Source: Candidatus Mailhella excrementigallinarum (GTDB lineage Bacteria > Desulfobacterota > Desulfovibrionia > Desulfovibrionales > Desulfovibrionaceae). Taken from it: a stretch of DNA of 64,000 nucleotides. Under the pieces are notes generated by a model. That model was not told the DNA's origin and searched no databases. It saw nothing but the letters and a program-made list of their open reading frames with translations. Below, one piece after another: positions 1 to 64,000 of the stretch. The translations under genes and the position numbers were made by a program. Each line of letters starts with the position of its first letter. The stretch's first letter is position 1. The stretch is from positions 62,001 through 126,000 of the forward strand of contig CALUUZ010000008.1 in NCBI GenBank assembly GCA_944324075.1, given 5' to 3'.

Positions 1-139
1 AACAGCACCTCCATCATGGCGGCCGAATTGCGGAGCCGGTTCGCTTTATACAGGAATACGGCGGGAAAATCGAGAGAGAAGCAGGGGCCCGTGCGGGAAC
101 TTGCGGTCGGGGAAGGGCTGGGATATTGCAGCGGACACC

Positions 140-1024
140 ATGAACAACGCTTTTCTCAAACTGCATCTTTCCGTCGTCCTGGCCGGCTTCACCGGCGTAT
201 TCGGCAAGCTCATCACCCTGAACGAGGGGCTGCTGGTCTGGTATCGGCTGCTGCTCACCTCGCTCATGCTGTTTGTCTTTCTGCGGTTCAGCGGCGGGCC
301 GGAAAAAAGCGCCCCGCGTCATGCGCTGGCCGCGGGCGCCACGGGGCTGCTGCTTGCCCTGCACTGGGTCTGCTTTTACGGCAGCATCAAGGCGTCCAAC
401 GTGTCCGTCGGCGTGGTCTGTTTTTCCACGGTGGGATTCTTCACCGCGCTGTTCGAGCCTCTGCTCTGCCGGAGGCGCGTTTCCGCGCGGGAAATGCTGT
501 TCAGTCTGATCACCATTGCCGGCGTGGGGCTGATTTTTCATTTTGATGTCCGCTACCGGCTGGGCATCGCCGTGGGTGTGCTGGGAGCCGCGCTGGCCGC
601 GCTGTTCACCGTGTGCAACAAGCATGTCAGCGCCGGACGCGACACGCTGACCACGCTGCTGTATGAAATGCTGGGCGGTGCGGCGGGGATCGGCGCGCTG
701 CTGCCTGTCTATCTTGCGCTTGCGGGCCATGAGCTTGTCCCGCCTCCGCTCGCGGACATGATCATGCTGCTGCTTCTCTCCCTGTTCTGCACGGTTTTTC
801 TGTACGTCCTGCAAATTCAGGTGCTGCGCGACATTTCCGCCTTTACCGTGAACCTCACCTATAATCTCGAGCCGGTCTACAGCATTGCCATGGCCATGCT
901 TTTTCTCGGCGAGGCGCGGGAGCTGAATGCCTCCTTCTACGGGGGGCTGGGGCTGATCATCCTGTCCGTGGCGCTTCAGACCTGGAGCAGCCTCCGTTCC
1001 GGCGGCGCGTCCCCGCCCTCCTAG
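140..1024 (+). CDS. EamA-family (DMT superfamily) transporter
   Basis: The 294-residue product is almost entirely hydrophobic, with about ten predicted membrane helices in two EamA-type halves, as in DMT-superfamily exporters of metabolites or amino acids. The C-terminal half carries a typical EamA stretch, YNLEPVYSIAMAMLFLGE. I chose the ATG at 140 because MNNAFLKLHLSVVLAGFTG leads directly into the first helix; the open frame extends upstream to a TTG at 101 but that segment is hydrophilic and family-atypical. The stop codon is TAG at 1022-1024, the first bases of an intergenic repeat. The gene stands alone upstream of the acpS operon. The substrate cannot be inferred. Confidence 0.85.
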   Translation: MNNAFLKLHLSVVLAGFTGVFGKLITLNEGLLVWYRLLLTSLMLFVFLRFSGGPEKSAPRHALAAGATGLLLALHWVCFYGSIKASNVSVGVVCFSTVGFFTALFEPLLCRRRVSAREMLFSLITIAGVGLIFHFDVRYRLGIAVGVLGAALAALFTVCNKHVSAGRDTLTTLLYEMLGGAAGIGALLPVYLALAGHELVPPPLADMIMLLLLSLFCTVFLYVLQIQVLRDISAFTVNLTYNLEPVYSIAMAMLFLGEARELNASFYGGLGLIILSVALQTWSSLRSGGASPPS

Positions 1025-1176
1025 AGCGTTTTGCATTTGAGAATGTCCGCCGGCGAGTCCCCTGGGTTCCGGCCCGCAGGTTTCACGCCTCCATCGGAGC
1101 TTGACGCCGCAAGTGGATTGCGGCGGCGTCCCGCCCCGTTCGACTCCGCAGGGCATTTCATGGGCGAAATGCTCCA
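1022..1176. repeat. Intergenic repeat family A, copy 1
   Basis: This 155-bp element begins AGAGCGTTTTGC and ends GCGAAATGCTCC, imperfect terminal inverted repeats. The interior carries the family hallmarks: TTCCGGCCCGCAGGTTTCAC, then CGCCGCAAGTGGATTGCGGCG, which can fold into a hairpin. Related copies lie at about 7.26, 16.7, 17.8, 24.5, 29.9, 31.5, 45.9, 49.4, 50.8 and 56.8 kb. The left end supplies the stop codon of the upstream transporter gene. Confidence 0.8.
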
Positions 1177-1252
1177 GAGTGCCGAAATATCTGAAGTTTC
1201 GCTGTGCAGACCGCCGTGAATGAGCCGAAAAACGTGTTTTTCGGCGAATGAG

Positions 1253-1285
1253 CATGACACAAAATACGAGGCATTTTGTGTCATG
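1253..1285. other. Strong hairpin in the gap upstream of acpS
   Basis: A perfect 13-bp inverted repeat, CATGACACAAAAT with its complement, is separated by 7 bp. A second small palindrome, CCGAAAAACGTGTTTTTCGG, lies just to the left (1224-1243). There is no trailing T run, so it is not a classical intrinsic terminator. The 1025-1670 gap otherwise holds an A repeat and a B element, and I see no gene in it. Confidence 0.6.
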
Positions 1286-1327
1286 CAGCACCAGTGATGC
1301 CACGGGAGACACGTATCCTTTCGCTGA

Positions 1328-1506
1328 GGCTGTGTTAAAGTTTCCGGCTGATACAGCAATCAGGGGGAGTTCATCTGCCCCGGTTTCAGCGGCGACATTC
1401 GTTGCCGTGAAGGCCGCCGCGCGGCGGGGGGCGTCGCTCAAAGCTCGCGCCTCCGGCGGTTAAAGGAGCACAATTCTCTTTGCCAACCGTAAACCTGAAC
1501 AGAGCC
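1328..1506. repeat. MITE-like repeat family B, copy 1
   Basis: This 179-bp element has ends GGCTGTGTTAAAG... and ...CCTGAACAGAGCC, an imperfect terminal inverted repeat. Its interior includes the palindromic stretch GCGGCGACATTCGTTGCCG and CTCGCGCCTCCGGCGGT. Both motifs recur in the longer family C elements at 31, 35, 51 and 59.6 kb, so B and C look like related non-autonomous elements. A second, truncated B copy begins at 22166. No transposase is encoded. Confidence 0.65.
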
Positions 1507-1670
1507 TTCGCTGATTTTTCAAAAATTCATTTTTGATTTCAGATAGTTGAAATGCAACTTTCTTTGCGGAAGCGAATGTCCCGGATGCGGGGCGCGCTTG
1601 ACTTCCCGCGCCGCCCCCCGCAAGCTGGAACTCCGCCGGCGGGCTGAACTCATATTGCTCTGGAGCGCAT

Positions 1671-2051
1671 ATGATCATAGGTTTGGGCATGGATCTGGCC
1701 TCGCTTCCCCGCGTGGGGAACTGCCTTGAGCGTTTTGGCGATCATTTCTGCCGCCGGGTGCTGACCGGAGCGGAACGGGAGCTTCTGCCCGAATCCCCGG
1801 GCGCGCGCGCGGCCTTTGTCGCCGGGCGTTTCGCCGCCAAGGAGGCGGCGGTCAAGGCGCTGGGAACCGGCTTTGCCGAGGGCGTTTCCATGCGGGATGT
1901 GGAAGTGCTCCGTCTGCCCTCGGGACGCCCCGAACTCCGCTTTTCGGGGGCGGCCGCGCGCCGGGCCGAGGAGCTTGGCGTGAAGGCCGTGCACGTTTCC
2001 CTGACCCATGAGCGGGATGTCGCGGGCGCGGTGGTGGTGCTGGAAGGGTAG
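1671..2051 (+). CDS. acpS: Holo-[acyl-carrier-protein] synthase
   Basis: This cytoplasmic enzyme transfers 4'-phosphopantetheine from CoA to apo-ACP, activating fatty acid synthesis. The 126-residue length matches the family. The two metal-binding signatures are present: GLGMDL with Asp8, and the GRFAAKEAAVKALGTG block with Glu58. The ATG at 1671 gives the canonical N-terminus MIIGLGMDL. It is the first gene of a tightly packed set running through nnrE-nnrD, tsaE, lysC and cimA; the next start follows 43 bp after its stop. In many relatives pdxJ lies directly upstream of acpS, but here there is repeat-filled DNA instead. Confidence 0.95.
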   Translation: MIIGLGMDLASLPRVGNCLERFGDHFCRRVLTGAERELLPESPGARAAFVAGRFAAKEAAVKALGTGFAEGVSMRDVEVLRLPSGRPELRFSGAAARRAEELGVKAVHVSLTHERDVAGAVVVLEG

Positions 2052-2094
2052 CGCGCGCCGCGCGGCCGCATTTTTTTCTGATGGAGACCTGAAA

Positions 2095-3750
2095 ATGTTC
2101 GTACCTGTGCCCGCTCCGGCGGAAATGGCCCTCTGGGATGCTCTGGCCCTTGAGCGGGGTCTGCCCGGGGACGTGCTGATGGAAAACGCGGCGCGGGAGG
2201 CCCTGTCCGCCCTGCGGTCCGTGGCTGCGGCGCGCGGGATGCCGCTGCGCGGCGCGCGCGTGCTGCTCCTCATGGGGAGCGGCAGCAACGGCGGCGATGC
2301 GGCCTGTCTGGCACGGCATCTGCTGGATGAGGGCGCGCGGCCGCTGGTTCTGTTTGCCCGCGCTCCCGGCCGCATGCGCGGAGCCGCCGGGCGTTTCGCG
2401 CGGCTTGCGCGCGGGCTGGGCGTTCCGTTCCGCCCGCTGCCCGCATCGGGCGATCTGTCCCGCATTCTTTCCGCCTTTGTTCCCGATATCATCGCGGACG
2501 GCCTGCTGGGCACGGGGTTTCACGGGGAACTGCGGACGCGGGAGCTGAATCTGGTGCGGAATGTCAATGCCCTGCGCCGCGCGGCGCTGGTGTTCGCGCT
2601 GGACGTTCCTTCCGGCCTGGACGGCCTGAGCGGCCTGCCCCGGCCGGAGGCCGTGCGCGCGCATGCCACCGTGACCTTTCAGGCCGCCAAGCCCGGCCTG
2701 ACCGTCCCCGGAGCGCGGGAGTTCACGGGGGATCTTCTGGTGCGGCCCATAGGCATGCCGCGCCGCGTCATGGAAAGCGCGCCCGCCTCCTTTGTGATGT
2801 GGACGGGGGAAAACGAGGGTTCCGGAAACCTGAGGCGGCCTTCTTCCGCGTTCCCCCGTCACAAGGGCGAGGCCGGACGGGTGCTGATTGCGGGAGGATC
2901 GGCGGATATGACCGGCGCGCCGCGCCTGGCCGCGCTGGGCGCGCTGCGAGCCGGGGCCGGCCTGCTGGCCGTGGCCGCTCCCGAAGGCGCGCTGCCCCCC
3001 ATCCGCGCGGGTCTGCCCGAAGCCGTCACCCACTCTCTGCCTGCCGGGCAGGGAGGACGGGAATGGCATGCCGGACAGATGGCCGCCCTGCGCGATCCGC
3101 TTGCGGCCTGTCGTGTGCGGGGGGCGGTGGTGATCGGCCCGGGCATGGGACGGAACAACGGGGCGGGGGAGTTTCTGCGGGCGCTGCTGGAGGAACCGGG
3201 GCGGCCGCCGCTGGTGCTGGACGCCGATGCCCTGTTCGCGCTGGCGGCGGAGCCGGAACTGTTCGGCCTGCTGACCGCGCGCGACGTGCTGACTCCGCAC
3301 CCCGGCGAAGCGGCCGCACTGCTCGGCATGACGGCCGCAGAGGTGCAGGCGGATCGTTTCGTTGCGCATGCCCGGTTGAGGGCGCTGGCTCCGGCCTGCT
3401 GGGTACTCAAGGGGGAAGGCTCCTTGAGCGGCGCGGCGGGCGGGCCGGTCTGTCTTTCGCCGTGGTCCGTGCCGCAACTGGCGGTGGGCGGTTCCGGCGA
3501 TGTGCTGGCGGGAGTGATCGGCGCATTGCTGGCGTCTGGCCGGGATGCGGCATCGGCCGCGGCGCTGGGAGTGGAACTTCATGCCCGGGCGGGGGCGGCA
3601 CTGGCAAAAACGTGGCCGGAACGTGGCAACGGGCCGCGCGAGATCGCGGATGCCGTGCCCGTCGCGCTGGCGGCCATGGGCATTCCGCATCCCGGCGAGG
3701 AGATGGAGATTTCATGCGCGGCGTATGAGCTGCGGGCATACTTCAACTGA
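2095..3750 (+). CDS. Bifunctional NAD(P)H-hydrate epimerase / ADP-dependent dehydratase
   Basis: This 551-residue metabolite-repair enzyme epimerises and dehydrates damaged, hydrated NAD(P)H. The N-terminal YjeF_N (NnrE) domain spans roughly residues 1-225, with GSGSNGGDAACLARHL and ALDVPSGLDG. The C-terminal NnrD kinase-like domain spans about 245-551, with GPGMGRN, LDADAL, LTPHPGEAAALLG and the AVGGSGDVLAGVIGALLA nucleotide-binding loop. I selected ATG 2095, preceded by TGGAGACCTGAAA, over the upstream in-frame ATG at 2008, which would overlap acpS by 44 bp. It is followed 12 bp later by tsaE. The fusion is the usual bacterial form, so no special function is implied. Confidence 0.95.
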   Translation: MFVPVPAPAEMALWDALALERGLPGDVLMENAAREALSALRSVAAARGMPLRGARVLLLMGSGSNGGDAACLARHLLDEGARPLVLFARAPGRMRGAAGRFARLARGLGVPFRPLPASGDLSRILSAFVPDIIADGLLGTGFHGELRTRELNLVRNVNALRRAALVFALDVPSGLDGLSGLPRPEAVRAHATVTFQAAKPGLTVPGAREFTGDLLVRPIGMPRRVMESAPASFVMWTGENEGSGNLRRPSSAFPRHKGEAGRVLIAGGSADMTGAPRLAALGALRAGAGLLAVAAPEGALPPIRAGLPEAVTHSLPAGQGGREWHAGQMAALRDPLAACRVRGAVVIGPGMGRNNGAGEFLRALLEEPGRPPLVLDADALFALAAEPELFGLLTARDVLTPHPGEAAALLGMTAAEVQADRFVAHARLRALAPACWVLKGEGSLSGAAGGPVCLSPWSVPQLAVGGSGDVLAGVIGALLASGRDAASAAALGVELHARAGAALAKTWPERGNGPREIADAVPVALAAMGIPHPGEEMEISCAAYELRAYFN

Positions 3751-3762
3751 TGGAGTCATCAT

Positions 3763-4338
3763 ATGGCCTGGCTGCTGGATAATGCCGGGGAAACGGAAGC
3801 CCTGGGCCGGATTATCGGCGAAAAACTGATCGACGCCCGGGGCACGCTGTGGGAGGGGCTTCGCGCCCTGTATCTGCGCGGCGCGCTGGGCAGCGGAAAA
3901 ACCACCCTGACGCGCGGTCTGGCGGCGGCGCTGCCCGGCGGAGGGGAGGCCGAGGTCGCCAGCCCAAGCTTTACCCTGTGCAACATCTACCCCACCCGTC
4001 CCGTCCTGCTGCATGCAGACCTGTACCGGCTGGGGGATGCCGGCGCGGCGGCGCTGGGGGAACTGCCGGAAGACATGGCGGACGCCATGGACGAGGGCGC
4101 GCTGCTGGTGCTGGAATGGCCGGAATACCTCGCCCCCGGACTGCGGGAGGAGAACCGGCTGGATATTGAGCTGCGCCCTGTATCCGGCGGCGGACAGGGA
4201 GAAAATCTGGACATTCCGGGGCAGTCGTGCGAAATGAAGCGGTCAGCGGTGATAACGGCGCACGGCGCGGCGGGGGCGGCCCTGCTGGAAGCCCTGCGGC
4301 CCGTGCTGTCATCGCGCTTCGCCGTGCGCGGGGCATGA
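3763..4338 (+). CDS. tsaE: tRNA threonylcarbamoyladenosine biosynthesis ATPase TsaE
   Basis: TsaE works with TsaB and TsaD to make the t6A modification at tRNA position 37. The 191-residue protein has the P-loop GALGSGKTTLTRGL around residues 40-52, the SPSFTLCN segment and the HADLYRLGD motif that identify the family. After about residue 150 the sequence is longer than typical TsaE (about 150-160 residues), and this tail is not recognisable. It lies between nnrE-nnrD and lysC in the same orientation, an arrangement commonly seen in Desulfovibrio relatives. Confidence 0.92.
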   Translation: MAWLLDNAGETEALGRIIGEKLIDARGTLWEGLRALYLRGALGSGKTTLTRGLAAALPGGGEAEVASPSFTLCNIYPTRPVLLHADLYRLGDAGAAALGELPEDMADAMDEGALLVLEWPEYLAPGLREENRLDIELRPVSGGGQGENLDIPGQSCEMKRSAVITAHGAAGAALLEALRPVLSSRFAVRGA

Positions 4339-4390
4339 GCCTTATCCTGTCTTCCCGGAGGGGAGGAAGTTTAGCGGGGGATCAAACAAC

Positions 4391-5629
4391 ATGCGGATTC
4401 TGGTGCAGAAATTCGGCGGCACCTCCGTTGCCGATCTGGAATGCATGAAAAAGGTACGCGGCAAGGTGCGTGAAGCTCTGGCCGAAGGCCGCAAGCTCGT
4501 CGTCGTGCTTTCCGCGCGCTCGGGCCGGACCAATGCCTTGCTGGAAATGGCCCATCAGTGGTCGGATGAGCCGGACCCGGCGGAAATGGACGTGCTGCTG
4601 GCCACGGGCGAGCAGGAATCCGTGGCGCTGTTTTCCATGCTGCTGCAGGACGACGGCATCAGGGCCCGTTCGCTGCTGGGTTTTCAGTTGCCCGTGCTGA
4701 CGGACGGCGCGTTCGGCAGCGCGCGCATCCAGTCCATTGACGCGGCCATGCTCCGGCGCGAGCTGGAGAAGTATGACGTGCTGGTGATGGCCGGCTTTCA
4801 GGGCTGCACGGCGGAAGGCCGCCTGACCACGCTGGGCCGGGGCGGTTCCGATACCTCGGCGGTGGCTGTGGCCGCCGCGCTGGGCAGCGTGGAGTGCCAC
4901 ATATTCACCGATGTGGACGGGGTATATACCACGGACCCGCGCTTGTGCGAGGAAGCCCGCAAGATCGATCGCATCAGTTATGACGAGATGCTGGAAATGT
5001 CTTCCATGGGAGCGAAGGTGCTGCAAATCCGTTCCGTGGAATTCGCCAAGAAATACAAGGTTCCCGTGCGGGTTCGTTCCACGTTCAGCAGCGACCCCGG
5101 CACGCTGGTCACACAGGAGGATGACATGATGGAGTCGGTGCTCGTTTCGGGCATTGCGTATGACAAGGACCAGGCCCGCGTGACCTTGTGCGGCATTCCC
5201 GACAAGCCCGGCATTTCCGCCGCGATTTTCGTGCCGCTGGCCGAAAAGGGCGTGCTGGTGGACATGATTGTCCAGAAGGCCAGCCGCGAGGGCATTACCG
5301 ACATGACCTTCACCGTGTCCCGCAAGGATGTGAAGCGCGCCGAAGCCATTGTGGAGGAGGTGCGCCACGCCATCGGCGGGGAATGTGTGGAAACCGACCT
5401 CAACGTGGCCAAGGTCTCTGTCATCGGCGTCGGCATGCGCAATCACAGCGGAGTTGCCGCCCGCGCCTTCGCCGCTCTGCATCAGGCCGATATCAATATC
5501 AACATGATCAGCACTTCCGAAATCAAGATTTCCTGCCTTATCGACGAGCGGGAAGTGGAAAAGGCGGTGCAGACCCTGCACAGGGAGTTCAATCTCCGTC
5601 TTTCCGCCGTGGAAGAACAGCAGCGGTGA
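4391..5629 (+). CDS. lysC: Aspartate kinase
   Basis: Catalyses ATP-dependent phosphorylation of aspartate, the first step toward lysine, threonine, methionine and diaminopimelate. The 412-residue protein opens MRILVQKFGGTSV, the kinase signature, has GRGGSDTSAVAVAAALG in the catalytic domain (residues 1 to about 245), and ends in two ACT domains (about 265-412) containing GIPDKPGISAAIF and VIGVGMRNHSGVAARAF. The ACT domains imply allosteric control by pathway amino acids. A purine-rich tract precedes the start. Only 4 bp separate it from cimA, so aspartate-family and isoleucine synthesis are probably co-transcribed. Confidence 0.96.
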   Translation: MRILVQKFGGTSVADLECMKKVRGKVREALAEGRKLVVVLSARSGRTNALLEMAHQWSDEPDPAEMDVLLATGEQESVALFSMLLQDDGIRARSLLGFQLPVLTDGAFGSARIQSIDAAMLRRELEKYDVLVMAGFQGCTAEGRLTTLGRGGSDTSAVAVAAALGSVECHIFTDVDGVYTTDPRLCEEARKIDRISYDEMLEMSSMGAKVLQIRSVEFAKKYKVPVRVRSTFSSDPGTLVTQEDDMMESVLVSGIAYDKDQARVTLCGIPDKPGISAAIFVPLAEKGVLVDMIVQKASREGITDMTFTVSRKDVKRAEAIVEEVRHAIGGECVETDLNVAKVSVIGVGMRNHSGVAARAFAALHQADININMISTSEIKISCLIDEREVEKAVQTLHREFNLRLSAVEEQQR

Positions 5630-5633
5630 CGCC

Positions 5634-7253
5634 ATGAGCAGGGAATACGCGCTCTATGACACCACGCTGCGCGACGGCGCCCAGTGCGAGGACATGCAGC
5701 TCACCACGCCGGACAAGGTCAAGATCGCCCTGCGCCTGGACGAACTGGGCGTGGATTACATCGAAGGGGGCTGGCCCGGCGCGAACCCCGTGGACAGCGA
5801 GTTTTTCCGCGAGATCGCGGCCTGTGAACTGAAAACGGCAAGGGTTGCGGCCTTTGGCAGCACGCACCATCCGTCGCATGCGGCCGAGAACGATCCCACG
5901 CTCATGGCGCTCCTTTCCTGCGGGGCAGGGGTGCTGACCATCTTCGGCAAGTCCAGCGAACGCCATGCCAGAGACGCGCTGCGTCTTGATCCTGCGCGCA
6001 ATCTCGACATCATCCGGGATTCCGTGGCTTTTCTGCGTTCCCGCGCGGAAGAGGTCTTTTTTGACGCCGAACATTTTTTCGACGGCTGGAAGGAGAACCG
6101 GGATTATACCCTGGCCGCGCTGAAACGCGCTCACGAAGCGGGAGCTTCCGCCCTGGTGCTGTGCGATACCAACGGCGGCAGTCTGCCGGAAGAGATCGCC
6201 GCCATTACGGCGGAAGCAGTCCGGGAACTGCCGGGCGCGGTGGTGGGCATTCACGCCCATAACGACTGCGAGCTGGGCGTGGCCAATACCGTGGCCGCCG
6301 TGCGCGCCGGAGCGCGGCATATTCAGGGAACCATGAACGGGGTGGGCGAGCGCTGCGGCAATGCCAATCTGTGTTCCGTCATCCCGGTTCTGGAACTCAA
6401 GCTGGGGATTCGCTGTCTGCCCGAGGGCGCGCTGGGCCAGATGACCGCCGCTTCCCGCTACGTTTCGGAAGTGGCGAACATGACGCCGTTCAGCCGTCAG
6501 CCCTTTGTGGGGCGTTCGGCCTTCGCGCACAAGGGCGGCGTGCATGTGAGCGCGGTCAACCGCGATTCCACCCTGTATGAACACGTCAGACCGGAAAGCG
6601 TGGGCAACGGCCAGCGCATTCTGATCACCGAGCTGGGGGGACGCAGCAACATCGTTTCCCTGGCGCGGCGTTTCGGCTTTCACCTTGACAAGGACGAGCC
6701 TGTGGTCAAGGGCCTGTTCAATGAGCTGAAGAAGAAAGCCAGCCAGGGCTATGACTACGCCGCCGCCGAGGCCAGTGTGGAGCTTCTGCTGCTGCGCAAG
6801 CTCGCCCGGCGCGGAGTGCGCGAGTTCTTCCGTCTGCACAAGCTGCGCGTGCTGGAAACCAAGGACAGTTCGGGCGCGCCGCTGGCCGAGGCCACGGTGA
6901 TGGTGGAAGTCGAGGGCGTGGTGGAACACACCGCCGCCACCGGGCAGGGACCTGTCAACGCGCTGGACAATGCGCTGCGCAAGGCTCTGCTGCCGTTCTA
7001 TCCCCGCCTTGCCGAGATGCGTCTGCGCGACTTCAAGGTGCGTGTGCTTGCGGCGGCTGCGGGGGGCGAGGGCGACGCCGCAGCAGGAACGGCCGCCGTT
7101 ACCCGGGTGCTGATTGAAAGTGCGGACAGCGAGGGCGCATGGGTGACTGTCGGCGTGTCCTATGACATTATCGAGGCCAGTTGGCAGGCGCTGGCGGATT
7201 CCGTCGTCTACAAGCTGTACCGTGACGAATGGGCTTCGCACGGCCCGGAGTAG
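5634..7253 (+). CDS. cimA: (R)-citramalate synthase
   Basis: Condenses pyruvate with acetyl-CoA to citramalate, opening the threonine-independent route to isoleucine. The 539-residue protein has the DRE-TIM signature YDTTLRDGAQCEDMQL near the N-terminus and the metal-binding HAHNDCELGVANT. It carries the C-terminal LeuA dimer/regulatory domain, where isoleucine normally inhibits. The GxNA(V/A)DNALRKAL-like segment of that domain is visible as GPVNALDNALRKALLPFYP. Related isopropylmalate and homocitrate synthases share the fold; the YDTTLRDGAQ start and length favour the CimA subfamily. It is the last gene of the operon and is followed by a repeat fragment and an intrinsic terminator. Confidence 0.93.
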   Translation: MSREYALYDTTLRDGAQCEDMQLTTPDKVKIALRLDELGVDYIEGGWPGANPVDSEFFREIAACELKTARVAAFGSTHHPSHAAENDPTLMALLSCGAGVLTIFGKSSERHARDALRLDPARNLDIIRDSVAFLRSRAEEVFFDAEHFFDGWKENRDYTLAALKRAHEAGASALVLCDTNGGSLPEEIAAITAEAVRELPGAVVGIHAHNDCELGVANTVAAVRAGARHIQGTMNGVGERCGNANLCSVIPVLELKLGIRCLPEGALGQMTAASRYVSEVANMTPFSRQPFVGRSAFAHKGGVHVSAVNRDSTLYEHVRPESVGNGQRILITELGGRSNIVSLARRFGFHLDKDEPVVKGLFNELKKKASQGYDYAAAEASVELLLLRKLARRGVREFFRLHKLRVLETKDSSGAPLAEATVMVEVEGVVEHTAATGQGPVNALDNALRKALLPFYPRLAEMRLRDFKVRVLAAAAGGEGDAAAGTAAVTRVLIESADSEGAWVTVGVSYDIIEASWQALADSVVYKLYRDEWASHGPE

Positions 7254-7257
7254 ACGG

Positions 7258-7350
7258 CGCGCCTTCCGCAGCGGTTCACCTGCGGCGGCGTGAAACCTGC
7301 GGACCGGACACAGGTCTGACCGGCAGGACAGTTTCAGGTGCAGAACGCCC
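7258..7350. repeat. Degenerate fragment of repeat family A
   Basis: The core motifs GTTCACCTGCGGCGGCGTGAAACCTGCGGACCGG and CAGAACGCCCTG match the family in inverted orientation relative to copy 1. One half and the far terminus are missing or eroded. It sits between the cimA stop and its terminator. Confidence 0.55.
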
Positions 7351-7410
7351 TGAAAAGACACGTTCCGCGCCGCGCTGTCAGCACGGTTATCCTGATGGAG
7401 CGATTCAGAA

Positions 7411-7456
7411 AAATATCGCGGCATGAATCAAGTACGCATGCCGCGATATTTTTTTT
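7411..7456. terminator. Intrinsic terminator after cimA
   Basis: A perfect 14-bp stem, AAATATCGCGGCAT with its complement, around a 13-base loop, is followed by a run of T residues. The A-rich 5' flank means it could also work from the opposite strand. It ends the acpS-cimA operon. The remaining bases up to 7654 are a moderately AT-rich leader for the Crp-type gene in which I see no clear operator. Confidence 0.85.
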
Positions 7457-7654
7457 GCTTCCGCGTACGGCAGTTCGCACGTTCAACGTCTTTTCTGTGT
7501 ATTTCCGCGCACAATATGTTTTCTGCATGTGTTGAAATTAAAGCACTATTCTGCATCTGGCGCACTCTTTGCTCAAGTAGATTGAAATATGTGCGGTCCT
7601 GAAGAAAACTGAATCGCCCGGCCCCGCTTCTGCGGAAAACTGTGTCCGCTGAAT

Positions 7655-8365
7655 GTGCCGCTGTTCCGGAACATGATGACCATGCAGAAGTTTGACCTTC
7701 CCTCCACGGAGCTTTGTCGGGAGTTCTTCCTGCGGATAGGCAAAGAGATACAGGTGCCGCGCGGTGCGACGCTGCCTGCCGATGACGTGTTCTATATTCT
7801 GGAAGGGCATGTCGCGCTCACGGCAGTGACGGCGGATGGAGAATGCCATTCCTTCATGTATTTCAGGCCCGGTCAGTTGTTCAACTTCTTTCCCGCCGTG
7901 GCGGGGGCCTGCGGAATATCCCTTACTGTCCGCAGTTTCAGTCTGTTTACCGAGTCTCTGTTCATGCGGACAAAGACGGCCTGCCGTCTTGTTCTGATCG
8001 AGCGCGGCGATTTTCTGGAGCGCATGGACAGCCAGCCGCTTCAGGGGGTGCTGCTGCGGGCGTTGGCGGATAATCTGCAGAAGGCGCTGGCGAAATCCGC
8101 AAACAGTTGCCTTGCGACCGCTCCTGTCCGGGTTTGCCGGCTGCTTGCCGCGTCCATGGCCGAGGAATCGCCTCATGAAATCCCCGGATATCTGACCCAT
8201 GCCGAGATTGCCGGCCATCTTTCACTGCACGTCATGACCGTGACCAAGATATTTCACGCCCTGCGTGAACAGGGAATTCTGGCAAAACAGGGGAGAGCCG
8301 TCATGGTGCGGGAAACCGGCCGTCTGCTGCAGATTGCGAATCAGGAGAAAATTCTTTTGTACTGA
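7655..8365 (+). CDS. Crp/Fnr-family transcriptional regulator
   Basis: A 236-residue cytoplasmic regulator with an N-terminal cyclic-nucleotide-binding-type beta-barrel (about 20-125; YILEGHVALTAVTADGE, FRPGQLFNFFP) and a C-terminal winged helix (about 165-230; LTHAEIAGHLSLHVMTVTKIFHALREQGIL). No Fnr-type N-terminal cysteine cluster is present, so it is unlikely to be an O2-sensing iron-sulfur Fnr, and the ligand is unknown. The start is uncertain: GTG at 7655 or ATG at 7673, 7676 or 7682, none with a strong ribosome binding site. It converges on the hybrid kinase gene, and no target is suggested by its neighbours. Confidence 0.88.
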   Translation: MPLFRNMMTMQKFDLPSTELCREFFLRIGKEIQVPRGATLPADDVFYILEGHVALTAVTADGECHSFMYFRPGQLFNFFPAVAGACGISLTVRSFSLFTESLFMRTKTACRLVLIERGDFLERMDSQPLQGVLLRALADNLQKALAKSANSCLATAPVRVCRLLAASMAEESPHEIPGYLTHAEIAGHLSLHVMTVTKIFHALREQGILAKQGRAVMVRETGRLLQIANQEKILLY

Positions 8366-8367
8366 CG

Positions 8368-8402
8368 GCGCTTCCATGCGTCCCCGCGGCAGGCGGAAGC
8401 GC
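8368..8402. terminator. Possible terminator hairpin between convergent genes
   Basis: An 8-bp GC-rich stem, GCGCTTCC with GGAAGCGC, lies just after the Crp-type stop codon and before the stop of the oppositely oriented kinase gene. There is no T run, so the assignment is weak. Confidence 0.3.
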
Positions 8403-8442
8403 GGCCGCATATGCATTCACGCCCGCCGCGCCGCGGGAATTT

Positions 8443-11031
8443 TCAGACCTGCCGCGTCCTCTTTTTCAGGTGCATGTCCATAAGCCTGTACAGGTCGTTG
8501 ATATTGACCGGTTTCGCCAGATGACCGTTCATTCCCGCTGCCGCTGCGGCCGCCACGTCCTCGCTGAAAGCGTCGGCCGTCATGGCGAGAATGGGGATGT
8601 CCCGCGCGTCGGGGTGACCCGATGCGCGGATCGCCCGCGTCGCTTCATGACCGTTCATCACGGGCATCTGCACATCCATGAGTATCATGTCATAATACCC
8701 GGGCGCGGAAGCGGTGAATCTGTCCACAGCTTCCCTGCCGTTTTCCGCATGTTCCACGGCGGCGTTCGCCATGCCCAGAAATTCCTGCCCTATTTCCCTG
8801 TTGAATTCATTGTCCTCGACCAGCAGAATCCGCCTGCCGGAAAAATCATATTCCGGCCCGGCGGAATGCGGGCCGTCACCGGCTGTGACTCTGAGGCGCT
8901 GCGTCGAGGAAAGAAGCGCATCATACAGCGTGGAGGAAAAGAACGGCTTGGCGATGAACCCGTCAACGCCGGCGGAACGCGCCTCTTCCTCAATGGGGCC
9001 CCAGTCATAGGCGCTGATAATGATGATCAGCACATCATCACCCACCACGCCGCGGATGTTCCGGGCGGTTTCCGCCCCGTCCATGCCGGGCATCTTCCAG
9101 TCGATAAGGCAGACTTCATAGCCGCTGCCGGCTTCATGCGCCGCTTTCGCGATATCGACCGCTTCCCGCCCGCTGAGCGTCCAGCGGGGGTGCAGCCCCA
9201 TTCTCTCCAGCAAAAGGGCGGCATGCTCGCAGGTTCCGTGATCATCATCCACAATCAGCACCCTGAGCGGCGGCAGACTGTCATGTTTTTCCGCTGCGCG
9301 CTCGCTCAGGCCGAAGGGCAGTTCCACAGCAAATGTTGTCCCTTCGCCCTCCCTGCTTCTGACTGAAATGACCCCGCCCATCAGGGAGACGAGATTGGAC
9401 GTTATGGGCATGCCCAGCCCCGTTCCGCCGTATCTGGCCGCCGTGGACGCGGATGCCTGCTCGAAAGGCTGATACAGGCGCTGCAGAAAGTCCTCGCTCA
9501 TCCCTATGCCGGTATCGCTGATGATGAAGCGCAAGCGGATGGTATTGCGCTTTTTGGCAAGCTGCATGATTTCCAGGCGGATGGAACCTCCCCGGGGCGT
9601 GAACTTGAGGGCATTGGACAGGATGTTGAGCAGAATCTGGTTGAGCCGCAGCGAATCGCCGCAAAGTTCCTCCTCATCCACCCCTGTCAGAAAAATGTCG
9701 AAATCCAGTTGCCGCGCCTGCGCCTGCGGACGGATAAGATTGTTGATGTTCTGAATGGAACTGCGGAGATTGAACGGTTCATGACTGATGGACAACTTGC
9801 CGCTCTCGATCTTCGACATGTCAAGCACATCATTGACAAGCTCCAGCAGATGACGGGAAGAGCCGGCTATCTTGCCGAGACAGTCCGCCACGCGGGAACG
9901 GTCATCCAGCCTGTTCGCGGCGATGGTGGTCATGCCGATGATGGCGTTCAGCGGCGTACGGATTTCATGGGACATGTGCGAAAGGAAGCTGCTCTTGGCC
10001 GCACTGGCCGCATGCGCGTTTTTCAGGGCGTCGTTCAGCGCCTGCTGGTGCAGGAAAGAGCCGGTCTGATCGATGATGGTGACGATGAACCGCTCCTGCC
10101 TGTGCGAGGGCATGCAGATGGAGTAGACGCCTATCTTGTAGAATTTGCCATATGCTTCAAGATGCACGTCCCGTTCGGCGGTCCCGGCAGGCGGATCGCC
10201 GCTGTCAAGGATGTTCTTCAGCCACTCGCCGTCAGCGGGCGGAAGAAACGTGTAAAGTTTTTCCGGCGTCCGGGAAATCTCGGAGGCCGCCAGGCTGATG
10301 AGGCGTATGCAGTTCGGACTGACATACTCGAAGGTCCGGGAATCGGAAGCGATCATGAACACTTCGTCGACATTCTGGGAAAGCTGGCTGAACAGTCCCT
10401 CGCGGTAGGCGATTTCCCGGTTCTTGATCTGTTCGCGTCTGTCCGCATAAATGAGCGCTCCAATAATGGCGCACCCCCAGATGACGGAAAGCAGGATGGT
10501 GATATTTGTCCTGCGGAGCATTTCATCCTGTATTCTTTGCGTCATGTTCTCCGAAACCTGAAAAACGTCGTCAAGAGCATCGTGTACTTTTGCCGCATAA
10601 GGCTCAATGTCGCGCTTGTAATGCTCCATTGCCCTGTTGTAGTCGCTGTTGTCCTGCAGAGTGCGGGCAGCGTCACGGCGGACCTGGCGTATGTCGGTAA
10701 ACGCCTGCCGGACGGCATCCAGCTTGTCCTGCTCTTCCGGCAGCAGCTCTCTGACCTTCGCAAGGGATCTGTCCTGCGCGTCATCCTGCTGTGTGAAGAT
10801 ATTTTCGATATCATCAAGGGTCAATTCAGGCGAAGACAGCAGGCCGGGCATGGTATTCCGCATTTCCAGCACGCGCGTTTTCATTTCCCGTGTTTCGCGC
10901 GAGACTTCCGCAGGATACTGACGGACAAATTCCATCATGGCGTTGAACTGATACATGTTTGTTCCGACAAACAGAACATAGGCGACCATAAGAACATACA
11001 GCAGATATTTCCAGTGCAGCTTTTTCGGCAT
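8443..11031 (-). CDS. Membrane hybrid sensor histidine kinase with two receiver domains
   Basis: The 862-residue protein begins with a membrane helix (about 8-28), a periplasmic helical sensor region, a second helix (about 176-197) and a PAS-like segment (about 210-320). HisKA follows, with phospho-accepting His355 in SHMSHEIRTPLN. Then comes an HATPase domain (NALKFTPRGG, DTGIGM, GGTGLGM). Two receiver domains carry likely phospho-Asp644 (CLIDWKMPGMDG) and Asp786 (LMDVQMPVMNG). I chose ATG 11031 because AGGAGAAAAAGTC immediately precedes it; the frame is open further upstream to 11139. There is no Hpt domain or adjacent response regulator. It is divergent from the chemoreceptor gene across a 0.9-kb gap. 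The signal sensed is unknown. Confidence 0.92.
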   Translation of the reverse strand: MPKKLHWKYLLYVLMVAYVLFVGTNMYQFNAMMEFVRQYPAEVSRETREMKTRVLEMRNTMPGLLSSPELTLDDIENIFTQQDDAQDRSLAKVRELLPEEQDKLDAVRQAFTDIRQVRRDAARTLQDNSDYNRAMEHYKRDIEPYAAKVHDALDDVFQVSENMTQRIQDEMLRRTNITILLSVIWGCAIIGALIYADRREQIKNREIAYREGLFSQLSQNVDEVFMIASDSRTFEYVSPNCIRLISLAASEISRTPEKLYTFLPPADGEWLKNILDSGDPPAGTAERDVHLEAYGKFYKIGVYSICMPSHRQERFIVTIIDQTGSFLHQQALNDALKNAHAASAAKSSFLSHMSHEIRTPLNAIIGMTTIAANRLDDRSRVADCLGKIAGSSRHLLELVNDVLDMSKIESGKLSISHEPFNLRSSIQNINNLIRPQAQARQLDFDIFLTGVDEEELCGDSLRLNQILLNILSNALKFTPRGGSIRLEIMQLAKKRNTIRLRFIISDTGIGMSEDFLQRLYQPFEQASASTAARYGGTGLGMPITSNLVSLMGGVISVRSREGEGTTFAVELPFGLSERAAEKHDSLPPLRVLIVDDDHGTCEHAALLLERMGLHPRWTLSGREAVDIAKAAHEAGSGYEVCLIDWKMPGMDGAETARNIRGVVGDDVLIIIISAYDWGPIEEEARSAGVDGFIAKPFFSSTLYDALLSSTQRLRVTAGDGPHSAGPEYDFSGRRILLVEDNEFNREIGQEFLGMANAAVEHAENGREAVDRFTASAPGYYDMILMDVQMPVMNGHEATRAIRASGHPDARDIPILAMTADAFSEDVAAAAAAGMNGHLAKPVNINDLYRLMDMHLKKRTRQV

Positions 11032-11940
11032 GACTTTTTCTCCTGTACCCGGCACTGCCGGGAAGACACATGAGACGGGGCTTTCCGCATATGTTTCCGG
11101 TGCGGACATGATGCGCCGCCCCCGTCCCGTAAACGTCATTTCCTGAAACTATCCAGCCGGAGTGTCTTATGATTGAAACCGCCGGTCAGCCGGAGCAGGT
11201 TCGCTTCGGCATGTAACAGCACAAATAAGTTGCGCTTATGCCTTCGCGGCGGTCGCCTGCTCTCGTCCCCGGCTCCGCCGGAACCGCGCTCCCCCCACAG
11301 GCTCCGGAAATGTTTCAGCGGCGGCCTGCCCTGACAGTATCCATGCCTGCGCATTGCGCGCTCATGGCAACTGTATGTTTTTACAGAAAAAGATACAGTT
11401 TTCCTGCTGCGATGGCAGAGGCCCGTATCGCATGATGCTGCAAAATCCGCTGAATGCCTGCAACCTGAACATAACCCGGATACTGCATGATTACAAGAAT
11501 CCTCGTTTTCCGCACATATATGAATACATATTGTCAGACACGTCATTACTTCTGTCCATAAGTATTCATGTTTTTCATATATATATTATATAATGCAAAA
11601 ACATCTCAATCGTTCACTATCTGTCATGTTGTTAATACGGTATGAACAATATCATGACCTGTGGGGACAAAAAATAAACATTATAAACAAATTAAATACA
11701 TTATTTTCATGAGAAATATACTAGCATGGCTGAAACAAATGCAGCCAAATCTGAATTTGTTCGGCATATATATTTTTTATGGAGGGTGTTTATTTTCTCT
11801 TTTTTTATGAAAAAAATAGTAATTTTTCAAACAAATAATGTTATGGGCGATAGTCCATGCAAGGCTGTTTCATACAAAAAACTGTATCCCTCCAGCAAAA
11901 GCCATTCATCCTCAAACATCAGTAGAAGGCAAGCGGCACC
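11032..11940. other. Long AT-rich divergent intergenic region
   Basis: This 909-bp gap separates the divergent kinase and chemoreceptor genes. Its first part is of ordinary GC content. From about 11500 to 11940 it becomes very AT-rich (for example CATATATATATTATATAATG near 11577), in sharp contrast to the rest of the window. The short open frames in it look like chance. It probably holds the promoters and regulator sites of both genes, but I could not identify a convincing -35/-10 pair or operator. No repeat family member was found in it. Confidence 0.5.
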
Positions 11941-13680
11941 ATGAAACTGGCAACCAAACTTTCACTGTCCCTGGGAATTCTTACCGTATTGATAGCGGGA
12001 CTTGGGATTTTCTGCGTAGCGCAGATGGCAGACATAAACAGTTTTTCGGATACAATTTCAGAAAAATGGCTGCCACGAGTTATTCTGACTGAAGAAATAC
12101 GGGTGAATGCAGACAGTTACCGCAGGCAGCAGATGCGGCATATCATTGCCCGGACGCAGCAGGAAATGACGGAGATAGAAGAAGAACTTGCAGATTTTGC
12201 TGTTGCCTTCAACGACAGACTTGAACGTCTGAAAGCTTCCCTTGACATCCCCGAGGCAAGAGAGCTTCTGAATGAAATAGAAGTCCTGTGGGACGATTAC
12301 AGAAAAGAATCACGGACTATTCTTGATCTGTCAAAACGGAACAGACCCGATGAGGCTGTGCCTGTGCTCACAGGCAAATCCAGACAGAACTTTCAGATCA
12401 TCAACAACAAGCTGACGGAGCTGGCCGGAATATCCATTGACGGAGCGGAGCGTGCCAGCAGAGCGGCAGGAGAGGCCTACATATCCTCACGCACCATGGT
12501 GCTTGCGGTTGTTGCCCTGGCCGTTGTTCTGGCCGCAGCCCTTGCCATGCTCATTGTGCGGAACACGCTGCGCCAGTTGGGCAAGGACCCGGGAGAACTG
12601 CGCTCTCTCGCCGTCGAAGTGGCGGGCGGCAAGCTGGACATCGACAGGGAGCCGGAGGCTGTGGGCGTGTACGCGGAAATTCTCGTCATGGTGGAACGCC
12701 TCAGGAAGAATATCGAAAATGCGCACAAGGAGTCCGAACGGGCGCAGGAGGAATCGCGCCGGGCGCAGGAAGCCATGCGGCAGGCCGACGAGTCGAGCAG
12801 GGAGGCGCAGGCCAGGCGTGACGGCATGCTGAAGGCCGCGGTTCGCCTGGAGGAAGTGGCGGGCATCGTTTCCGCCGCATCCACCGAACTTGCCTCACAG
12901 ATTGAGCTGTCCGAACAGGGGGCGGCGGAACAGGCCGCCCGCGTCACGGAAACCGCTACCGCAATGGAGGAAATGAATTCCACCGTGCTGGAAGTGGCCA
13001 GAAATGCGGGGGCGGCATCCGAAGTGTCCTCCTCCACCCGGGAAAGGGCCGAACAGGGCGCGCAGGCGGTGCAGGAACTCGTTTCCGGCATCCGGGACGT
13101 GCAGGGCGCGTCTCTGGCGCTCAGGACCGATATGGGAAAACTGGCGGAAAACGCCCAGGCCATCAGCAGGATCATGGCTGTCATCTCCGATATTGCGGAT
13201 CAGACCAATCTGCTGGCCCTCAATGCCGCCATTGAGGCCGCCAGGGCGGGTGAAGCGGGGAGAGGTTTCGCCGTGGTGGCGGATGAAGTGCGCAAGCTGG
13301 CCGAAAAGACCATGGCCTCCACCACGGACGTGGGCAACGCGATCAAGGCTATTCAGTCCAGCGCCGCCAAGAGCATGGAACAGGTGGATCTGACTGCAAA
13401 CAATATCGGAAAGGTTACAGAACTGGCCATCCACTCCGGCGAGGCTCTGCATGAAATTGTGAGCATGGCGGATAATACGGCGGATCAGGTGCGGGGCATA
13501 GCAGCCGCCTCCGAACAGCAGTCCGCCTCTTCCGAAGAAATCAATCGCTCCATCGCCGAGGTGAACTCCATTGCCGGGGAAACGGCCGCCGCCATGCGGG
13601 AAGCGGCGCAGGCCGTTTCCGACCTTGCGCATCAGGCCAGCGTGCTCAGCGGACTCATCGACGACATGAAACGCGCATAG
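11941..13680 (+). CDS. Methyl-accepting chemotaxis protein
   Basis: A 579-residue transmembrane chemoreceptor. One helix at about 7-28 and another at about 185-206 flank a helical periplasmic domain of the four-helix-bundle type (4HB_MCP-like). A HAMP segment follows, then a long coiled coil and the conserved signalling tip [19 protein letters not shown] with [17 protein letters not shown] (about 420-457). The tip binds CheW and CheA. ATG 11941 follows AGAAGGCAAGCGG. A GC-rich terminator lies downstream and cheV follows, suggesting a locally paired chemosensory unit, although no other che genes are nearby. The ligand is unknown. Confidence 0.95.
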
Positions 13681-13784
13681 CGGAGCGCGGCTGCAGATAT
13701 CAGGTCTCTTCCCGGCGCGGCATCCCCCCTCCTTCGCAGCCGCGCTGCGGGAACACGGGAGTTCGCTTCTCCCGTCGAGAGACC

Positions 13785-13810
13785 GGGGGGAAGCCTGCTT
13801 CCCCCCTTTT
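13785..13810 (+). terminator. Intrinsic terminator after the chemoreceptor gene
   Basis: A stem of GGGGGGAAGC with GCTTCCCCCC and a very short loop is followed by TTTT. A near-copy of the hairpin, without the T run, occurs 130 bp downstream at 13924-13948. Confidence 0.7.
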
Positions 13811-13923
13811 CATGTTTCTGTCATTCGCCGGGCAGCGGCAGGCATCAGGCCTCCCTTGATCGCTGTCCTCCCCCCTGTATGCAGCGGGAGCGCGGGAGCT
13901 TCTCCGATCCCGCCGGGAGGCCG

Positions 13924-13948
13924 GGGGGGGAAGCGGCGCTTCCCCCCC
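13924..13948. repeat. Second copy of the G-tract hairpin upstream of cheV
   Basis: GGGGGGGAAGC and its complement form an 11-bp stem almost identical to the terminator at 13785. The flanking sequences are also alike (TCTCCCGTC... versus TCTCCGATC...), so this looks like a local duplication of about 50 bp. It lies in the leader of cheV, where it could cause attenuation, but no T run follows. Nothing else is recognisable in the 13681-14020 gap. Confidence 0.5.
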
Positions 13949-14020
13949 GCAACATACGGCAGACGGAAGGAATACCGCTCATCACCGCTGGATAACAGGA
14001 TAAAAGAAGGAAGCTTTCGC

Positions 14021-14965
14021 ATGTCCCAGACAGGAATTCTGCTGGAAGCCGGTACCAATGAGCTGGAAATCGTCGAGTTTTACATCGACGAACCGAACGG
14101 CTACCGGGGCTATTACGGCATCAACGTATCCAAGGTTATCGAGATTTCACGTTCCCAGACTGTTACCGCCATGCCCCGGATGCGCCATCCCGCCATACAG
14201 GGGGCCTTTCCCTACCGGGACGGAAGGATCGTGCCGCTGATCGACACAAGCAGGTTTCTGGACAAGGGCGGCGTGAGAAACAGCGACAGCCGGGTGATCA
14301 TCACGGAATTCAACAAGACGCGCACCGCATTTCTGGTTTCCGGCGTGACGCGCATCCACCGTATCAGCTGGAAACAGGTGGAGGCTCCTTCTCCGCTTCT
14401 TTTAAAGATGAGCCGCAACTCGATTACCGCGGTGGTGCGTCTGGAAGGCCGCGTACTTTTTGTGCTGGACGTGGAAGCCATTGTCGCCGCAATGAACCCG
14501 GCCCTGTCCATCCGCATGGACGAGACCCGCAGCGGGACAAGACCCGAACATTCCTACCATATCATCCATGCCGACGACTCGGCCAGCATCCGCCATCTTG
14601 TGTATGCCGAACTGGAGAAGGAAGGCCGCTTTGAAATCACTCAGACCGAGGACGGGGAAAAGGCCCTGAAGCTTCTGATGCAGTACAGGAAGGAAGCCGG
14701 GGAAAGAAATGTGCCGGTGACGGAACTTGTGCAGGGCATTATCAGCGATATCGAAATGCCCAATCTGGACGGACTCACCCTGTGTCGCGTCATCAAGGAA
14801 GATCCTGTTCTCCGGGAGATTCCCGTCGCCATATTTTCCTCGCTCATTTCCGAGTCCCTGGCCCGGAAGTGTGAAAGCGTCGGCGCGGATGCCCAGTTCG
14901 CCAAGCCGGATCTGCAGGCCATCAGCGACAGGATGTATGAACTTATCCGGAATGCCGGTATCTGA
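14021..14965 (+). CDS. cheV: CheV-type chemotaxis adaptor (CheW domain plus receiver)
   Basis: The 314-residue cytoplasmic protein joins an N-terminal CheW-like coupling domain (about 10-165; YGINVSKVIEI, GRIVPLIDTSRFL) to a C-terminal receiver domain (about 180-305). The latter has acidic residues in HADDSASIR and a likely phospho-Asp in IISDIEMPNLDG. CheV couples receptors to CheA and is tuned by phosphorylation. The start was set at ATG 14021, preceded by AGAAGGAAGC; the open frame reaches back to 13856 but that part encodes low-complexity, repeat-derived sequence. Its position after the chemoreceptor suggests a functional pair. It converges on the flavin reductase gene with about 20 bp between stops. 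Confidence 0.93.
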   Translation: MSQTGILLEAGTNELEIVEFYIDEPNGYRGYYGINVSKVIEISRSQTVTAMPRMRHPAIQGAFPYRDGRIVPLIDTSRFLDKGGVRNSDSRVIITEFNKTRTAFLVSGVTRIHRISWKQVEAPSPLLLKMSRNSITAVVRLEGRVLFVLDVEAIVAAMNPALSIRMDETRSGTRPEHSYHIIHADDSASIRHLVYAELEKEGRFEITQTEDGEKALKLLMQYRKEAGERNVPVTELVQGIISDIEMPNLDGLTLCRVIKEDPVLREIPVAIFSSLISESLARKCESVGADAQFAKPDLQAISDRMYELIRNAGI

Positions 14966-14985
14966 ATTTCCGGCATCCGGCCGCC

Positions 14986-15573
14986 TCATTTCTCCGGCCG
15001 GTTTCTGCGCGCCGTCTTGCCCACGGCGTGTGCGCGAGCCACAAATCCGCCCATGGCAAGGTATTCCCCGGCCATGGGCGCATATGCCAGAATATCCAGA
15101 CGCGCGGGGTCCGGCATGCCGTCCTCGCGCAGAGCCTCCCTTTCGACCTTGAGATCCATGATCTCACCCACGAACAGCGTATGAGAACCAAGCTCGCGCG
15201 TATGCGTCAGGGCCAGCTCCAGCACGACGGGGCACTCCGCCGCATAGGGCGCGTCCACATGCCTCCCCGCTGCGGGAGTCAGCCCCAGAGCGGCAAACTT
15301 GTCTTCCTGCCGGCCGGACACCAGCCCCGCAAAATCGGCCTGCGCGGCCATGGAGCGCGACGGCAGCCCCACACTGAACGCGCCGCGCTCCGCAATGGAT
15401 CTGTGCGTCCAGCTCCCGCGGGACATGGACACGCAGAAACTCGGCGGCTGAAGGGAACAGATGCCTCCATACACAGCCGTAGCCAGATTGGCGCGTCCGG
15501 AAGCATCATAGGTTCCCACCAGCAGCACCGGCAGGGGCAGACAAAAGGGCTGCGCGCCAAGAGAAACATGCAT
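14986..15573 (-). CDS. Flavin reductase family protein (FMN-binding split barrel)
   Basis: A 195-residue cytoplasmic protein with the flavin-reductase-like fold: LLVGTYDASGRANLATAVYGG near the N-terminus, then PPSFCVSMSRGSWTHRSI and GAFSVGLPSRSMAAQADFAGLVSGRQEDKF. These match families that bind FMN and reduce it with NAD(P)H or shuttle electrons in anaerobes. ATG 15573 was chosen because AAAGGTAG precedes it and it yields the family-typical start; the open frame runs to 15693 across the neighbouring gene. It lies 4 bp downstream of the mltB-like gene on the same strand, so they are probably co-transcribed, with no obvious functional link. Confidence 0.85.
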   Translation of the reverse strand: MHVSLGAQPFCLPLPVLLVGTYDASGRANLATAVYGGICSLQPPSFCVSMSRGSWTHRSIAERGAFSVGLPSRSMAAQADFAGLVSGRQEDKFAALGLTPAAGRHVDAPYAAECPVVLELALTHTRELGSHTLFVGEIMDLKVEREALREDGMPDPARLDILAYAPMAGEYLAMGGFVARAHAVGKTARRNRPEK

Positions 15574-15577
15574 GATT

Positions 15578-16651
15578 CTACCTTTGCGAAACAACGGCGG
15601 AAGGTTTGGGAAGCGGACGATTGACGGCGGGGCGTCCGGGAATTTCCCGGATTTTCTCCGAAAGCGCAAGGATGGTGTTGGCGTAAATGGCAAGATTGTT
15701 ATAACGGCGCAATACCTTGATTTTCTGGGGAATGGTCGAATCCCTTTTCCAGCCGTGCAGGGCCAGATAGTTGCTCAGACTGGCCACGGCATCCGCCGGA
15801 TCAAAGAGATCAATGATGCCGTCCCCGTTGCCGTCCTGCGCGAACCTGGCGACGCTGGACGGCATGAACTGGCACAGCCCTACCGCCCCGTAGCGGGAGC
15901 TGGGGATTTCGAACGGGTCCACGCCGTTTTTCAGACTGTATTGCAGCAGGTGTCTGAGTTCGGCATAGGCCCAGTCGGCCTTGTCCGCCATGCGCCTGCT
16001 GATCCATTCCAGTTTTTCGGGAGCCTGATCGGGAAGAGCGGCCATCCAGTCCGGAATTGATTCAGGACTGCGGGAAGCCGCCATGCTCGCCAGCGTGACG
16101 AACGCGTTCTGATCTCCCAGGTAGTCGCCCAGGCGTGTTTCCACAAACAGCAGGGCGGCGGCCACTTCCGTGGGCACGCCGTAGGTTTCCTCCGCGGTGT
16201 GGAAGGCGGGAGCGTACATGTTGATGAAGGAGCGGCAGCGCCGGGCGTTGGCGTCGGTCACCACCCCCTTGTACCAGGGTTTGGGAATGGGATCGCCTCC
16301 TTCCACGGCGGGAGCCTGTTCCCTGCTTCCGGGTTTTGGCAGATATTTGACGTTATACAGTTCACGCACCTTGTGCCCCATGGGCTCCTGAGACAGTTCA
16401 TCGCCCAGACGCACAAAAAGCCATGAAATCTCCTGACCGGCGATGCCGTCTTCCTCAAGCTGACGGACAAGTGGACGCCATACTTCCGGCACGTTCTCCA
16501 GTGTCACCGTCCCCCCGGCGGTCTCTTCCGCCGCGGGAGGCGGCAAAGCGGCTTCCGCAGGCCGGCCCGTGTCGACCGCGCGCGAGCAGGACCCCGCGGC
16601 GAGACACAGCGGCAAAATCAGGAAAAGGCGGAACCATGATCCTCGCGTCAT
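15578..16651 (-). CDS. Lytic murein transglycosylase B-like lipoprotein
   Basis: A 357-residue predicted outer-membrane lipoprotein: a signal peptide with lipobox LAAGSC (Cys22), a short linker, and a SLT_2/MltB catalytic domain. The probable catalytic glutamate is Glu171 in LLFVETRLGDYLG. The segment SRYGAVGLCQFMPSSVARFA is typical of the family, as is DGNGDGIIDLFDPADAVASLSNYL. It cleaves peptidoglycan glycan strands, leaving 1,6-anhydro ends. ATG 16651 was chosen because the AAAGGTGAAG sequence lies just upstream of it; another in-frame ATG 15 bp earlier would absorb this site. Confidence 0.92.
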   Translation of the reverse strand: MTRGSWFRLFLILPLCLAAGSCSRAVDTGRPAEAALPPPAAEETAGGTVTLENVPEVWRPLVRQLEEDGIAGQEISWLFVRLGDELSQEPMGHKVRELYNVKYLPKPGSREQAPAVEGGDPIPKPWYKGVVTDANARRCRSFINMYAPAFHTAEETYGVPTEVAAALLFVETRLGDYLGDQNAFVTLASMAASRSPESIPDWMAALPDQAPEKLEWISRRMADKADWAYAELRHLLQYSLKNGVDPFEIPSSRYGAVGLCQFMPSSVARFAQDGNGDGIIDLFDPADAVASLSNYLALHGWKRDSTIPQKIKVLRRYNNLAIYANTILALSEKIREIPGRPAVNRPLPKPSAVVSQR

Positions 16652-16735
16652 ATCTTCACCTTTCATGCTGCAATCCACTGCCGGTTCCTGCCGGCCGACG
16701 CCGTTTTCCCTTTCATGTTCATCAAGGATTCCTCC

Positions 16736-16914
16736 GGAACATTCTGCCATTGAAAATATCCGCCACCCGCGGCCCTGTGTTCCGGCCCGCGGGTTTCACG
16801 CCTGAAGCCGGATCTGCATGCCGCAGGCGAATTGCGGCGGCACCGGAGAAGGGAGGGCAGCGCGGCGGCGCCCCGCCCCGCTCGACTCCGGGAGCATATT
16901 CAAAATGAAATGCC
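16736..16914. repeat. Intergenic repeat family A, copy at 16.7 kb
   Basis: This copy runs from ACATTCTGCCATTGAAAATATC to ATTCAAAATGAAATGCCC and includes the hallmark TTCCGGCCCGCGGGTTTCAC and the GCCGCAGGCGAATTGCGGC hairpin. It ends directly at the stop codon of the downstream-facing repressor gene. Confidence 0.75.
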
Positions 16915-17730
16915 CTACAGTTCCCGCATGGCCCACAGGCAGCGCCCCACCATATGCCTTTCCAGATCGCTCCCGGTCATTTCAAAGGGCGGAAGCGACG
17001 CATGATCCGCACACAGCAGGATTTTGTCCCCTGCATGGGAAAAACGCCGTATGATCACGCCCTCTCCGGGCATATACACCGCGAACAGCGCGCCCGAAAC
17101 AGGAATATGATCGCCGGAATCCACGCCGACCAGGGAGCGGGGACCAAGAGTGTCCCGCATGGCGGAACCTTCCACCCGGAAAACCAGCACGCCTTCTCCC
17201 GTAAAACGGCGGGAAAGCGTCTCGTACCCGACAACCGGAAAGGCGGGCCTTTTGCGCCCGCGGGGCCACTCGCATTTCGTGCCGTATATCCGCACGGGTT
17301 TTCCGGCATGTTCCCGCAGACGCGCACTGCCGTCCTTTCCCGCAGTTTCGCCGAGCAGCCCGGGGAAGGAGTCGTCCTCCGGCGGAGGCGCCGGCCAGCG
17401 CTCGTTGCCCAGCAGCCTGCGCAGACGGATAATCCAGGACAGAGGCACTCTTCCCCGCTGCTTCGCGGCGGAAACGGTAGGCTGCTTCACCCCCAGAAGT
17501 TCCGCGAGATCCTGCTGGGTGAGTTCACCGAACGATTCCTTCACCTGAGCCATGAACAGCCCGAAATCCCGTTCCCGCGCCGCCCGCAGGACTTCTGAAT
17601 TCTCTTCGGCCGGGAGCCCCGGCCGCACGGCGGCGCGGCGTCTTCCGCCCGCGCATTTCCGTTCCGCTTCGCCCTGGCCGGCTGGCGGCGCTTCATCCGG
17701 GGCTTTTCCGGACTTCCGCGAAGATCCCAT
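16915..17730 (-). CDS. HTH repressor with S24 (LexA/CI-like) C-terminal domain, apparently inactive peptidase
   Basis: A 271-residue protein with a charged N-terminal extension, a helix-turn-helix (about 65-100; LTQQDLAELLGVKQPTVSAAKQ) and a C-terminal S24/LexA-type fold (about 150-271). In active S24 proteins the catalytic Ser sits in G-x-S-M and the Lys in V-K-R. Here the equivalents read GSAM (Ala180) and IRRF (Arg218), so the Ser-Lys dyad seems lost. It would then act as a non-cleavable sensor-repressor. ATG 17730 follows AGAGGAGTAAT. No phage genes flank it, and the targets are unknown. The family assignment is firm; the loss of catalysis is inferred from alignment by eye. Confidence 0.8.
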   Translation of the reverse strand: MGSSRKSGKAPDEAPPAGQGEAERKCAGGRRRAAVRPGLPAEENSEVLRAARERDFGLFMAQVKESFGELTQQDLAELLGVKQPTVSAAKQRGRVPLSWIIRLRRLLGNERWPAPPPEDDSFPGLLGETAGKDGSARLREHAGKPVRIYGTKCEWPRGRKRPAFPVVGYETLSRRFTGEGVLVFRVEGSAMRDTLGPRSLVGVDSGDHIPVSGALFAVYMPGEGVIIRRFSHAGDKILLCADHASLPPFEMTGSDLERHMVGRCLWAMREL

Positions 17731-17756
17731 ATTACTCCTCTGGTGCGGGTTAACTT

Positions 17757-17938
17757 TGAGAGCGTTTTGCCATTGAATGTATCTGTCTGCCAGGACTCCA
17801 TGTTCCGGCCCGCAGGTTTCACGCCCGAAGCCGGAGCTGTACGCCGCAAGTGAATTGCGGCGACACCGGAGAAGGGGGCGTCGCTGCGGAGTCTCGCCCT
17901 GCCCGGCTCCGCAGCGCATTTCAGGAACAAAACGCTCT
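17757..17938. repeat. Intergenic repeat family A, intact-looking copy
   Basis: A well preserved 182-bp copy with ends GAGAGCGTTTTGCCATTG and AGGAACAAAACGCTCT, nearly perfect outer inverted repeats (AGAGCGTTTTG against its complement). The core holds ATGTTCCGGCCCGCAGGTTT and the CGCCGCAAGTGAATTGCGGCG hairpin. It is a good reference sequence for the family. Confidence 0.85.
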
Positions 17939-17943
17939 GAAAC

Positions 17944-18037
17944 CTTTCGCGATTGAAAATATCTGCCTGCCGGAAACCCGTGTTCTGAGCCGCAGATTTC
18001 ACGCTGACGCCCGAGTATGCGCCCCGGCGGCTCTCCT
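17944..18037. repeat. Truncated repeat family A copy next to hflC
   Basis: Immediately after the intact copy, a second left half starts CTTTCGCGATTGAAAATATCTGCCTGCCGG and continues through GTGTTCTGAGCCGCAGATTTCAC. It then degenerates into the hflC stop region. The two half-repeats make a tandem arrangement. The 17731-18037 gap is filled by these repeats and I see no gene in it. Confidence 0.6.
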
Positions 18038-18892
18038 CTACTGATGCAGAGGCTGGAGCAGGGGGCTGTCCGGCGTCAGAACAATGCGCGTATTGTCCCG
18101 CAGAGATTTCTTCATGGCCTCCAGACTGCGCTGAAAGGCGAAGAACTCCGGCGACCGCGTAAACGCCTCGGCAAATATCCGCGCCGCCTCGGCATCGCCT
18201 TCCCCGCGCAGGATCTGGGCGTCACGGTTGGCTTCCGCCAGAATGAGCGCCCTTTCCTTGTCCGCCGTGGAACGGATTTTCGTGGATTCCTCCGCCCCTT
18301 CGGAACGGTATTGCCGGGCCTGGCGTTCGCGTTCCGCCCGCATGCGCTCGAATATGGCGCGCAGGTTTTCGGCGGGGAGGTCGGTGCGCTTGATGCGGGC
18401 ATCCACCACTTCGATGCCGAACTCTTTCATCTGGGCGGATGCCTGTTTCGTCACGGAATCCATGATGCTGGATCTGGCGCTGTCCACCACTTCCGTCAGG
18501 GTGTGACGGGCCACATGGGCGCGCATCTGCGAATACACCACGGCGTCAAGCTTGGCCTGGGCGTTGGGAATGGTGCGTACCGTGCGGTAGAAAAGCAGCG
18601 GGTCCACAATGCGCCAGCGGGCGTAGTTGTCCAGCACGATGGTCTTGAGATCGCTGGTCAGGGCCTCCGCCGGGCGGGCGTCGTAGTCGAGAATCCGCGC
18701 GTCGAACAGCACCACGTTCTGAATGAAGGGAACCTTGACATGCAGCCCCGGGCCGTACACCCGATCAAGAGGCCTGCCGAGCTGGAGCAGAATGGCCTGC
18801 TGGCTCTGATGCACCACGAACAGCCCCTGCCAGCCAAGCAGAACAAGGATGACGGCGATCACGCCGCCGACGGAAAGAAACGATTTGTTCAT
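18038..18892 (-). CDS. hflC: HflC, SPFH-domain modulator of FtsH protease
   Basis: A 284-residue inner-membrane protein with one N-terminal helix (about 6-25; LSVGGVIAVILVLLGWQGLFVV) and a band-7/SPFH domain (VVHQSQQAILLQLG, GPGLHVKVPFIQ, YDARPAEALTSDLK), then a helical coiled-coil tail. HflC and HflK form a large periplasmic complex that restrains FtsH. Its start overlaps the hflK stop by one base (TAATG), so the two are translationally coupled. ftsH itself is not in this window. Confidence 0.95.
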   Translation of the reverse strand: MNKSFLSVGGVIAVILVLLGWQGLFVVHQSQQAILLQLGRPLDRVYGPGLHVKVPFIQNVVLFDARILDYDARPAEALTSDLKTIVLDNYARWRIVDPLLFYRTVRTIPNAQAKLDAVVYSQMRAHVARHTLTEVVDSARSSIMDSVTKQASAQMKEFGIEVVDARIKRTDLPAENLRAIFERMRAERERQARQYRSEGAEESTKIRSTADKERALILAEANRDAQILRGEGDAEAARIFAEAFTRSPEFFAFQRSLEAMKKSLRDNTRIVLTPDSPLLQPLHQ

Positions 18893-20280
18893 TACATCGT
18901 CCCCCTGTGCATGCCGGCCGCCGCGCGGGCGCGGACATCGCCGTCCTGGCGGGAGACGCGCGGCGAAGCCTGTCCGCTTCCGGCGGAAACGGGCGAGGAA
19001 GATGAGGGCGGCGAAAACGGTTCGGATACGGATGCGGAACTCCTGTCCGCGGCGTCGGAAGCGGGGACGTTCCCGGTCAGGGGCCTGCCCGCCCCGGAAA
19101 AGCCCTCGCCCAGGGGCAGGAGGGGGAGCACGCGGGAAGCGGCGTCCGAAGGCAGAACAAGTTTTTCCATGCCGGGCTGGCTCATGATTTCTTCCATGGT
19201 TTCATACAGCATACGCTTTTTCGTCACATCTTCCGCCTTTTCGTATTCCCTGAGTACGGAAAGGAAACGCTGGGCCTCGCCCTGGGCGGCGTTGACGCGG
19301 GTCTGCCTGTAGGCTTCCGCCTGATTGCGGATTTCCGCCGCCTGTCCCTGCGCCTTGGGCAGAATATCCCGGCGGTAGGCTTCGGCCTCGTTGGCAAGGC
19401 GCTGCTTGTCCTCGCGCGCGCTGGCCACATCCTTGAACGCCTCGCTCACCTCGCCGGGGGGCTGCACGGCCTGCATCTGCACGGCAACCACCTGCACGCC
19501 CACACGATAGCGATCAAGAATATCCTGCAGAAGTTCCGTCACTTCGCCCTGAACCTTCACGCGTCCCTCGGTCAGCGCCGCTTCCAGGGTGGTCTTGCCG
19601 ATAACCTCGCGCATGGCGGCTTCCGCCGCTTTCTTCACCACCGCGTCGGGCTGCGTGACATTGAACAGATAGTCCACAGCGCCGTCACCCGGCTTGATAT
19701 GATACTGGATATTGAACTGCACGTTGACGACGTTCTCGTCGCCGGTAAGCATGGACGCCTCCTCGTCCACGGCCTGCACCTGCCCCTGCTGGAACACCCC
19801 GCCCGTGGAACGGGATCGGTATCCCACCTCGGCCTGACGCACCTGGGTGACCTTGGGCCGGTAGACTTCCTCAATGGGCCAGGGCAGATGGTAGTGCGGC
19901 CCCGGCTCCACGGAACGATCATACGCGCCGAAACGGAGGACCACCCCCGCCTCGTCGGGCTGCACGATGTAAATGCCCGTCGCCAGCCATACGGCCACCG
20001 CGCCGAGAATCAGCCATTTCGCTCCGGGCAGGGAAAAAGAGGCGACAAACTTGCGGGGATCTCCGCCGTTGCCGGAGCCTCCCGGCGAACCGGCGCCTCC
20101 GCCTCTGCGTCCGCTCAGAAAACGAAAGCCTCCCGCATCGCCTTCATCCTCCTTCCTGCGTTCGCCGCTTCCGCGCGTCTCTTCCCGATCAGCGTCTCCA
20201 TCCCGCTCCGGCCTCCCGGCCGGCCGCCACGGCTGCTGGCGCTGACGTTTTTCCTGAAGCTTGTCCCAGTCCCAATTCAT
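18892..20280 (-). CDS. hflK: HflK, SPFH-domain modulator of FtsH protease
   Basis: A 462-residue membrane protein: a charged Gly/Arg-rich cytoplasmic N-terminus (1-80), one helix (about 85-105; WLILGAVAVWLATGIYIV), the SPFH domain (PDEAGVVLRFGAY, GPHYHLPWPIEEVY, LTGDENVVNVQFNIQYHI) and a coiled-coil region, then a long Pro/Ser-rich C-terminal tail (about 375-462) that is longer than in E. coli HflK (419 residues). It forms a complex with HflC, encoded next. It is divergent from the phosphomannomutase gene with 228 bp between starts, in which I see no distinct promoter motif. Confidence 0.95.
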   Translation of the reverse strand: MNWDWDKLQEKRQRQQPWRPAGRPERDGDADREETRGSGERRKEDEGDAGGFRFLSGRRGGGAGSPGGSGNGGDPRKFVASFSLPGAKWLILGAVAVWLATGIYIVQPDEAGVVLRFGAYDRSVEPGPHYHLPWPIEEVYRPKVTQVRQAEVGYRSRSTGGVFQQGQVQAVDEEASMLTGDENVVNVQFNIQYHIKPGDGAVDYLFNVTQPDAVVKKAAEAAMREVIGKTTLEAALTEGRVKVQGEVTELLQDILDRYRVGVQVVAVQMQAVQPPGEVSEAFKDVASAREDKQRLANEAEAYRRDILPKAQGQAAEIRNQAEAYRQTRVNAAQGEAQRFLSVLREYEKAEDVTKKRMLYETMEEIMSQPGMEKLVLPSDAASRVLPLLPLGEGFSGAGRPLTGNVPASDAADRSSASVSEPFSPPSSSSPVSAGSGQASPRVSRQDGDVRARAAAGMHRGTM

Positions 20281-20508
20281 TCGCTATCCTCCGCGCATGG
20301 GCGCGCTCCGGGGCATGCTGCGAGAGAAGCCTCTCTCATCCGGACGTATCCCGATCCCGGCTTGTTTGACAAACGGCCTGGCCGATGTTTCTATTTCAGA
20401 ATATTGATACAGGTTAAGGCAGGATGCAGGCCCGGTCAAGGCGCTTGTCCGGAGCGGCCCCGCGCCGCCTTCCCTCCGGCATCACTTCAAACACGGCGAG
20501 AACACGAT

Positions 20509-22002
20509 ATGCCGCTTTCCCCCGCCGCGCGGAGCGCCTTTCGCGCCTGCGACATCAGAGGCAGAACGGGGCCGGGCTTTGACGCCGCCTTCGTCCGTGA
20601 GATGGGGCGGGCCTGCGGCACGCTCCTTCTGCGTCAGGGCGTGCGCCCTGGCCGGAATATCCGCGATGTTGTGGTCGCGCGGGACTGCCGCCTCAGTTCC
20701 CCTTCCTTTCACCGCGCGCTGATTGAGGGCCTGTGTTCCGCCGGGCTGGACGTCATCGATCTCGGCCTCGCTCCCACGCCCTGTCTGTACTTCGCCGTAC
20801 TCTGCCTGAAACGGGAGGCGGGCGTCATGGTGACGGCAAGCCATAATCCGCCGGAGGACAACGGGCTGAAAATCTGGCTGGGGGAAGGAACCGCGGGGGA
20901 AAAGGACCTGCTGTCCATCCGGAACATTCTGGAGCGCGGCGACTATGAACAGGGAACGGGCATGAGTTCCTCCTTTGACGTTACGCCGTCCTATATTGAG
21001 GACATTGTCCGCCGCCTGGGAAGCTGCCGTCCCTTCAGGGTCGTGCTGGACGGGGGAAACGGAGCGGCGGGGAAGATCTGCGCGCTGGTTCTGCGTCGTC
21101 TGGGCGCGGAAGTCGAAGAGCTGTTCTGCGAACCGGACGGTCGTTTTCCCCATCATCCGCCCGACCCCGTACGGGAGGAGAACCTGACGGCCCTGCGGGC
21201 CGCCGTGCAGGAAACCCGCGCAGACCTCGGGCTGGGACTCGACGGCGACGGCGACAGGCTCGCGGTCATGGATGAGCGGGGCCGCCTGCTCATGGGAGAT
21301 GAACTGCTGGCCCTGTTCGCACGGGATCTGCTGACGCGGGAGCAGGGAGCCCGTGTGCTGGGCGATGTCAAGTGTTCCGCCCGCCTGTTCGACGACGTGG
21401 CCGCGCGCGGCGGCGTGCCCGGCATGTGCCGCAGCGGTCACTCCCTGGTCAGAGCGGCGCTGCGCGAACAGGGGGCGCTGCTGGCCGGAGAGCTTTCCGG
21501 CCATATCTTTCACCGGGAAAACTGGTACGGCTTTGACGACGCCACATACTGCGCGGCCCGGCTTCTGTGCATTCTTTCCCGCCTCGGGGAACCCCTTTCC
21601 GCTCTGCCCGGCTGGCCGCGCGCATGGATCACGCCGGAACTCAATCTGCCCTGCCCGGATCATCTCAAGTTCCGCGTTGTCGAAAAGGCCCTCCGCTGGT
21701 ACAGGGAGCGTTTCCCCGTCTGCGATCTGGACGGGGCGCGCATTGATTTCGGCGGGGCCTGGGGCCTGATCCGAGCCTCGAACACCTCGCCCAGTCTCTC
21801 CATGCGCTTTGAGGCCGACAGCCCCGAACGCATGGAATCCCTGCGCGCCCAGGCGGAACGCCTGGCCCGGCAATGGATGGAAGAATGCGCCGGAGAACAG
21901 GCCGGTTCCGGAACGGCATGCCCCGGCGATCGGAAACCCTCCTGCCGGGCGTCCTGTACGGACACCGGCAGAATTTTCCGAAAAACTGAAAAAAATGCTT
22001 GA
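20509..22002 (+). CDS. Phosphomannomutase/phosphoglucomutase
   Basis: A 497-residue cytoplasmic alpha-D-phosphohexomutase that interconverts hexose 6- and 1-phosphates for sugar-nucleotide synthesis. All four signature loops are visible: phosphoserine loop VTASHNPP (Ser111), metal loop GLDGDGDRL (Asp245, 247, 249), sugar-binding loop GELSGHIF, and phosphate-binding RASNTSPSLSMRFEA. FRACDIRG near the start is typical of the ManB/AlgC group. Mannose versus glucose preference cannot be read from sequence. The C-terminal tail after about residue 460 is a divergent, Cys-containing extension. The gene ends 38 bp before a tRNA gene. Confidence 0.93.
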   Translation: MPLSPAARSAFRACDIRGRTGPGFDAAFVREMGRACGTLLLRQGVRPGRNIRDVVVARDCRLSSPSFHRALIEGLCSAGLDVIDLGLAPTPCLYFAVLCLKREAGVMVTASHNPPEDNGLKIWLGEGTAGEKDLLSIRNILERGDYEQGTGMSSSFDVTPSYIEDIVRRLGSCRPFRVVLDGGNGAAGKICALVLRRLGAEVEELFCEPDGRFPHHPPDPVREENLTALRAAVQETRADLGLGLDGDGDRLAVMDERGRLLMGDELLALFARDLLTREQGARVLGDVKCSARLFDDVAARGGVPGMCRSGHSLVRAALREQGALLAGELSGHIFHRENWYGFDDATYCAARLLCILSRLGEPLSALPGWPRAWITPELNLPCPDHLKFRVVEKALRWYRERFPVCDLDGARIDFGGAWGLIRASNTSPSLSMRFEADSPERMESLRAQAERLARQWMEECAGEQAGSGTACPGDRKPSCRASCTDTGRIFRKTEKNA

Positions 22003-22040
22003 CGACAGTCCCCTCTTCTTCTAATTTCCATTTTCGCAGT

Positions 22041-22117
22041 GCGCTTGTAGCTCAGCTGGATAGAGCAACAGGCTACGAACCTGTAGGCCGGGAGTTCGAA
22101 TCTCTCCAGGCGCACCA
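22041..22117 (+). tRNA. tRNA-Arg (anticodon ACG)
   Basis: The full cloverleaf can be drawn. The acceptor stem GCGCTTG pairs with CAGGCGC, with one G-T pair. The D arm has TAGCTCAGCTGGATAGAGC. The anticodon stem ACAGG/CCTGT encloses the loop CTACGAA with anticodon ACG (read as ICG), and the T arm has GGGAGTTCGAATCTCTC. CCA is encoded. An intrinsic terminator follows 9 bp later. Confidence 0.97.
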
Positions 22118-22125
22118 TATTTTTC

Positions 22126-22161
22126 AAGGGTTATGGCATATATGTCATAACCCTTTTTTTT
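22126..22161 (+). terminator. Intrinsic terminator after tRNA-Arg
   Basis: A 10-bp stem, AAGGGTTATG with CATAACCCTT, around a short AT-rich loop, runs into eight or so T residues. Confidence 0.9.
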
Positions 22162-22165
22162 GTCT

Positions 22166-22280
22166 GGCTGTGTTTAAAATTCCTGGCTGATACAGCAATC
22201 GGAGGTCGTTCACCTGCCCCGGTTTCAGCGGCAACATTCGCTGCCGTGACGGCAGCCGCGCTTCCGGTGCGGTGAAAGGC
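22166..22280. repeat. MITE-like repeat family B, truncated copy
   Basis: Starts GGCTGTGTTTAAAATTCC and continues with CTGGCTGATACAGCAATC and the GCGGCAACATTCGCTGCCG hairpin, matching the first 110 or so bases of the copy at 1328. The right terminus is missing. It lies directly after the tRNA terminator, a common landing site for small elements. Confidence 0.65.
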
Positions 22281-23012
22281 CCCTTCGGCAACGGCCGTCC
22301 GCGCTTCGGCCCATGCGGCTTCGCCGCTTTCGGCCGCGCTCCGCGTGACGTTGCTTCCGCGATCTCCTGCAGCGTATTGCGCGGAAAAGCCGCGCCCGCA
22401 CTTCGGCACTCTCTCCATGCCGGCCTCCATGCGCCGAACACGCGCGCGGCTCCTGGGCCGCTCCGGGCGCCGCGCCGGAACAGCACATGGAAATATTTTG
22501 TAATATTATGAAAAAATAATGAAGATTTTTATTGCATAGTCTATACTTGTTTCTTTTTTAACGAGAGTGCGCTTTTAACATGAACAAGACCCGGGCACAG
22601 CAGGAAGACCGCGCGGGGCGGGAAGTGCCTCCGCCTTGTCTGTTCCCGCCCGGCTGCCGCCGGGCGGGCGGCCTGATGGGATGGAGAGAAGGCGCTGGTG
22701 CCGGGCGTTCTGTTTCAATATTTCGGAAGGGGGAGCTGCGGGAGAAATATTCTTGTCGGCGTTTTGCCGGATTCGCGGCGGTTTTTCCCGCCTGCGGGGG
22801 AGTCCGGCGAAGCTGGATGCGCCGCGCACAGGGAGAGTTGTTTTGTGACAGTGCCGGCCCATGGGATTGCAGGGGAATCCCTGCCGGACGTGTCACAGCG
22901 CCTCAATCAGATATTCCGGCAGATATCCGGAATTCTGATGCGGTGAAAGACAGTGCGGCATCCGGCGGGCGGTGAGGCTCATCATCTGAAATCTTTTACC
23001 AGGGTGTGTGCT
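22281..23012. promoter_or_regulatory. Non-coding region upstream of porin 1, with an AT-rich promoter-like segment
   Basis: After GC-rich sequence of no recognisable identity, 22495-22565 is strikingly AT-rich and contains TATACT at 22542-22547, a plausible -10 hexamer; a matching -35 is not clear. If transcription starts there, the porin has a leader of about 450 bases. Open frames in the leader (for example from an ATG at 22580) have no family resemblance and I do not call them genes. Confidence 0.35.
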
Positions 23013-24431
23013 ATGAAGAAATTTCTGACTCTGCTTCTTGCCGCAGGCATGGCGCTTTCCTCCGTGAACGGCGCTTCCGCCGTGGATCTCAAGGTGTCCG
23101 GAGCATGGCTCGTGGGCGGCAATGTGACCGATGGCCTGTTCGGCGGGGATGGAAAGAACCCGGCGACGGAGCCCCTGCGGAAAGATGCTTCCGACGGCAG
23201 TTTTACCGCCCGCCAGCGTATCCGCATCAACCTGGACATGAGCGTCAATGAATCCATTTCCGGCTTTGTGCAGTTTCAGGTCGGCAACGGCGCGAGCATG
23301 CCGCATGCCAATACCTGGGGCGAGCAGGGTGTGGGCGGGCCCGGCAAGGCCGTGACCGCGCGTCTTGCCTATCTGGACTGGCTTGTTCCTTCTGCCGACG
23401 TGCTGATACGCATGGGGCGGCAGGAAGTGATCATGCCCAGCTATGTGTTCAATTCTCCGGTGCTGGACGGGACTCTGGACGGCGTGACCGTGCATGCTCC
23501 CATTAACGAGATGGTGTCGCTCAATGCCGGCTGGCTGCGTCCTTCAGCGGCCCTGAACAAGTGGGGGACGGAACATTACGCGCACAGCAGCGTGGATCTG
23601 GCCTTCCTGACTGCCGATTTCAAGGGGGAGGGGTATAAAATCAGCCCCTGGGGCATGATCGGGCTGCACGGAAACGGCGTCAGAAGCGTGGCCGCTGACG
23701 GCACGGAAACCCGTGTTCCTGCTCTTGACATGATGGGGTACGGGTACGGTTCCGCCATGAATGGTCTTGATTCCCGCACCACGGTGTACTGGGCGGGCGT
23801 GGGCGGCGAACTGAGCCTGTTTGATCCCTTCCGGTTCACGGCGGATTTCATTTACAGCGGCAACGATGCCGATGGCCGTGCCCGGCGCAGCGGCTGGTAT
23901 GCCGCTCTGGGCGCGGAGATGAAGACATCCTGGGCAACGCCTTTCCTGCGCGGCTGGTACGCATCGGGCGATGATGCCGATTCCGAGGGCAGCAAGCGCC
24001 TGCTGAGTCCCAGCGGAACCTTCAACGCCTCCGCCATCTATTTTGACGCGCTGGGCATGCTTGCTCCCACCATTGACAACTGTTCGCCGGCGGGCACCTG
24101 GGGGGTGGAACTCGGCGTAAAGGGCGTTTCCTTCATTGATGATCTGAATCATATGCTGACGGTGACCTATTTCCAGGGCACCAACAACACCAATCGCGTT
24201 ACGGATGCTTCGGTGAGCAGACCGGCGGATATCAACCGTACCCCGATTCATTACATGACCACTGCCGATTCCGCATGGGAAATCAACTTCCTGAGCAATT
24301 ACAGCATATACCGGAACCTGACCGCCAGCGTTCTGCTGGCGTATCTGGTCACTGACTTTGATGAGAGCATCCGTACCGCAGAGTACGATAACGCGTTCAG
24401 GGGGGCCCTGATGTTCACCTACGCGTTCTAG
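23013..24431 (+). CDS. Outer-membrane porin, Desulfovibrio homotrimeric type (porin 1)
   Basis: A 472-residue outer-membrane beta-barrel. The signal peptide MKKFLTLLLAAGMALSSVNG is cleaved near SASA/VDLKVSG. Alternating amphipathic strands end in the aromatic C-terminal residue expected for BAM recognition (GALMFTYAF). It shares long stretches with the second porin in this window at 55.2 kb, including FLRGWYASGDD, SGWYAALGAEMKT and FTADF. General diffusion of small solutes is the likely role. ATG 23013 follows AGGGTGTGTGCT; an upstream in-frame ATG would place residues before the signal peptide. The loops differ between the two paralogues, so their selectivity may differ. Confidence 0.9.
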   Translation: MKKFLTLLLAAGMALSSVNGASAVDLKVSGAWLVGGNVTDGLFGGDGKNPATEPLRKDASDGSFTARQRIRINLDMSVNESISGFVQFQVGNGASMPHANTWGEQGVGGPGKAVTARLAYLDWLVPSADVLIRMGRQEVIMPSYVFNSPVLDGTLDGVTVHAPINEMVSLNAGWLRPSAALNKWGTEHYAHSSVDLAFLTADFKGEGYKISPWGMIGLHGNGVRSVAADGTETRVPALDMMGYGYGSAMNGLDSRTTVYWAGVGGELSLFDPFRFTADFIYSGNDADGRARRSGWYAALGAEMKTSWATPFLRGWYASGDDADSEGSKRLLSPSGTFNASAIYFDALGMLAPTIDNCSPAGTWGVELGVKGVSFIDDLNHMLTVTYFQGTNNTNRVTDASVSRPADINRTPIHYMTTADSAWEINFLSNYSIYRNLTASVLLAYLVTDFDESIRTAEYDNAFRGALMFTYAF

Positions 24432-24485
24432 CTCCATGACGCTTCATGGCGCGGAGCGGCGTGCTTTCGCCGGAGTATTCCGTTG

Positions 24486-24668
24486 TTGAAATGCTCTGCG
24501 GAGTCAGGCGGAGCGAGGCTGCTCCCTGTTCTCCCCGTCCGCTTCGCGCCGCCCCTCTCCGGTTCGCCGCAATTCGCCTGCGGCGCCAGGCGATGGCGGC
24601 GGCGTGAAACCTGCGGGCCGGACATGGAGCCTGGCCGGCGGGGATTTTCAATCGCAGCACATTCCGGA
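24486..24668. repeat. Intergenic repeat family A, inverted copy
   Basis: Runs from AAATGCTCTGCGGAGTC to GGGGATTTTCAATCGCAGCACATTCC and carries the reverse-complement hallmarks TTCGCCGCAATTCGCCTGCGGCG and GCGTGAAACCTGCGGGCCGG. It follows the porin 1 stop. Apart from this and the hairpin at 24728, the 24432-25014 gap holds nothing I can identify. Confidence 0.75.
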
Positions 24669-24727
24669 ACCTGTTTCTCCTGCAAATGCCGGGAGCGGGC
24701 AGGCGGCCCGCGGAAGAGCGGGAGAAC

Positions 24728-24773
24728 AAGCCGGGCGGGGCGGCCACGCAGGCACGGACGCCCCGCCCGGCTT
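24728..24773. other. Perfect 15-bp GC-rich hairpin
   Basis: AAGCCGGGCGGGGCG and its exact complement flank a 16-base loop. It could be the transcription terminator of porin 1, although no T run follows. Confidence 0.5.
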
Positions 24774-25014
24774 CACGCGTGTGAGTATCGCGGCGGGGCC
24801 GTTTCGGGAAGCCTGCAATGTTCCGGCCTGATGACGCCCGGACGCCGCCGGTCTGCGGGCCGATCCCGCGGCGGCAGGATTCGGATCTGCGGGGCTTCCG
24901 CGGATGGGCCTGTCGCCGGAAATCCTGACGCAGCCTTCCGGAACCGCCGAACTTGAAATTTTTCCGCGTTGGGGCATGGTGAGCGGCGAACTCTGCATTT
25001 CCCGAGGTCATGCC

Positions 25015-25365
25015 ATGTTTCTGAATCTTCCCGTCCCGCTTGTCACCGTTCTGCTGCTCATCGGCTCCAACTGCTTCATGACCTATGCCTGGTACGGGCA
25101 TCTGCGGCATCAGGCCATGCCGGTCATGGCCGCCGTAGTCATAAGCTGGGGGGTGGCCTTTTTTGAATACTGTCTGCAGGTGCCCGCCAACCGTGTCGGC
25201 TACGGGTATTTCAGCGCGGCGGAACTCAAGACCATTCAGGAGGTCATTTCCCTGACCGTGTTCGGCGTCTTTTCCACGCTGTACCTCGGAGAAAGCCTTA
25301 CCTGGAACCATCTGATCGGGTTCGGGCTGATTGTGGCCGGAGCCTTTTTTGTGTTCAAGGGCTAG
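25015..25365 (+). CDS. DMT-family membrane protein (DUF486)
   Basis: A 116-residue protein of four membrane helices with family motifs GSNCFMTYAWYGHLR, ISWGVAFFEYCLQVPANR and GYGYFSAAELKTIQE, which identify DUF486 proteins of the drug/metabolite transporter superfamily. The biochemical role of the family is not established. ATG 25015 gives a start inside the first helix and follows CCCGAGGTCATGCC; the frame extends upstream to 24904 without family support. The LysR gene begins 20 bp after its stop, so they may be co-transcribed. Confidence 0.9.
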   Translation: MFLNLPVPLVTVLLLIGSNCFMTYAWYGHLRHQAMPVMAAVVISWGVAFFEYCLQVPANRVGYGYFSAAELKTIQEVISLTVFGVFSTLYLGESLTWNHLIGFGLIVAGAFFVFKG

Positions 25366-25385
25366 CGGGCAGTCCGGGGGAGGCC

Positions 25386-26291
25386 ATGGAACTGCGCCAA
25401 CTGCAATTCTTCGTTGCCGTGGCGGAACGCCTGAATTTCAGCCGCGCGGCCGAGGCGCTGTATATTTCCCAGCCGTCTCTCAGCTATCAGATTGCGGAAC
25501 TGGAGCGGGAACTCGGAGTGGAGCTGTTCATGCGTGACCGGCGCCGCGTCGCGCTTTCCCCCGCCGGGGCTTTGCTGCTTGAACCGAGCCGGGAACTGCT
25601 TGCCGTGTCCGAGCGCATCCGGAATATTGCCGGGGAGATCGCGCGGAACGGCGCGGGGCCGGATGCCGGGAGCGGCAGACTGCGCGTGGGATTTGACAGC
25701 ACGGAAGATCACTTTGAATGTATCGGCATAACGGATGCGCTGGCCCGTTTTTCCTCGCTGTTTCCCGGAGTCGATCTGGACTGCCGCCAGCAGGATTTCG
25801 ACCTCTGCACCCGCGGGCTTCTGGACGGAGAACTGGATGTGGCCTTCCTTACCCTGCGGCACAATGAGCATGTGGATGCCGGTCTTGCCGTGGAAACGAT
25901 TCAGGAAGATCGTCTGGAGCTGGTGTATCGGGAGGAGAACCGGGAAGGCGCTGCGGAACCGGACTGTGAGGAACTGCTGGCACGTTTCGACCTCCTGCTG
26001 GTGGCGGCAAAGCCGCGCGGACGCTCCCGCCTGCTTGCGGCGCTGGAGGCTTACCGGCCGCGCATCCGCACCGTGGACAGCCTGCCCGCCTCGTTCACCC
26101 TGACGCAAAGCGGCAAGGGCGTCATGGTTCTGCCGCGCAACTACCTGTGGCATCACGGCTACCGGGGGCTGAGATCTGTTTCCATCCCCGGCGATGCCGT
26201 GCGTATCGAGCATTGCATGGTATGGAACAGAAACTGCCTTTCCCCCCATGTGGATCGTCTGCTCGGAGAGTTCCGCGCCGCGCGGATATAG
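25386..26291 (+). CDS. LysR-family transcriptional regulator
   Basis: A 301-residue regulator with the canonical N-terminal winged helix (MELRQLQFFVAVAERLNFSRAAEALYISQPSLSYQIAELE, residues 1-60) and a C-terminal periplasmic-binding-protein-like effector domain. GGGGGAGGCC precedes ATG 25386. It reads in the same direction as the flavoenzyme and permease genes that begin 135 bp downstream, which makes those its most likely targets. The effector is unknown. TATCCGGAATCGC and CGGAAAACAGACAGTTCCGTCCG near 26335-26400 contain interrupted TCCG/CGGA symmetry that could be its site, but this is speculative. Confidence 0.93.
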   Translation: MELRQLQFFVAVAERLNFSRAAEALYISQPSLSYQIAELERELGVELFMRDRRRVALSPAGALLLEPSRELLAVSERIRNIAGEIARNGAGPDAGSGRLRVGFDSTEDHFECIGITDALARFSSLFPGVDLDCRQQDFDLCTRGLLDGELDVAFLTLRHNEHVDAGLAVETIQEDRLELVYREENREGAAEPDCEELLARFDLLLVAAKPRGRSRLLAALEAYRPRIRTVDSLPASFTLTQSGKGVMVLPRNYLWHHGYRGLRSVSIPGDAVRIEHCMVWNRNCLSPHVDRLLGEFRAARI

Positions 26292-26426
26292 TTCGCCCCC
26301 GGCGGTTCCGGTCCGGGCTTTTTCAATAAGAGTTATCCGGAATCGCTATTTCCCCATTTCTGCCGGATCTCCTATACGGAAAACAGACAGTTCCGTCCGT
26401 TATCTTTTCCCGTAAGGAGCCAGGGC

Positions 26427-28385
26427 ATGAATCAGCATTATCCGCACATGTTCGCCCCGCTGACCGTGGGGAACATCACCTTCAAGAACAGGGTGTTCTC
26501 CGCCCCCACCACGGCGCACATGATACAGAACAACGCGCCGTCCTACCCCGAGCCGTCCTATATTGCCACCTACCTGGAAAAGGCCAGGGGCGGCGTGGCC
26601 TGCGTAAGCTGCGGGGGGCAGAAAGTGACGCTTACCGGACGCAATCCCGTTCATACCGAGTTCAACATCACTGAGCCTGCGGGCTGGCGCAACTTCATCC
26701 ACATGACCAGCGCCATGCATTTTTATGATGCCCGCTGTTCCTATGAGCTGATACATTTCGGCTCCGAGGGAGAATACACGGAAGAGGCCAGGAAGGACAT
26801 CATTTACGGCTGTTCCGATTTTGTGCGCGGCGACGGGCTGCGCTTCCACCAGATGCCGGTGGAGGAGATGGAAAAGCTGGCTGCACGCTATGCGGAACTG
26901 GCGGAGTGCGTCAGGTTCTGCGGTTTTGACACCCTGCTGATTCATGGCGGCCACGGCACGCTGCTGCAGGAGTTTGTTTCTCCGCGGGGCAACCATCGGA
27001 CGGACGAGTTCGGCGGCTCTCTGGAGAACCGGGCGCGTTTTCCTCTCATGGTGCTGGACGCCATACGCGGCAGAGTAGGGCGCGATCTGCTCATTGAGTA
27101 TCGTATTTCCGGATCGGAATGCGTCCCCGGCGGATTCCGGATTGACGAGTGCATAGAGTTCGTCAAGCTCATTCAGGATCGGATCGATATCATCCATGTT
27201 TCGGCCGGTGTGGTGCGGGAACCGCGCCTGCGGGCCATTACCCATCCTTCCGGCTTTCTGCCGCCCGCCTGCAATGCGTATCTGGCCAAAGCAGTCAGGA
27301 ACTGTCCGGATATCCGCATTCCCGTGCTGACGCTGGGAGCCTTCCTGCGGCCCGAGCAGATTGAGACAGTGCTGGCTGCCGGAGAGGCCGACATCGTGGC
27401 CATGGCCCGCGGCCTCATTGCTGATCCGCAGACGGTACGCAAGGCGGGCCGGGGCAGGGCCGGTGATATCGTCCCCTGCATCAAGTGCTTTCATTGTCTG
27501 GACGAGTTCAAGAAGACCCACAGCTATTCGTGCTCGGTCAACCCCGAGGCGGGGAGAGAAACGCAGCTTGACATGCTGATCCCCCGCCGCTGTGAAAAGA
27601 AGAAGGTGGCCGTGATCGGCGGAGGTCCCGGCGGCATGAAGGCTGCGCTGCTGGCGGCGGAACGCGGACATGCCGTAACGCTCTTTGAGGCGCGCGGCGT
27701 GCTGGGCGGCCAGCTCAATGACGCGGACTTCATGAGTTTCAAGTATGATCTGCGCAATTACAAGAACTATCTCATCGAGCATGTGCGGAGCGCGGAGGGA
27801 ATCACCCTGTGCCTGAACAGCCGCGTCACCCCGGAAGAGCTGAAGGGCATGGGGTTTGACAGCGTGATCTGCGCTATCGGAGCCGTGCCACTGATTCCCC
27901 CCATTCCCGGTGTGGAGGGGGAAAACGTTCTGTGGGCGGGAGACAGCTTCTCCGCTCCGGAAAAGGTGGGACAGAACGTGGTGATCATCGGCGGCGGACA
28001 GGTAGGATGCGAAACCGCCGTCCACTACGGCATGATGGGCAGGCGCGTTACCGTGCTGGAAATGCGCGGCGCCCTTGCGGCGGATGCCATGCGCACCTAT
28101 CGGGAGGAACTGGTGGGGCAGGTGGGGGATCATGCCTCCGCCGTCACAGGGGCGCGTGTGACGCGGATTTGCCCTGAAGGTGTCGCGTGGGAGGATGCCG
28201 CCGGAAACGAACGGATGATGCCCGCTGATACGGTTCTTCTTGCGGCGGGCATGCGGGCGCTTTCAGCCGAGGCCGAGCGCTTCCGCGAGTGCGCCGAAGA
28301 GTTCAGGCGCATCGGAGACTGCGCGCGGGTGGGCAACGTCAATACTGCCACCCGTTCCGCCTTTGATGCGGCGATGTCCCTTTGA
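26427..28385 (+). CDS. NADH:flavin oxidoreductase of the 2-enoate reductase / BaiCD type
   Basis: A 652-residue three-domain flavoenzyme: an Old Yellow Enzyme TIM barrel with FMN (about 1-340), a [4Fe-4S] ligand set CIKCFHC...C (about 350-368), and a FAD/NAD module with GGGPGGMKAALLAAERGH and GGGQVGCETAVHYGMMG. Such enzymes reduce activated C=C bonds in anaerobes (2,4-dienoyl-CoA, enoates, steroid enones). AAGGAGCCAGGGC precedes the ATG. Active-site FHG-type residues occur in DTLLIHGGHGTLLQEF. The LysR gene upstream and permease downstream suggest import and reduction of an organic acid. Subfamily and substrate cannot be fixed from sequence alone. Confidence 0.9.
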   Translation: MNQHYPHMFAPLTVGNITFKNRVFSAPTTAHMIQNNAPSYPEPSYIATYLEKARGGVACVSCGGQKVTLTGRNPVHTEFNITEPAGWRNFIHMTSAMHFYDARCSYELIHFGSEGEYTEEARKDIIYGCSDFVRGDGLRFHQMPVEEMEKLAARYAELAECVRFCGFDTLLIHGGHGTLLQEFVSPRGNHRTDEFGGSLENRARFPLMVLDAIRGRVGRDLLIEYRISGSECVPGGFRIDECIEFVKLIQDRIDIIHVSAGVVREPRLRAITHPSGFLPPACNAYLAKAVRNCPDIRIPVLTLGAFLRPEQIETVLAAGEADIVAMARGLIADPQTVRKAGRGRAGDIVPCIKCFHCLDEFKKTHSYSCSVNPEAGRETQLDMLIPRRCEKKKVAVIGGGPGGMKAALLAAERGHAVTLFEARGVLGGQLNDADFMSFKYDLRNYKNYLIEHVRSAEGITLCLNSRVTPEELKGMGFDSVICAIGAVPLIPPIPGVEGENVLWAGDSFSAPEKVGQNVVIIGGGQVGCETAVHYGMMGRRVTVLEMRGALAADAMRTYREELVGQVGDHASAVTGARVTRICPEGVAWEDAAGNERMMPADTVLLAAGMRALSAEAERFRECAEEFRRIGDCARVGNVNTATRSAFDAAMSL

Positions 28386-28482
28386 AACACGGAGAACTAC
28401 CGTTTATCGCAACGCCGCGCGCCGATCCTTCCCGCCGCCGACAGATGCGGCGGGAAGGCCGCGGCTCTTTCCGGAGGTGCCT

Positions 28483-29856
28483 GTGGAAGCCTGCACAAGA
28501 AAAAGCCTGCTGAGCTGGGCCGTGACTCTTCTTCCCCCGCTGATCCTGCTGCTGATTCCAAGCGGGGAACACTATACGCCTTCCATCAAGATTTTCTTCG
28601 CCATTTCGATCATGGGCATCGCCATGTTCTGCCTGGACGAACTGGATAATGCCGTGGCGGGCATTCTGATGATGTCTCTTTACGCCATGACCGGGCTGGC
28701 CCCCGTCGAGGTGGTGTTTTCCCCCTGGACGACCCCCATCCCGTGGTTCATTCTCGGAACCCTTCTGCTTGTGACAATCCTGGAGGATACTTCCATCCTG
28801 AAGCGCATTGCCTGCAAGTGCATCATTCTGGCCGGAGGCACCTACTCCGGCATTGTGTGGGGCGTTACCTTCACTGCGGCCATTTCCATCGTCATCGTTC
28901 CGGGCACATGGACCTGCCTGGCCGTGGCGGCGCTGTGCGTTTCGATCATCCGCGAACTGGGCTTTGAACAGTCACGGGCCGCCGGGGGGATCATGATGGC
29001 CGCCTGCTTCGGCTTTCACGGCGCATCGGCCTTCGTGTATTCCCCGTCGGGCATGGGCATGTTTCTGGAGATGTCCCGCAGCGTGGCGGTGATGGATACC
29101 AACTTTCTGGATTACTTCGTCAAGAACTGGATTTTTCTGCCGCTGCCCTTCATCATGGCCTTCATCATCGCCCGGCTGATGCGCCCGGAGCGGGAAATCG
29201 ACGGCAGAACCTGCTTCATGGAGCAGTTGAAGGCGCTCGGCCCCATGCGCTCCAGTGACAGGAAGGTGCTTTTGGTGCTGATCGGGCTCATGCTGTATCT
29301 GTTCACCGCCCAGTGGCACGGGGGAAACATGCTGTGGGGCTTTCTCGTCGCGCCGGTGGCGCTGTTTCTGCCGGGCTTGCGGATCGGCCGGCGGGAACAC
29401 TTCAGCCGGATCAATTTTTCCGTGCTGTTCTTCATTGTGGCCTGCATGAGCATAGGTACCGTCGCGGCGCGAGTGGGGGCGGGTAGCTTTCTCACCGACG
29501 CCATTGTGCCCATGCTGGGCGGCGCGGGAGAGCGGAGCTTTTTGACTATTGTGTATTTCTTCGGAATAATTGTAAATTTTTTGCTTACGCCACTGGCGGC
29601 CATGTCCGCCATATGTCCCCTGCTGGCGCAGATTTCCCTGGATCTGGGCGTTCCGCCCATGATGACGATCTTTTCCTTCTATATGGGGCTGGATCAGCTT
29701 CTCCTGCCCTATGAAATAGGCACCTATCTGATATTCTTCGCCTTCGGGCTTACCTGCCTGAAAGATTTCGTGCGGCTGTGCGGGATCAAGATGGTTCTGA
29801 CAAGCCTGTGGGTCATGCTGGCGGCCATTCCATGGTGGCATGCCGTCGGGTTTTAG
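28483..29856 (+). CDS. SLC13/DASS-like anion permease
   Basis: A 457-residue integral membrane protein with about 11-12 helices. The layout with repeated SGTW/SPSG-like and LTPLAAMSAICPLL segments resembles the divalent anion:sodium symporter group (carboxylates, sulfate). I place the start at GTG 28483, preceded by CCGGAGGTGCCT; the frame is open back into the upstream gene but that part is not hydrophobic. It follows the flavoenzyme gene by about 100 bp and probably belongs to the same operon, so it may import the flavoenzyme substrate. The stop codon TAG at its end is formed at the border of an A repeat. Confidence 0.8.
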   Translation: MEACTRKSLLSWAVTLLPPLILLLIPSGEHYTPSIKIFFAISIMGIAMFCLDELDNAVAGILMMSLYAMTGLAPVEVVFSPWTTPIPWFILGTLLLVTILEDTSILKRIACKCIILAGGTYSGIVWGVTFTAAISIVIVPGTWTCLAVAALCVSIIRELGFEQSRAAGGIMMAACFGFHGASAFVYSPSGMGMFLEMSRSVAVMDTNFLDYFVKNWIFLPLPFIMAFIIARLMRPEREIDGRTCFMEQLKALGPMRSSDRKVLLVLIGLMLYLFTAQWHGGNMLWGFLVAPVALFLPGLRIGRREHFSRINFSVLFFIVACMSIGTVAARVGAGSFLTDAIVPMLGGAGERSFLTIVYFFGIIVNFLLTPLAAMSAICPLLAQISLDLGVPPMMTIFSFYMGLDQLLLPYEIGTYLIFFAFGLTCLKDFVRLCGIKMVLTSLWVMLAAIPWWHAVGF

Positions 29857-30026
29857 AGCAGTTTCAGAATGAAAAAGCTCCCGAAGTTGAGCGGAGCGAG
29901 GCTCCGCCGCGCTCCCCCAGGGTTCACCTGCGGCGTCAGGCTCCGGCTTCGGGCCTGCCCCCTGCGGGGCAGAAACAGGCTTCGGGCAGGCAGAGCCGCT
30001 CAGCGGCAGAATGTTCCGCAGGACAT
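29854..30026. repeat. Intergenic repeat family A, divergent copy
   Basis: Begins TAGAGCAGTTTCAGAATGAAAAAGCTCCCG at the permease stop codon and contains GGTTCACCTGCGGCGTCAGGCTCCGG. It ends near GCAGAATGTTCCGCAGGACATTC, directly at the stop codon of the convergent ppaC gene. The interior is more diverged than in other copies. Confidence 0.6.
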
Positions 30027-30977
30027 TCAGTCAGGATTGCGCCCAAGGCTCTCGAACGCCTTGCGCAGGGGGCGCACCATGTCGCTCTTGCGGCTGATCA
30101 TTCCGGCGATCCAGGCTTCGCCCCCGTGCAGGGGGCGGCCGAAGGCCAGTTCAAACAGATCGGGACGCGGCGAGGCTGCCAGAATCAGCGAGCCTTCGCG
30201 CCCGAGATCCGTGACGGCGAGCATGACGCTGTGTCTCCCCTCGGCGGCGAGTTCCGCGCACGCGGCAAGCAGCCCGCCCTTCAGGGGTTCCACGGGAGTG
30301 ATGTCGGGCATTTCCAACTGGCCGACGCCCACGATGCGGCCGTTCATCGTGAAGTCCTTGAAATCGCGCAGCACCAGTTCCCGCATGGTGCAGCCGGAAA
30401 TATCCGCCTTGGCCGTCAGCAGATCCGCGCCGAGAGCGGCAATGTCCGCAACTCCCGCGCGTCTGGCCAGGTCTTCCGCCGCACGGAGATCCTGCGGCGT
30501 TGCGGCGGAGGATTTGAACAGCGAGGTGTCGGAAAGAATGGCGCACAGCATCCCTCCCGCCAGCCCCGGCGGAAGAACGACATCATAAAAGCGGAACAGG
30601 CCGGCAAGCAGGGTGGCGCAGCAGGCGACGGGGGCAAGCCACAGTTCCGGCGCCCGGGACGCGATATCCCCGTCACAGCGGTGATGGTCGAATACGGCCG
30701 CAATATCCGCTTCGCGCAGATCCGCCGGTCCCTGCCCGGCATTGGAAAAGTCCACCAGAGCGACTCTCCTTCCGGCTGCGGAATCCACGCGGGGCGGGCA
30801 GGGCAGACTGAAGCGGCGGAGGACAAAGGCGCTTTCCGGCGTGAGGGGGCCGGGCATGGCGGCCTCGGCGGGGATGCCCCGGCCGTTCAGCAGCTCCGCC
30901 GCCGCCAGTGCGCTGATGACGCTGTCGGTATCCGGGCACAGATGGCCGAACACAAGAATGGGGGAAGACTCAGACAA
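30027..30977 (-). CDS. ppaC: Manganese-dependent (family II) inorganic pyrophosphatase
   Basis: A 316-residue cytosolic DHH-family enzyme that hydrolyses pyrophosphate. Motifs: GHLCPDTDSV near the N-terminus, VALVDFSNAGQ, the DHH motif FDHHRCDGD, and ILSDTSLFKSS. The C-terminal DHHA2 domain completes the usual 310-residue length. The N-terminal ligand His is present (GHLCPDTDS). The only good start is TTG 30977, preceded by CCGGAGCGGAGTC; upstream in-frame ATG codons lie within a C repeat element and encode unrelated sequence. It lies downstream of lpxA on the same strand but is separated by about 580 bp of repeats. Confidence 0.9.
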   Translation of the reverse strand: MSESSPILVFGHLCPDTDSVISALAAAELLNGRGIPAEAAMPGPLTPESAFVLRRFSLPCPPRVDSAAGRRVALVDFSNAGQGPADLREADIAAVFDHHRCDGDIASRAPELWLAPVACCATLLAGLFRFYDVVLPPGLAGGMLCAILSDTSLFKSSAATPQDLRAAEDLARRAGVADIAALGADLLTAKADISGCTMRELVLRDFKDFTMNGRIVGVGQLEMPDITPVEPLKGGLLAACAELAAEGRHSVMLAVTDLGREGSLILAASPRPDLFELAFGRPLHGGEAWIAGMISRKSDMVRPLRKAFESLGRNPD

Positions 30978-31037
30978 GACTCCGCTCCGGAAGAGAAAGG
31001 GTTTCGGGCCGCAAGGGATGTTCAGGCATTTTCGTCT

Positions 31038-31411
31038 GGCTCTGTTCCGGAATAGTGTTGATCCTGACCTTGGCCGCCGGAGGCGCGCGTCAGCGCGCAT
31101 GAAGCGACGACCCCGCCGCATGGCCATGCGGCATGGAGGGGGCACGCGGTGCGAGCGGCGTTTTCCGCGCGAAACCCAGGCGGGAGCAAATATCGGCAAG
31201 GCCGATCGAGCGCCATCGGGAGGTCGCGGAAGCCATGTCCCGCGGAGCCGGGTGAAGCGCAGCTTCACGAAGGCGCAGGCGATCCGGCCGTGGATACATG
31301 CTGTCTTTCCCCCGTGTGGAACACGGGCCGCCTTGCGGCAATGAATATTGCCGCCTGTGCCGGAGCGAATGCGCTCCGCGCAACGCTGCCAAACGGTTCT
31401 GTGACAGAGCC
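31038..31411. repeat. MITE-like repeat family C, long variant
   Basis: Ends GGCTCTGTTCCGGAATAGTGTTGA and CAAACGGTTCTGTGACAGAGCC form a diverged terminal inverted repeat. The interior shares AAGCGCAGCTTCACGAAGGCGCA, the CCGTGTGGAACACGGG hairpin and GGCAATGAATATTGCC with the other C copies, but this one is about 60 bp longer owing to extra sequence around 31150-31230. No transposase is encoded. Together with the adjacent A fragment it fills the 30978-31556 gap. Confidence 0.75.
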
Positions 31412-31439
31412 TTTCGTTTTGGGCATGCTCCCGGAACCG

Positions 31440-31559
31440 GGCGGAAGAGGCTCTTCTCCGCTCTCCCTGTCAGCAAGGCGCTTCGCGCTGAAGCCGGCGT
31501 CACGCCGGAGTCTCGCCCTGCCCGGCTGAAGCAGGGCGTTTCACTGACGAAACGCTCTA
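31440..31559. repeat. Right half of a repeat family A copy
   Basis: Contains the right-hand features GTCACGCCGGAGTCTCGCCCTGCCCGGCTGAAG and the terminus GACGAAACGCTCT. The left half is missing. Its outer end forms the TAG stop codon of lpxA on the minus strand. Confidence 0.7.
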
Positions 31560-32360
31560 GTCGCGCTTGCGTTCCTCGGCGGGAAGGATGCCGCGCTCGC
31601 TGGAGCGCACAAAGGTGATGAATTCCGCAATTTCCGGCAAATGACCGTATTCGGCTTCCAGTTGAAGCAGGGCGTCCGGCCGGGGAATGCCGGAGAACCA
31701 GAGCAGACGGTAGGCCTGCTTGAAGGCGGAAACCAGTTCCTGTGAAGCCTTGATGCGGCGCAGCCCCACGATATTGGGCGACTGCACCAGCGCGCGGTTG
31801 CCCACGGCCAGCATCCACGGGGGGAGATCCTGCGAGATGCCGGACATGCCGCCCACAAAGGCGTGCCTGCCCACCCGGGTGAACTGGTGCACGGCGGAAA
31901 GGCCGCCGATGATGGCCCCGTCCTCCACAAGACAATGTCCCGCAAGCGTGGCGTTATTGGACATGACGATGTTGTTTCTGACCGTGCAGTCATGCGCCAC
32001 ATGCACATAGGCCATGAGCAGGTTGCCGTCACCGATGCTGGTGACGCCGCCGCCGCTTTCCGTTCCCCGGTGCAGGGTGGAAAATTCGCGGATGCTGTTG
32101 CGGCTGCCGATGATCAGACGGCTGACTTCCCCATGGAATTTGAGGTCCTGCGGTTCGCCGCCCACCATGGCATGGGAGTGAACGTGGTTGTCCTCTCCCA
32201 TGGTGGTATAGCGCTTGATTGAGGCAAAGGCGTCCACGCGGGTGCGCGCGCCGATGACCACATCTTCCTCGATGAGAGCGCAGGGGCCGACGACCACATC
32301 CTCCCCGAGCTCCGCCCGGGGAGAAACAAACGCGGAAGGATGAATGACGGGCGCGGCCAT
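31557..32360 (-). CDS. lpxA: Acyl-ACP--UDP-N-acetylglucosamine O-acyltransferase
   Basis: First committed enzyme of lipid A synthesis, moving a 3-hydroxyacyl chain from ACP to UDP-GlcNAc in the cytoplasm. The 267-residue protein is a left-handed parallel beta-helix of hexapeptide repeats starting IHPSAFVSPRAELGEDVVVG. It contains the YVHVAHDCTVRNNIVMSNNATLAGH region, with the catalytic-type His, and has a helical C-terminus. The ATG overlaps the fabZ stop (TAATG), so the genes are coupled. The coding frame extends upstream to 32480 inside fabZ without family support. Confidence 0.96.
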   Translation of the reverse strand: MAAPVIHPSAFVSPRAELGEDVVVGPCALIEEDVVIGARTRVDAFASIKRYTTMGEDNHVHSHAMVGGEPQDLKFHGEVSRLIIGSRNSIREFSTLHRGTESGGGVTSIGDGNLLMAYVHVAHDCTVRNNIVMSNNATLAGHCLVEDGAIIGGLSAVHQFTRVGRHAFVGGMSGISQDLPPWMLAVGNRALVQSPNIVGLRRIKASQELVSAFKQAYRLLWFSGIPRPDALLQLEAEYGHLPEIAEFITFVRSSERGILPAEERKRD

Positions 32361-32830
32361 TACAGGTCCCGCCTGGGCTGGGCCGCCGCGGTCAGCGTCG
32401 CTTCTGCGGCCAGCTTGCCGTCCACATAGGCGCGGGCGTCCATTTTCCACAACTGGAGCTTGTGCTGAAGATTGCTGCATTCCATGTCCAGCCTGTCGCC
32501 GGGGATGACCGGACGGCGGAAGCGGGCCTTTTCAATGCCGGTGAACAGGCAGAGCTTGTCATCCAGCGTTTCGCCCTCGGGGAGGCTGTGCGCCACAAGG
32601 ATGATGCCGGTCTGGGCCAGAGCCTCGATGATCAGCACGCCGGGCATGACGGGCGTACCCGGGAAATGCCCCTGAAAGAACGGTTCGTTGAACGTGAGGT
32701 TCTTGTATGCCCTGATGTTCGACATGCGCTGGATTTCCACCACGCGATCCACCAGCAGGAAGGGATAGCGGTGGGGAAGAAGATCGAGAATGCGTCCGAT
32801 TTTGAGAGGGGCGGCGGAGATGTCGCTCAT
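32360..32830 (-). CDS. fabZ: 3-hydroxyacyl-ACP dehydratase FabZ
   Basis: Dehydrates 3-hydroxyacyl-ACP in fatty acid elongation; it competes with lpxA and lpxD for the same substrate, which explains their clustering. The 156-residue hotdog-fold protein has LLPHRYPFLLVDRV, the active-site stretch FFQGHFPGTPVMPGVLIIEALAQTG with catalytic His and Glu, and the normal length. Its ribosome binding site, AAAGGAATTTTCG, is the end of a repeat family D element lying between lpxD and fabZ, so this repeat separates the gene from the rest of the operon. Confidence 0.96.
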   Translation of the reverse strand: MSDISAAPLKIGRILDLLPHRYPFLLVDRVVEIQRMSNIRAYKNLTFNEPFFQGHFPGTPVMPGVLIIEALAQTGIILVAHSLPEGETLDDKLCLFTGIEKARFRRPVIPGDRLDMECSNLQHKLQLWKMDARAYVDGKLAAEATLTAAAQPRRDL

Positions 32831-33010
32831 CGAAAATTCCTTTGTGGTTTGAGACCTCCCCCTTCAGGGGGAAAAGAGGAGTTGGCAGGACGGCGAAGCC
32901 GGTGAAATCTTTTTCCGTACCCCCTCCCTTCAGGGAGGGGCAATCCGCGCGACCCCTGTCCGGCGGCTGCTTCAGTCATCGGCGGATGGGGCGACTGTGG
33001 ATTGAAACAT
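32831..33010 (-). repeat. Repeat family D, copy 1 (leader of fabZ)
   Basis: A 180-bp element in the gap between lpxD and fabZ. Read toward fabZ it starts ATGTTTCAATCCACAGTCGC, passes a GCCCCTCCCTGAAGGGAGGG hairpin and a CCCCCTGAAGGGGGAGG hairpin, continues GTCTCAAACCACAAAGGAATTTT and stops at the fabZ ATG. Nearly identical copies precede the genes starting at 50592 and 59525 in the same relation to the start codon. It therefore supplies the ribosome binding site and perhaps the whole 5' untranslated region. Confidence 0.85.
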
Positions 33011-33059
33011 GGTAATCCCCAGGGGAATGGAAAGGACGGCAGGGACGGCGCGGAAGGGA

Positions 33060-34085
33060 TCATTCCCCGCCGCGCAGTTCCTCCATTTCCTTTTCCAGTT
33101 TGGCAATGCGTTTGAACAGATCGGGGAAACGGGGCATCAGGGAAAGCGTGCGCAGATAGGTGCTGTAATCCACCGTGGGCGTGCCGCCCACCACCTTGCC
33201 GGACTCGATGTCCTTGGCCACGCCGGCCTGCGGGCCGATGGTCACGCCGTCACCGATATGCAGGTGCCCGGCCACGCCGACCTGCCCGGCCATGGTCACG
33301 CCGTCGCCCACCCGGGTGGAGCCGGAAATGCCCACCTGGGAAACAATGAGGCATTCCCTGCCGAGCCGGACATTATGGCCGACCTGAACCAGATTGTCGA
33401 GGCAGGTGGAATCCCCGATGCGGGTGGCTGAAAGGGCCGCGCGATCCACGGCGCTGTTGACGCCGATTTCCACTCTCTCGCCCAGTTCCACATGACCGAT
33501 CTGGGGAATTTTCTGAATGCCCGCTTCGGTGCGGACAAAGCCGAACCCCTCGCCGCCGATGACCGCTCCGGGCTGAAGCACGCAGCCCCTGCCCAGCACG
33601 CAGCCCGCCATGAGCACGGCATTGGGGTACAGGGTGCAGCCCTCCCCGATGATGCAGCCCTCCCCGATATAGACGCCGGGAAAAAGCGTGCAGCCGGCCC
33701 CGATTCTCACGCGCGGGGCAATGTAGACGAAGGGGTAGACGGTGCAGTCCGCGCCCAGTTCCGCCTCGGGCGAGACGGAGGCCAGGGGGCTGATCCCGTG
33801 GAAGGAACCCTGCCGCACGGCAAACATGCCGATGGCGCGGGCGAATGCCGGATAGGGATCGTCGCCGATCAGGGCGTTTTTCACCTCGCCCGCGTGTTCG
33901 GGGCGCACAATGACGGCTCCGGCTCTGGTGGACGCCAGTTGCGGAGCATACCTGGGATTGGCCAGAAAGCTCAGTTCCGTGGGGCCTGCCTCATCCAGCG
34001 TGTTCACGCCGGTAATGACGATATCGTCGCCCTGAAGGCGAAGCCCCAGAGCTTCGGCAATGCGGGAAAGCGGATAGCTTGTCAT
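33060..34085 (-). CDS. lpxD: UDP-3-O-acylglucosamine N-acyltransferase
   Basis: Third acyl-transfer step of lipid A assembly in the cytoplasm. The 341-residue protein has an N-terminal uridine-binding domain ([29 protein letters not shown]) and a left-handed beta-helix with hexapeptide repeats. The likely catalytic His lies in [26 protein letters not shown], and a helical C-terminus follows. It lies between ompH and fabZ in the classical order. The family D repeat after its stop codon interrupts the usually tight spacing to fabZ. Confidence 0.96.
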
Positions 34086-34181
34086 GGGGGTTCCTTCGCG
34101 GATTCCCGCCGCGCCGGGCGGGTGCGGAAACAGGGCGGGCCGGGGCGCGCCCGGCCCGCGCCCCGGTTTGCGGCGGAGGCG

Positions 34182-34721
34182 TTACTTCACGTTGAACTTG
34201 CCGCCCTTCTTCTTCCAGATTTTGTTGGCTTCGGCGAGCACGCCCTCGCTCACATTGACGCTTTCACTGGCGAAAGGCGTGATTGAAGGATTGTAGTTGA
34301 GAATGAGATCATAGCCGTTGGCCTTGGCATAGGTGGAGCAGGCTTCGGAAAGCACTTCAAGGAGCTGCTTGTCCACGGCGCCCTGCACCGGAGCGATGCG
34401 CTGGTTCAGATCGTTCTGCTTCTTCTCAAACTCCTGGATGCGGGTCTGAAGATCCCGGCCCTTCTTGTTGCGGGCGTCTTCAGACATCGCGGCGGCCTGC
34501 TTGCGGAACTGATCCATGTCCTTCTTGAGCGATTCGCCCTGTTTTTCAAGCGAGGTGCGCTCCTTGCCGAAGCGATCCTGCAGGAGCTTGTCGGCGGCCT
34601 TGCCCACATCGCTGTTGGCGGTGATGCCCACCAGATTGATGATGCCGATTTTTCCGGCCGCGAACGCGGGGGCGGAGCAGGCGAGGCAGATGGCCAGAGC
34701 CATGATGGTGCTGCGGATCAT
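34182..34721 (-). CDS. OmpH/Skp-family periplasmic chaperone
   Basis: A 179-residue periplasmic protein: signal peptide (MIRSTIMALAICLACSAPAFAA), the IGIINLVGITANSDVGKAADKLLQDRF start typical of Skp/OmpH, then a long charged coiled coil (about 55-115) and a C-terminal beta segment (GYDLILNYNPSITPFA). Skp holds unfolded outer-membrane proteins for the BAM complex. In many genomes bamA precedes it; here the upstream DNA is repeat-filled and the next gene is unrelated, so bamA must lie elsewhere. Confidence 0.93.
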   Translation of the reverse strand: MIRSTIMALAICLACSAPAFAAGKIGIINLVGITANSDVGKAADKLLQDRFGKERTSLEKQGESLKKDMDQFRKQAAAMSEDARNKKGRDLQTRIQEFEKKQNDLNQRIAPVQGAVDKQLLEVLSEACSTYAKANGYDLILNYNPSITPFASESVNVSEGVLAEANKIWKKKGGKFNVK

Positions 34722-34881
34722 GAAAGACTCCTCACATAGGGGATGGGGGCGCGGAGTGACAACGGAGTAACAGGGCGCGCCCGTGTTGTCGAAAAAAGCC
34801 GCGATGGAACTGCGGCGCAGAAAACCACGGTTTCCGATGATACGCTTCCGCCCGGCGGGGCGTCAAGGCATGATTGGCCGG

Positions 34882-35136
34882 TGCCCTGTTGCAGAATAGT
34901 GTTGAACATAACCTTGACCGCCGGAGGCACGCCGCGTCAGCGGCGTATGGAGCGACGACCCCCCGCCGCATGGCAATGCGGCATGGAGGGGGGCGAGGAG
35001 CGGAAGAAAAGGTTCGCGGAACGGAGCCGGGCGAAGCGCAGCTTCACGAAGGCGCAAGCGGGCCGGCCGTGGACACATGCTGCCTTTGCCCGTGTGGAAC
35101 ACGGGCGGCCTTTGCGGCAACGAATGTTGCCGCAAG
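34882..35136. repeat. MITE-like repeat family C, right-truncated copy
   Basis: Starts GCCCTGTTGCAGAATAGTGTTGA, shares GACCGCCGGAGGC, the CCGCATGGCAATGCGGCATGG hairpin, AAGCGCAGCTTCACGAAGGCGCA and GGCAACGAATGTTGCCGC with the other copies. It lacks the terminal CAACAGAGCC end. It lies upstream of ompH. The 34722-35300 gap holds this element and the hairpin at 35178; no gene is seen. Confidence 0.75.
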
Positions 35137-35177
35137 AGGAGAGCGGAACCTCTCCCGTATCTGCCGACAACGTCGGC

Positions 35178-35240
35178 AGCCCCGAAAATCAGTCGCCTGC
35201 GGCGCGGCAAGGCCGCGACCCGCTCCCGATTTTCGGGGCT
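35178..35240. other. Long hairpin downstream of the zinc-knuckle protein gene
   Basis: AGCCCCGAAAATC pairs exactly with GATTTTCGGGGCT 37 bases away, enclosing a smaller GC-rich hairpin. It lies about 60 bp after the stop of the minus-strand gene ending at 35301, so it may terminate it, though no T run is present. Confidence 0.45.
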
Positions 35241-35300
35241 TTCCGTCAGGCCGGGTTCACTCCTGAAGCCGGAGCCCCGCCGCCCGGAGGGGACTCCGGC

Positions 35301-38042
35301 CTATTCATCCTCGATGTTTCTGACGTACATGCCGCCTTCCAGTTCGGCAAGCTCCGCCGCCTTCCTGAGCTGGGCCTCGCGCTGCTCCCGGGCCTTCTGC
35401 AGACGGGCGCGCTGCATGGCCTCGCGCTGAACCCGCGCTTCCTCCAGCATCTTGTCCCGCCGCTTTTCGAAGGTCAGCGTGGAACGCAGTGAAGCCATGC
35501 CCAGCGCGGCGATGCTGATGATGATCAGAAGAACCTTCTGAAGCTCCCAGAAGTTGAACTTGATGACGCGCTGGAGCCAGAGCAGGTTGAAACTGTCCCC
35601 GAAAAAGAGCAGCACGCACATGACGATCATGCACAGGATCAGGCTGACAAGCTCAATCCAGAAGAAGCTGCGCAGAAGAATCAGCACGAACAGCGTGGCG
35701 TCGCGCACCATGCGGAGAACCTTGAGCCGCTTTTCAAGCTTCGCCAGCTTTTCATCCAGCACGGGCTGGGAAGCCTGGGCCTGCCGGAATGCCTCGGGAG
35801 AATGAAAGTCGGAGGTGAACGCCTGGTTCAGGATGCCCGCGCAGGTATTGAAATCCCGATTGAATTCCACCAGCGCGCGCTGGAAGGGGAACCACGACGC
35901 TTCGTCCCGCACCACCTCCAGCACGCCGAGGTAAGCCTTGAAGCGTTCCTGCAGGCGCCTGATCTCCTGCTGGATAAAGGCGTTCATCTCCTCTTCGAGT
36001 TTGGGGCGGGTTCTGCATACGTTGAGGCAGGCCAGATAGTTCTCCGTTTCGCTTTCCCTGCGCAATTCGTCGATCCGCTCCAGAAACTTCGCCGCCTTTT
36101 CATGCTCCGGCGGAAACCATTTCCGCAGTTCCCTGCCCAGGCGATCCAGCTCGGCCCGCTCGGCGACGCACTTCTTGCGGGCATCCTGCCACAGGGGATA
36201 CACCGCCGTCATGAGGGCCACATGGCCGCGCTCCAGTTCGGGGTCAACCAGCAGACGGTTGAACAGCGCGGGGTCGGCGCGGATCTCGTCCGCAAACTGC
36301 GCCTGCACCGCTTCGGCAAAGCCCATCTTCACCCGGCAGACCAGCCTGCGGTAGACGGGCAGCTCCCACTGGGGCAGAAGGCGGCGAACCGTTTCATACA
36401 TCTCCATGGCGTCATTGAAGCGCCCCTGCACCTCGTGCAGGCGGGCCTGAAGGAACGTATGCCATGCCTGATGCAGGACGGAACTGCACAGAACCTCCGC
36501 CTCGTGCCAGAGGGCGGCCGCCGTTTTCAGATCGCCCCGTTCCATGGCGATGAAGCCCCGCAGGCTGCGCAGCCGCCAGTCGCGCATGACCCGGGCAATC
36601 GCGGCCTGCGTATCCTTGTCCAGCCCCGGAAGATCATTGGGAGAAGCGCGGCGGAAGCGTTCAAGCAGTTTCCAGACGGGGCTTTCCTCCGCCGGCGAAT
36701 GCTCCTCTTCCGGCTCGGCATGGATATCCTTGCCGGAAAGCTTCCATATCCGCTCGATGGAACGCGGCTGGATCACGTCGTTCACCGCGAACAGCGCGGA
36801 AAGCACCCGCCCGGCAGGCCCCTCCCTGTCCATCAGCCCGGCATAGGCCGCCGTTCCCTTGCGGTTCAGTCCCATCTCGATGGCGCGGTACGCCTCGTTG
36901 ATATCGCCGAGCGCAAGTTCGGAGCAGCCCTCCCAGAACCCCCGCGGAACAGGCTCCAGCCTGTGGCTGGGGCACCGGGCGGGATCATGGCTGCCCACTC
37001 CGCAGTAGAAACAGGGCTTGCGCCCGCCGAGAAGCTGCCCGGACATGAGCAGAGGCAGTGTTTCGCCCCGGCTCTCCCCGTCCGCCATGCGGACGGTGCA
37101 CCAGGTATCCATGGTGCTGTTCCCGCAGGAAAAGCTCAAATCCTGAATGGCGAAGCCCTCGCCCAGCAGATAGGCGTTGCGGTAGCTCATGTACGGATAG
37201 TCCGGCATGAGTCCGTCCCAGTTGATATTGACCTTGTGCGGAAGCTCGTTGTTGAAGTTCAGCCCGCGCCTGTCCACCACGGCGCTGACGCACGGCCAGT
37301 AGTGGGAAGGATCGAACTGCCGTATGCCGGAAAGCGCCAGCAGCAGCTCGCGCACCCATACGCGCAGCTTGCCGAGGTTCTCCAGCGGAACCATGAGATA
37401 GTTGTCGTTCAGGCTGTATTTCAGCTTCTGTTCGCGCAGAATGCTTTCCAGCCGTTCAAACAGGAAGCGCCAGCCCGCCTGAAAGGCCTTGTCCAGCGGA
37501 CTGCCCAGCGGACGCAGCAGCGCGTACCATCCCTGGGAGGACACATACGGCAGGCGCGGGTTGGCCCCGAGCCTGGTCCAGTCCAGAGAGGCCATTCCCT
37601 CCGGCGCGGCGGCCTGCGTGTAGCTGAGGCCGGGAATATTGGCGCCCAGCTCCTGCAGACGGGGATGAACCCACACTTGCAGTTCCGCCGCCGCTCCCGT
37701 AATATTCTGACGCGCCAGCGCGCCTTCCATGGAAACGGAAAGGCTCTGCCCCACCCCCACCTGGAGCGAGCCGGGAAATATCTGGGCCAGCGCGGTCGTG
37801 GCATTGTATTTGCCCCATACCACAAGCTTGGCCAGGGCAAGCAGGGCATCGGCGGAAAAAAAGAACCACAGGGCCTGATTTTCAATGCTGGTGACGCACA
37901 GACCGCCGTAATCCTGAAGGGTCTGCCCCACGTTGTGGTCCAGCTCGCCCTCCCAGGCCAGCCAGATGACGTACCCGTCGGAAGAGACGTTGACTTCCTG
38001 AAAGGAAGGCTGTTTTTCAAGCAGACTGGATATGGACGGCAT
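35301..38042 (-). CDS. Large membrane-anchored protein with CCHC zinc knuckle and TPR-like repeats, unknown function
   Basis: A 913-residue protein I cannot assign to a characterised family. It lacks a signal peptide. A central motif, C344-FY-C347-GVGS-H352-DPAR-C357, has exact CX2CX4HX4C zinc-knuckle spacing. Residues about 370-620 contain helical TPR-like segments (LRGFIAMERGDLKTAAALWHEAEVL and RLHEVQGRFNDAMEMYETVRRLLPQW). A coiled coil spans roughly 660-790, two or three hydrophobic helices lie at about 790-860, and the C-terminus is a highly charged Arg/Glu/Gln helix. It appears cytosolic and tethered near its C-terminus. It is divergent from the MoaE-like gene with only 32 bp between start codons. 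Function is not inferable from context. Confidence 0.85.
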   Translation of the reverse strand: MPSISSLLEKQPSFQEVNVSSDGYVIWLAWEGELDHNVGQTLQDYGGLCVTSIENQALWFFFSADALLALAKLVVWGKYNATTALAQIFPGSLQVGVGQSLSVSMEGALARQNITGAAAELQVWVHPRLQELGANIPGLSYTQAAAPEGMASLDWTRLGANPRLPYVSSQGWYALLRPLGSPLDKAFQAGWRFLFERLESILREQKLKYSLNDNYLMVPLENLGKLRVWVRELLLALSGIRQFDPSHYWPCVSAVVDRRGLNFNNELPHKVNINWDGLMPDYPYMSYRNAYLLGEGFAIQDLSFSCGNSTMDTWCTVRMADGESRGETLPLLMSGQLLGGRKPCFYCGVGSHDPARCPSHRLEPVPRGFWEGCSELALGDINEAYRAIEMGLNRKGTAAYAGLMDREGPAGRVLSALFAVNDVIQPRSIERIWKLSGKDIHAEPEEEHSPAEESPVWKLLERFRRASPNDLPGLDKDTQAAIARVMRDWRLRSLRGFIAMERGDLKTAAALWHEAEVLCSSVLHQAWHTFLQARLHEVQGRFNDAMEMYETVRRLLPQWELPVYRRLVCRVKMGFAEAVQAQFADEIRADPALFNRLLVDPELERGHVALMTAVYPLWQDARKKCVAERAELDRLGRELRKWFPPEHEKAAKFLERIDELRRESETENYLACLNVCRTRPKLEEEMNAFIQQEIRRLQERFKAYLGVLEVVRDEASWFPFQRALVEFNRDFNTCAGILNQAFTSDFHSPEAFRQAQASQPVLDEKLAKLEKRLKVLRMVRDATLFVLILLRSFFWIELVSLILCMIVMCVLLFFGDSFNLLWLQRVIKFNFWELQKVLLIIISIAALGMASLRSTLTFEKRRDKMLEEARVQREAMQRARLQKAREQREAQLRKAAELAELEGGMYVRNIEDE

Positions 38043-38074
38043 GTTTTTTTCCGTATGTGCAAGGAGTGAATGAC

Positions 38075-38437
38075 ATGGACATCAACAAAACCCTTATGGA
38101 ACTCAAGCAACTGCCCGGCTTTGCCGACAACGTGGGCATGATGCTCGTGCATAACGGCGTGGTGCGCGGCTGGGCCCGCGGGGATCATGCCCCCGTGGGC
38201 CGTGTCCGGGTGACTCCGGACAGGGCGCGCATGGAGGAAATCCGCGCCGAAATGGAGCGGCGTCCCGGCATTTTCAAAATCGTGGCCGAAGCCGCCGAAG
38301 GCGACCTGAAACCCGGGGACGACCTGCTCTTTCTCGTGGTCGCGGGAGATATCCGCGAACATGTGAAGGCCACCTTTGCCGAACTGCTCGACAGGATCAA
38401 GTCCGAAGCCGTGGTCAAGCAGGAATACCCCGCGTAA
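38075..38437 (+). CDS. MoaE-like protein (molybdopterin synthase large-subunit fold)
   Basis: A 120-residue protein resembling a short MoaE: NGVVRGWARGD near the N-terminus corresponds to the G-x-VR region. It continues with VRVTPDRARMEEIRAEMERRPGIFKIVAEAAEGDLKPGDDLLFLVVAG and ends DRIKSEAVVKQE, aligning with the LK...WK lysines (here Lys109 and Lys115). Canonical MoaE is about 150 residues and transfers sulfur from MoaD to make molybdopterin; this one lacks the usual PFWK context, so activity is uncertain. ATG 38075 follows AAGGAGTGAATGAC. No other moa genes are in the window. Confidence 0.72.
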   Translation: MDINKTLMELKQLPGFADNVGMMLVHNGVVRGWARGDHAPVGRVRVTPDRARMEEIRAEMERRPGIFKIVAEAAEGDLKPGDDLLFLVVAGDIREHVKATFAELLDRIKSEAVVKQEYPA

Positions 38438-38487
38438 CGGACGTTCCCGCGCCGTTATGCCTTATATCGGCATATCGCGTGAAAGCA

Positions 38488-39411
38488 TTATGGCAGGAAT
38501 CCGTTTCCGCCCTTCCCGGTTCTGGCCCTGGCCACCATCGAGCGCGTCAGAAGACGGCTTTCCAGCACGGTATCCCCCTCTCCGCCGCTGATTCTGTTGC
38601 TGAGAAACTCCAGACACCAGCCGGGAGCGGGGCGGCGCAGCAGCTCAAGCGGAGCCAGCCTTTCCTCTTCCGCCGGCAGGCGCTCCATGTACATGCGCGC
38701 GGCTGCGGGATATATGATATGATCCTCCGCCGAGGCAAGCACTATGCCGTTCAGCCAGGATACCTCCGCACTCGCCTCCATCGGCCTGCACAGCAGCATG
38801 GACGCAAGATCGGCATGACTGTCATCCTGCGATTCAAGAATGAGCATGAGGCTGTTGCGGGTCGAAAAGAGCTGCCCCGTATATTCAATGCAGTATTCTC
38901 CCTGCATGGAAAAGCAGCGCGTCATGACAAACGGATGTTCCAGACTCTCGAAGCGTATCAGCGACGCATGCACCGCGCCGAGGTTGTTGAGGACAAGATT
39001 GTACGCCAGAAATGCCCCCCGCAGCCGCTCGAACAGGCGTGAACTCTCCGCCGGAGAACAGGCGTCGAACGCCCTGAAGCGCAGGCCGGAATAGAGGAAG
39101 GAGCGGAAACGGGCGGCATGGATTCTGCGTTCCTCCTCCGAAATGCCGTTGGCGTCGCAAATCCGCCGCATGAAGGCGTCCAGTTCAAGATGAAAGTCCA
39201 CCGGCTCGATATTGGCCGCCCTGCAGAACTGCCGAAGCTTGGGGTAGCTGGGCAGATTCTGCCCGGCCCGCCAGGCGTTGAGCGTGGTGACGGTGAGCTG
39301 CCCCCCCGCGTCGCGGATCTTCTCCACCAGCACGCGCGGAGAGAGCAGCAGCAGGGAAAAACGTATCTTTTCCGCAAAATCCGCAATATCCGTAATGCCG
39401 TATCTGGGCAT
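38488..39411 (-). CDS. HTH-type transcriptional regulator facing the flavoprotein operon
   Basis: A 307-residue protein with an N-terminal helix-turn-helix (about 35-75; LTVTTLNAWRAGQNLPSYPKLRQFCRAANI) and a C-terminal alpha/beta region that I do not recognise, with CFSMQGEYCIEYTGQLFS as its best conserved-looking segment. ATG 39411 is preceded by CGGAGGTGGCG, the best ribosome binding site in the frame; an ATG at 39456 is an alternative. It is divergent from the flavoprotein operon across 555 bp that contain a 26-bp palindrome, so it probably controls that operon. The large second domain may bind a ligand. Confidence 0.75.
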   Translation of the reverse strand: MPRYGITDIADFAEKIRFSLLLLSPRVLVEKIRDAGGQLTVTTLNAWRAGQNLPSYPKLRQFCRAANIEPVDFHLELDAFMRRICDANGISEEERRIHAARFRSFLYSGLRFRAFDACSPAESSRLFERLRGAFLAYNLVLNNLGAVHASLIRFESLEHPFVMTRCFSMQGEYCIEYTGQLFSTRNSLMLILESQDDSHADLASMLLCRPMEASAEVSWLNGIVLASAEDHIIYPAAARMYMERLPAEEERLAPLELLRRPAPGWCLEFLSNRISGGEGDTVLESRLLTRSMVARARTGKGGNGFLP

Positions 39412-39800
39412 CGCCACCTCCGGGCCGTCTCCGGCAGGGATTTCCCGTTCATGCATCCAGAGCAGATCAGCTTTGAACTTTTGCAGTTTTAAAGTCCGGG
39501 GACACGCCCGCTCCGGCATCTGACAGCGCAAAGAACTGCGCCTGCGCCTGCGCGGCGGCCGCCTGCTCCGCAGTCGGAAGGGCATTTTCAGGCCGAAAAT
39601 GCTCCATATGGGGTGAAGCGCCGACATCCCGGACCGTCCCCGGGGTTCCATGCCCGGAGCCGGAAAAACGCGAAACTCCCGCCGCGCTCTGCTTCCGTGT
39701 CCATGTTCAGGCCGGGCCGCTTTCAATATCAGCATAATTCCATGCGGAGAACCGCGTCAACTGCATCGGCGCGCATGTCGTGCCCCGCGGCCTTCGTCTT
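39412..39800. other. Intergenic region between regulator and flavoprotein operon, left part
   Basis: About 390 bp with no repeat of families A to D and no supportable gene; short open frames in it match nothing. It may hold the regulator promoter. Together with the palindrome and leader peptide that follow, it makes up the divergent control region. Confidence 0.4.
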
Positions 39801-39826
39801 TGAATGTCTGTCCGGACAGACATTCA
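39801..39826. promoter_or_regulatory. 26-bp perfect palindrome, candidate operator
   Basis: TGAATGTCTGTCC followed directly by its exact complement, with weaker symmetry continuing outward (CGTC on the left, GACG on the right). It lies 141 bp before the flavoprotein start and about 390 bp from the divergent regulator start. A perfect even palindrome of this length without a T run suits a dimeric DNA-binding protein better than a terminator. The HTH regulator encoded alongside is the obvious candidate, by inference only. Confidence 0.6.
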
Positions 39827-39940
39827 GGGACGAAACAAGGCAAATGAAAGGGAAAAAATATTGTTGAGGAGTTTCGGGGCATCATGTATCAGGGACAATA
39901 AGGAAGCTCCCCGCGGTTCTGTCGCCGCCGGGAGGAAGTT

Positions 39941-39970
39941 ATGCCCCTTCAGCAAAGGAATTTTCGATGA
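39941..39970 (+). CDS. Nine-codon leader peptide overlapping the flavoprotein start
   Basis: An ATG with a strong ribosome binding site (GGGAGGAAGTT) opens a frame encoding MPLQQRNFR. It ends at a TGA that shares bases with the ATG of the flavoprotein gene (ATGA). The flavoprotein has its own AAAGGAATTTTCG site inside the leader frame. The overlap suggests translational coupling or a control peptide. It is too short to recognise by homology, so expression is unproven. Confidence 0.45.
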   Translation: MPLQQRNFR

Positions 39971-41712
39971 AAACACTGCAATGCGACGTCGCCGTCGTCG
40001 GAGGCGGCCCGGCCGGGACCTTCGCCGCCGTCAAGGCGGCGGAAAACGGAGCCAGGGTCATCCTGCTCGACAAGGGCTATGTCGGCAAGAGCGGATGCGG
40101 CACCTTCGGCGCGGGTTCCTTCAAGGCCTGGCTCAGGGAGGAGGACTCCCTCGATCTGTGGTACGGCAAGGCGGTGGAGGAAGGCTTTTTCATCAACGAT
40201 CAGGACTGGCTGAAAAAGCATTTCGACACCATCGGCGACCGCGTGAAGGAGCTTGAGGCATGGGGCGTGACGTTCGAGAAGAACGAGGACGGCACCTACC
40301 GCCGCATCGAAGGCCAGGGGTCTTCCGACAAGCGCCCGATCAAGACGCTCATGTTCCACGGCCCGCAGTTCATGGAAGTGATGCGCAGGGTCTGCCGAGA
40401 AAAGGGCGTGACCATCGTGGACAGGGTCATGGTTGACGCGCTGCTGCACGACAGGGACAACCCCCGCGCCATCCGCGGCGTCGTCGGCTTTCACGGCGTC
40501 AGCGGGGAAATGCATGTGGTCAGGGCCAGGGCCGTGGTGCTCACCGCCGGCGCGCAGGCCTACAAGTCCCATTACGCCGATCTGCACATGGAAACGGGCG
40601 ACGCCCATATCATGGGGCTTGAGGCCGGAGCCGCCCTTGCCAACTATGAATTCAACTGCCATCAGCTCACGCACGGAAACTTCGCCACGCACGGCATGAA
40701 CGTCTCGCAGGGGCTCGGCGCGAAGTTCGTCAACGCCCTCGGGGAGGATTTCACCGCAAAATACGATCCGGAATACGCCTCGCACGGCAACCTGTGGCGT
40801 ATTTCCGCATCCATGGCGATGGAAGTGAAATTCGGGCGCGGTCCGCTCTATTTCGACTACTCCTCCTACACGCCGCAGGACTGGGAACTGTTCGAGCGCA
40901 CCCTGCCTCTCATGTACCGCTCGTACGAGCAGGCCGGTTATGTGGACGGAAACCGCAGGGTCATCCAGGGCAAACTGAGCTGGGTATCCGCGCTGATCGG
41001 CAATGTCGGCTTCGGCGGTGGCCTGTTCATCGACCTTGACGGGCGCACCACCCTTGAGGGGCTGTACGCGGCGGGCGACGCTTCCTACGGCCCCACTTCC
41101 GGCGTGGAAGGATTCTGCGCCTATGCCATGCCCGCGGCATCCACCACCGGAGCGGCCGTGGGAGAGGCCAGCGCGAAATATGCCGCCACTGTGGGCAGTT
41201 TCGAGATCGACGAGGCCGAAGTCGAAAGCCTGACGCGGAAACTCACCGCCCCGCTGCGCAATCCGCAGGGCGTGGACCCCTCCCATGTGGTCATTGCCGT
41301 GCAGGAAGCCCTGTTCCCCTATGACGTCTACATCCTGCGCACGGAGGAAAAGATGCTCGCCGCGCTGAAGCGCATCCGCGAAATCAAGCGGCATGACGTG
41401 CCCCGCCTGCGCGCGCTGGACGCCCACGGCCTGCGTTTTGCGCTGGAAGCCCGGAACATGGTTCTCAGCGCGGAAGTCATGCTTGCCGCCGCCCTGCACC
41501 GCAAGGAAAGCCGCGGTTCTCACCTGCGCCTCGACTACCCGGAAATCGACAACGAAAACTGGCTGAAATGGATACTTGTCGAACTCCGGGACGACGAACC
41601 GGTTCTGAGCACAAGGGACATTCCCATTGAACGTTATCCGCTCCGTCCGGAGCACAAGCGTGAACTGCACGCGTCCATCGCCGCCGCCAGAAGACTCGGG
41701 GAGGAAATATAA
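39967..41712 (+). CDS. FAD-dependent fumarate-reductase/AprA-like flavoprotein
   Basis: A 581-residue flavoprotein of the succinate dehydrogenase/fumarate reductase/adenylylsulfate reductase alpha family. The FAD-binding Rossmann motif is VAVVGGGPAGTFAAVKAAENG (residues about 8-28). A GKSGCGTFGAG segment follows and GLYAAGDASYGPTSGVEGFCAYAMPAA closes the FAD domain. A helical C-terminal domain (about 420-580) is present, as in this family. There is no signal peptide, so it is cytoplasmic. The next gene, overlapping by one base, encodes a dicluster ferredoxin, an AprAB-like pairing. Dedicated APS reductase is usually longer and adjacent to sat or qmo, absent here, so a different substrate is likely. 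Confidence 0.85.
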   Translation: MKTLQCDVAVVGGGPAGTFAAVKAAENGARVILLDKGYVGKSGCGTFGAGSFKAWLREEDSLDLWYGKAVEEGFFINDQDWLKKHFDTIGDRVKELEAWGVTFEKNEDGTYRRIEGQGSSDKRPIKTLMFHGPQFMEVMRRVCREKGVTIVDRVMVDALLHDRDNPRAIRGVVGFHGVSGEMHVVRARAVVLTAGAQAYKSHYADLHMETGDAHIMGLEAGAALANYEFNCHQLTHGNFATHGMNVSQGLGAKFVNALGEDFTAKYDPEYASHGNLWRISASMAMEVKFGRGPLYFDYSSYTPQDWELFERTLPLMYRSYEQAGYVDGNRRVIQGKLSWVSALIGNVGFGGGLFIDLDGRTTLEGLYAAGDASYGPTSGVEGFCAYAMPAASTTGAAVGEASAKYAATVGSFEIDEAEVESLTRKLTAPLRNPQGVDPSHVVIAVQEALFPYDVYILRTEEKMLAALKRIREIKRHDVPRLRALDAHGLRFALEARNMVLSAEVMLAAALHRKESRGSHLRLDYPEIDNENWLKWILVELRDDEPVLSTRDIPIERYPLRPEHKRELHASIAAARRLGEEI

Positions 41713-41933
41713 TGGGCATCCGGCATATCGACTACGACAAGTGTACCCGCTGCGGCCGCTGCGTGACCTACTGCCCGCAGGACGTTCTGCGCCCCGACGG
41801 GGAAAGGCGTCCGGTCATCACCTATCTTCAGGACTGCCAGTCCTGTTTCCTGTGCGAAAAATACTGCCCGGCCGGAGCCATTGCCGTTTCCGCCGACCGG
41901 GAACGGCGGCCCATCCTGCCGTGGAAAATCTGA
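41712..41933 (+). CDS. Dicluster [4Fe-4S] ferredoxin, partner of the flavoprotein
   Basis: A 73-residue ferredoxin with two cluster motifs, CTRCGRCVTYCP and CQSCFLCEKYCP. The ATG overlaps the flavoprotein stop (TAATG), so equimolar co-synthesis is expected. It is shorter than AprB, which has a long C-terminal extension, and more like a minimal electron-transfer subunit. It probably passes electrons between the FAD of the flavoprotein and a low-potential carrier. Confidence 0.93.
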   Translation: MGIRHIDYDKCTRCGRCVTYCPQDVLRPDGERRPVITYLQDCQSCFLCEKYCPAGAIAVSADRERRPILPWKI

Positions 41934-42063
41934 CGGGAAGACCGGGAACATGCTCCGGAACGCCGTCCTCCCGGCCAGGGCGGCGTTCCGGCACGCAGCC
42001 GGCAGACAATATCCCCGGCTTCCGGCAGTCAGGAAGCCGGGACAGCACATGGAGGACATTCCC

Positions 42064-42201
42064 ATGATAGCCAACATGCCCGCCTCAACCTTCCTCCTGT
42101 ACATCGGCGCATTTCTGGCCCAGTTCGTCTTCGTCATCGCCTACGGCATCTGGTGGTGCCTTCAGGGCCGCGGCGCTTCGGACAAAAACAAGCGGAACTG
42201 A
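42064..42201 (+). CDS. Small single-helix membrane protein, symporter accessory type
   Basis: A 45-residue protein, MIANMPASTFLLYIGAFLAQ leading into one membrane helix (about 8-32, ending YGIWWCLQG), followed by a short charged tail. Small proteins of this kind commonly sit directly upstream of sodium:solute symporter genes and are described as symporter accessory proteins. The spacing here is 12 bp, and GGAGGACATTCCC precedes the ATG. It could stabilise or assemble the symporter. About 130 bp between the ferredoxin stop and this start contain no gene. Confidence 0.7.
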   Translation: MIANMPASTFLLYIGAFLAQFVFVIAYGIWWCLQGRGASDKNKRN

Positions 42202-42213
42202 GGGAGACACGTC

Positions 42214-43680
42214 ATGATGATCGCCATTCTCGTCGTCTATTTCGGCCTCATGCTGTTCATCGGATACCTTGCCTCGCGCCGGGTCAAGGACTCCAGGGAC
42301 TACTTTCTCGGCGGCAGGGGCTTCGGCCCCTGGTTCACCGCCTTCAAGTTCGCCGCCACATGGGAAAGCGGCGTCAAGCTGGTGGGCAGTCCGGGCATGG
42401 CATGGAACGCCGGCTGGTCGTCCCTGGCCATGGGGATCGGCACCCCCCTGTGCTACTTCTTTTCCTTCCGCGTGTTCGGGCAGAGGCTCAAGCTGGCCTT
42501 TGACCATTTCAACGTGCTCACCCTTCCGCAGATGCTGGAAAAACGCTACGACAGCCGCGCCGTGCGCGTCATTTCCGCCGTCGCCATCCTGATCGGGCTG
42601 GGCGGATCGCTGGTGGCGCAGTTCAAGGCCACCGGGGAAATCTTCTCCGCCATTCTCGGCACGGACTATCCGGCCGGCCTGCTCATCGGCTCCGTCATCG
42701 TGGGAATCTACTGCATCATGGGCGGTTATCTCGCCTCGGTCTGGACCGACTTCATCCAGGGCATCATCATGGTGTTCGGCTCCGTCGCCATTTTCGCGGC
42801 CACGGCGCATGCGGCCTTCGGCGGGCTCTCTCCCGACCTTCTGTCCCAGCTCAACGCCGCGCTCGGCTCCATCGATCCCAACCTGCTCGACATCACGGGC
42901 GGCGGCAAGATGAGCTGGTCCAACCTGTTCATCATCCTCGCCATCACCATGCTGGTGGGCATCGCCATGCCCCAGCAGAGCGTGGCCATCTTCTCCATGC
43001 GCGACGTGCGCACCGCGCGCGTGGCCATGATCGTCTGCGTGGTGTTTTCCGCCATTCTTGCCTGGAGTCTGGCCCTGACCGGGATGATGAGCCACATGGT
43101 GCTTGATCCGGCGGACGTGAAGAATCCCGATCTGGTCATTCCCCTGCTCATCCCCAGGGTGCTCTCTCCCCTGCTCGGCGGCATCTATCTCGCCGCGGTG
43201 CTTGCCGCCATCATGTCCACGGTGAGCGGTTCCATCGTGGTGGCGGCCTCCTCGCTGACGGAGGACATCTTCAAGCTGGCCATTCCCGAACGCTACAACC
43301 GTTCCCCCATGTTCTACAACCGCGTGGGCTCCACAATCTTTGTCCTTCTGCCCCTGCTTCTTGCCGTCAAACCCCCGGCCATCATCTTCTGGATCGGCGT
43401 CTTCGCCTTCGGCTTCCTGGTGTTCACCTTCCTCATGCCCATGGCGGGCGTCATCCTGATCCCCTCCGCAACCAGACAGGCCGTCATCGTCCAGATGATC
43501 AGCACCATGATCATCATTCCCGTCTGGACCATCTGGCTCCAGAAGGCCACGGGCATTCCCGCCCTGCTCATCGGCCTGATCGGCGCGCCGCTCATCTTTT
43601 TCATCGTCAACGCCGTCTGCAGGAAAAGCGAACCGGCTCCGGAAATCCACGCGCTGTGGGACAAGTTCCGCCAGCTCTGA
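42214..43680 (+). CDS. Sodium:solute symporter (SSS family)
   Basis: A 488-residue transporter of about 13 membrane helices. It shows SSS-family features including GRGFGPWFTAFKFAATWESG near the N-terminus, LTLPQMLEKRYDSRAVR, and a GGYLASVWTDFIQGIIMVFG segment. It uses the sodium gradient for uptake; relatives carry proline, pantothenate, carboxylates or sugars, and the substrate cannot be read here. GGGAGACACGTC precedes the ATG. It follows the small accessory protein and precedes two more genes on the same strand, so its cargo is probably the substrate of the operon enzymes. Confidence 0.93.
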   Translation: MMIAILVVYFGLMLFIGYLASRRVKDSRDYFLGGRGFGPWFTAFKFAATWESGVKLVGSPGMAWNAGWSSLAMGIGTPLCYFFSFRVFGQRLKLAFDHFNVLTLPQMLEKRYDSRAVRVISAVAILIGLGGSLVAQFKATGEIFSAILGTDYPAGLLIGSVIVGIYCIMGGYLASVWTDFIQGIIMVFGSVAIFAATAHAAFGGLSPDLLSQLNAALGSIDPNLLDITGGGKMSWSNLFIILAITMLVGIAMPQQSVAIFSMRDVRTARVAMIVCVVFSAILAWSLALTGMMSHMVLDPADVKNPDLVIPLLIPRVLSPLLGGIYLAAVLAAIMSTVSGSIVVAASSLTEDIFKLAIPERYNRSPMFYNRVGSTIFVLLPLLLAVKPPAIIFWIGVFAFGFLVFTFLMPMAGVILIPSATRQAVIVQMISTMIIIPVWTIWLQKATGIPALLIGLIGAPLIFFIVNAVCRKSEPAPEIHALWDKFRQL

Positions 43681-43688
43681 TTCTCCTC

Positions 43689-43718
43689 CGCGTCCGGCGT
43701 CACCCGGCGCCGGACGCG
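43689..43718. other. Perfect 11-bp GC hairpin between symporter and next gene
   Basis: CGCGTCCGGCG pairs exactly with its complement across 8 bases, just after the symporter stop. A run of A rather than T follows on the plus strand. It may protect or partially terminate the upstream mRNA. Confidence 0.45.
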
Positions 43719-43737
43719 AAAAACACGGAACACGACC

Positions 43738-44397
43738 ATGACCCCGCAAACGGACGCCATACTCCTCAACTCCACCCGCGTGGAATGGGACGAGAATCGC
43801 CTTGCCCGGCGTTATGCCTTCTTCCGCAGACTGCGGGGCAGGGTCCGGCTGGATCTGCTGTACTACCCCTACTGGCTGGCGGAACTGCGCGGCAGGGCGA
43901 AATGGCGCTTCTTCGGAGAAAGGCCCCTTGTCCTGCTTCTGGCCGTTGACGCCCGCTCCGGACGCTGCCTGCGCATCAGCGCCCCTCCCGCGCTGCGGGA
44001 AGAGAGCCTTGTCCCCGCCGGAACCGTGAAAGGGGAAGGCTTTTTCCCCGCCGTCCTTGAAGGCGCCGGGGATTCCCGGACGGTGCAGGCGCACGTCGCC
44101 GGGAATCATATCGGGGAAGAGTGCGCGAAGCGCGCGGCCGAAACCTTTGCGCTCAGCGCATGGGGCCGCCGCTGCAACCTTCCGCTCGGCCCGCGCGCCG
44201 ATATCGTCTGCACGGATCGGCAGATCGCCCTCCTGCACAAGCCGTTCTGGATCATGACTCCGGACGGGGATGCGGAACAGCGGAAGGAAAAACTGTTCAT
44301 CTTTGACGCCAGCACAGGACTCGGAGGACTCTCCGAGTACTGGAACATAGCGGAATACGTCATGGAACTGCGCGGCAGGAACGCGCCTTCCGCCTGA
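43738..44397 (+). CDS. Uncharacterised 219-residue protein in the flavoprotein operon
   Basis: I do not recognise a family. The product is soluble-looking with no signal peptide or clear membrane helix, and is rich in Arg and Leu. A run of basic and aromatic residues (RLDLLYYPYWLAELRGRAKWRFFGE, about 38-62) is followed by beta-rich segments, and the end reads KLFIFDASTGLGGLSEYWNIAEYVMEL. GAC/CGC codon use matches its neighbours, which supports a real gene. It lies between the symporter and the beta-eliminating lyase in the same orientation, suggesting a part in the same process. Confidence 0.7.
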   Translation: MTPQTDAILLNSTRVEWDENRLARRYAFFRRLRGRVRLDLLYYPYWLAELRGRAKWRFFGERPLVLLLAVDARSGRCLRISAPPALREESLVPAGTVKGEGFFPAVLEGAGDSRTVQAHVAGNHIGEECAKRAAETFALSAWGRRCNLPLGPRADIVCTDRQIALLHKPFWIMTPDGDAEQRKEKLFIFDASTGLGGLSEYWNIAEYVMELRGRNAPSA

Positions 44398-44469
44398 CGT
44401 TCCCTTCTTTCGCCATTCAGGCCCGCGGGTCACAGGCCCGTCCCTTCACATAAACCAGAGGTTTTTCTC

Positions 44470-45858
44470 ATGCAGCACGCACTTCCCGAACCTTTCCGCT
44501 TCAAGGCCATCGAACGCATCCATCTGCCCTCCGCGGAGGAACGCGAGCAGGCGCTGAAGGAAGCAAACTTCAACATGTTCGCGCTCAAGGCCAGGGACGT
44601 TTATATCGACCTGCTTACCGACTCCGGCACCGGCGCGCTGAGCAAGGAACAGTGGGCGGCCCTCATGCTGGGCGACGAGTCCTACGCGGGAGCCGACAGC
44701 TTCTTCCGTCTCAGGGAATCCGTGAAGGAGATGCTGGGCTTCGACCACGTCATCCCCGCGCATCAGGGGCGCGCGGCGGAAAACATCCTTATCGGCTCTC
44801 TGGTGAAGCCCGGAGATCTCATCCCCATCAACATGCCCTTCGACACCACCCGCGCCCACATGTTCAACGCGCAGGCCACGCCCGTCAACTGCGTGGTGGA
44901 CGCGGCCTTCCAGCCCGAACTTGAACAGCCCTTCAAGGGCAACGTGGATATCGCCAGACTGGAAGACGCCCTCAGGACGCACGGCGACAGGATTCCCTTT
45001 GTCATGGTCACCGTCACCAACAATTCCGGCGGCGGTCAGCCCGTGAGCCTGCAAAACCTGCGCGATGTCAGCGCCGTGGCCGGAAAGTACGGCAAAAAGC
45101 TGTACCTCGACGCCGCGCGCATGGCGGAAAACGCCTTCTTCATCAAGGAAAGGGAGCCGGAATGCGCCGGAATGAGCGTGGCCGCCATTCTCAGGGCCAT
45201 GATGGATACAGCCGACGGCGCGACCATTTCCTGCAAGAAGGACCCCATGGTCAACATAGGGGGCCTGGTTGTGCTGCGCTCCGAAGAGGACTATATGCGC
45301 CTGCTGCCCCGCGTGGTTCTGTTTGAAGGCTTCATCACCTACGGGGGACTGGCCGGGCGCGATCTTGACGCGCTGGCCGTGGGCCTGCGGGAAATGGCGG
45401 ACGAGGAGTATCTGGCCCACCGCCTGAGCCAGGTGCGCATGCTCGGCGACATGCTCATCGAGGGAGGCGTGCCGATTATCCGCCCTGTGGGCGGACATGC
45501 CATTTTCATCGACGCGGGGCGCTTCTTCCCCCACATTCCCCAGAAGCATTTCCCGGCCGACGTGCTTTCCATCGAAATCTACAGGGAAGGCGCCGTGCGC
45601 GGCGTGGGCCTCGGCGCGCTGGCATTTGAGGACAAGGACCCTGTGACCGGCGAAAAGATCATGCCCAAACTGGAGCTGTACCGCATGGCCATAGCGCGCC
45701 GCACATACTCCAACAGCCATATGGAGTACATCGCGCGGACGGTGATCGAGGTGTACAGGCGGCGCGACGCCGTGCGCTACGGGCTCAGACTCACCTATGA
45801 ACCGCCGGTTCCCGGCATTACGCACTTCCTTGCGCGTCTGGAGCCGTTCGCGCTCTAG
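44470..45858 (+). CDS. PLP-dependent beta-eliminating lyase (tyrosine phenol-lyase / tryptophanase family)
   Basis: A 462-residue fold-type I PLP enzyme that cleaves an amino acid side chain to give pyruvate and ammonia. The N-terminus LPEPFRFKAIERI and IDLLTDSGTGALS are family hallmarks, and the PLP lysine is Lys257 in SCKKDPMVNIGG. Overall wording (KEQWAALMLGDESYAG, YGGLAGRDLDALAVGLRE, VNIGG) is closest to tyrosine phenol-lyase. However, the TPL Thr124 position is Asp125 here, and the Met379/Arg381 positions are Val379/Leu381, which are tryptophanase-like. I therefore leave the substrate open. It ends the operon; its TAG stop abuts an A repeat. Confidence 0.9.
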   Translation: MQHALPEPFRFKAIERIHLPSAEEREQALKEANFNMFALKARDVYIDLLTDSGTGALSKEQWAALMLGDESYAGADSFFRLRESVKEMLGFDHVIPAHQGRAAENILIGSLVKPGDLIPINMPFDTTRAHMFNAQATPVNCVVDAAFQPELEQPFKGNVDIARLEDALRTHGDRIPFVMVTVTNNSGGGQPVSLQNLRDVSAVAGKYGKKLYLDAARMAENAFFIKEREPECAGMSVAAILRAMMDTADGATISCKKDPMVNIGGLVVLRSEEDYMRLLPRVVLFEGFITYGGLAGRDLDALAVGLREMADEEYLAHRLSQVRMLGDMLIEGGVPIIRPVGGHAIFIDAGRFFPHIPQKHFPADVLSIEIYREGAVRGVGLGALAFEDKDPVTGEKIMPKLELYRMAIARRTYSNSHMEYIARTVIEVYRRRDAVRYGLRLTYEPPVPGITHFLARLEPFAL

Positions 45859-46024
45859 CCGGAGCATTTTCGACCCGAACATGCCCCCCGGAGTCGAGCG
45901 GGGCGGGACTGCGCCGCGACGCCGGAGCAGCCGCAATTCACCTGCGGCGCCAGCGGACAGGGGGCGGCTGTGCCGCCGCGCCGGGCCTGCGTCTGACGGC
46001 CGGCGCTCCGGAGCATTTCACGCT
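45856..46024. repeat. Intergenic repeat family A, copy between convergent genes
   Basis: Starts TAGCCGGAGCATTTTCG at the lyase stop codon and contains CAATTCACCTGCGGCGCC. It ends CCGGAGCATTTCACGC, overlapping the last codons of the convergent methyltransferase gene. Both ends read GGAGCATTT, so here they are direct rather than inverted, suggesting rearrangement. Confidence 0.65.
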
Positions 46025-46788
46025 GCGGAGTGCCGGCACGCGGACGGCAGCCAGAACCGCTCCACCCTGGCGGGCGGCAGGTTGCGGGGAATGAAACGGA
46101 GGATGTCGCGCCGGAAGCCGTTCCGCGCATAGGGGGACTCTCCCAGCAGGGCATAGGTGAACTGGATGACGCAGCCCCTGCCGCCGATGACCTTTTGTAT
46201 CTGTTCAAGTATCGCCCCGCGCAGGGCGGAAGGGAAGTTCATCAGCGGCAGGGAGGAGACCACGGCAAGCACCGCGTCAGTTTCCGACACATAGGAAGAC
46301 AGCAGCGCGGCATCCCCCTGCACGACATTCAGCTCCGGAAACTTTCCGCGCAGGATGCGGCAGAACTCGGGCGAGCGCTCCAGCACCAGCAGGCGGGACG
46401 GGGCAACGCCTCTGGCCAGAATGGCCCGCGTCACCGCTCCGGTTCCCGCGCCGATTTCGATCACCAGCCCTTCGCCGTCCGGAATGCAGGCGGCCATGGA
46501 TGCCGCAAGCTGCGCGCCGCTGGGACAGATCGCTCCCACTGTCCGGGGGTGACGCACCAGCTCCGCGGCAAAGCGGGGCGCGTTCCGCCCCCGGCGCAGA
46601 ACCGCGCGCCCGTCGCGCAGCACGCGCAGACCGATTCTCCGTATGTTCCGGGGCATCCGGACGGGGATTCCCGCTTTCCCGCGCATGCCGGAAAACCCGT
46701 TCAGCTTTCCGACGCCGCCCCTGATGCCTTCCATGACCGGATTTGAGCGGATCAATATGCCCAAACCGCTTAACCAGCGAGTTTTCAT
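46018..46788 (-). CDS. SAM-dependent methyltransferase, phospholipid N-methyltransferase / KsgA-like group
   Basis: A 256-residue protein with a long basic N-terminus (1 to about 70) and a Rossmann methyltransferase core. SAM motif I is VIEIGAGTGAVTRAIL, preceded by the RHPRTVGAICPSGAQLAASMA segment typical of PmtA-like phospholipid N-methyltransferases. LLVLERSPEF and VVSSLPLMNFP follow. Substrate could be phosphatidylethanolamine or another amphipathic molecule. AAAGGAAATACTG precedes ATG 46788. Its last codons overlap the end of an A repeat, so its C-terminus may have been altered by the insertion. The upstream gene ends 11 bp before it, suggesting co-transcription. Confidence 0.82.
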   Translation of the reverse strand: MKTRWLSGLGILIRSNPVMEGIRGGVGKLNGFSGMRGKAGIPVRMPRNIRRIGLRVLRDGRAVLRRGRNAPRFAAELVRHPRTVGAICPSGAQLAASMAACIPDGEGLVIEIGAGTGAVTRAILARGVAPSRLLVLERSPEFCRILRGKFPELNVVQGDAALLSSYVSETDAVLAVVSSLPLMNFPSALRGAILEQIQKVIGGRGCVIQFTYALLGESPYARNGFRRDILRFIPRNLPPARVERFWLPSACRHSAA

Positions 46789-46799
46789 CAGTATTTCCT

Positions 46800-49310
46800 T
46801 TATGGTTCTCCGCCCGCGCCGGAGCCAAAATACACGTCCCGCCCGGTGTTATCAACATGCCCCCCGAGCCTTTCCCCGCAACATCCGGAAGACCGCGGCT
46901 CAGCATTCCCCGCGGGGCGCGGCCATGCGCACTTCAGGGATTCGGCGGCAAGGCGGGCCTCCATATACAGCGAGAGCACGGAAACAGCCCTGTCGCATAC
47001 CGTGAACACGGGGATGTTCCGCGCCCGGAGCGCGCGGCGCAGAGGCTCGAACAGTTCGCCGCCGTCCACCACCGCGGCCAGCGGCTTGGAGCTGTTTTTC
47101 CTCACTTCCGCAAGACGGGCAAGAATGCCCTCCGGCGCGTTCATGTCAAAGAGGCCGCCGTCGTCCGCCAGCGTGCGCGTCACCGGAGAAAGCGGGTCCA
47201 GCCCGACGACCACGGCGTCGATATTGTCATCCTCCAGCATGAGTTCCGCCATGCGGGCGTGGATTTCATCGTCCGCGGCGGGATTGATGTCCAGAGGGTT
47301 GCCCACGGTCACCAGCCGTTCCAGCCCCCGGGACGCGACAAGTTCGCTCATGGCCGCGCGCGTGGCGTCCGAAAGACGGCCCAGGCTCATGCTGTACTCG
47401 TCGGCCTGAATGGAATCCGCCATGCCCACGGCCTCAAAGCCCGCGCCGCTGACCGCGCCGAGCCGCTTGCCCCTGATGCGCACGCCGCTGAAGCACTCGG
47501 CCAGCAGGATAAGCTCCTGAAATTCCGTAAAGCTGCGGGCGATGATGGCTCCGGCCTGGCGCATGCAGTTCTCGCACACCATGTAGTCGCCCGCCAGCGA
47601 CGCCGTATGGCCGCTGGTGGCGCTTCTGCCTTCCGGAGTGCGCCCCGCCTTGTAGAACACCACCTGCCTGCCCGCGCACACGGCATCGCGCACGGCCCGC
47701 GCAAAGGCCAGCCCGTCCATGTCCCTGAAGCCCTCGGCGTACACCGCGATAACGTCCACGTCTCCGGAATCCCTGAAATAGCGCATCATGTCGCCAAGGG
47801 AGAGATCCGTCTGGTTGCCCATGGAAATCATGTACGCCGGGCGCATTTCCGGGGTCTGACTGAATCGGTTGAGCAGAAAGGCCCCGCTCTGGCTGATCAC
47901 GGCCACGCGCCTGGGCGCGCCGCTTCTGTCGCGCGGCAGCTTGGCGGAAGGGATGAACCATGTGTCATAGTTCCCCGGACGGGAAACCACCCCCATGCAG
48001 TTGGCTCCCAGAAACACCGGGCCGCCGTCGCCCTTCCCGTGGGCCGCGGCGATGCGTTCCGCCATGCGGGCGGCCATTTCCCGGCTCTCCTCCGTTTCTC
48101 CCATGCCTCCCGGAATCAGCATGACGCTGCGCGCGATGTTCCTCCTGATAATCTCGTCGACCAGCGCGGGAACCTGCGGAGCGCCTATCGCCACAACAAG
48201 CAGATCCAGCGGTTCGGAAAGCTCCGCCAGACGGGACACGCAGCGGATGCCGCTGACGTCCCGCCCTCCTTCGCGCACAATGACCACACGTTCCGGATCG
48301 TATCCGGCCTCCAGAACATTTTCCAGAATGACGCGCCCGAAATTCCTTCGTGTGGCGGAAACGCCCGCAATCCCGATGCTGCGGGGATGCAGCAGGCTGT
48401 CTATCCCGGCGGCGGGACGTCCGGGCGGAAGGCCGCCCGGCAGGGAAAAGCGGCACATGCCGTCCAGGGGCACCATCAGATAGTCGGTGAAGGTGAAGGG
48501 ATTGATTTCCAGCTCGTCGATCACGAAGGGGGCATCCGGATTGCAGGGAGAAAAATAATTGCCCATCCGGATGAAGGACTCAAAGCACTCGATGAGCTGA
48601 TCGTCCGTGACGATTCTCCGCTGGCCCCGCGTAAGCCCGGCCAGCTTGCGATAGGATACCGTCCTGCGGAACAGATCGAAAAACGCGTGTCCGTCCGTCA
48701 TTTCCGTCAGTGCGGCCACGATGGCCTGCCCCTTGCGGAAACGTTCGGCGTAAAGCTCGGCGTCCGTCCCGCCCAGACCGGCGCTGATCACCATGCCGAA
48801 CTCGCGGGTACGGCGCAGCCCCACGATCAGCTCATTGCCGAAAGCCGGAGAGTCCGGCGGCATGAACTGCACCAGGAGCACGCCCCGCAGGTCTCCCGCC
48901 ACGGCGTTCCGCAGCGCGGCACCTTCCAGCCCCCGGTACGCCGCAGGCGCGGCGTCCTGATTGCGCGCGATCCACTCGGCGTAGCGTTCGGGCACTTCGG
49001 ACAGCATGCGTCTGACGGCGGAGCGTATTCTGTCCGGCGTTTTCGGCACAATGCGCACGCCGCCCACCTCGGTCTTGTGGATGATGGAAGGCGACACGAT
49101 CTTGAGCACCGCCATCTCTCCCGGCAGGGCCATGAGTTCTTCCTCCGCCGGGCGGACGTTTCCGGGCAGAAACAGACTCCTGGGCGGCGTTTCCGATCCG
49201 GAAAGGGACAGCAGGCTGTACACCTCGTATTCGTACAGAAAGTTCCGCCCTTCCTGCCGGGCATTGCGGAAAAGTTCCGCTATGGGCTGGTATTCTATGG
49301 TCAGATCCAT
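46800..49310 (-). CDS. ADP-forming acyl-CoA synthetase, fused subunits in ATP-grasp-first order
   Basis: An 836-residue enzyme of the nucleoside-diphosphate-forming acyl-CoA synthetase family (acetyl-CoA + ADP + Pi to acetate + ATP). The N-terminal third is an ATP-grasp domain (LKIVSPSIIHKTEVGGVRI; GVLLVQFMPP; ELEINPF). From about residue 300 follow a CoA-binding Rossmann domain (LLHPRSIGIAGVSATRRNFG) and a succinyl-CoA-synthetase-like ligase region with the phosphohistidine segment SGHTASLAGD. Most fused homologues have the CoA-binding part first, so this order is less common. ATG 49310 follows CAAGGATGCACC. It could conserve energy from acyl-CoA made during amino acid fermentation. Confidence 0.87.
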   Translation of the reverse strand: MDLTIEYQPIAELFRNARQEGRNFLYEYEVYSLLSLSGSETPPRSLFLPGNVRPAEEELMALPGEMAVLKIVSPSIIHKTEVGGVRIVPKTPDRIRSAVRRMLSEVPERYAEWIARNQDAAPAAYRGLEGAALRNAVAGDLRGVLLVQFMPPDSPAFGNELIVGLRRTREFGMVISAGLGGTDAELYAERFRKGQAIVAALTEMTDGHAFFDLFRRTVSYRKLAGLTRGQRRIVTDDQLIECFESFIRMGNYFSPCNPDAPFVIDELEINPFTFTDYLMVPLDGMCRFSLPGGLPPGRPAAGIDSLLHPRSIGIAGVSATRRNFGRVILENVLEAGYDPERVVIVREGGRDVSGIRCVSRLAELSEPLDLLVVAIGAPQVPALVDEIIRRNIARSVMLIPGGMGETEESREMAARMAERIAAAHGKGDGGPVFLGANCMGVVSRPGNYDTWFIPSAKLPRDRSGAPRRVAVISQSGAFLLNRFSQTPEMRPAYMISMGNQTDLSLGDMMRYFRDSGDVDVIAVYAEGFRDMDGLAFARAVRDAVCAGRQVVFYKAGRTPEGRSATSGHTASLAGDYMVCENCMRQAGAIIARSFTEFQELILLAECFSGVRIRGKRLGAVSGAGFEAVGMADSIQADEYSMSLGRLSDATRAAMSELVASRGLERLVTVGNPLDINPAADDEIHARMAELMLEDDNIDAVVVGLDPLSPVTRTLADDGGLFDMNAPEGILARLAEVRKNSSKPLAAVVDGGELFEPLRRALRARNIPVFTVCDRAVSVLSLYMEARLAAESLKCAWPRPAGNAEPRSSGCCGERLGGHVDNTGRDVYFGSGAGGEP

Positions 49311-49354
49311 GGTGCATCCTTGTGAAAAAGCCGGACAGCAGAGCATTTTCGCCC

Positions 49355-49402
49355 GGCTCTGTCATGGAGCCGTGTTGACAGCGTTGCGCGGGGCGCATCG
49401 TT
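49355..49402. repeat. Left-end fragment of repeat family C
   Basis: GGCTCTGTCATGGAGCCGTGTTGACAGCGTTGCGCGGGGCGCATCGTTTTGC matches the first 48 bases of the C copy at 51033 and then stops where an A repeat begins. The piece is preceded by an A-type end (GAGCATTTTCGCCC), so several elements have inserted into one another here. Confidence 0.7.
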
Positions 49403-49572
49403 TTGCGCTCGAAAATATCTGCGGCCAGCCCCTGTGTTCCGGCCCGCAGCTTTCACGCCTGAAGCCGGAGCTGTACGCCGCAAGCGGATTGCGGCGACAC
49501 CGGAGGAGGGGACGGCGCGGCTTCAGTCCCGCCCCGCTCGACTGAAGTGGAACATTTCAGCAGCGAAATGTT
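49403..49572. repeat. Intergenic repeat family A within a composite
   Basis: A well conserved copy with GAAAATATCTGCGG, TTCCGGCCCGCAGCTTTCAC, CGCCGCAAGCGGATTGCGGCG and the terminus CAGCGAAATGTTCC. It is bounded by a C fragment on the left and the right end of a B element (CCGTAAACCTGAGCGGAGCC, 49580-49599) on the right. Confidence 0.75.
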
Positions 49573-49604
49573 CCGGCAACCGTAAACCTGAGCGGAGCCA
49601 AGGG

Positions 49605-49640
49605 AAAAACCCCGGTGGCCGTCGCGCCGCCGGGGTTTTT
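49605..49640. terminator. Bidirectional intrinsic terminator
   Basis: AAAAACCCCGG pairs with CCGGGGTTTTT around a 14-base loop, giving a U run on whichever strand is read. It lies 35 bp past the stop of the minus-strand Tim44-domain gene. Confidence 0.9.
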
Positions 49641-49674
49641 GTCCGTCAGAAAGAAAATGGGGCCTGCCGCGCGG

Positions 49675-50592
49675 CTACGCCATCTGCTGGATGCCGTCCA
49701 GCCGCCAGGAATCGTCTCCGTCCCGGCCGCGCACGAAATGCCACAGCTCGCGGACCTGCTCGGGCTTGGCCTGATCGGGGTCTTCCCGCATCAGCACGTC
49801 AAAGAGAACCGACGCCATCTGCTCGCCGCCCTCTTCGCGCACTTCCACCACGGAAGCATCCACCTTGAGCAGTTGCGTCACGCCGGGGTTGGGGTCTTCC
49901 GCATACTGGGCGCGCAGTTCCGTCAGCACGGCAGGCGTGGCGAACTGGGCGATATCGTCCAGATCCCGGCGATCCCAGGATTCCTGAAGGCGGGTATAGG
50001 CCATTTTCGCTCCGCGCAGAAATTCCTCCTGATTGAAGTCGGCGGGCACAGCCGAGGCGCGGGGCATGTCATGGCTCCGACTTCCGGAGGCGTCCGTCAG
50101 CCTGTCCCAGGAAGAAGCGCCCGGCGCGGCTTCGGAACGGGGTTCCGCCCGGTAGCGGGACACGGCATCCTCCCCGGCCTGCTGATTTGCCTTGAAGCGG
50201 CGGAACAGCCTGATGCCGAAATAGACCACAAGACCAATCAGGATCAGATCCAGCAGGCCGCCGCCGGCACCGGCTCCCGCCATGCCGTTGCCGAACAGCA
50301 TGGAGCCGATGAAGGTTCCTGCCAGCAGACCGCCCAGCATGCCGCCCCAGCCGGGCCGGCTCATGGCGGCCGCTCCCGCTCCGGCGGAGGGATTCGTCTG
50401 CTGACGGAAGGTATTGCTTTCCTGCCGGAAGGCGCCGCCCGGAGCGGAAGGCGCGGCGGGGCGGCTCATGCTCGGCGAGCTGCCGAAGCTTCGCCCGCCC
50501 CCAAGCCGCCTGGCATCCGCATCCGAAGGCATGCTCAGGGAAAACGCCGCCATGCAGGCGACGCACAGAGTCAGAACTTTCCATGTTTTCAT
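49675..50592 (-). CDS. Tim44-like domain membrane protein
   Basis: A 305-residue protein with a signal peptide or N-terminal helix (KVLTLCVACMAAFSLSM), a Gly/Ser/Pro-rich linker (about 30-80) and one or two hydrophobic helices (about 85-130). A C-terminal Tim44-like domain (about 180-305) is rich in Asp and Glu: FLRGAKMAYTRLQESWDRRDLDDIAQFATPAVL, then VEVREEGGEQMASVLFDVLMRED. The bacterial family is membrane-anchored and of unknown function. The ATG is 50592; the codon before it is TTG, which would give one extra residue. Its ribosome binding site, AAAGGAATTTTTG, is the end of a family D repeat. A terminator follows the gene. Confidence 0.88.
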   Translation of the reverse strand: MKTWKVLTLCVACMAAFSLSMPSDADARRLGGGRSFGSSPSMSRPAAPSAPGGAFRQESNTFRQQTNPSAGAGAAAMSRPGWGGMLGGLLAGTFIGSMLFGNGMAGAGAGGGLLDLILIGLVVYFGIRLFRRFKANQQAGEDAVSRYRAEPRSEAAPGASSWDRLTDASGSRSHDMPRASAVPADFNQEEFLRGAKMAYTRLQESWDRRDLDDIAQFATPAVLTELRAQYAEDPNPGVTQLLKVDASVVEVREEGGEQMASVLFDVLMREDPDQAKPEQVRELWHFVRGRDGDDSWRLDGIQQMA

Positions 50593-50773
50593 CAAAAATT
50601 CCTTTGTGGTTTGAGACCTCCCCCTTCAGGGGGAAAAGAGGAGTTGACACGACGGCGAAGCCGATGAAATCCTTTTCCGTACCCCCTCCCTTCAGGGAGG
50701 GGCAATCCGCACGATCCCTCTCCGTCGGCTGCTTCAGTCAGTCGGTGGAAGGGGCGACTGTGGATTGAAACAT
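50593..50773 (-). repeat. Repeat family D, copy 2 (leader of the Tim44-domain gene)
   Basis: A 181-bp copy nearly identical to the one before fabZ: start GTTTCAATCCACAGTCGC when read toward the gene, the two C-rich hairpins, and AAAGGAATTTTTG at the start codon. With the A and C elements that follow it fills the 50593-51433 gap, in which there is no gene. Confidence 0.88.
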
Positions 50774-50786
50774 TAATGATTCCTTT

Positions 50787-51032
50787 CAGAGCGTTTTGTT
50801 CCCGAAAGTATCTGCCGGCCGGCCCCTGTGTTCCGGCCCGCAGCTTTCACGCCTCCATCGGAGCCTGACGCCGCAAGTCAATTGCGGCTGCACCGGAAGA
50901 GGGGGCGTCGCGGAACCGCGCCGGGCGCTGTCTCTGTTCGGCATTCTATCCCGAAGCGCCGCCGCAAGTAAAGTATGGACAGCAGATCGGGCTTCGGCTT
51001 TGCCTGGAACCTGGAGCATTTTCAAAACGAAA
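50787..51032. repeat. Intergenic repeat family A, long copy
   Basis: Starts AGAGCGTTTTGTTCCCGAAAG, has TTCCGGCCCGCAGCTTTCAC and CGCCGCAAGTCAATTGCGGC, then extra sequence from about 50930 and an outer end GGAGCATTTTCAAAACGAAA. A C element is inserted at that end, and the remaining few bases (AACGAAAATGCTCC) resume at 51345. Confidence 0.7.
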
Positions 51033-51343
51033 GGCTCTGTCATGGAACCGTGTTGACAGCGTTGCGCGGGGCGTATCGTTTTACTCCGGCACAGGCGGCA
51101 ATATTCATTGCCGCAAGGCAGCCCGTGTCCACACGGGCCAAAGGCAGCATGTATCCACGGCCGGCTCGCTTGCGCCTTCGTGAATCTGCGCTTCACCCGG
51201 CTCCGCTCCGCGAAACACTGCTTCCGCTCCTCGCCCCCCTCCATGCCGCATGACCATGCGGCGGGGGGGCGTCGCTCCATAGCTCGCTACGCTCGCGCCT
51301 CCGGCGGTCAAGGATATGTTCAACACCATTCCATGACAGAGCC
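51033..51343. repeat. MITE-like repeat family C, full-length copy
   Basis: A 311-bp element with near-perfect 24-bp terminal inverted repeats: GGCTCTGTCATGGAACCGTGTTGA on the left, and on the right TCAACACCATTCCATGACAGAGCC. Flanks read AAACGAAA and GAACGAAA, a probable 8-bp target duplication with one mismatch. The target was the hairpin end of an A repeat. No protein is encoded. Confidence 0.85.
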
Positions 51344-51433
51344 GAACGAAAATGCTCCAGGTCCCCTTGTTCTGGTGCGTTCTGTCCACTGGGGCACAGG
51401 GAAGAGGGGCCGCCCCCCCCGGCAGGGACACGG

Positions 51434-53119
51434 TCAGTTCACGGCAACGCGCAGGGCGTCTCCGGGCCGCACGGTATTGCTCGTCAGCTTGTTCAGGCTG
51501 CGGATCTCGCCAGGAGAGGTGTTGAAACGGCGGGAAATGCTCCACAGCGTGTCGCCCGAACGCACCGTATACATGACGTCCTTGCGCTTTCCGGCGGGAA
51601 TATTGACTTTCTGCCCCACCCGCAGCTTGTGCGGATCATCCAGATGGCTGTTCGCGTCGCGCATGGCCGTCAGGCTGATGCCGTATTGCCGGGCGATGGA
51701 GGCCAGGGTATCTCCGGAGCGCACCTCATGCGACCGCGTTCCGCCCGCGGAGCGTTTTTTCGCGGAACTTTCGGCGGGCGCGGATTTTTTTGACGCGGCA
51801 ACCGCGGTCGCGGCCCCGCTTTTTCCGGAGGGCCTGGCGGCCGCCCGCTTCGCGGGGGCGGCCTTCGCGGGGGCGGTCTTTGCGGGAGACGCCTCCGCCG
51901 AAGACGATTTGGCGGAAGCGATCATGTATTCGCCGCCCTTGCCGGTTCCGGGAATACGCAGTTTTCTGCCGATCTTGAGAGGCTCGCAGCGGGGGTTGGC
52001 CTGTCGCAGCACGGTGACGGGCACGCCGGTACGGCGGCTGATTTTGCCCAGGGTATCATTGCGCACAATGGTATACGTCGCCCATCCCCTGCCGGAAAGT
52101 TTGCCGTCGCGGAGCAGCTTGTCCGCGCGCGCCTCGGCATGGTAGGGCACATACACCGAGACATGCCTGTCCGGCGGGGTGATATATCGCTTGAACGCCG
52201 GGTTGTAGGCGGAAAATTCCGCCCAGCTCATGCCCAGCGCCCCGGCAAAGGCCGCCAGATCCGTGCCGGGACGGGCGCGCAGTTCACGCGCGGGCGCGCT
52301 CACCAGATCCCCTGGACGGGGCTCGGCCGCGGTGAAGCCCAGCGCCTCGGCATTGCGCATGATCTTGCACATGGCCAGAAAGCGCGGCACATACTGCATG
52401 GTTTCCGGTCTGAGCTTCCGCTTTTCATCCAGCACATCGTTATTGCGGCACAGCGAGAAAAACTCCTCCTCGCCCGTGCCCTCCAGGGCGCGGCCCATCT
52501 TGCCCGGCCCGGCGTTGTACGAGGCTATGGCCAGATGCCAGTCATGGAACATGTCATAAAGTTCGGCCAGATAGTCCGCCGCCGCGCGAGTGGCCTTATA
52601 GGGATCAAGGCGCTCATCCATCCACCAGTCCTGGGCAAGATCATACTGCCGCCCGGTGGCGGACATGAACTGCCACAGCCCCATGGCCTTGGAACGCGAC
52701 ACCGCCGTGGGATTGTATCCGCTTTCCACATAGGCAAGGCAGGCCAGTTCCTCGGGCAGCCCCTTTTCCCTGAACACCTTGCGCGCATAGGCGATATAGG
52801 GGCGGGAACGCAGCAGATTCAGCTCGATGGTCCGCCGGTTGCCGTGAACGTAGAACTTGAAATATTTCTGCACTTCCATGAGGTCGGCCTTGCTCAGACC
52901 GCGATCCAGCTCCCCCTGTGAAAGCAGTGCGTCACGCTCCGCATCGGTCAGCGCGATGCCGTCATCCTCCAGAATGATCCCGGAATAGTCCGGGGCGGCG
53001 TTATCAGGCCCGGGCAGGGAGTCCTGACCCGCGCCGCACCCCGAAAGCAGCAGCGCACACAGACAAACAGCGGCCCAGCGGGCTCCGGGAATTCCATTCC
53101 GGCGTTTTCCGAATCGCAT
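51434..53119 (-). CDS. MltD-like lytic transglycosylase with LysM repeats
   Basis: A 561-residue predicted lipoprotein: signal peptide with lipobox LLLSGC, then an SLT catalytic domain (about 100-240). The catalytic Glu lies in LAYVESGYNPTAVSRSKAMGLWQFM, and NAGPGKM is present. LysM-type cell wall binding repeats include YTIVRNDTLGKISRRTGV and, after an Ala/Lys/Ser-rich linker, SHEVRSGDTLASIARQYGI and YTVRSGDTLWSISRRFNT. It cleaves peptidoglycan in the periplasm. ATG 53119 is preceded by CAGGAGAACAT. It has its own promoter region shared divergently with the rRNA methyltransferase gene, 283 bp in which I see no clear motif. Confidence 0.94.
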   Translation of the reverse strand: MRFGKRRNGIPGARWAAVCLCALLLSGCGAGQDSLPGPDNAAPDYSGIILEDDGIALTDAERDALLSQGELDRGLSKADLMEVQKYFKFYVHGNRRTIELNLLRSRPYIAYARKVFREKGLPEELACLAYVESGYNPTAVSRSKAMGLWQFMSATGRQYDLAQDWWMDERLDPYKATRAAADYLAELYDMFHDWHLAIASYNAGPGKMGRALEGTGEEEFFSLCRNNDVLDEKRKLRPETMQYVPRFLAMCKIMRNAEALGFTAAEPRPGDLVSAPARELRARPGTDLAAFAGALGMSWAEFSAYNPAFKRYITPPDRHVSVYVPYHAEARADKLLRDGKLSGRGWATYTIVRNDTLGKISRRTGVPVTVLRQANPRCEPLKIGRKLRIPGTGKGGEYMIASAKSSSAEASPAKTAPAKAAPAKRAAARPSGKSGAATAVAASKKSAPAESSAKKRSAGGTRSHEVRSGDTLASIARQYGISLTAMRDANSHLDDPHKLRVGQKVNIPAGKRKDVMYTVRSGDTLWSISRRFNTSPGEIRSLNKLTSNTVRPGDALRVAVN

Positions 53120-53402
53120 ATGTTCTCCTGAAACGTTCTGTACTCGCAAGGCATATGCCCGCCCGCAGCGCGATATTCAGCCCGCGTCACGCTCCCCGCG
53201 GCTTGCGGCTGCTCCGAAACGCGCATATCCTGTCGGGGCAGGTCCGTCTGTCCGGTTTTTCCGGAGCTTTTCCCCGCATGCGGGAAGGCACCTTTCCGGC
53301 AATGTACAGCGCTCCACGCGCCGCGACAATGCGCCAGAAAAAGTCTAGACCCTGAATATTGCCGTTTTTCTCACCTATCAACAGGAAATATATTGATTTT
53401 TT

Positions 53403-54143
53403 ATGGCAAATGAAAATTTTCTCCCCGGTCTCAAGCCCGTCCTTGAGCTGCTGCGCTCCGCCCCCGGCGATATTGATCAGATCTATCTGCGCAAGGCGCG
53501 TCCCAGTCGTGAGAGCGCGGAAATGCTTGATCTGTGCCGCGCGGCGAAAGTCCGTTTCGCGCTGGTTCCCGACGACGCGCTGGCCCGGCTCTGCCCCGGA
53601 GTGCGGCATCAGGGCGTGCTTGCGCGGCTGCGCTCATCCTCCCGCGTGGCGTGGGAAACCCTGCTGACGGAAGCCGCCGATGCTCCCCTGCCTCTTGTCG
53701 TGGCGCTGGATCAGGTGCAGGACCCAGGCAACGTGGGCACGCTGGCCCGCACCCTGTACGCTCTGGGCGGAGCGGGGCTGGTTCTGCCCAGACACAACAG
53801 CGCCTATCTCGGCCCCGGAGCCCGCCGTTCCGCCGCCGGAGCGCTGGAACGCCTGCCTCTGGCCGAGGTGGTCAATCTGGCCCGCGCCGTGGAGCAGGCC
53901 CGCGAGGCGGGATTCTCCACCTATGCCGCGCGCTTCGCGGAAGACGGCATGAACGCCCTTTCCGCGCCGCTGGAATTTCCCGCCCTGCTCGTGCTGGGCA
54001 ATGAGGACAGGGGGGTGCGGCCGGGAGTGGCGAAGCAGTGCGCCCACAGCCTGCATGTTCCCTTTCTGCGCGACTTTGACTCCCTGAACGTGGCGCAGGC
54101 GGGAGGCATCCTCATCTCCTGCTTCGCACGCGCGCACGCATGA
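53403..54143 (+). CDS. SpoU/TrmH-family RNA 2'-O-ribose methyltransferase (RlmB-like)
   Basis: A 246-residue SPOUT methyltransferase. The N-terminal substrate-binding domain (about 1-80; GLKPVLELLRSAPGDIDQIYL, GVRHQGVLARL) is typical of RlmB-type enzymes. The C-terminal knot domain has VVALDQVQDPGNVGTLARTLYALG, LVLGNEDRGV and DSLNVAQAGGILISC. It probably methylates 23S rRNA, with SAM as donor. The C-terminus agrees with the family length. Confidence 0.92.
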   Translation: MANENFLPGLKPVLELLRSAPGDIDQIYLRKARPSRESAEMLDLCRAAKVRFALVPDDALARLCPGVRHQGVLARLRSSSRVAWETLLTEAADAPLPLVVALDQVQDPGNVGTLARTLYALGGAGLVLPRHNSAYLGPGARRSAAGALERLPLAEVVNLARAVEQAREAGFSTYAARFAEDGMNALSAPLEFPALLVLGNEDRGVRPGVAKQCAHSLHVPFLRDFDSLNVAQAGGILISCFARAHA

Positions 54144-54230
54144 GGCCGACGCGGGGCAAAGACGGCCGCGCTTCCCCTGCGGGGAAAGACAGCTCTCCGC
54201 AGCCGGAGCCTGCCTCCGGAACCCTGCGTT

Positions 54231-54584
54231 TCATGCGGACGAGCGCGTGCCGATGCTTCTCGCCGCGCCCTCATCCTGCGCGGCCCATGCTTCAAGAATG
54301 CCGTCCAGCGCGCCGTCGGCCTCGGCCTCGCGCATCAGACGGCCGATATACTGCAGGTGACGGCGGCGGGCCTCCCTGCTGCCGAGGCGGCGGTATTCGG
54401 CCAGAGCGTCCCGCAGGTCCGGCGTCAGGGGGAGAAGCTCCCGCCGGGCCGGGGCAAGAGCCGCGAGCTTTTCGCCCAGTTCCTGCAAAGCCGCGCTTTC
54501 CCGCTTGCGCCGGGATCGGCTGACGCGTTCCTCCTCCCCGTTTTCCCCGGGGATTCCGCTCCACTGGTGACGGCGCGGAGGCAT
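54231..54584 (-). CDS. Short DarP/YjgA (DUF615) ribosome-associated protein
   Basis: A 117-residue homologue of DarP, which assists late 50S assembly. Family motifs SRSRRKRESAALQELGEKL and LPLTPDLRDALAEYRRL, with EARRRHLQYIGRLMRE, are all present. E. coli DarP is about 183 residues, so the C-terminal part is reduced here. The ATG overlaps the stop of the DUF3467 gene (TAATG), so the two are coupled. Confidence 0.85.
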   Translation of the reverse strand: MPPRRHQWSGIPGENGEEERVSRSRRKRESAALQELGEKLAALAPARRELLPLTPDLRDALAEYRRLGSREARRRHLQYIGRLMREAEADGALDGILEAWAAQDEGAARSIGTRSSA

Positions 54585-54967
54585 TACTGCTCCAGCCCGC
54601 CGCCATGGCCTTCCATGGCAAAGGGAACGCCTCCCTCCTCTTCCATATCCAGCATGTCGATCTTTTCCTCAAGCCATTCCTGCAGGGCGCGGGCGGTATG
54701 ATAGCTGAGCACGACCTTGGAATGGATGCGGCGTGTCACCACGCGCACATCTTCGTCAAAAGGCGCGTATTCCTGGCCGAAGGAACCGTCCGGCTCCACC
54801 TGCCGCTCGGAAAAGGGCGGCAGCTTGTCGCTTTCCAGGTAGAAATTGATCTCGATCTCGCCCTGCGGATTGATGCCGCCCCATACGCCGTGCGCGTACT
54901 GCAGACGGGCGGCGGGATCCTGTTCGTATTCGTAACGGATGCGGGCGGGAAATTTGGACTGGCTCAT
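54584..54967 (-). CDS. DUF3467 family protein
   Basis: A 127-residue acidic protein of the DUF3467 family: ARLQYAHGVWGGINPQGEIEINFYLESDKLPP, DVRVVTRRIHSKVVLSYHTARALQEWLEEKI. The family has no established function. It is co-oriented and overlapping with the short darP-like gene. The region between its start and the porin terminator contains degenerate GC-rich sequence and no gene. Confidence 0.88.
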   Translation of the reverse strand: MSQSKFPARIRYEYEQDPAARLQYAHGVWGGINPQGEIEINFYLESDKLPPFSERQVEPDGSFGQEYAPFDEDVRVVTRRIHSKVVLSYHTARALQEWLEEKIDMLDMEEEGGVPFAMEGHGGGLEQ

Positions 54968-55086
54968 GCATACTCCTGCTGCGCCGCGTCGCGCGGCGTG
55001 AAACGTGCGATCCGCGCGGGAATCCCGCCCGGAACCCGTCTGATGTACCCCGCCGGACGCCGCAAGTAAAGGGCGGCGGAACGCGC

Positions 55087-55128
55087 GAAAGGGGGCGGGA
55101 AAAGCCGAAGCTGTTCCCGCCCCCTTTC
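55087..55128. terminator. Terminator-like hairpin after porin 2
   Basis: A perfect 15-bp stem, GAAAGGGGGCGGGAA with its complement, 48 bp past the porin 2 stop codon. No long T run follows, but stem stability makes a terminator likely. Confidence 0.65.
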
Positions 55129-55175
55129 CGGTAGGTCATCCGCGCGTCACGCGCCGTCCCCGGACGGGGAACGGA

Positions 55176-56567
55176 CTAGAACGCGTAGGTGAAGTTCAGG
55201 GTGCCGCGGAAGATGTTGTCGTAATCCTGCCCCCACACGTTCTTGTCGAAGTCGGTGATGAGGTAGGCGAGCAGGATGTTCGCGGTCAGGTTTTCATACA
55301 GCTTGTAGCTGTTCAGGAAGTCGATGGACACGGCGGAATCTTCCGTGGTCATGTAGCCGATGGGGCCGCTGGCGGACTGGACGCCGAGACTCTTGTCGTC
55401 GTTGGTGCCCTGGAAGTAGGTCACGGAAAGCATATGGCTCAGATCTTCGATGAAGGAGACTTCCTTCACGCCGAGCTGCACGCCCCAGGTGCCGGCGGCG
55501 CTGCACACGTCGGGCGTGGCGGCCAGCAGGCCATAGGCGTCATAGTAGATGGAAGAAGCGTCAAACGCCGCAGCGCCGTCCACGGAGAGGAAGCGTCCGC
55601 CTTCACCGTCCGCATCGTCGTCATCGCCGGAGGCATACCAGCCGCGCAGGAAGGGGGTGGCGTAGGCGGTCTTCATTTCCGCGCCCAGAGCCGCGTACCA
55701 GCCGGAACGCTTCAGCCCCTTGTCTGCATCGTTGCCGCTGTACATGAAGTCGGCGGTGAACTTGAAGGGATCGAACAGGGTCAGCTCGCCGCCGATGCCG
55801 ACCCAGTAGGCGGTGACATTTTCCTCTTTTCCAGTCCCGTTGCCTACCATGTCAAAGCCGCTGCCATAGGCCACAAACTTGCCGTCCTTGTCATATTCGG
55901 CGCCCGCTCTGCTGCCGCCGAATCCGACCATGCCCCAGGGAGTGACCTTGAAGCCGTCAGCGGCCACGTCCACGGACAGGAAGGCCAGGTCAATATTGGA
56001 GTGCGCGTGATGGTCACGCCCCCAGCCCTGCATTTCACCCACAGGACGCAGCCAGCCGACGGTCACGCCGACCATGTCGGTGATGGGCGCGTTGACCACC
56101 ACGCCGTCGATGACGTCGTCAAGCACGGAAGAGCCGAAGGTATAGGAAGGCATGGCCACGCTCTGACGCCCCATGCGCACCAGCACGTCGGTGGTGGGAA
56201 TCATCCAGTCCAGATAGGCCAGACGCGCGGTCACTTCGTAACCGGGATCACCGGCGCCTTTGGTTCCCCATTCGTACCAGTTGGGAGCGTCAGCGCCGCT
56301 GGCGACCTGAAGCTGCACGCGGCCGGACAGGTATTCGCTGGCCACCATGTCGAAGTTGATGCGGATACGCTGGGCCGCCTTGAAGGAGCCGTCGCTGCCT
56401 TCCAGCGGCGCGGGATGCTCTTTTCCGCCGTAGGCATTATACATGTTGTCGGCAAAGGTGAAAGACGCCATCCACTCGCCGGAGACCTTCATTTCCACGG
56501 CGGACGCGCCGTTGGCGGCGGAAACCACCATACCGGCGGCGAGAAGGAGAGTCAGGAGCTTTTTCAT
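55176..56567 (-). CDS. Outer-membrane porin, Desulfovibrio homotrimeric type (porin 2)
   Basis: A 463-residue paralogue of porin 1 in this window. The signal peptide MKKLLTLLLAAGMVVSAANGA is nearly identical to that of porin 1. Shared strands include MKVSGEWM, AAQRIRINFDM, FTADFMYSGNDAD and SGWYAALGAEMKT, and the barrel ends FRGTLNFTYAF with the terminal Phe. ATG 56567 follows AAGGATGTGCATC. Loop regions differ from porin 1, with more acidic residues (GDDDDADGEG), which may change ion selectivity. The AT-rich stretch at 56640-56720 upstream is the probable promoter region, though I could not pick hexamers with confidence. Confidence 0.92.
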   Translation of the reverse strand: MKKLLTLLLAAGMVVSAANGASAVEMKVSGEWMASFTFADNMYNAYGGKEHPAPLEGSDGSFKAAQRIRINFDMVASEYLSGRVQLQVASGADAPNWYEWGTKGAGDPGYEVTARLAYLDWMIPTTDVLVRMGRQSVAMPSYTFGSSVLDDVIDGVVVNAPITDMVGVTVGWLRPVGEMQGWGRDHHAHSNIDLAFLSVDVAADGFKVTPWGMVGFGGSRAGAEYDKDGKFVAYGSGFDMVGNGTGKEENVTAYWVGIGGELTLFDPFKFTADFMYSGNDADKGLKRSGWYAALGAEMKTAYATPFLRGWYASGDDDDADGEGGRFLSVDGAAAFDASSIYYDAYGLLAATPDVCSAAGTWGVQLGVKEVSFIEDLSHMLSVTYFQGTNDDKSLGVQSASGPIGYMTTEDSAVSIDFLNSYKLYENLTANILLAYLITDFDKNVWGQDYDNIFRGTLNFTYAF

Positions 56568-56807
56568 GATGCACATCCTTGACGTTTAAAGGTTTTGACC
56601 GATGCGGCGCGCTGCGACGCGACATGCCGCATCAATGCCTTTGACTGGTTCAAGGTGTACAAAAAATAATACGTTTTTGCACCATCCTTTCGTAATAATT
56701 GTACTTTAATCCCCTGTTCCCCTCTCCACTCCGCACATGAACAGGCCGGTTTTCTCCCTGATCAGGGGCAATCTGTTGAAAATTTTGGCTCCGGTGAAAC
56801 CTTCGGG

Positions 56808-56990
56808 CATGTTCGTTTTGAAAATGCTCCCGGAGCCGGGCGAAGCGGGACTGAAGCCGCGGCGCCCCCTCTTCTCCGCTGTCGCCGCAGTTCACTTGCG
56901 GCGTATAGCTCCGGCGGCGTGAAACCTGCTGACCGGAACATGGGATTCCGGCCGGCAGATATTTTCAATAACAAAACGCTCCCGGTTGAC
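56808..56990. repeat. Intergenic repeat family A, copy between porin 2 and pbpC
   Basis: Inverted copy from TTCGTTTTGAAAATGCTCCCG to ATTTTCAATAACAAAACGCTCCC, with CGCAGTTCACTTGCGGCG and CGGCGTGAAACCTGCTGACCGG. The remaining DNA to 57149 resembles an eroded C element (AGCGGCATCCATCCGCGG) and holds no gene. Confidence 0.75.
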
Positions 56991-57149
56991 GCTCCACTCG
57001 GGAAACATCCTGCCTGCCCGGACAGAGAAGCGGCATCCATCCGCGGACGGCCCGCCTGCGTTTTGCGCGGAAAACGCCGCGCCCGCGCCTCCGCCGTCCA
57101 GGCTTCCCGCCCCCGCTCCGCAGGTCGGCAGCGGCTTTTCCCATGCTGT

Positions 57150-59525
57150 TCACGGCACGCTTTCCACTTCCACCGCAAGTTCCGCCGTGCGCCCCAGGTT
57201 ATCCACCACGCGCAGCACATGCCTGCCCGGAGAGGGATTCCATGTCAATTCCCCGCCTGTTCCGTCCGCGCCCAGAAATTCCCGTCCATCAAACCAGAAC
57301 AGCTTCTCCGCGTCCTCGTCGGCCCGCGCGATCAGGGGAATGGACAGATTTTCCTTCACTCTTCGCGCATAGGCCACTCCCGCGCGGGGCGACACAATGG
57401 CGGGCGGACGGCCCGGAGCGCCGCCTGCCCCGCACTCCGGCGCGAACGGCGGCGGCGCGGCCTTGCGGACGCCCGCCCGCCGGAACAGTTCGCGCATGTC
57501 CGCCGGCCAGAACTCCCATACCTGCCGTTCCGTCACGCCGGGGATATCCCGGCACTGCCGCAGACCGCTGCGCGTATCCACCACGATTTCACGCAGAATG
57601 CCGGAATCCCTGATGGGCGACACGCCGGGGATGAACCAGCATGATGCGCGGGGGCGTTCGCCGCACAGGGCTAAGCGCACATCCCCGGTAGGCGCGCAGA
57701 CCTGCACCCGGCGCACGTTCAGGCCGTTTTTCTCCGCATAGGACGGGGAAAGCGCGATATCCCGCAGGCCTTCCCGCCTGACCAGGCCGCGCGCGATATC
57801 AAAAAACAGCGGCGCCGCGGCGTGCAGGCCGGTGAAACCGGGATTGGACGAATTGTCGAAATTGCCGACCCAGACAACCAGCACATAGGGGCCGAACACA
57901 CCCGCTGTCCAGGCGTCGCGCAGGCCGCTGGACGTGCCCGTCTTCCACGCGCAGGGAATATCTCCGAAACCCGCCCCTCCCAGCCCGGACAGCCAGGGCT
58001 GGCGCAGCATGCCCAGCGTGACCCACGCCGCCTCCGGAGAAAGCAGATCCCTGCCTCCGGAGCCGTCGGATGCCGGGAGCAGGGACGGCTTGCGCCAGCG
58101 CCCCAGACCGGGAAGCATGGCATACAGTCCGGCAAGCTCGCGCATGGTGGTTTCCGCTCCGCCGAGGACAAGAGCCAGGCCGTAATGATCCGCGCCATGC
58201 TCGAAGCGGACTCCGGCATCCCGCAGAAAACCGTGCAATCCCGGCGCGCGCAGGCGTTCCGCCAGCCATATGGCCGGAATGTTGCGGCTGGCCCGCAGCG
58301 CCTCGTCCGCACGCAGCGGCCCCCGGAACGCGCCGTCCGCGTTTTCCGGCTCATAGCCGCGAAAAACCCGGGGTGTATCCGCCAGAATGGTGGCGGGATG
58401 GATAAGCCCCTGCTCCAGCGCCAGCGCATACACGAAGGGCTTGAGCGCGGAGCCGGGCGAACGGCGGGCCGAAGTGCCGTCCACCTGTCCGGATATGGCG
58501 GCATTGCCAAAATCCGCCGACCCGGCCAGCGCCCGTATCTCGGCCGTGCGCCAGTCCACCAGCAGGGCTGCGGCGTTGCGCATGCCCCAGCGTCCGCCGC
58601 GCTCCACGCCCCGCCGCAGCGCGTCTTCCACCATGTGCTGGATATTCAGATCGAGCGTGGTGACGATCACGCCGTTCCTGCCGTCCGCCGCTTCTGTCGG
58701 AACGGCATCCGGCCCGTTCAGCAGCGAATCCACGGCATGGGGAGCTTCGGAAGGCAGATCGCGCGGGCCGCGCACGCGCAGCGGAGACTCGGCAAAAAGT
58801 CTTCCCCCCGCGCCGGGGTGTGCCTCGCTCCACAGCGCATGCAGGCGCCGGCGGGCCGCGTCCAGCTCTTCCTTCCGGCCGGAAAGCGGGCTGCGCGCGG
58901 CGGGATGCTGCGGCACGAGCGCCAGCGCCATGACTTCCGGCAGGCTGAGGGCCGCCGCCTCCTTGGAAAAGTATATCCGGGCCGCCGCGCCCGCTCCCTC
59001 GATATTGCCGCCGTAGGGGGCGAGATTGAGGTACGCCTCCAGGATCTCCCGCTTGGAGTAATGCCGCTCCAGAACCAGCGCCCGCCAGATCTGGCGCAGC
59101 TTGCCCGGAATACGGGAGCTGTCGATGTCCCCGGTCATGCGGGCCACCTGCATGGTCAGGGTGGAAGCCCCCATGCGGCGTTCCCCGGACAGCGTACTCC
59201 ATGCGGCCCGGACCAGAGCCGGAAGGCTGACGCCGGAATGCGACCAGAAGGCCCGATCCTCATACAGCAGCGTGGCCTCGCGCAGTTCGGCGGACATGGC
59301 GTCCAGCGGCGTGAATATCCGGTATTTTTCGTCTCTTGTCAGGCACACGCGCAGCACGCGGCCTTCCCTGTCGACAAACACGCGGGAAAAGTCCGCTCCG
59401 CCGTACAGATCGGGACGGGGCGACCAGAACAGCGCGAAAAAAAACACCGCCGGCAGAAGCAGTGCCGGCGCGGCCGCCGCCGCAATACAGCGCATGCGGC
59501 CACCGCGCCGGAACAGTTTTTTCAT
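57150..59525 (-). CDS. pbpC: Penicillin-binding protein 1C
   Basis: A 791-residue inner-membrane bifunctional peptidoglycan synthase. One N-terminal helix (about 12-34) precedes a GT51 glycosyltransferase domain, with the catalytic-type Glu in LLYEDRAFWSHSGV (Glu89) and ASTLTMQVARM. The transpeptidase domain has S359-x-x-K362 in GSALKPF, and KTGTSSG. A C-terminal PBP1C-specific domain ends the protein. The neighbouring alpha-2-macroglobulin gene is its classical partner. ATG 59525 was chosen (TTG before it adds one residue). Its ribosome binding site GAGGAATTTTTG is the end of a family D repeat. Confidence 0.95.
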   Translation of the reverse strand: MKKLFRRGGRMRCIAAAAAPALLLPAVFFFALFWSPRPDLYGGADFSRVFVDREGRVLRVCLTRDEKYRIFTPLDAMSAELREATLLYEDRAFWSHSGVSLPALVRAAWSTLSGERRMGASTLTMQVARMTGDIDSSRIPGKLRQIWRALVLERHYSKREILEAYLNLAPYGGNIEGAGAAARIYFSKEAAALSLPEVMALALVPQHPAARSPLSGRKEELDAARRRLHALWSEAHPGAGGRLFAESPLRVRGPRDLPSEAPHAVDSLLNGPDAVPTEAADGRNGVIVTTLDLNIQHMVEDALRRGVERGGRWGMRNAAALLVDWRTAEIRALAGSADFGNAAISGQVDGTSARRSPGSALKPFVYALALEQGLIHPATILADTPRVFRGYEPENADGAFRGPLRADEALRASRNIPAIWLAERLRAPGLHGFLRDAGVRFEHGADHYGLALVLGGAETTMRELAGLYAMLPGLGRWRKPSLLPASDGSGGRDLLSPEAAWVTLGMLRQPWLSGLGGAGFGDIPCAWKTGTSSGLRDAWTAGVFGPYVLVVWVGNFDNSSNPGFTGLHAAAPLFFDIARGLVRREGLRDIALSPSYAEKNGLNVRRVQVCAPTGDVRLALCGERPRASCWFIPGVSPIRDSGILREIVVDTRSGLRQCRDIPGVTERQVWEFWPADMRELFRRAGVRKAAPPPFAPECGAGGAPGRPPAIVSPRAGVAYARRVKENLSIPLIARADEDAEKLFWFDGREFLGADGTGGELTWNPSPGRHVLRVVDNLGRTAELAVEVESVP

Positions 59526-60021
59526 CAAAAATTCCTCTGTGGTTTGAGACCTCCCCTTCAGGGGGAAAGGCTCTGTTGCAGAACCGTGTTGACGGCGTTG
59601 TGCGTGGCGTGCGGCTTTGCTCCGGCTTGAGCGGCAACATTCGTTGCCACAAGGTCAGCCCGTGTTCCACACGGGCGAGAGGCAGCATGTATCCACGGCC
59701 GGCTCGCTTGCGCCCTTGTGCGGCACAGCCGCACAAAGGCTCCGCTCCGCGAAACATTGCTTCCGCTCCTCGTCTCCCTCCATGCCGCATGACCATGCGG
59801 CGGGGACTCGTCGCTCCAGGCTCGCTACGCTTGCGCCTCCGGCGGTCAAGGTATTTTTCAACACTATTCTGCAACAGAGCGAGGGGGAAAAGAGGAGTTG
59901 ACACGACGGCGAAGCCGATGAAATCCTTAGCCCCTCCCTGAAGGGAGGGGCAATGCGCACGACCCCTGTCCTTCGGCTGCTTCAGTCAGTCGGCGGATGG
60001 GGCGACTGTGGATTGAAACAT
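59526..60021 (-). repeat. Repeat family D, copy 3, split by a C element (leader of pbpC)
   Basis: The part next to pbpC (59526-59568) and the distal part (59882-60021) together match copies 1 and 2. The C element at 59569-59881 is inserted between them. Read toward pbpC, it begins GTTTCAATCCACAGTCGC at about 60019. The whole 59526-60027 gap is thus repeat DNA. Confidence 0.88.
59569..59881. repeat. MITE-like repeat family C, full-length, with 9-bp target duplication
   Basis: 313 bp, terminal inverted repeats GGCTCTGTTGCAGAACCGTG on the left and the complement of CGCTCTGTTGCAGAATAGTG on the right. AGGGGGAAA occurs immediately on both sides (59560-59568 and 59882-59890), and removing one copy plus the element restores the D repeat seen elsewhere. 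Interior hairpins GGCAACATTCGTTGCC and CCCGTGTTCCACACGGG match the other C copies. Confidence 0.92.
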
Positions 60022-60027
60022 GAGCGT

Positions 60028-63000
60028 CTATTCCACCACCATGCGCCCCGCCGCGCCTGTCGCGCTCAGGCGGGGATCGTACATGGCCTCCGCATGCAGC
60101 GGGGGCAGGGTGAATTCCCCTCTGGTCACGGCCCGCGCCCGGTAGGCGAAGACGCCGTCCCCGGTTCCGACGGACGTGAAGAGCAGCATGCGATCCTCAC
60201 GCCGCTCGGCATGGTCCGGGGCAAGCATGGCGGATTTCGTGCCGCCGGGAATGGAATCCAGCCCCGCCTCCAGCGCGCCGCCGCCTTCGGCCATGATCAT
60301 TTCCAGCCCGCCGGGCAGGATGTCGCTGACGGCCACATTGTCCGCCGGACGATCATAGGCGCGCACATGAAGGATCACAATCAGCTCCTCGCCCTGCTTC
60401 ACCGCCCGCAGGAAGCGCCCCGTTCCGTCCATTACGGTGTTTCCCTCCCTGTCGCGGATCTCGCGGAACGCCTCCATGCCCCTGTACTCCGGGGCGGAAG
60501 GAAGCACTGCGTCAAAGCCTGTGCCCAGAACTTCCCAGAACAGCGGAAGCCCCGCTTTCAGGCGCAGGGACGCCACATCGGCGGGTGAAGGCGAAGAGGC
60601 GGCCTGCCCCTGTTCCAGCGCAATCCGGGCCATGCCGTCCGTCATCGCGCCCCGGGCCAGCACCGCGCCGGAAGCGTCCAGCGCCTCCAGCGCCGCGTCC
60701 GCCTCCTTCCCCGCCGTATCGGCGTCCATCCCCGCCCTGAGCGCGCGGGCACAGGCCAGCATGGCGCGGGAAGTCTGCGCGGCGGAGAACGTGGTGAAGG
60801 ACCCGGAGGAAGCCAGCTCCAGCATCTCATCCACCATTGCCATGCTCTTCCGTTCCCCGAGCATGTCCGGGAACTGCCCGGCCAGCACGGAAAGATAGAA
60901 GGCGCGGGCGGCCAGTCCGTCAAAGACGCCGGGGCTCCAGGCCCGCACCGGATCGGGCGTGAAGCCCTCCACCAGCTTCCGGCCTTCCTCCGGCCGCATC
61001 ATGAGCTGCCAGCACCCGCCCATGAACACGGCGGCGATATCCCCGCTCCAGGCGGGCCTGCCGTCAGCCGTCACATGGCGGTTCAGCCAGGCATCCAGGT
61101 TGGCGAGAATATTGGACGTGAGCACGCCGTTCCGGGTCAGCACCCAGGCGGCGTAGGCGCGCACCCGCGCGTCATGCAGGGAGCCGGGCACGCTGGATGC
61201 GGCTTCCTCCAGCCCGGCCAGCAGACTCCGCTCCAGATTGTAGGGCGGCATGATGCCGGCCTCCTTCGCGGTGGTGAGAAAATCCGCCGCATAGGTCGAA
61301 AGCAGCAGGTTTTCGCGCGCCCAGCTCCCGGGCCACATGGAGAAGTTTCCGCTGCCGTCGCTGCGGGCGGCAAGCATGGACAGGGCCTCCCGCACCGCGG
61401 CACGCAGCCTTTCGGCATCAGGAGAACCGCCGGCGGGCACGAATTCGGGCATGGAGAGCATGACCAGCGCCGGGAAGGCCGCGCTGATCAACTGCTCGGT
61501 GCAGCCGTAGGGACAGGCGTTCAGATAGCCCATGAAGCCGCGCACCACCGGCAGCGGCAGAGCCGAGGCCGTGGCGGAAAATGCCGAGAATTCCGGGCGC
61601 AATCTGCGCGAGGCCTTCCACACCACGCCGTCCGAAGAGGCGGAAGGCGTCATGCGCCCGAAGGAGACCGCGGCGGCGCGGGGAATCGCGGGCCGCACGG
61701 AAAGCGCGGCGGAACGCGTCACCTCACGCCCCTGTTCCCCCTCGGGCGGCGCGACGCGGAACAGCACCCTGTCGCCGCCCAGCCTTTCCGTGGCGCGCAG
61801 ACGCATGGTCACGGTCCGGCTCCGGGCATGGTACAGCTCCACCTCTGCGGGAGGAGGAGTCAGCAGCTCCAGCCCCGCGCCGGGTTCCACGCTCACCCGC
61901 AGACGGCGGCCGGGGACGGCCCTGCCGGAGGCGGAGCCGCCATCCGGCGCGCCGGGCGCAAGCCCGCTCATGTCCGTCATGGTCAGCGCGGCCTCGAACT
62001 CGTCGCCGGGCGCGACAAAAAGCGGGAAGGAGGGCCGCAGCACCACCTCGGCCTGCACCCTGACATCCCTGCGGCAGGAGGAAAGGCCCCAGTCGTCCCC
62101 GTCCGCCGAATACGCCACGGCCATGATCCGCAACTGCCCGCTGAAGTAATCCGGCAGGGGAATGTTCACGGTGCGGGCTTCCGGCCCGGCATCCACGATG
62201 CCCGACCAGAAGGCCACGGACTTTTCCCCCGGCCTGCGGAAGGGATTCTGCCCCATGGCGGCGGCTTTCAGCCCCTCGCCCCCGCCGTATGCCGCCAGAG
62301 CGGCATGCAGCAGGCCGTATTCCGGCATGAGCAGATCAAAATACTGGGATGTCCTTACCTGAAGGGCGCGGTCGCCCAGCATGGCCCTGAGCGGATCGGG
62401 CGTCTTGAAGCCGGTAAGCTGCAATACCCCTTCATCAACGGCAAAGACCACGGCCCTGCAAGGGCGCTTTGCCCGCACTTCCACCGGCAGATCGCCGCCG
62501 GGCCGGGCCACGGCCTCTCCCCCGGACCCGGTCAGGCGCGGTTCAAGGCTGAGTTCAAGGTCCCGCCGGGCCATGTTCACGGTGAAAGGCTGCGCCAGCG
62601 CGGCGTGAGGCCGGGTGAAGATATCCCTGTCGTCCGGCGAGCGGAAATAGGTGACATTCAGGTAGGCCCGCCCCTCGAAATCGGACGGCAGGGCAATTTC
62701 CCGAATTTCGGTTCCCCCCTCGGAACGGAACCACTTCTCCGCCACCACGCGCTCGCGCTCCACCGTGATCAGCCCCGCGCCCCTGTACGGCGTGGTCAGC
62801 ATGACCTTCATGGTTTCGCCGGGGTTGTAGTCCTTCCTGTCCAGATTGACGCGCAGCACGGGGTCGCGCAGCGCGTCGCCCAGAACGGGAGCCGTGCCCG
62901 CCACGACATAGGGTATGCGCGCCAGAACCGTGCCGTCGGCGGCGCGCACCGCCAGCACCCTTTCCCCGGGAGTCGACGTGTCAAGCAGTATCTTCCGCTC

Positions 63001-64000
63001 TTCCGCGCCAAGAACGGCCTGCGCCGACGCCAGCGGCGTCTCCCGGCGCATGTTTTCATAGCGGTACATGCCGCGCTCATCCCGGATGAGACTCTTCGTC
63101 CAGATCACTCCCAGGGTTTCCAGCGTCACCTCGCCCAGCGCACGGGGCGCAAGGGAGGAATCCACGGCCAGCAGCGACAGTTCCGCCTTGCCGCCCTGCG
63201 GCAGCCAGTCCAGCTCAGACGGGGACTTCCAGCCCAGAACATACTCCAGAGGGGACACCATGACGCTTGCGCGGGCCGTTACGCTCCGGCCCCCGCCCGG
63301 CTCGAAGCCGCGCGCCGTGACATCCAGACGGCAGGAGGCTTCCGACCACGCGTCGGCGGGCAGGACGAAGCGCGCCGCGCCGTCCGCTCCCGTTTCCTCC
63401 TCTCCAAGCTCCCGTGAGGAAGCGCGGGCCAGCGGCGCGGCATCGTGAAAATGCCAGCCGGAATAGCCGGGGAGGGAGAACACGGCCGGAGAAACGTCCA
63501 GCCGCCCTTCCACCCGCGCTCCGGACGCGGGCGCGCCGAACAGGTTTTCAAGCTCCAGCCCGGCCGCCAGCCCTTCCTTCAGATCCTGCGGGCGCAGCCA
63601 GCCGCCCCCGGCGGGACGGGGAGAGACGGCCACGTTCAGGCGCAGGGTATCGGGCTGAAATTCCTCCACCCGGAAGAACAGCGCGCGCAGGAGTTCCCCT
63701 TTCCCGCTCCCGTCACGCAGGCGCAGCTCGAGCGAATACAGGCCGGTGGGTGCTGTTGCGGCAACGGGGTATTCCAGTTCACCGAACCCCGATTCCGGCA
63801 GGAACAGATCCCAGGCGGCCGCGGTGTTGCCGCGCGGATCAAGCAGTTCCGCCCGCAGCGGCAGATTCTTCATGGCTTCGCGCATGGCCGGGCCGCCGCT
63901 CTGGCGCACAATGTAGGCCGCGTGCATGCTTTCTCCGGGGCGGTACATGTCCCGTTCACCGAACAGGAACACATTCAGCCCGTCTTCCGTTTCCGTTTCT
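60028..64000 (-). CDS. Bacterial alpha-2-macroglobulin (5' end beyond the window)
   Basis: The visible part is 1,323 codons running off the window edge (minus strand, C-terminus at 60028). It starts inside the MG domain with ETETEDGLNVFLFGERDMYRPGES. Downstream lie macroglobulin-type beta domains, the thioester motif PYGCTEQL and the alpha-alpha barrel with the receptor-like C-terminal domain. Bacterial A2M is a periplasmic protease trap anchored to the inner membrane, which covalently captures attacking proteases and is thought to work with PBP1C to guard or repair the wall. The gene precedes pbpC on the same strand, the classical pairing. Its start lies beyond 64000. Confidence 0.95.
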   Translation of the reverse strand, partial: ETETEDGLNVFLFGERDMYRPGESMHAAYIVRQSGGPAMREAMKNLPLRAELLDPRGNTAAAWDLFLPESGFGELEYPVAATAPTGLYSLELRLRDGSGKGELLRALFFRVEEFQPDTLRLNVAVSPRPAGGGWLRPQDLKEGLAAGLELENLFGAPASGARVEGRLDVSPAVFSLPGYSGWHFHDAAPLARASSRELGEEETGADGAARFVLPADAWSEASCRLDVTARGFEPGGGRSVTARASVMVSPLEYVLGWKSPSELDWLPQGGKAELSLLAVDSSLAPRALGEVTLETLGVIWTKSLIRDERGMYRYENMRRETPLASAQAVLGAEERKILLDTSTPGERVLAVRAADGTVLARIPYVVAGTAPVLGDALRDPVLRVNLDRKDYNPGETMKVMLTTPYRGAGLITVERERVVAEKWFRSEGGTEIREIALPSDFEGRAYLNVTYFRSPDDRDIFTRPHAALAQPFTVNMARRDLELSLEPRLTGSGGEAVARPGGDLPVEVRAKRPCRAVVFAVDEGVLQLTGFKTPDPLRAMLGDRALQVRTSQYFDLLMPEYGLLHAALAAYGGGEGLKAAAMGQNPFRRPGEKSVAFWSGIVDAGPEARTVNIPLPDYFSGQLRIMAVAYSADGDDWGLSSCRRDVRVQAEVVLRPSFPLFVAPGDEFEAALTMTDMSGLAPGAPDGGSASGRAVPGRRLRVSVEPGAGLELLTPPPAEVELYHARSRTVTMRLRATERLGGDRVLFRVAPPEGEQGREVTRSAALSVRPAIPRAAAVSFGRMTPSASSDGVVWKASRRLRPEFSAFSATASALPLPVVRGFMGYLNACPYGCTEQLISAAFPALVMLSMPEFVPAGGSPDAERLRAAVREALSMLAARSDGSGNFSMWPGSWARENLLLSTYAADFLTTAKEAGIMPPYNLERSLLAGLEEAASSVPGSLHDARVRAYAAWVLTRNGVLTSNILANLDAWLNRHVTADGRPAWSGDIAAVFMGGCWQLMMRPEEGRKLVEGFTPDPVRAWSPGVFDGLAARAFYLSVLAGQFPDMLGERKSMAMVDEMLELASSGSFTTFSAAQTSRAMLACARALRAGMDADTAGKEADAALEALDASGAVLARGAMTDGMARIALEQGQAASSPSPADVASLRLKAGLPLFWEVLGTGFDAVLPSAPEYRGMEAFREIRDREGNTVMDGTGRFLRAVKQGEELIVILHVRAYDRPADNVAVSDILPGGLEMIMAEGGGALEAGLDSIPGGTKSAMLAPDHAERREDRMLLFTSVGTGDGVFAYRARAVTRGEFTLPPLHAEAMYDPRLSATGAAGRMVVE

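Follow-up and report, generated by a model that had tools for sequence, protein, structure and literature searches.

Why genes for a flavoprotein, a ferredoxin, a sodium/solute symporter and a tryptophanase-like lyase should follow one another in a Mailhella-type Desulfovibrionaceae genome, and whether all of them serve a single pathway, as a preliminary description of this DNA had proposed, is the question raised by the locus considered here. Having analysed the surrounding stretch of 64,000 nucleotides (the window), we read the locus as a cassette for the uptake and flavin-dependent redox conversion of an organic compound, to which a tryptophanase has been added, under its own regulator, in a form that we term type A; we put the probability of this reading at roughly one half.

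Gene content and arrangement of the locus

Six genes lie on the forward strand, specifying an FAD flavoprotein of 581 aa (FP, 39967–41712; PF00890 and PF02910), a small ferredoxin (Fd, 41712–41933; assigned from Fer4 families and sequence), a protein of 45 residues (S45, 42064–42201; conserved homologues before the symporter), a sodium/solute symporter (SSS, 42214–43680; PF00474), a protein of 219 residues (U219, 43738–44397; conserved in related genomes) and a PLP-dependent beta-eliminating lyase (44470–45858; PF01212 and NF009709). A divergent regulator gene of 307 aa (REG, 38488–39411), based on an ORF call with a start that is conserved in homologues, occupies the reverse strand. ORF calls and conserved homologues recovered all seven genes in the order previously given; the range assigned to them holds the six co-oriented genes, but begins at 39412 and so excludes the regulator. 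As related genomes encode conserved homologues of all seven (FP, Fd, S45, SSS and U219 in relatives, REG and the lyase in some only), none of them is a chance reading frame.

From FP to the lyase, the successive intergenic gaps are −1, 130, 12, 57 and 72 bp. The ferredoxin gene does overlap that of the flavoprotein, as had been noted, its start sharing 1 base with the FP stop. The 130-bp gap between Fd and S45 holds an inverted repeat (hairpin), despite which a single transcript running from FP to the lyase is the likely arrangement. Rfam gave no match over the gathering score at positions 37000–47000, and a consensus scan returned 2 promoter-like sites, against 1.4 expected, and 11 terminator-like sites, against 6.9 expected.

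The conserved cassette and its lyase-bearing form

Wherever a contig spans them, FP, Fd, S45, SSS and U219 occur together and in this order, both in Mailhella and at two Desulfovibrio loci, and U219 was present in nine of the 19 genus genomes searched. The core unit is one of five genes, not six, and the proposal of a single pathway for all six stands only in part: the five stay together and the lyase follows U219 at 5/5 loci readable on that side (at a sixth lyase locus the contig breaks off 178 bp before it), but seven loci carry the cassette without a matching lyase. Five of these are in Mailhella, and the remaining two are the Desulfovibrio loci, which have all five cassette genes; Desulfovibrio sp. 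An276 is a carrier of this lyase-free form. Moreover, genomes G015 and G007 each hold a lyase-bearing copy, in part, as well as a lyase-free one. Type A, in which the cassette is accompanied by the lyase, the divergently transcribed regulator gene and the operator palindrome, is a derived form. In the U219 tree it constitutes one clade (100/99) among lyase-free rows, which supports one later origin; in the SSS tree type A is not one clade (2 changes needed), and type B loci fall on one side of a branch (99/98).

For REG, two longer in-frame starts exist upstream, at 39456 and 39735; the start chosen, MPRYG, is present in 4/4 rows, with 70–82% identity to the window protein. It had been described as a helix-turn-helix regulator, of which the conserved divergent gene was evident and the fold faint by profile: a weak HTH_3 match (E 0.19, 12.2 bits against 23) was returned for one of three homologues, and searches of the PDB (E 1) and of PHROGs (E 0.5) found nothing. 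REG is probably a regulator with an N-terminal helix-turn-helix. It lies beside FP at four loci and is absent from four type B loci.

Between REG and FP we found a perfect 26-bp palindrome (39801–39826) inside a 42-bp imperfect one (39793–39834), the latter with overlapping 23-base arms that are 91% complementary and a core of RTCTGT-N4-RCAGAY. This was the only gapless palindrome with arms of at least 10 in the window, and an arm of 13 arose in 0/40 Markov windows. The core recurs at all four loci with REG, 154–161 bp before FP, and was found at none of four type B, one unassigned and two Desulfovibrio loci. We consider the palindrome a probable operator and infer that it is paired with REG. 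Genome-wide the core has 8 distinct sites, compared with 0 for a reversed-pattern control; of the other seven, five are inside script-called ORFs and two outside, and with none of them beside a recognised FP or SSS gene, we propose no regulon for this core. Aligning the four type A loci by eye also suggested a promoter-like stretch on the forward strand before FP, TTGTTG ... TATC (39861–39890), of which TTGTTG is present in three of the four; as both the consensus scan and a pattern search missed it, the promoter reading is weak.

These patterns bear on a possible, if tentative, alternative, in which the lyase and cassette function independently and merely have a promoter in common, the lyase being a conventional tryptophanase that serves signalling or nitrogen needs. 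The seven lyase-free loci and the 72-bp gap between U219 and the lyase agree with such independence, whilst the position of the lyase after U219 at every readable locus, and the finding of regulator and operator in the lyase-bearing form only, argue against it.

Transport and flavin redox chemistry

SSS passed the PF00474 cut-off (170.9 bits against 22.8). Members of this family carry small organic solutes, with those of the PutP type carrying amino acids. The nearest NCBIfam models were panF (223.1 bits, cut-off 328.05) and PutP (189.1 bits, cut-off 515.5), so that SSS has the family in common with PanF and PutP but is below both cut-offs, and is preceded by S45, which has no family match (Pfam and NCBIfam, E 0.01). 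By eye, S45 has one probable membrane span, and its homologues upstream of the symporter are 74–84% identical; the earlier label of symporter accessory protein consequently stands as a positional one.

FP is an FAD flavoprotein of the SdhA/FrdA/NadB/AprA superfamily, with full-length orthologues at 78–92% identity. Calling it AprA-like, as the preliminary description did, is too specific: the AprA model TIGR02061 gave 80.8 bits against a cut-off of 641.75, and in the PDB the best match, the PAPS-reductase alpha subunit of Methanothermococcus (8a8o, 133.2 bits), was level with succinate dehydrogenase (132.2 bits). The best NCBIfam model, PRK08275, reached 209.6 bits of a required 587, and FP was likewise below the equivalog cut-offs for fumarate reductase, succinate dehydrogenase and aspartate oxidase (NadB; 139 bits against 452.75). 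Dicarboxylate sites in such enzymes are marked by an HPTG histidine, a second histidine and an NR-motif arginine, in addition to a catalytic arginine. In alignments with SdhA and NadB, FP has other residues where the first three align; histidines 232 and 236 are near these places, and Arg278 is two residues off that aligned to the catalytic arginine in E. coli SdhA. The structure model had a pLDDT of 48.4, and the active site was therefore read from sequence only. Neither scores nor residues identify FP as an AprA, a fumarate reductase or an aspartate oxidase. Fd contains two CxxCxxCxxxCP motifs and is a 2[4Fe-4S] ferredoxin and probable partner subunit of FP; its homologues after FP at related loci are 80–95% identical.

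The genome as a whole encodes 24 near-full-length members of the FP family, this one included, and a DsrA (648.5 bits), whilst none of 35 AprA matches exceeded the cut-off (best 99.2 bits against 641.75). With so many flavoproteins and no AprA over the cut-off, much of the acceptor or donor range of this genome is unexplained. At 5/5 mapped stretches, an FP-like gene lies beside genes for an Fe-S protein and a DASS- or TRAP-like protein, neighbours assigned by eye and profile-checked for one locus only (L077). By analogy, the family size, these neighbours, and DsrA without an AprA over the cut-off make FP more likely to be a reductase than an oxidase. Against this, dehydrogenases have the same domains as FP.

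According to our preferred reading, SSS, together with S45, would import a small organic compound along with Na+, and FP, using electrons that arrive via the two Fd clusters, would reduce it in the cytoplasm, with U219 as a putative lineage-specific helper. In some Mailhella, a tryptophanase would have been added to the 3′ end of the cassette, and the divergent regulator with its palindromic operator to the 5′ end; the type A lyase may then cleave tryptophan, or a closely related molecule, to give indole, ammonia and pyruvate, and oxidation of the pyruvate could yield reduced ferredoxin feeding FP. We infer, rather than observe, the substrate classes, the direction of FP and the coupling to pyruvate. 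The coupling of side-chain chemistry to ferredoxin-level redox that the preliminary description proposed is a conjecture.

Somewhat doubtful is the converse arrangement, an electron-donor module in which FP-Fd oxidises the compound brought in, such as an amino acid, and passes electrons via Fd to sulfite respiration. The presence of DsrA means that donors are needed, and both the PutP-type transport of amino acids and the match of FP to NadB accord with it; however, that match does not reach the NadB cut-off, and FP differs at the places of the HPTG histidine and NR-motif arginine, although His 232 and 236 lie nearby.

U219 is apparently an undescribed protein family. The window protein had no Pfam, NCBIfam or PHROGs match, and among ten family members one matched DUF1651 (E 0.0028) and one BphC_D1 (E 0.077). 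A PDB sequence search gave nothing better than E 0.38, and an AlphaFold2 model (pLDDT 86.5) found no PDB fold at E 0.001 or better. A DnaJ-like giant-virus fold from a viral library (E 1.5e-4, probability 1.00) was set aside, having an rmsd of 14.3 Å over 248 columns, as was an internal repeat (PYW...DA.SG twice), for which shuffle p was <0.02 in only 2/8 rows. Elsewhere in the same genome, at L077, the gene for a 171-residue protein (P0001) has a further SSS and a gene resembling those of ammonia-lyases next to it. Local alignments of U219 with P0001 gave shuffle p ≤0.05 in six of eight U219 rows, and those with one P0001 homologue in three of eight (2/4 rows of the P0001 family used). Kinship of the two is nevertheless treated as no more than a conjecture, with hhalign probabilities of 5.9, 31.8, 9.4 and 10.8%, and a U219 profile search of the genome did not report P0001 at E 5.

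The lyase and relation to known systems

The lyase matched PF01212 (238.4 bits) and passed the cut-off of the broad subfamily model NF009709 (613.9 bits against 285), whilst staying below those of the tryptophanase models NF053783 (561.8/750) and TIGR02617 (444.3/825.8) and of the phenol-lyase model TIGR02618 (526.2/720.7), the last score falling between the other two. We take Lys257 to be the PLP lysine, and Tyr72 and Arg405 to be general family residues; these, along with D125, F288, V379, L381 and H452, are identical in 6/6 rows, window included. According to PMC5805759, tryptophan indole-lyases are marked by Asp137, Phe304, Val394, Ile396 and His463 (E. coli numbering), and tyrosine phenol-lyases by Thr124, Met288, Met379, Arg381 and Phe448. 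With four of the five indole-lyase residues, Leu replacing Ile as the fifth, and none of the five phenol-lyase residues, the enzyme is, as judged from its sequence, probably a tryptophan indole-lyase (tryptophanase), which narrows the tyrosine phenol-lyase/tryptophanase family originally named for it.

The residue before position 381 is Gly here, and Glu in four and Asp in one of five aligned enzymes. This substitution, the presence of DsrA and the known acceptance of S-substituted cysteines by enzymes of this family would suit a lyase acting on another beta-substituted amino acid (S-alkylcysteine, its sulfoxide or cysteate) to supply thiol, sulfenate or sulfite to a sulfite respirer, but ring-side residues of the indole-lyase type best fit an indole leaving group, and we regard such a substrate as unlikely. 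Equally improbable, in our estimate, is that type A forms a self-contained respiratory module, in which electrons from tryptophan-derived pyruvate would pass through FP-Fd to another compound taken up from outside, perhaps one related to indole or to the aromatic amino acids, and U219 would be a helper of a novel kind; if so, the cell would produce both indole and sulfide.

Most parts of the locus are of known types, and their combination appears undescribed. As the preliminary description had supposed, no pathway with the same gene set was found among the 10 or 12 best-ranked literature matches of each search, a body from which subscription journals are mostly absent. Closest for the lyase is tryptophan indole-lyase TnaA, with its operon tnaCAB: catalytic and ring-side lyase residues are the same and a transporter is near, but here the transporter is an SSS protein, the lyase comes after FP, Fd and U219, and the regulator is divergent with a palindrome. 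Urocanate reductase UrdA, presented in PMC10882135 as a flavin reductase that lets gut anaerobes use organic electron acceptors, similarly binds FAD and belongs to the flavoproteins broadly akin to fumarate reductase; FP differs in its 2[4Fe-4S] ferredoxin, its SdhA-type C-terminal domain and its lack of an FMN-binding domain among Pfam matches.

AprAB and the Bilophila pairs of low AprAB similarity, annotated as putative AprAB in a strain that grew better with APS (PMC11610557), likewise unite a flavoprotein of this superfamily with a small ferredoxin, those of Bilophila in a neighbouring genus. In contrast, FP is far below the AprA cut-off and has a symporter and U219 alongside, and the Bilophila pairs are likened by description only. 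The Methanothermococcus PAPS reductase alpha subunit, although the best PDB match, is no nearer than succinate dehydrogenase. A role for FP-Fd as an atypical APS or PAPS reductase, of the sort put forward for the Bilophila pairs, is very unlikely: their labelling and improved growth and the methanogen match favour it, but the AprA score, the equally good match to succinate dehydrogenase, the organic solutes carried by SSS members and the lack of any sulfur-metabolism gene seen in the locus all oppose it.

Mailhella and Bilophila are both gut sulfide formers. Should the lyase make indole, carriers of type A would differ from Bilophila wadsworthia, reported in PMC11610557 as a non-producer. Genomes G015 and G007, having both cassette forms each, offer a natural comparison for cassette function.

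Conservation and two forms of the cassette

All seven genes claimed in the preliminary description were present at their positions, with corrections. In a neighbourhood comparison, 15 window proteins were matched against 14 stretches from genus mates and 20 loci of a named genome collection. Eleven of these 20 loci were orthologous (flavoprotein identity 78-95 %), many of them on the same contigs as among the genus-mate stretches, and the other nine were remote matches (<29 %). The genes for the FAD flavoprotein, 2[4Fe-4S] ferredoxin, 45-residue protein, sodium/solute symporter and 219-residue protein stayed together, in this order, in every contig spanning them, but the lyase, supposed to belong with them, was missing from one class of loci (type B). 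We regard these five genes as a firm core. They also occur in two Desulfovibrio loci, of sp. An276 and MAG E41 bin132, at 78-79 % (flavoprotein), 68 % (symporter) and 31-36 % (219-residue protein) identity to the window; at E 0.001 neither the lyase nor the divergent regulator (a probable HTH protein) had a match there, and by eye a porin-like gene comes next. Within the genus, identity to the window was 86-92 % for full-length flavoproteins and symporters vs 49-62 % for the 219-residue protein, which thus evolves much faster. The latter was present in nine of 19 genus genomes searched. Outside the genus, its profile gave no match under E 0.1 in the remaining 100 among 119 genomes; when one sequence served as query against 149 genomes taken from the class, the window genome alone was matched. 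The Desulfovibrio loci come from a collection separate from both searches. An inverted repeat of 11 pairs (42013-42042), inside the 130-bp gap between the genes for the ferredoxin and the 45-residue protein, could act as an mRNA stabiliser or attenuator.

The lyase follows the 219-residue protein in five loci of type A, the form with lyase, regulator and palindrome (window, G006, G004, G011 contig 45 and G015 contig 17), and in G007 it lies 178 bp from the contig end. Where that side was readable, G014, G017, G018, G007 contig 11 and G015 contig 18 (type B) were lyase-free, as were both Desulfovibrio loci. Overall, six of 59 genomes searched, the window genome counted, carry the lyase, all of this genus. 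The regulator adjoins the flavoprotein gene in the window, G006, G011 contig 4 and G015 contig 5, and had no match beside it in G014, G017, G018 and G015 contig 28; the contigs of G004 and G007 end before the flavoprotein gene, placing the regulator side outside the readable range. Both types are thus present in G015 and G007, and perhaps in G011, the pairing of contigs being putative in G015 and G011; G011 contig 13 is without the regulator, yet its symporter groups with that of type A G004, and it was placed in neither type.

Trees of the 219-residue protein and the symporter had 12 rows and nine inner branches each, of which three and four, respectively, were well supported. With lyase-free Desulfovibrio as outgroup, the former tree places type A in a single clade (100/99) nested among lyase-free rows; in the symporter tree a branch (99/98) splits off type B, and two changes must be assumed for type A. 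Type A is firmly the derived form, the simplest account being one gain of lyase, regulator and operator, with sequence from flavoprotein to symporter perhaps exchanged between copies.

The lyase and the candidate operator

NF009709 (613.9 bits, cut-off 285) places the PLP-dependent lyase in the tryptophanase/TPL family. It passed no equivalog cut-off, scoring 561.8/750 bits against NF053783 (tryptophanase), 526.2/720.7 against TIGR02618 (phenol-lyase) and 444.3/825.8 against TIGR02617 (tryptophanase), and its first and second PDB matches were tryptophanase (486.9 bits) and phenol-lyase (442.0 bits), so overall score leaves the two activities undecided. According to one study, tryptophanases are marked by Asp137, Phe304, Val394, Ile396 and His463, with Thr124, Met288, Met379, Arg381 and Phe448 as phenol-lyase counterparts (PMC5805759). 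At these positions, mapped via alignments, the window lyase has Asp125, Phe288, Val379, Leu381 and His452, identical in all six lyase rows; Gly precedes Leu381, where the aligned enzymes have Glu (4/5) or Asp (1/5). We regard these tryptophanase-type residues as firm and the enzyme as a predicted tryptophanase.

Between the regulator and flavoprotein genes lies a perfect 26-bp palindrome (39801-39826), the sole gapless one with arms of at least 10 in the 64-kb window; the longest arm in 40 first-order Markov windows was 11. Its core, RTCTGT-N4-RCAGAY, lies 154-161 bp before the flavoprotein gene in all four type A loci from which it was derived; because the pattern was built from these, the informative part is its absence elsewhere (0/4 type B, 0/1 unassigned, G011 contig 13, and 0/2 Desulfovibrio loci). 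Symmetry varies by genome, from perfect 13-bp arms in the window and 15-bp arms around 6 bases in locus L067 to the short core only in L057 and L065. The regulator is the putative binder of this palindrome. Adjoining the regulator, 35301-38437 encodes a member of the MoaE family and a divergent protein of 913 aa, neighbours that recur in Candidatus Mailhella merdavium (L057).

The flavoprotein, its paralogues and the host genome

The best overall explanation, to which we give roughly even odds (about 0.5), is a cassette for uptake and flavin redox chemistry in which the flavoprotein is reducing, a tryptophanase and regulator having been gained in type A. The flavoprotein would run in the reductase direction, pyruvate may link it to the lyase, and the role of the 219-residue protein is likewise conjectural. 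The flavoprotein is a member of the SdhA/FrdA/NadB/AprA superfamily, and its C-terminal domain is of SdhA type. Two sets of alignments, one to SdhA and aspartate oxidase and the other to 20 homologues (17 loci), found the usual dicarboxylate residues missing from it; the NR motif is kept in one homologue row (L021), and Arg278 lies near the catalytic-arginine place, offset by two residues.

The window genome holds 26 matches, the flavoprotein counted, of several motif types; 24 are near full length, one of these with an internal TGA. In each of the five stretches mapped out of eight (L077, L078, L080, L081 and L082), a flavoprotein-like gene has genes for an Fe-S protein and a DASS- or TRAP-like protein as neighbours, as judged by eye except in L077, whose transporter matches DASS below cut-off; this suggests that such 'import and redox' cassettes are a habit of this genome. 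L077, a stretch of contig 5, carries at its positions 844-4694 and 4763-10430 the nearest paralogue (34 %), together with an aromatic amino acid lyase-family gene, a sodium/solute symporter, a protein of 60 aa and an orphan of 171 aa, followed by a divergent PrpR-like regulator, this flavoprotein, its ferredoxin and a DASS-like transporter. Its lyase-family protein has GSIGESDL where the Ala-Ser-Gly that forms the MIO cofactor would be expected.

A 3.71-Mb genome in 51 contigs, probably of the genus Mailhella, holds the window on contig 8 (bases 62001-126000). It encodes DsrA (648.5 bits against a cut-off of 392.85), and no match in the genome reached the AprA cut-off of 641.75, the top score being 99.2 bits. 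This agrees with two publications in which Mailhella are presented as probably respiring isethionate and sulfite (PMC13219744, PMC10507020). For Bilophila wadsworthia, a further publication describes two pairs of genes that resemble AprAB weakly and were annotated as putative AprAB, in a strain that grew better with APS (PMC11610557). As the related genome studied here has many family flavoproteins and none at the AprA cut-off, our results suggest that these labels, for pairs known here by description only, deserve a test.

Downstream of the operon, on the opposite strand, 46800-49346 encodes an 848-aa protein with domains of the acyl-CoA synthetase (ADP-forming) type, the ATP-grasp part being N-terminal. 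The window also has dispersed repeats, each about 30-150 nt long and present in two to four copies, apparently outside genes, for example at 16736-17908, 32824-33011, 49355-49521, 50586-51342 and 59519-60021.
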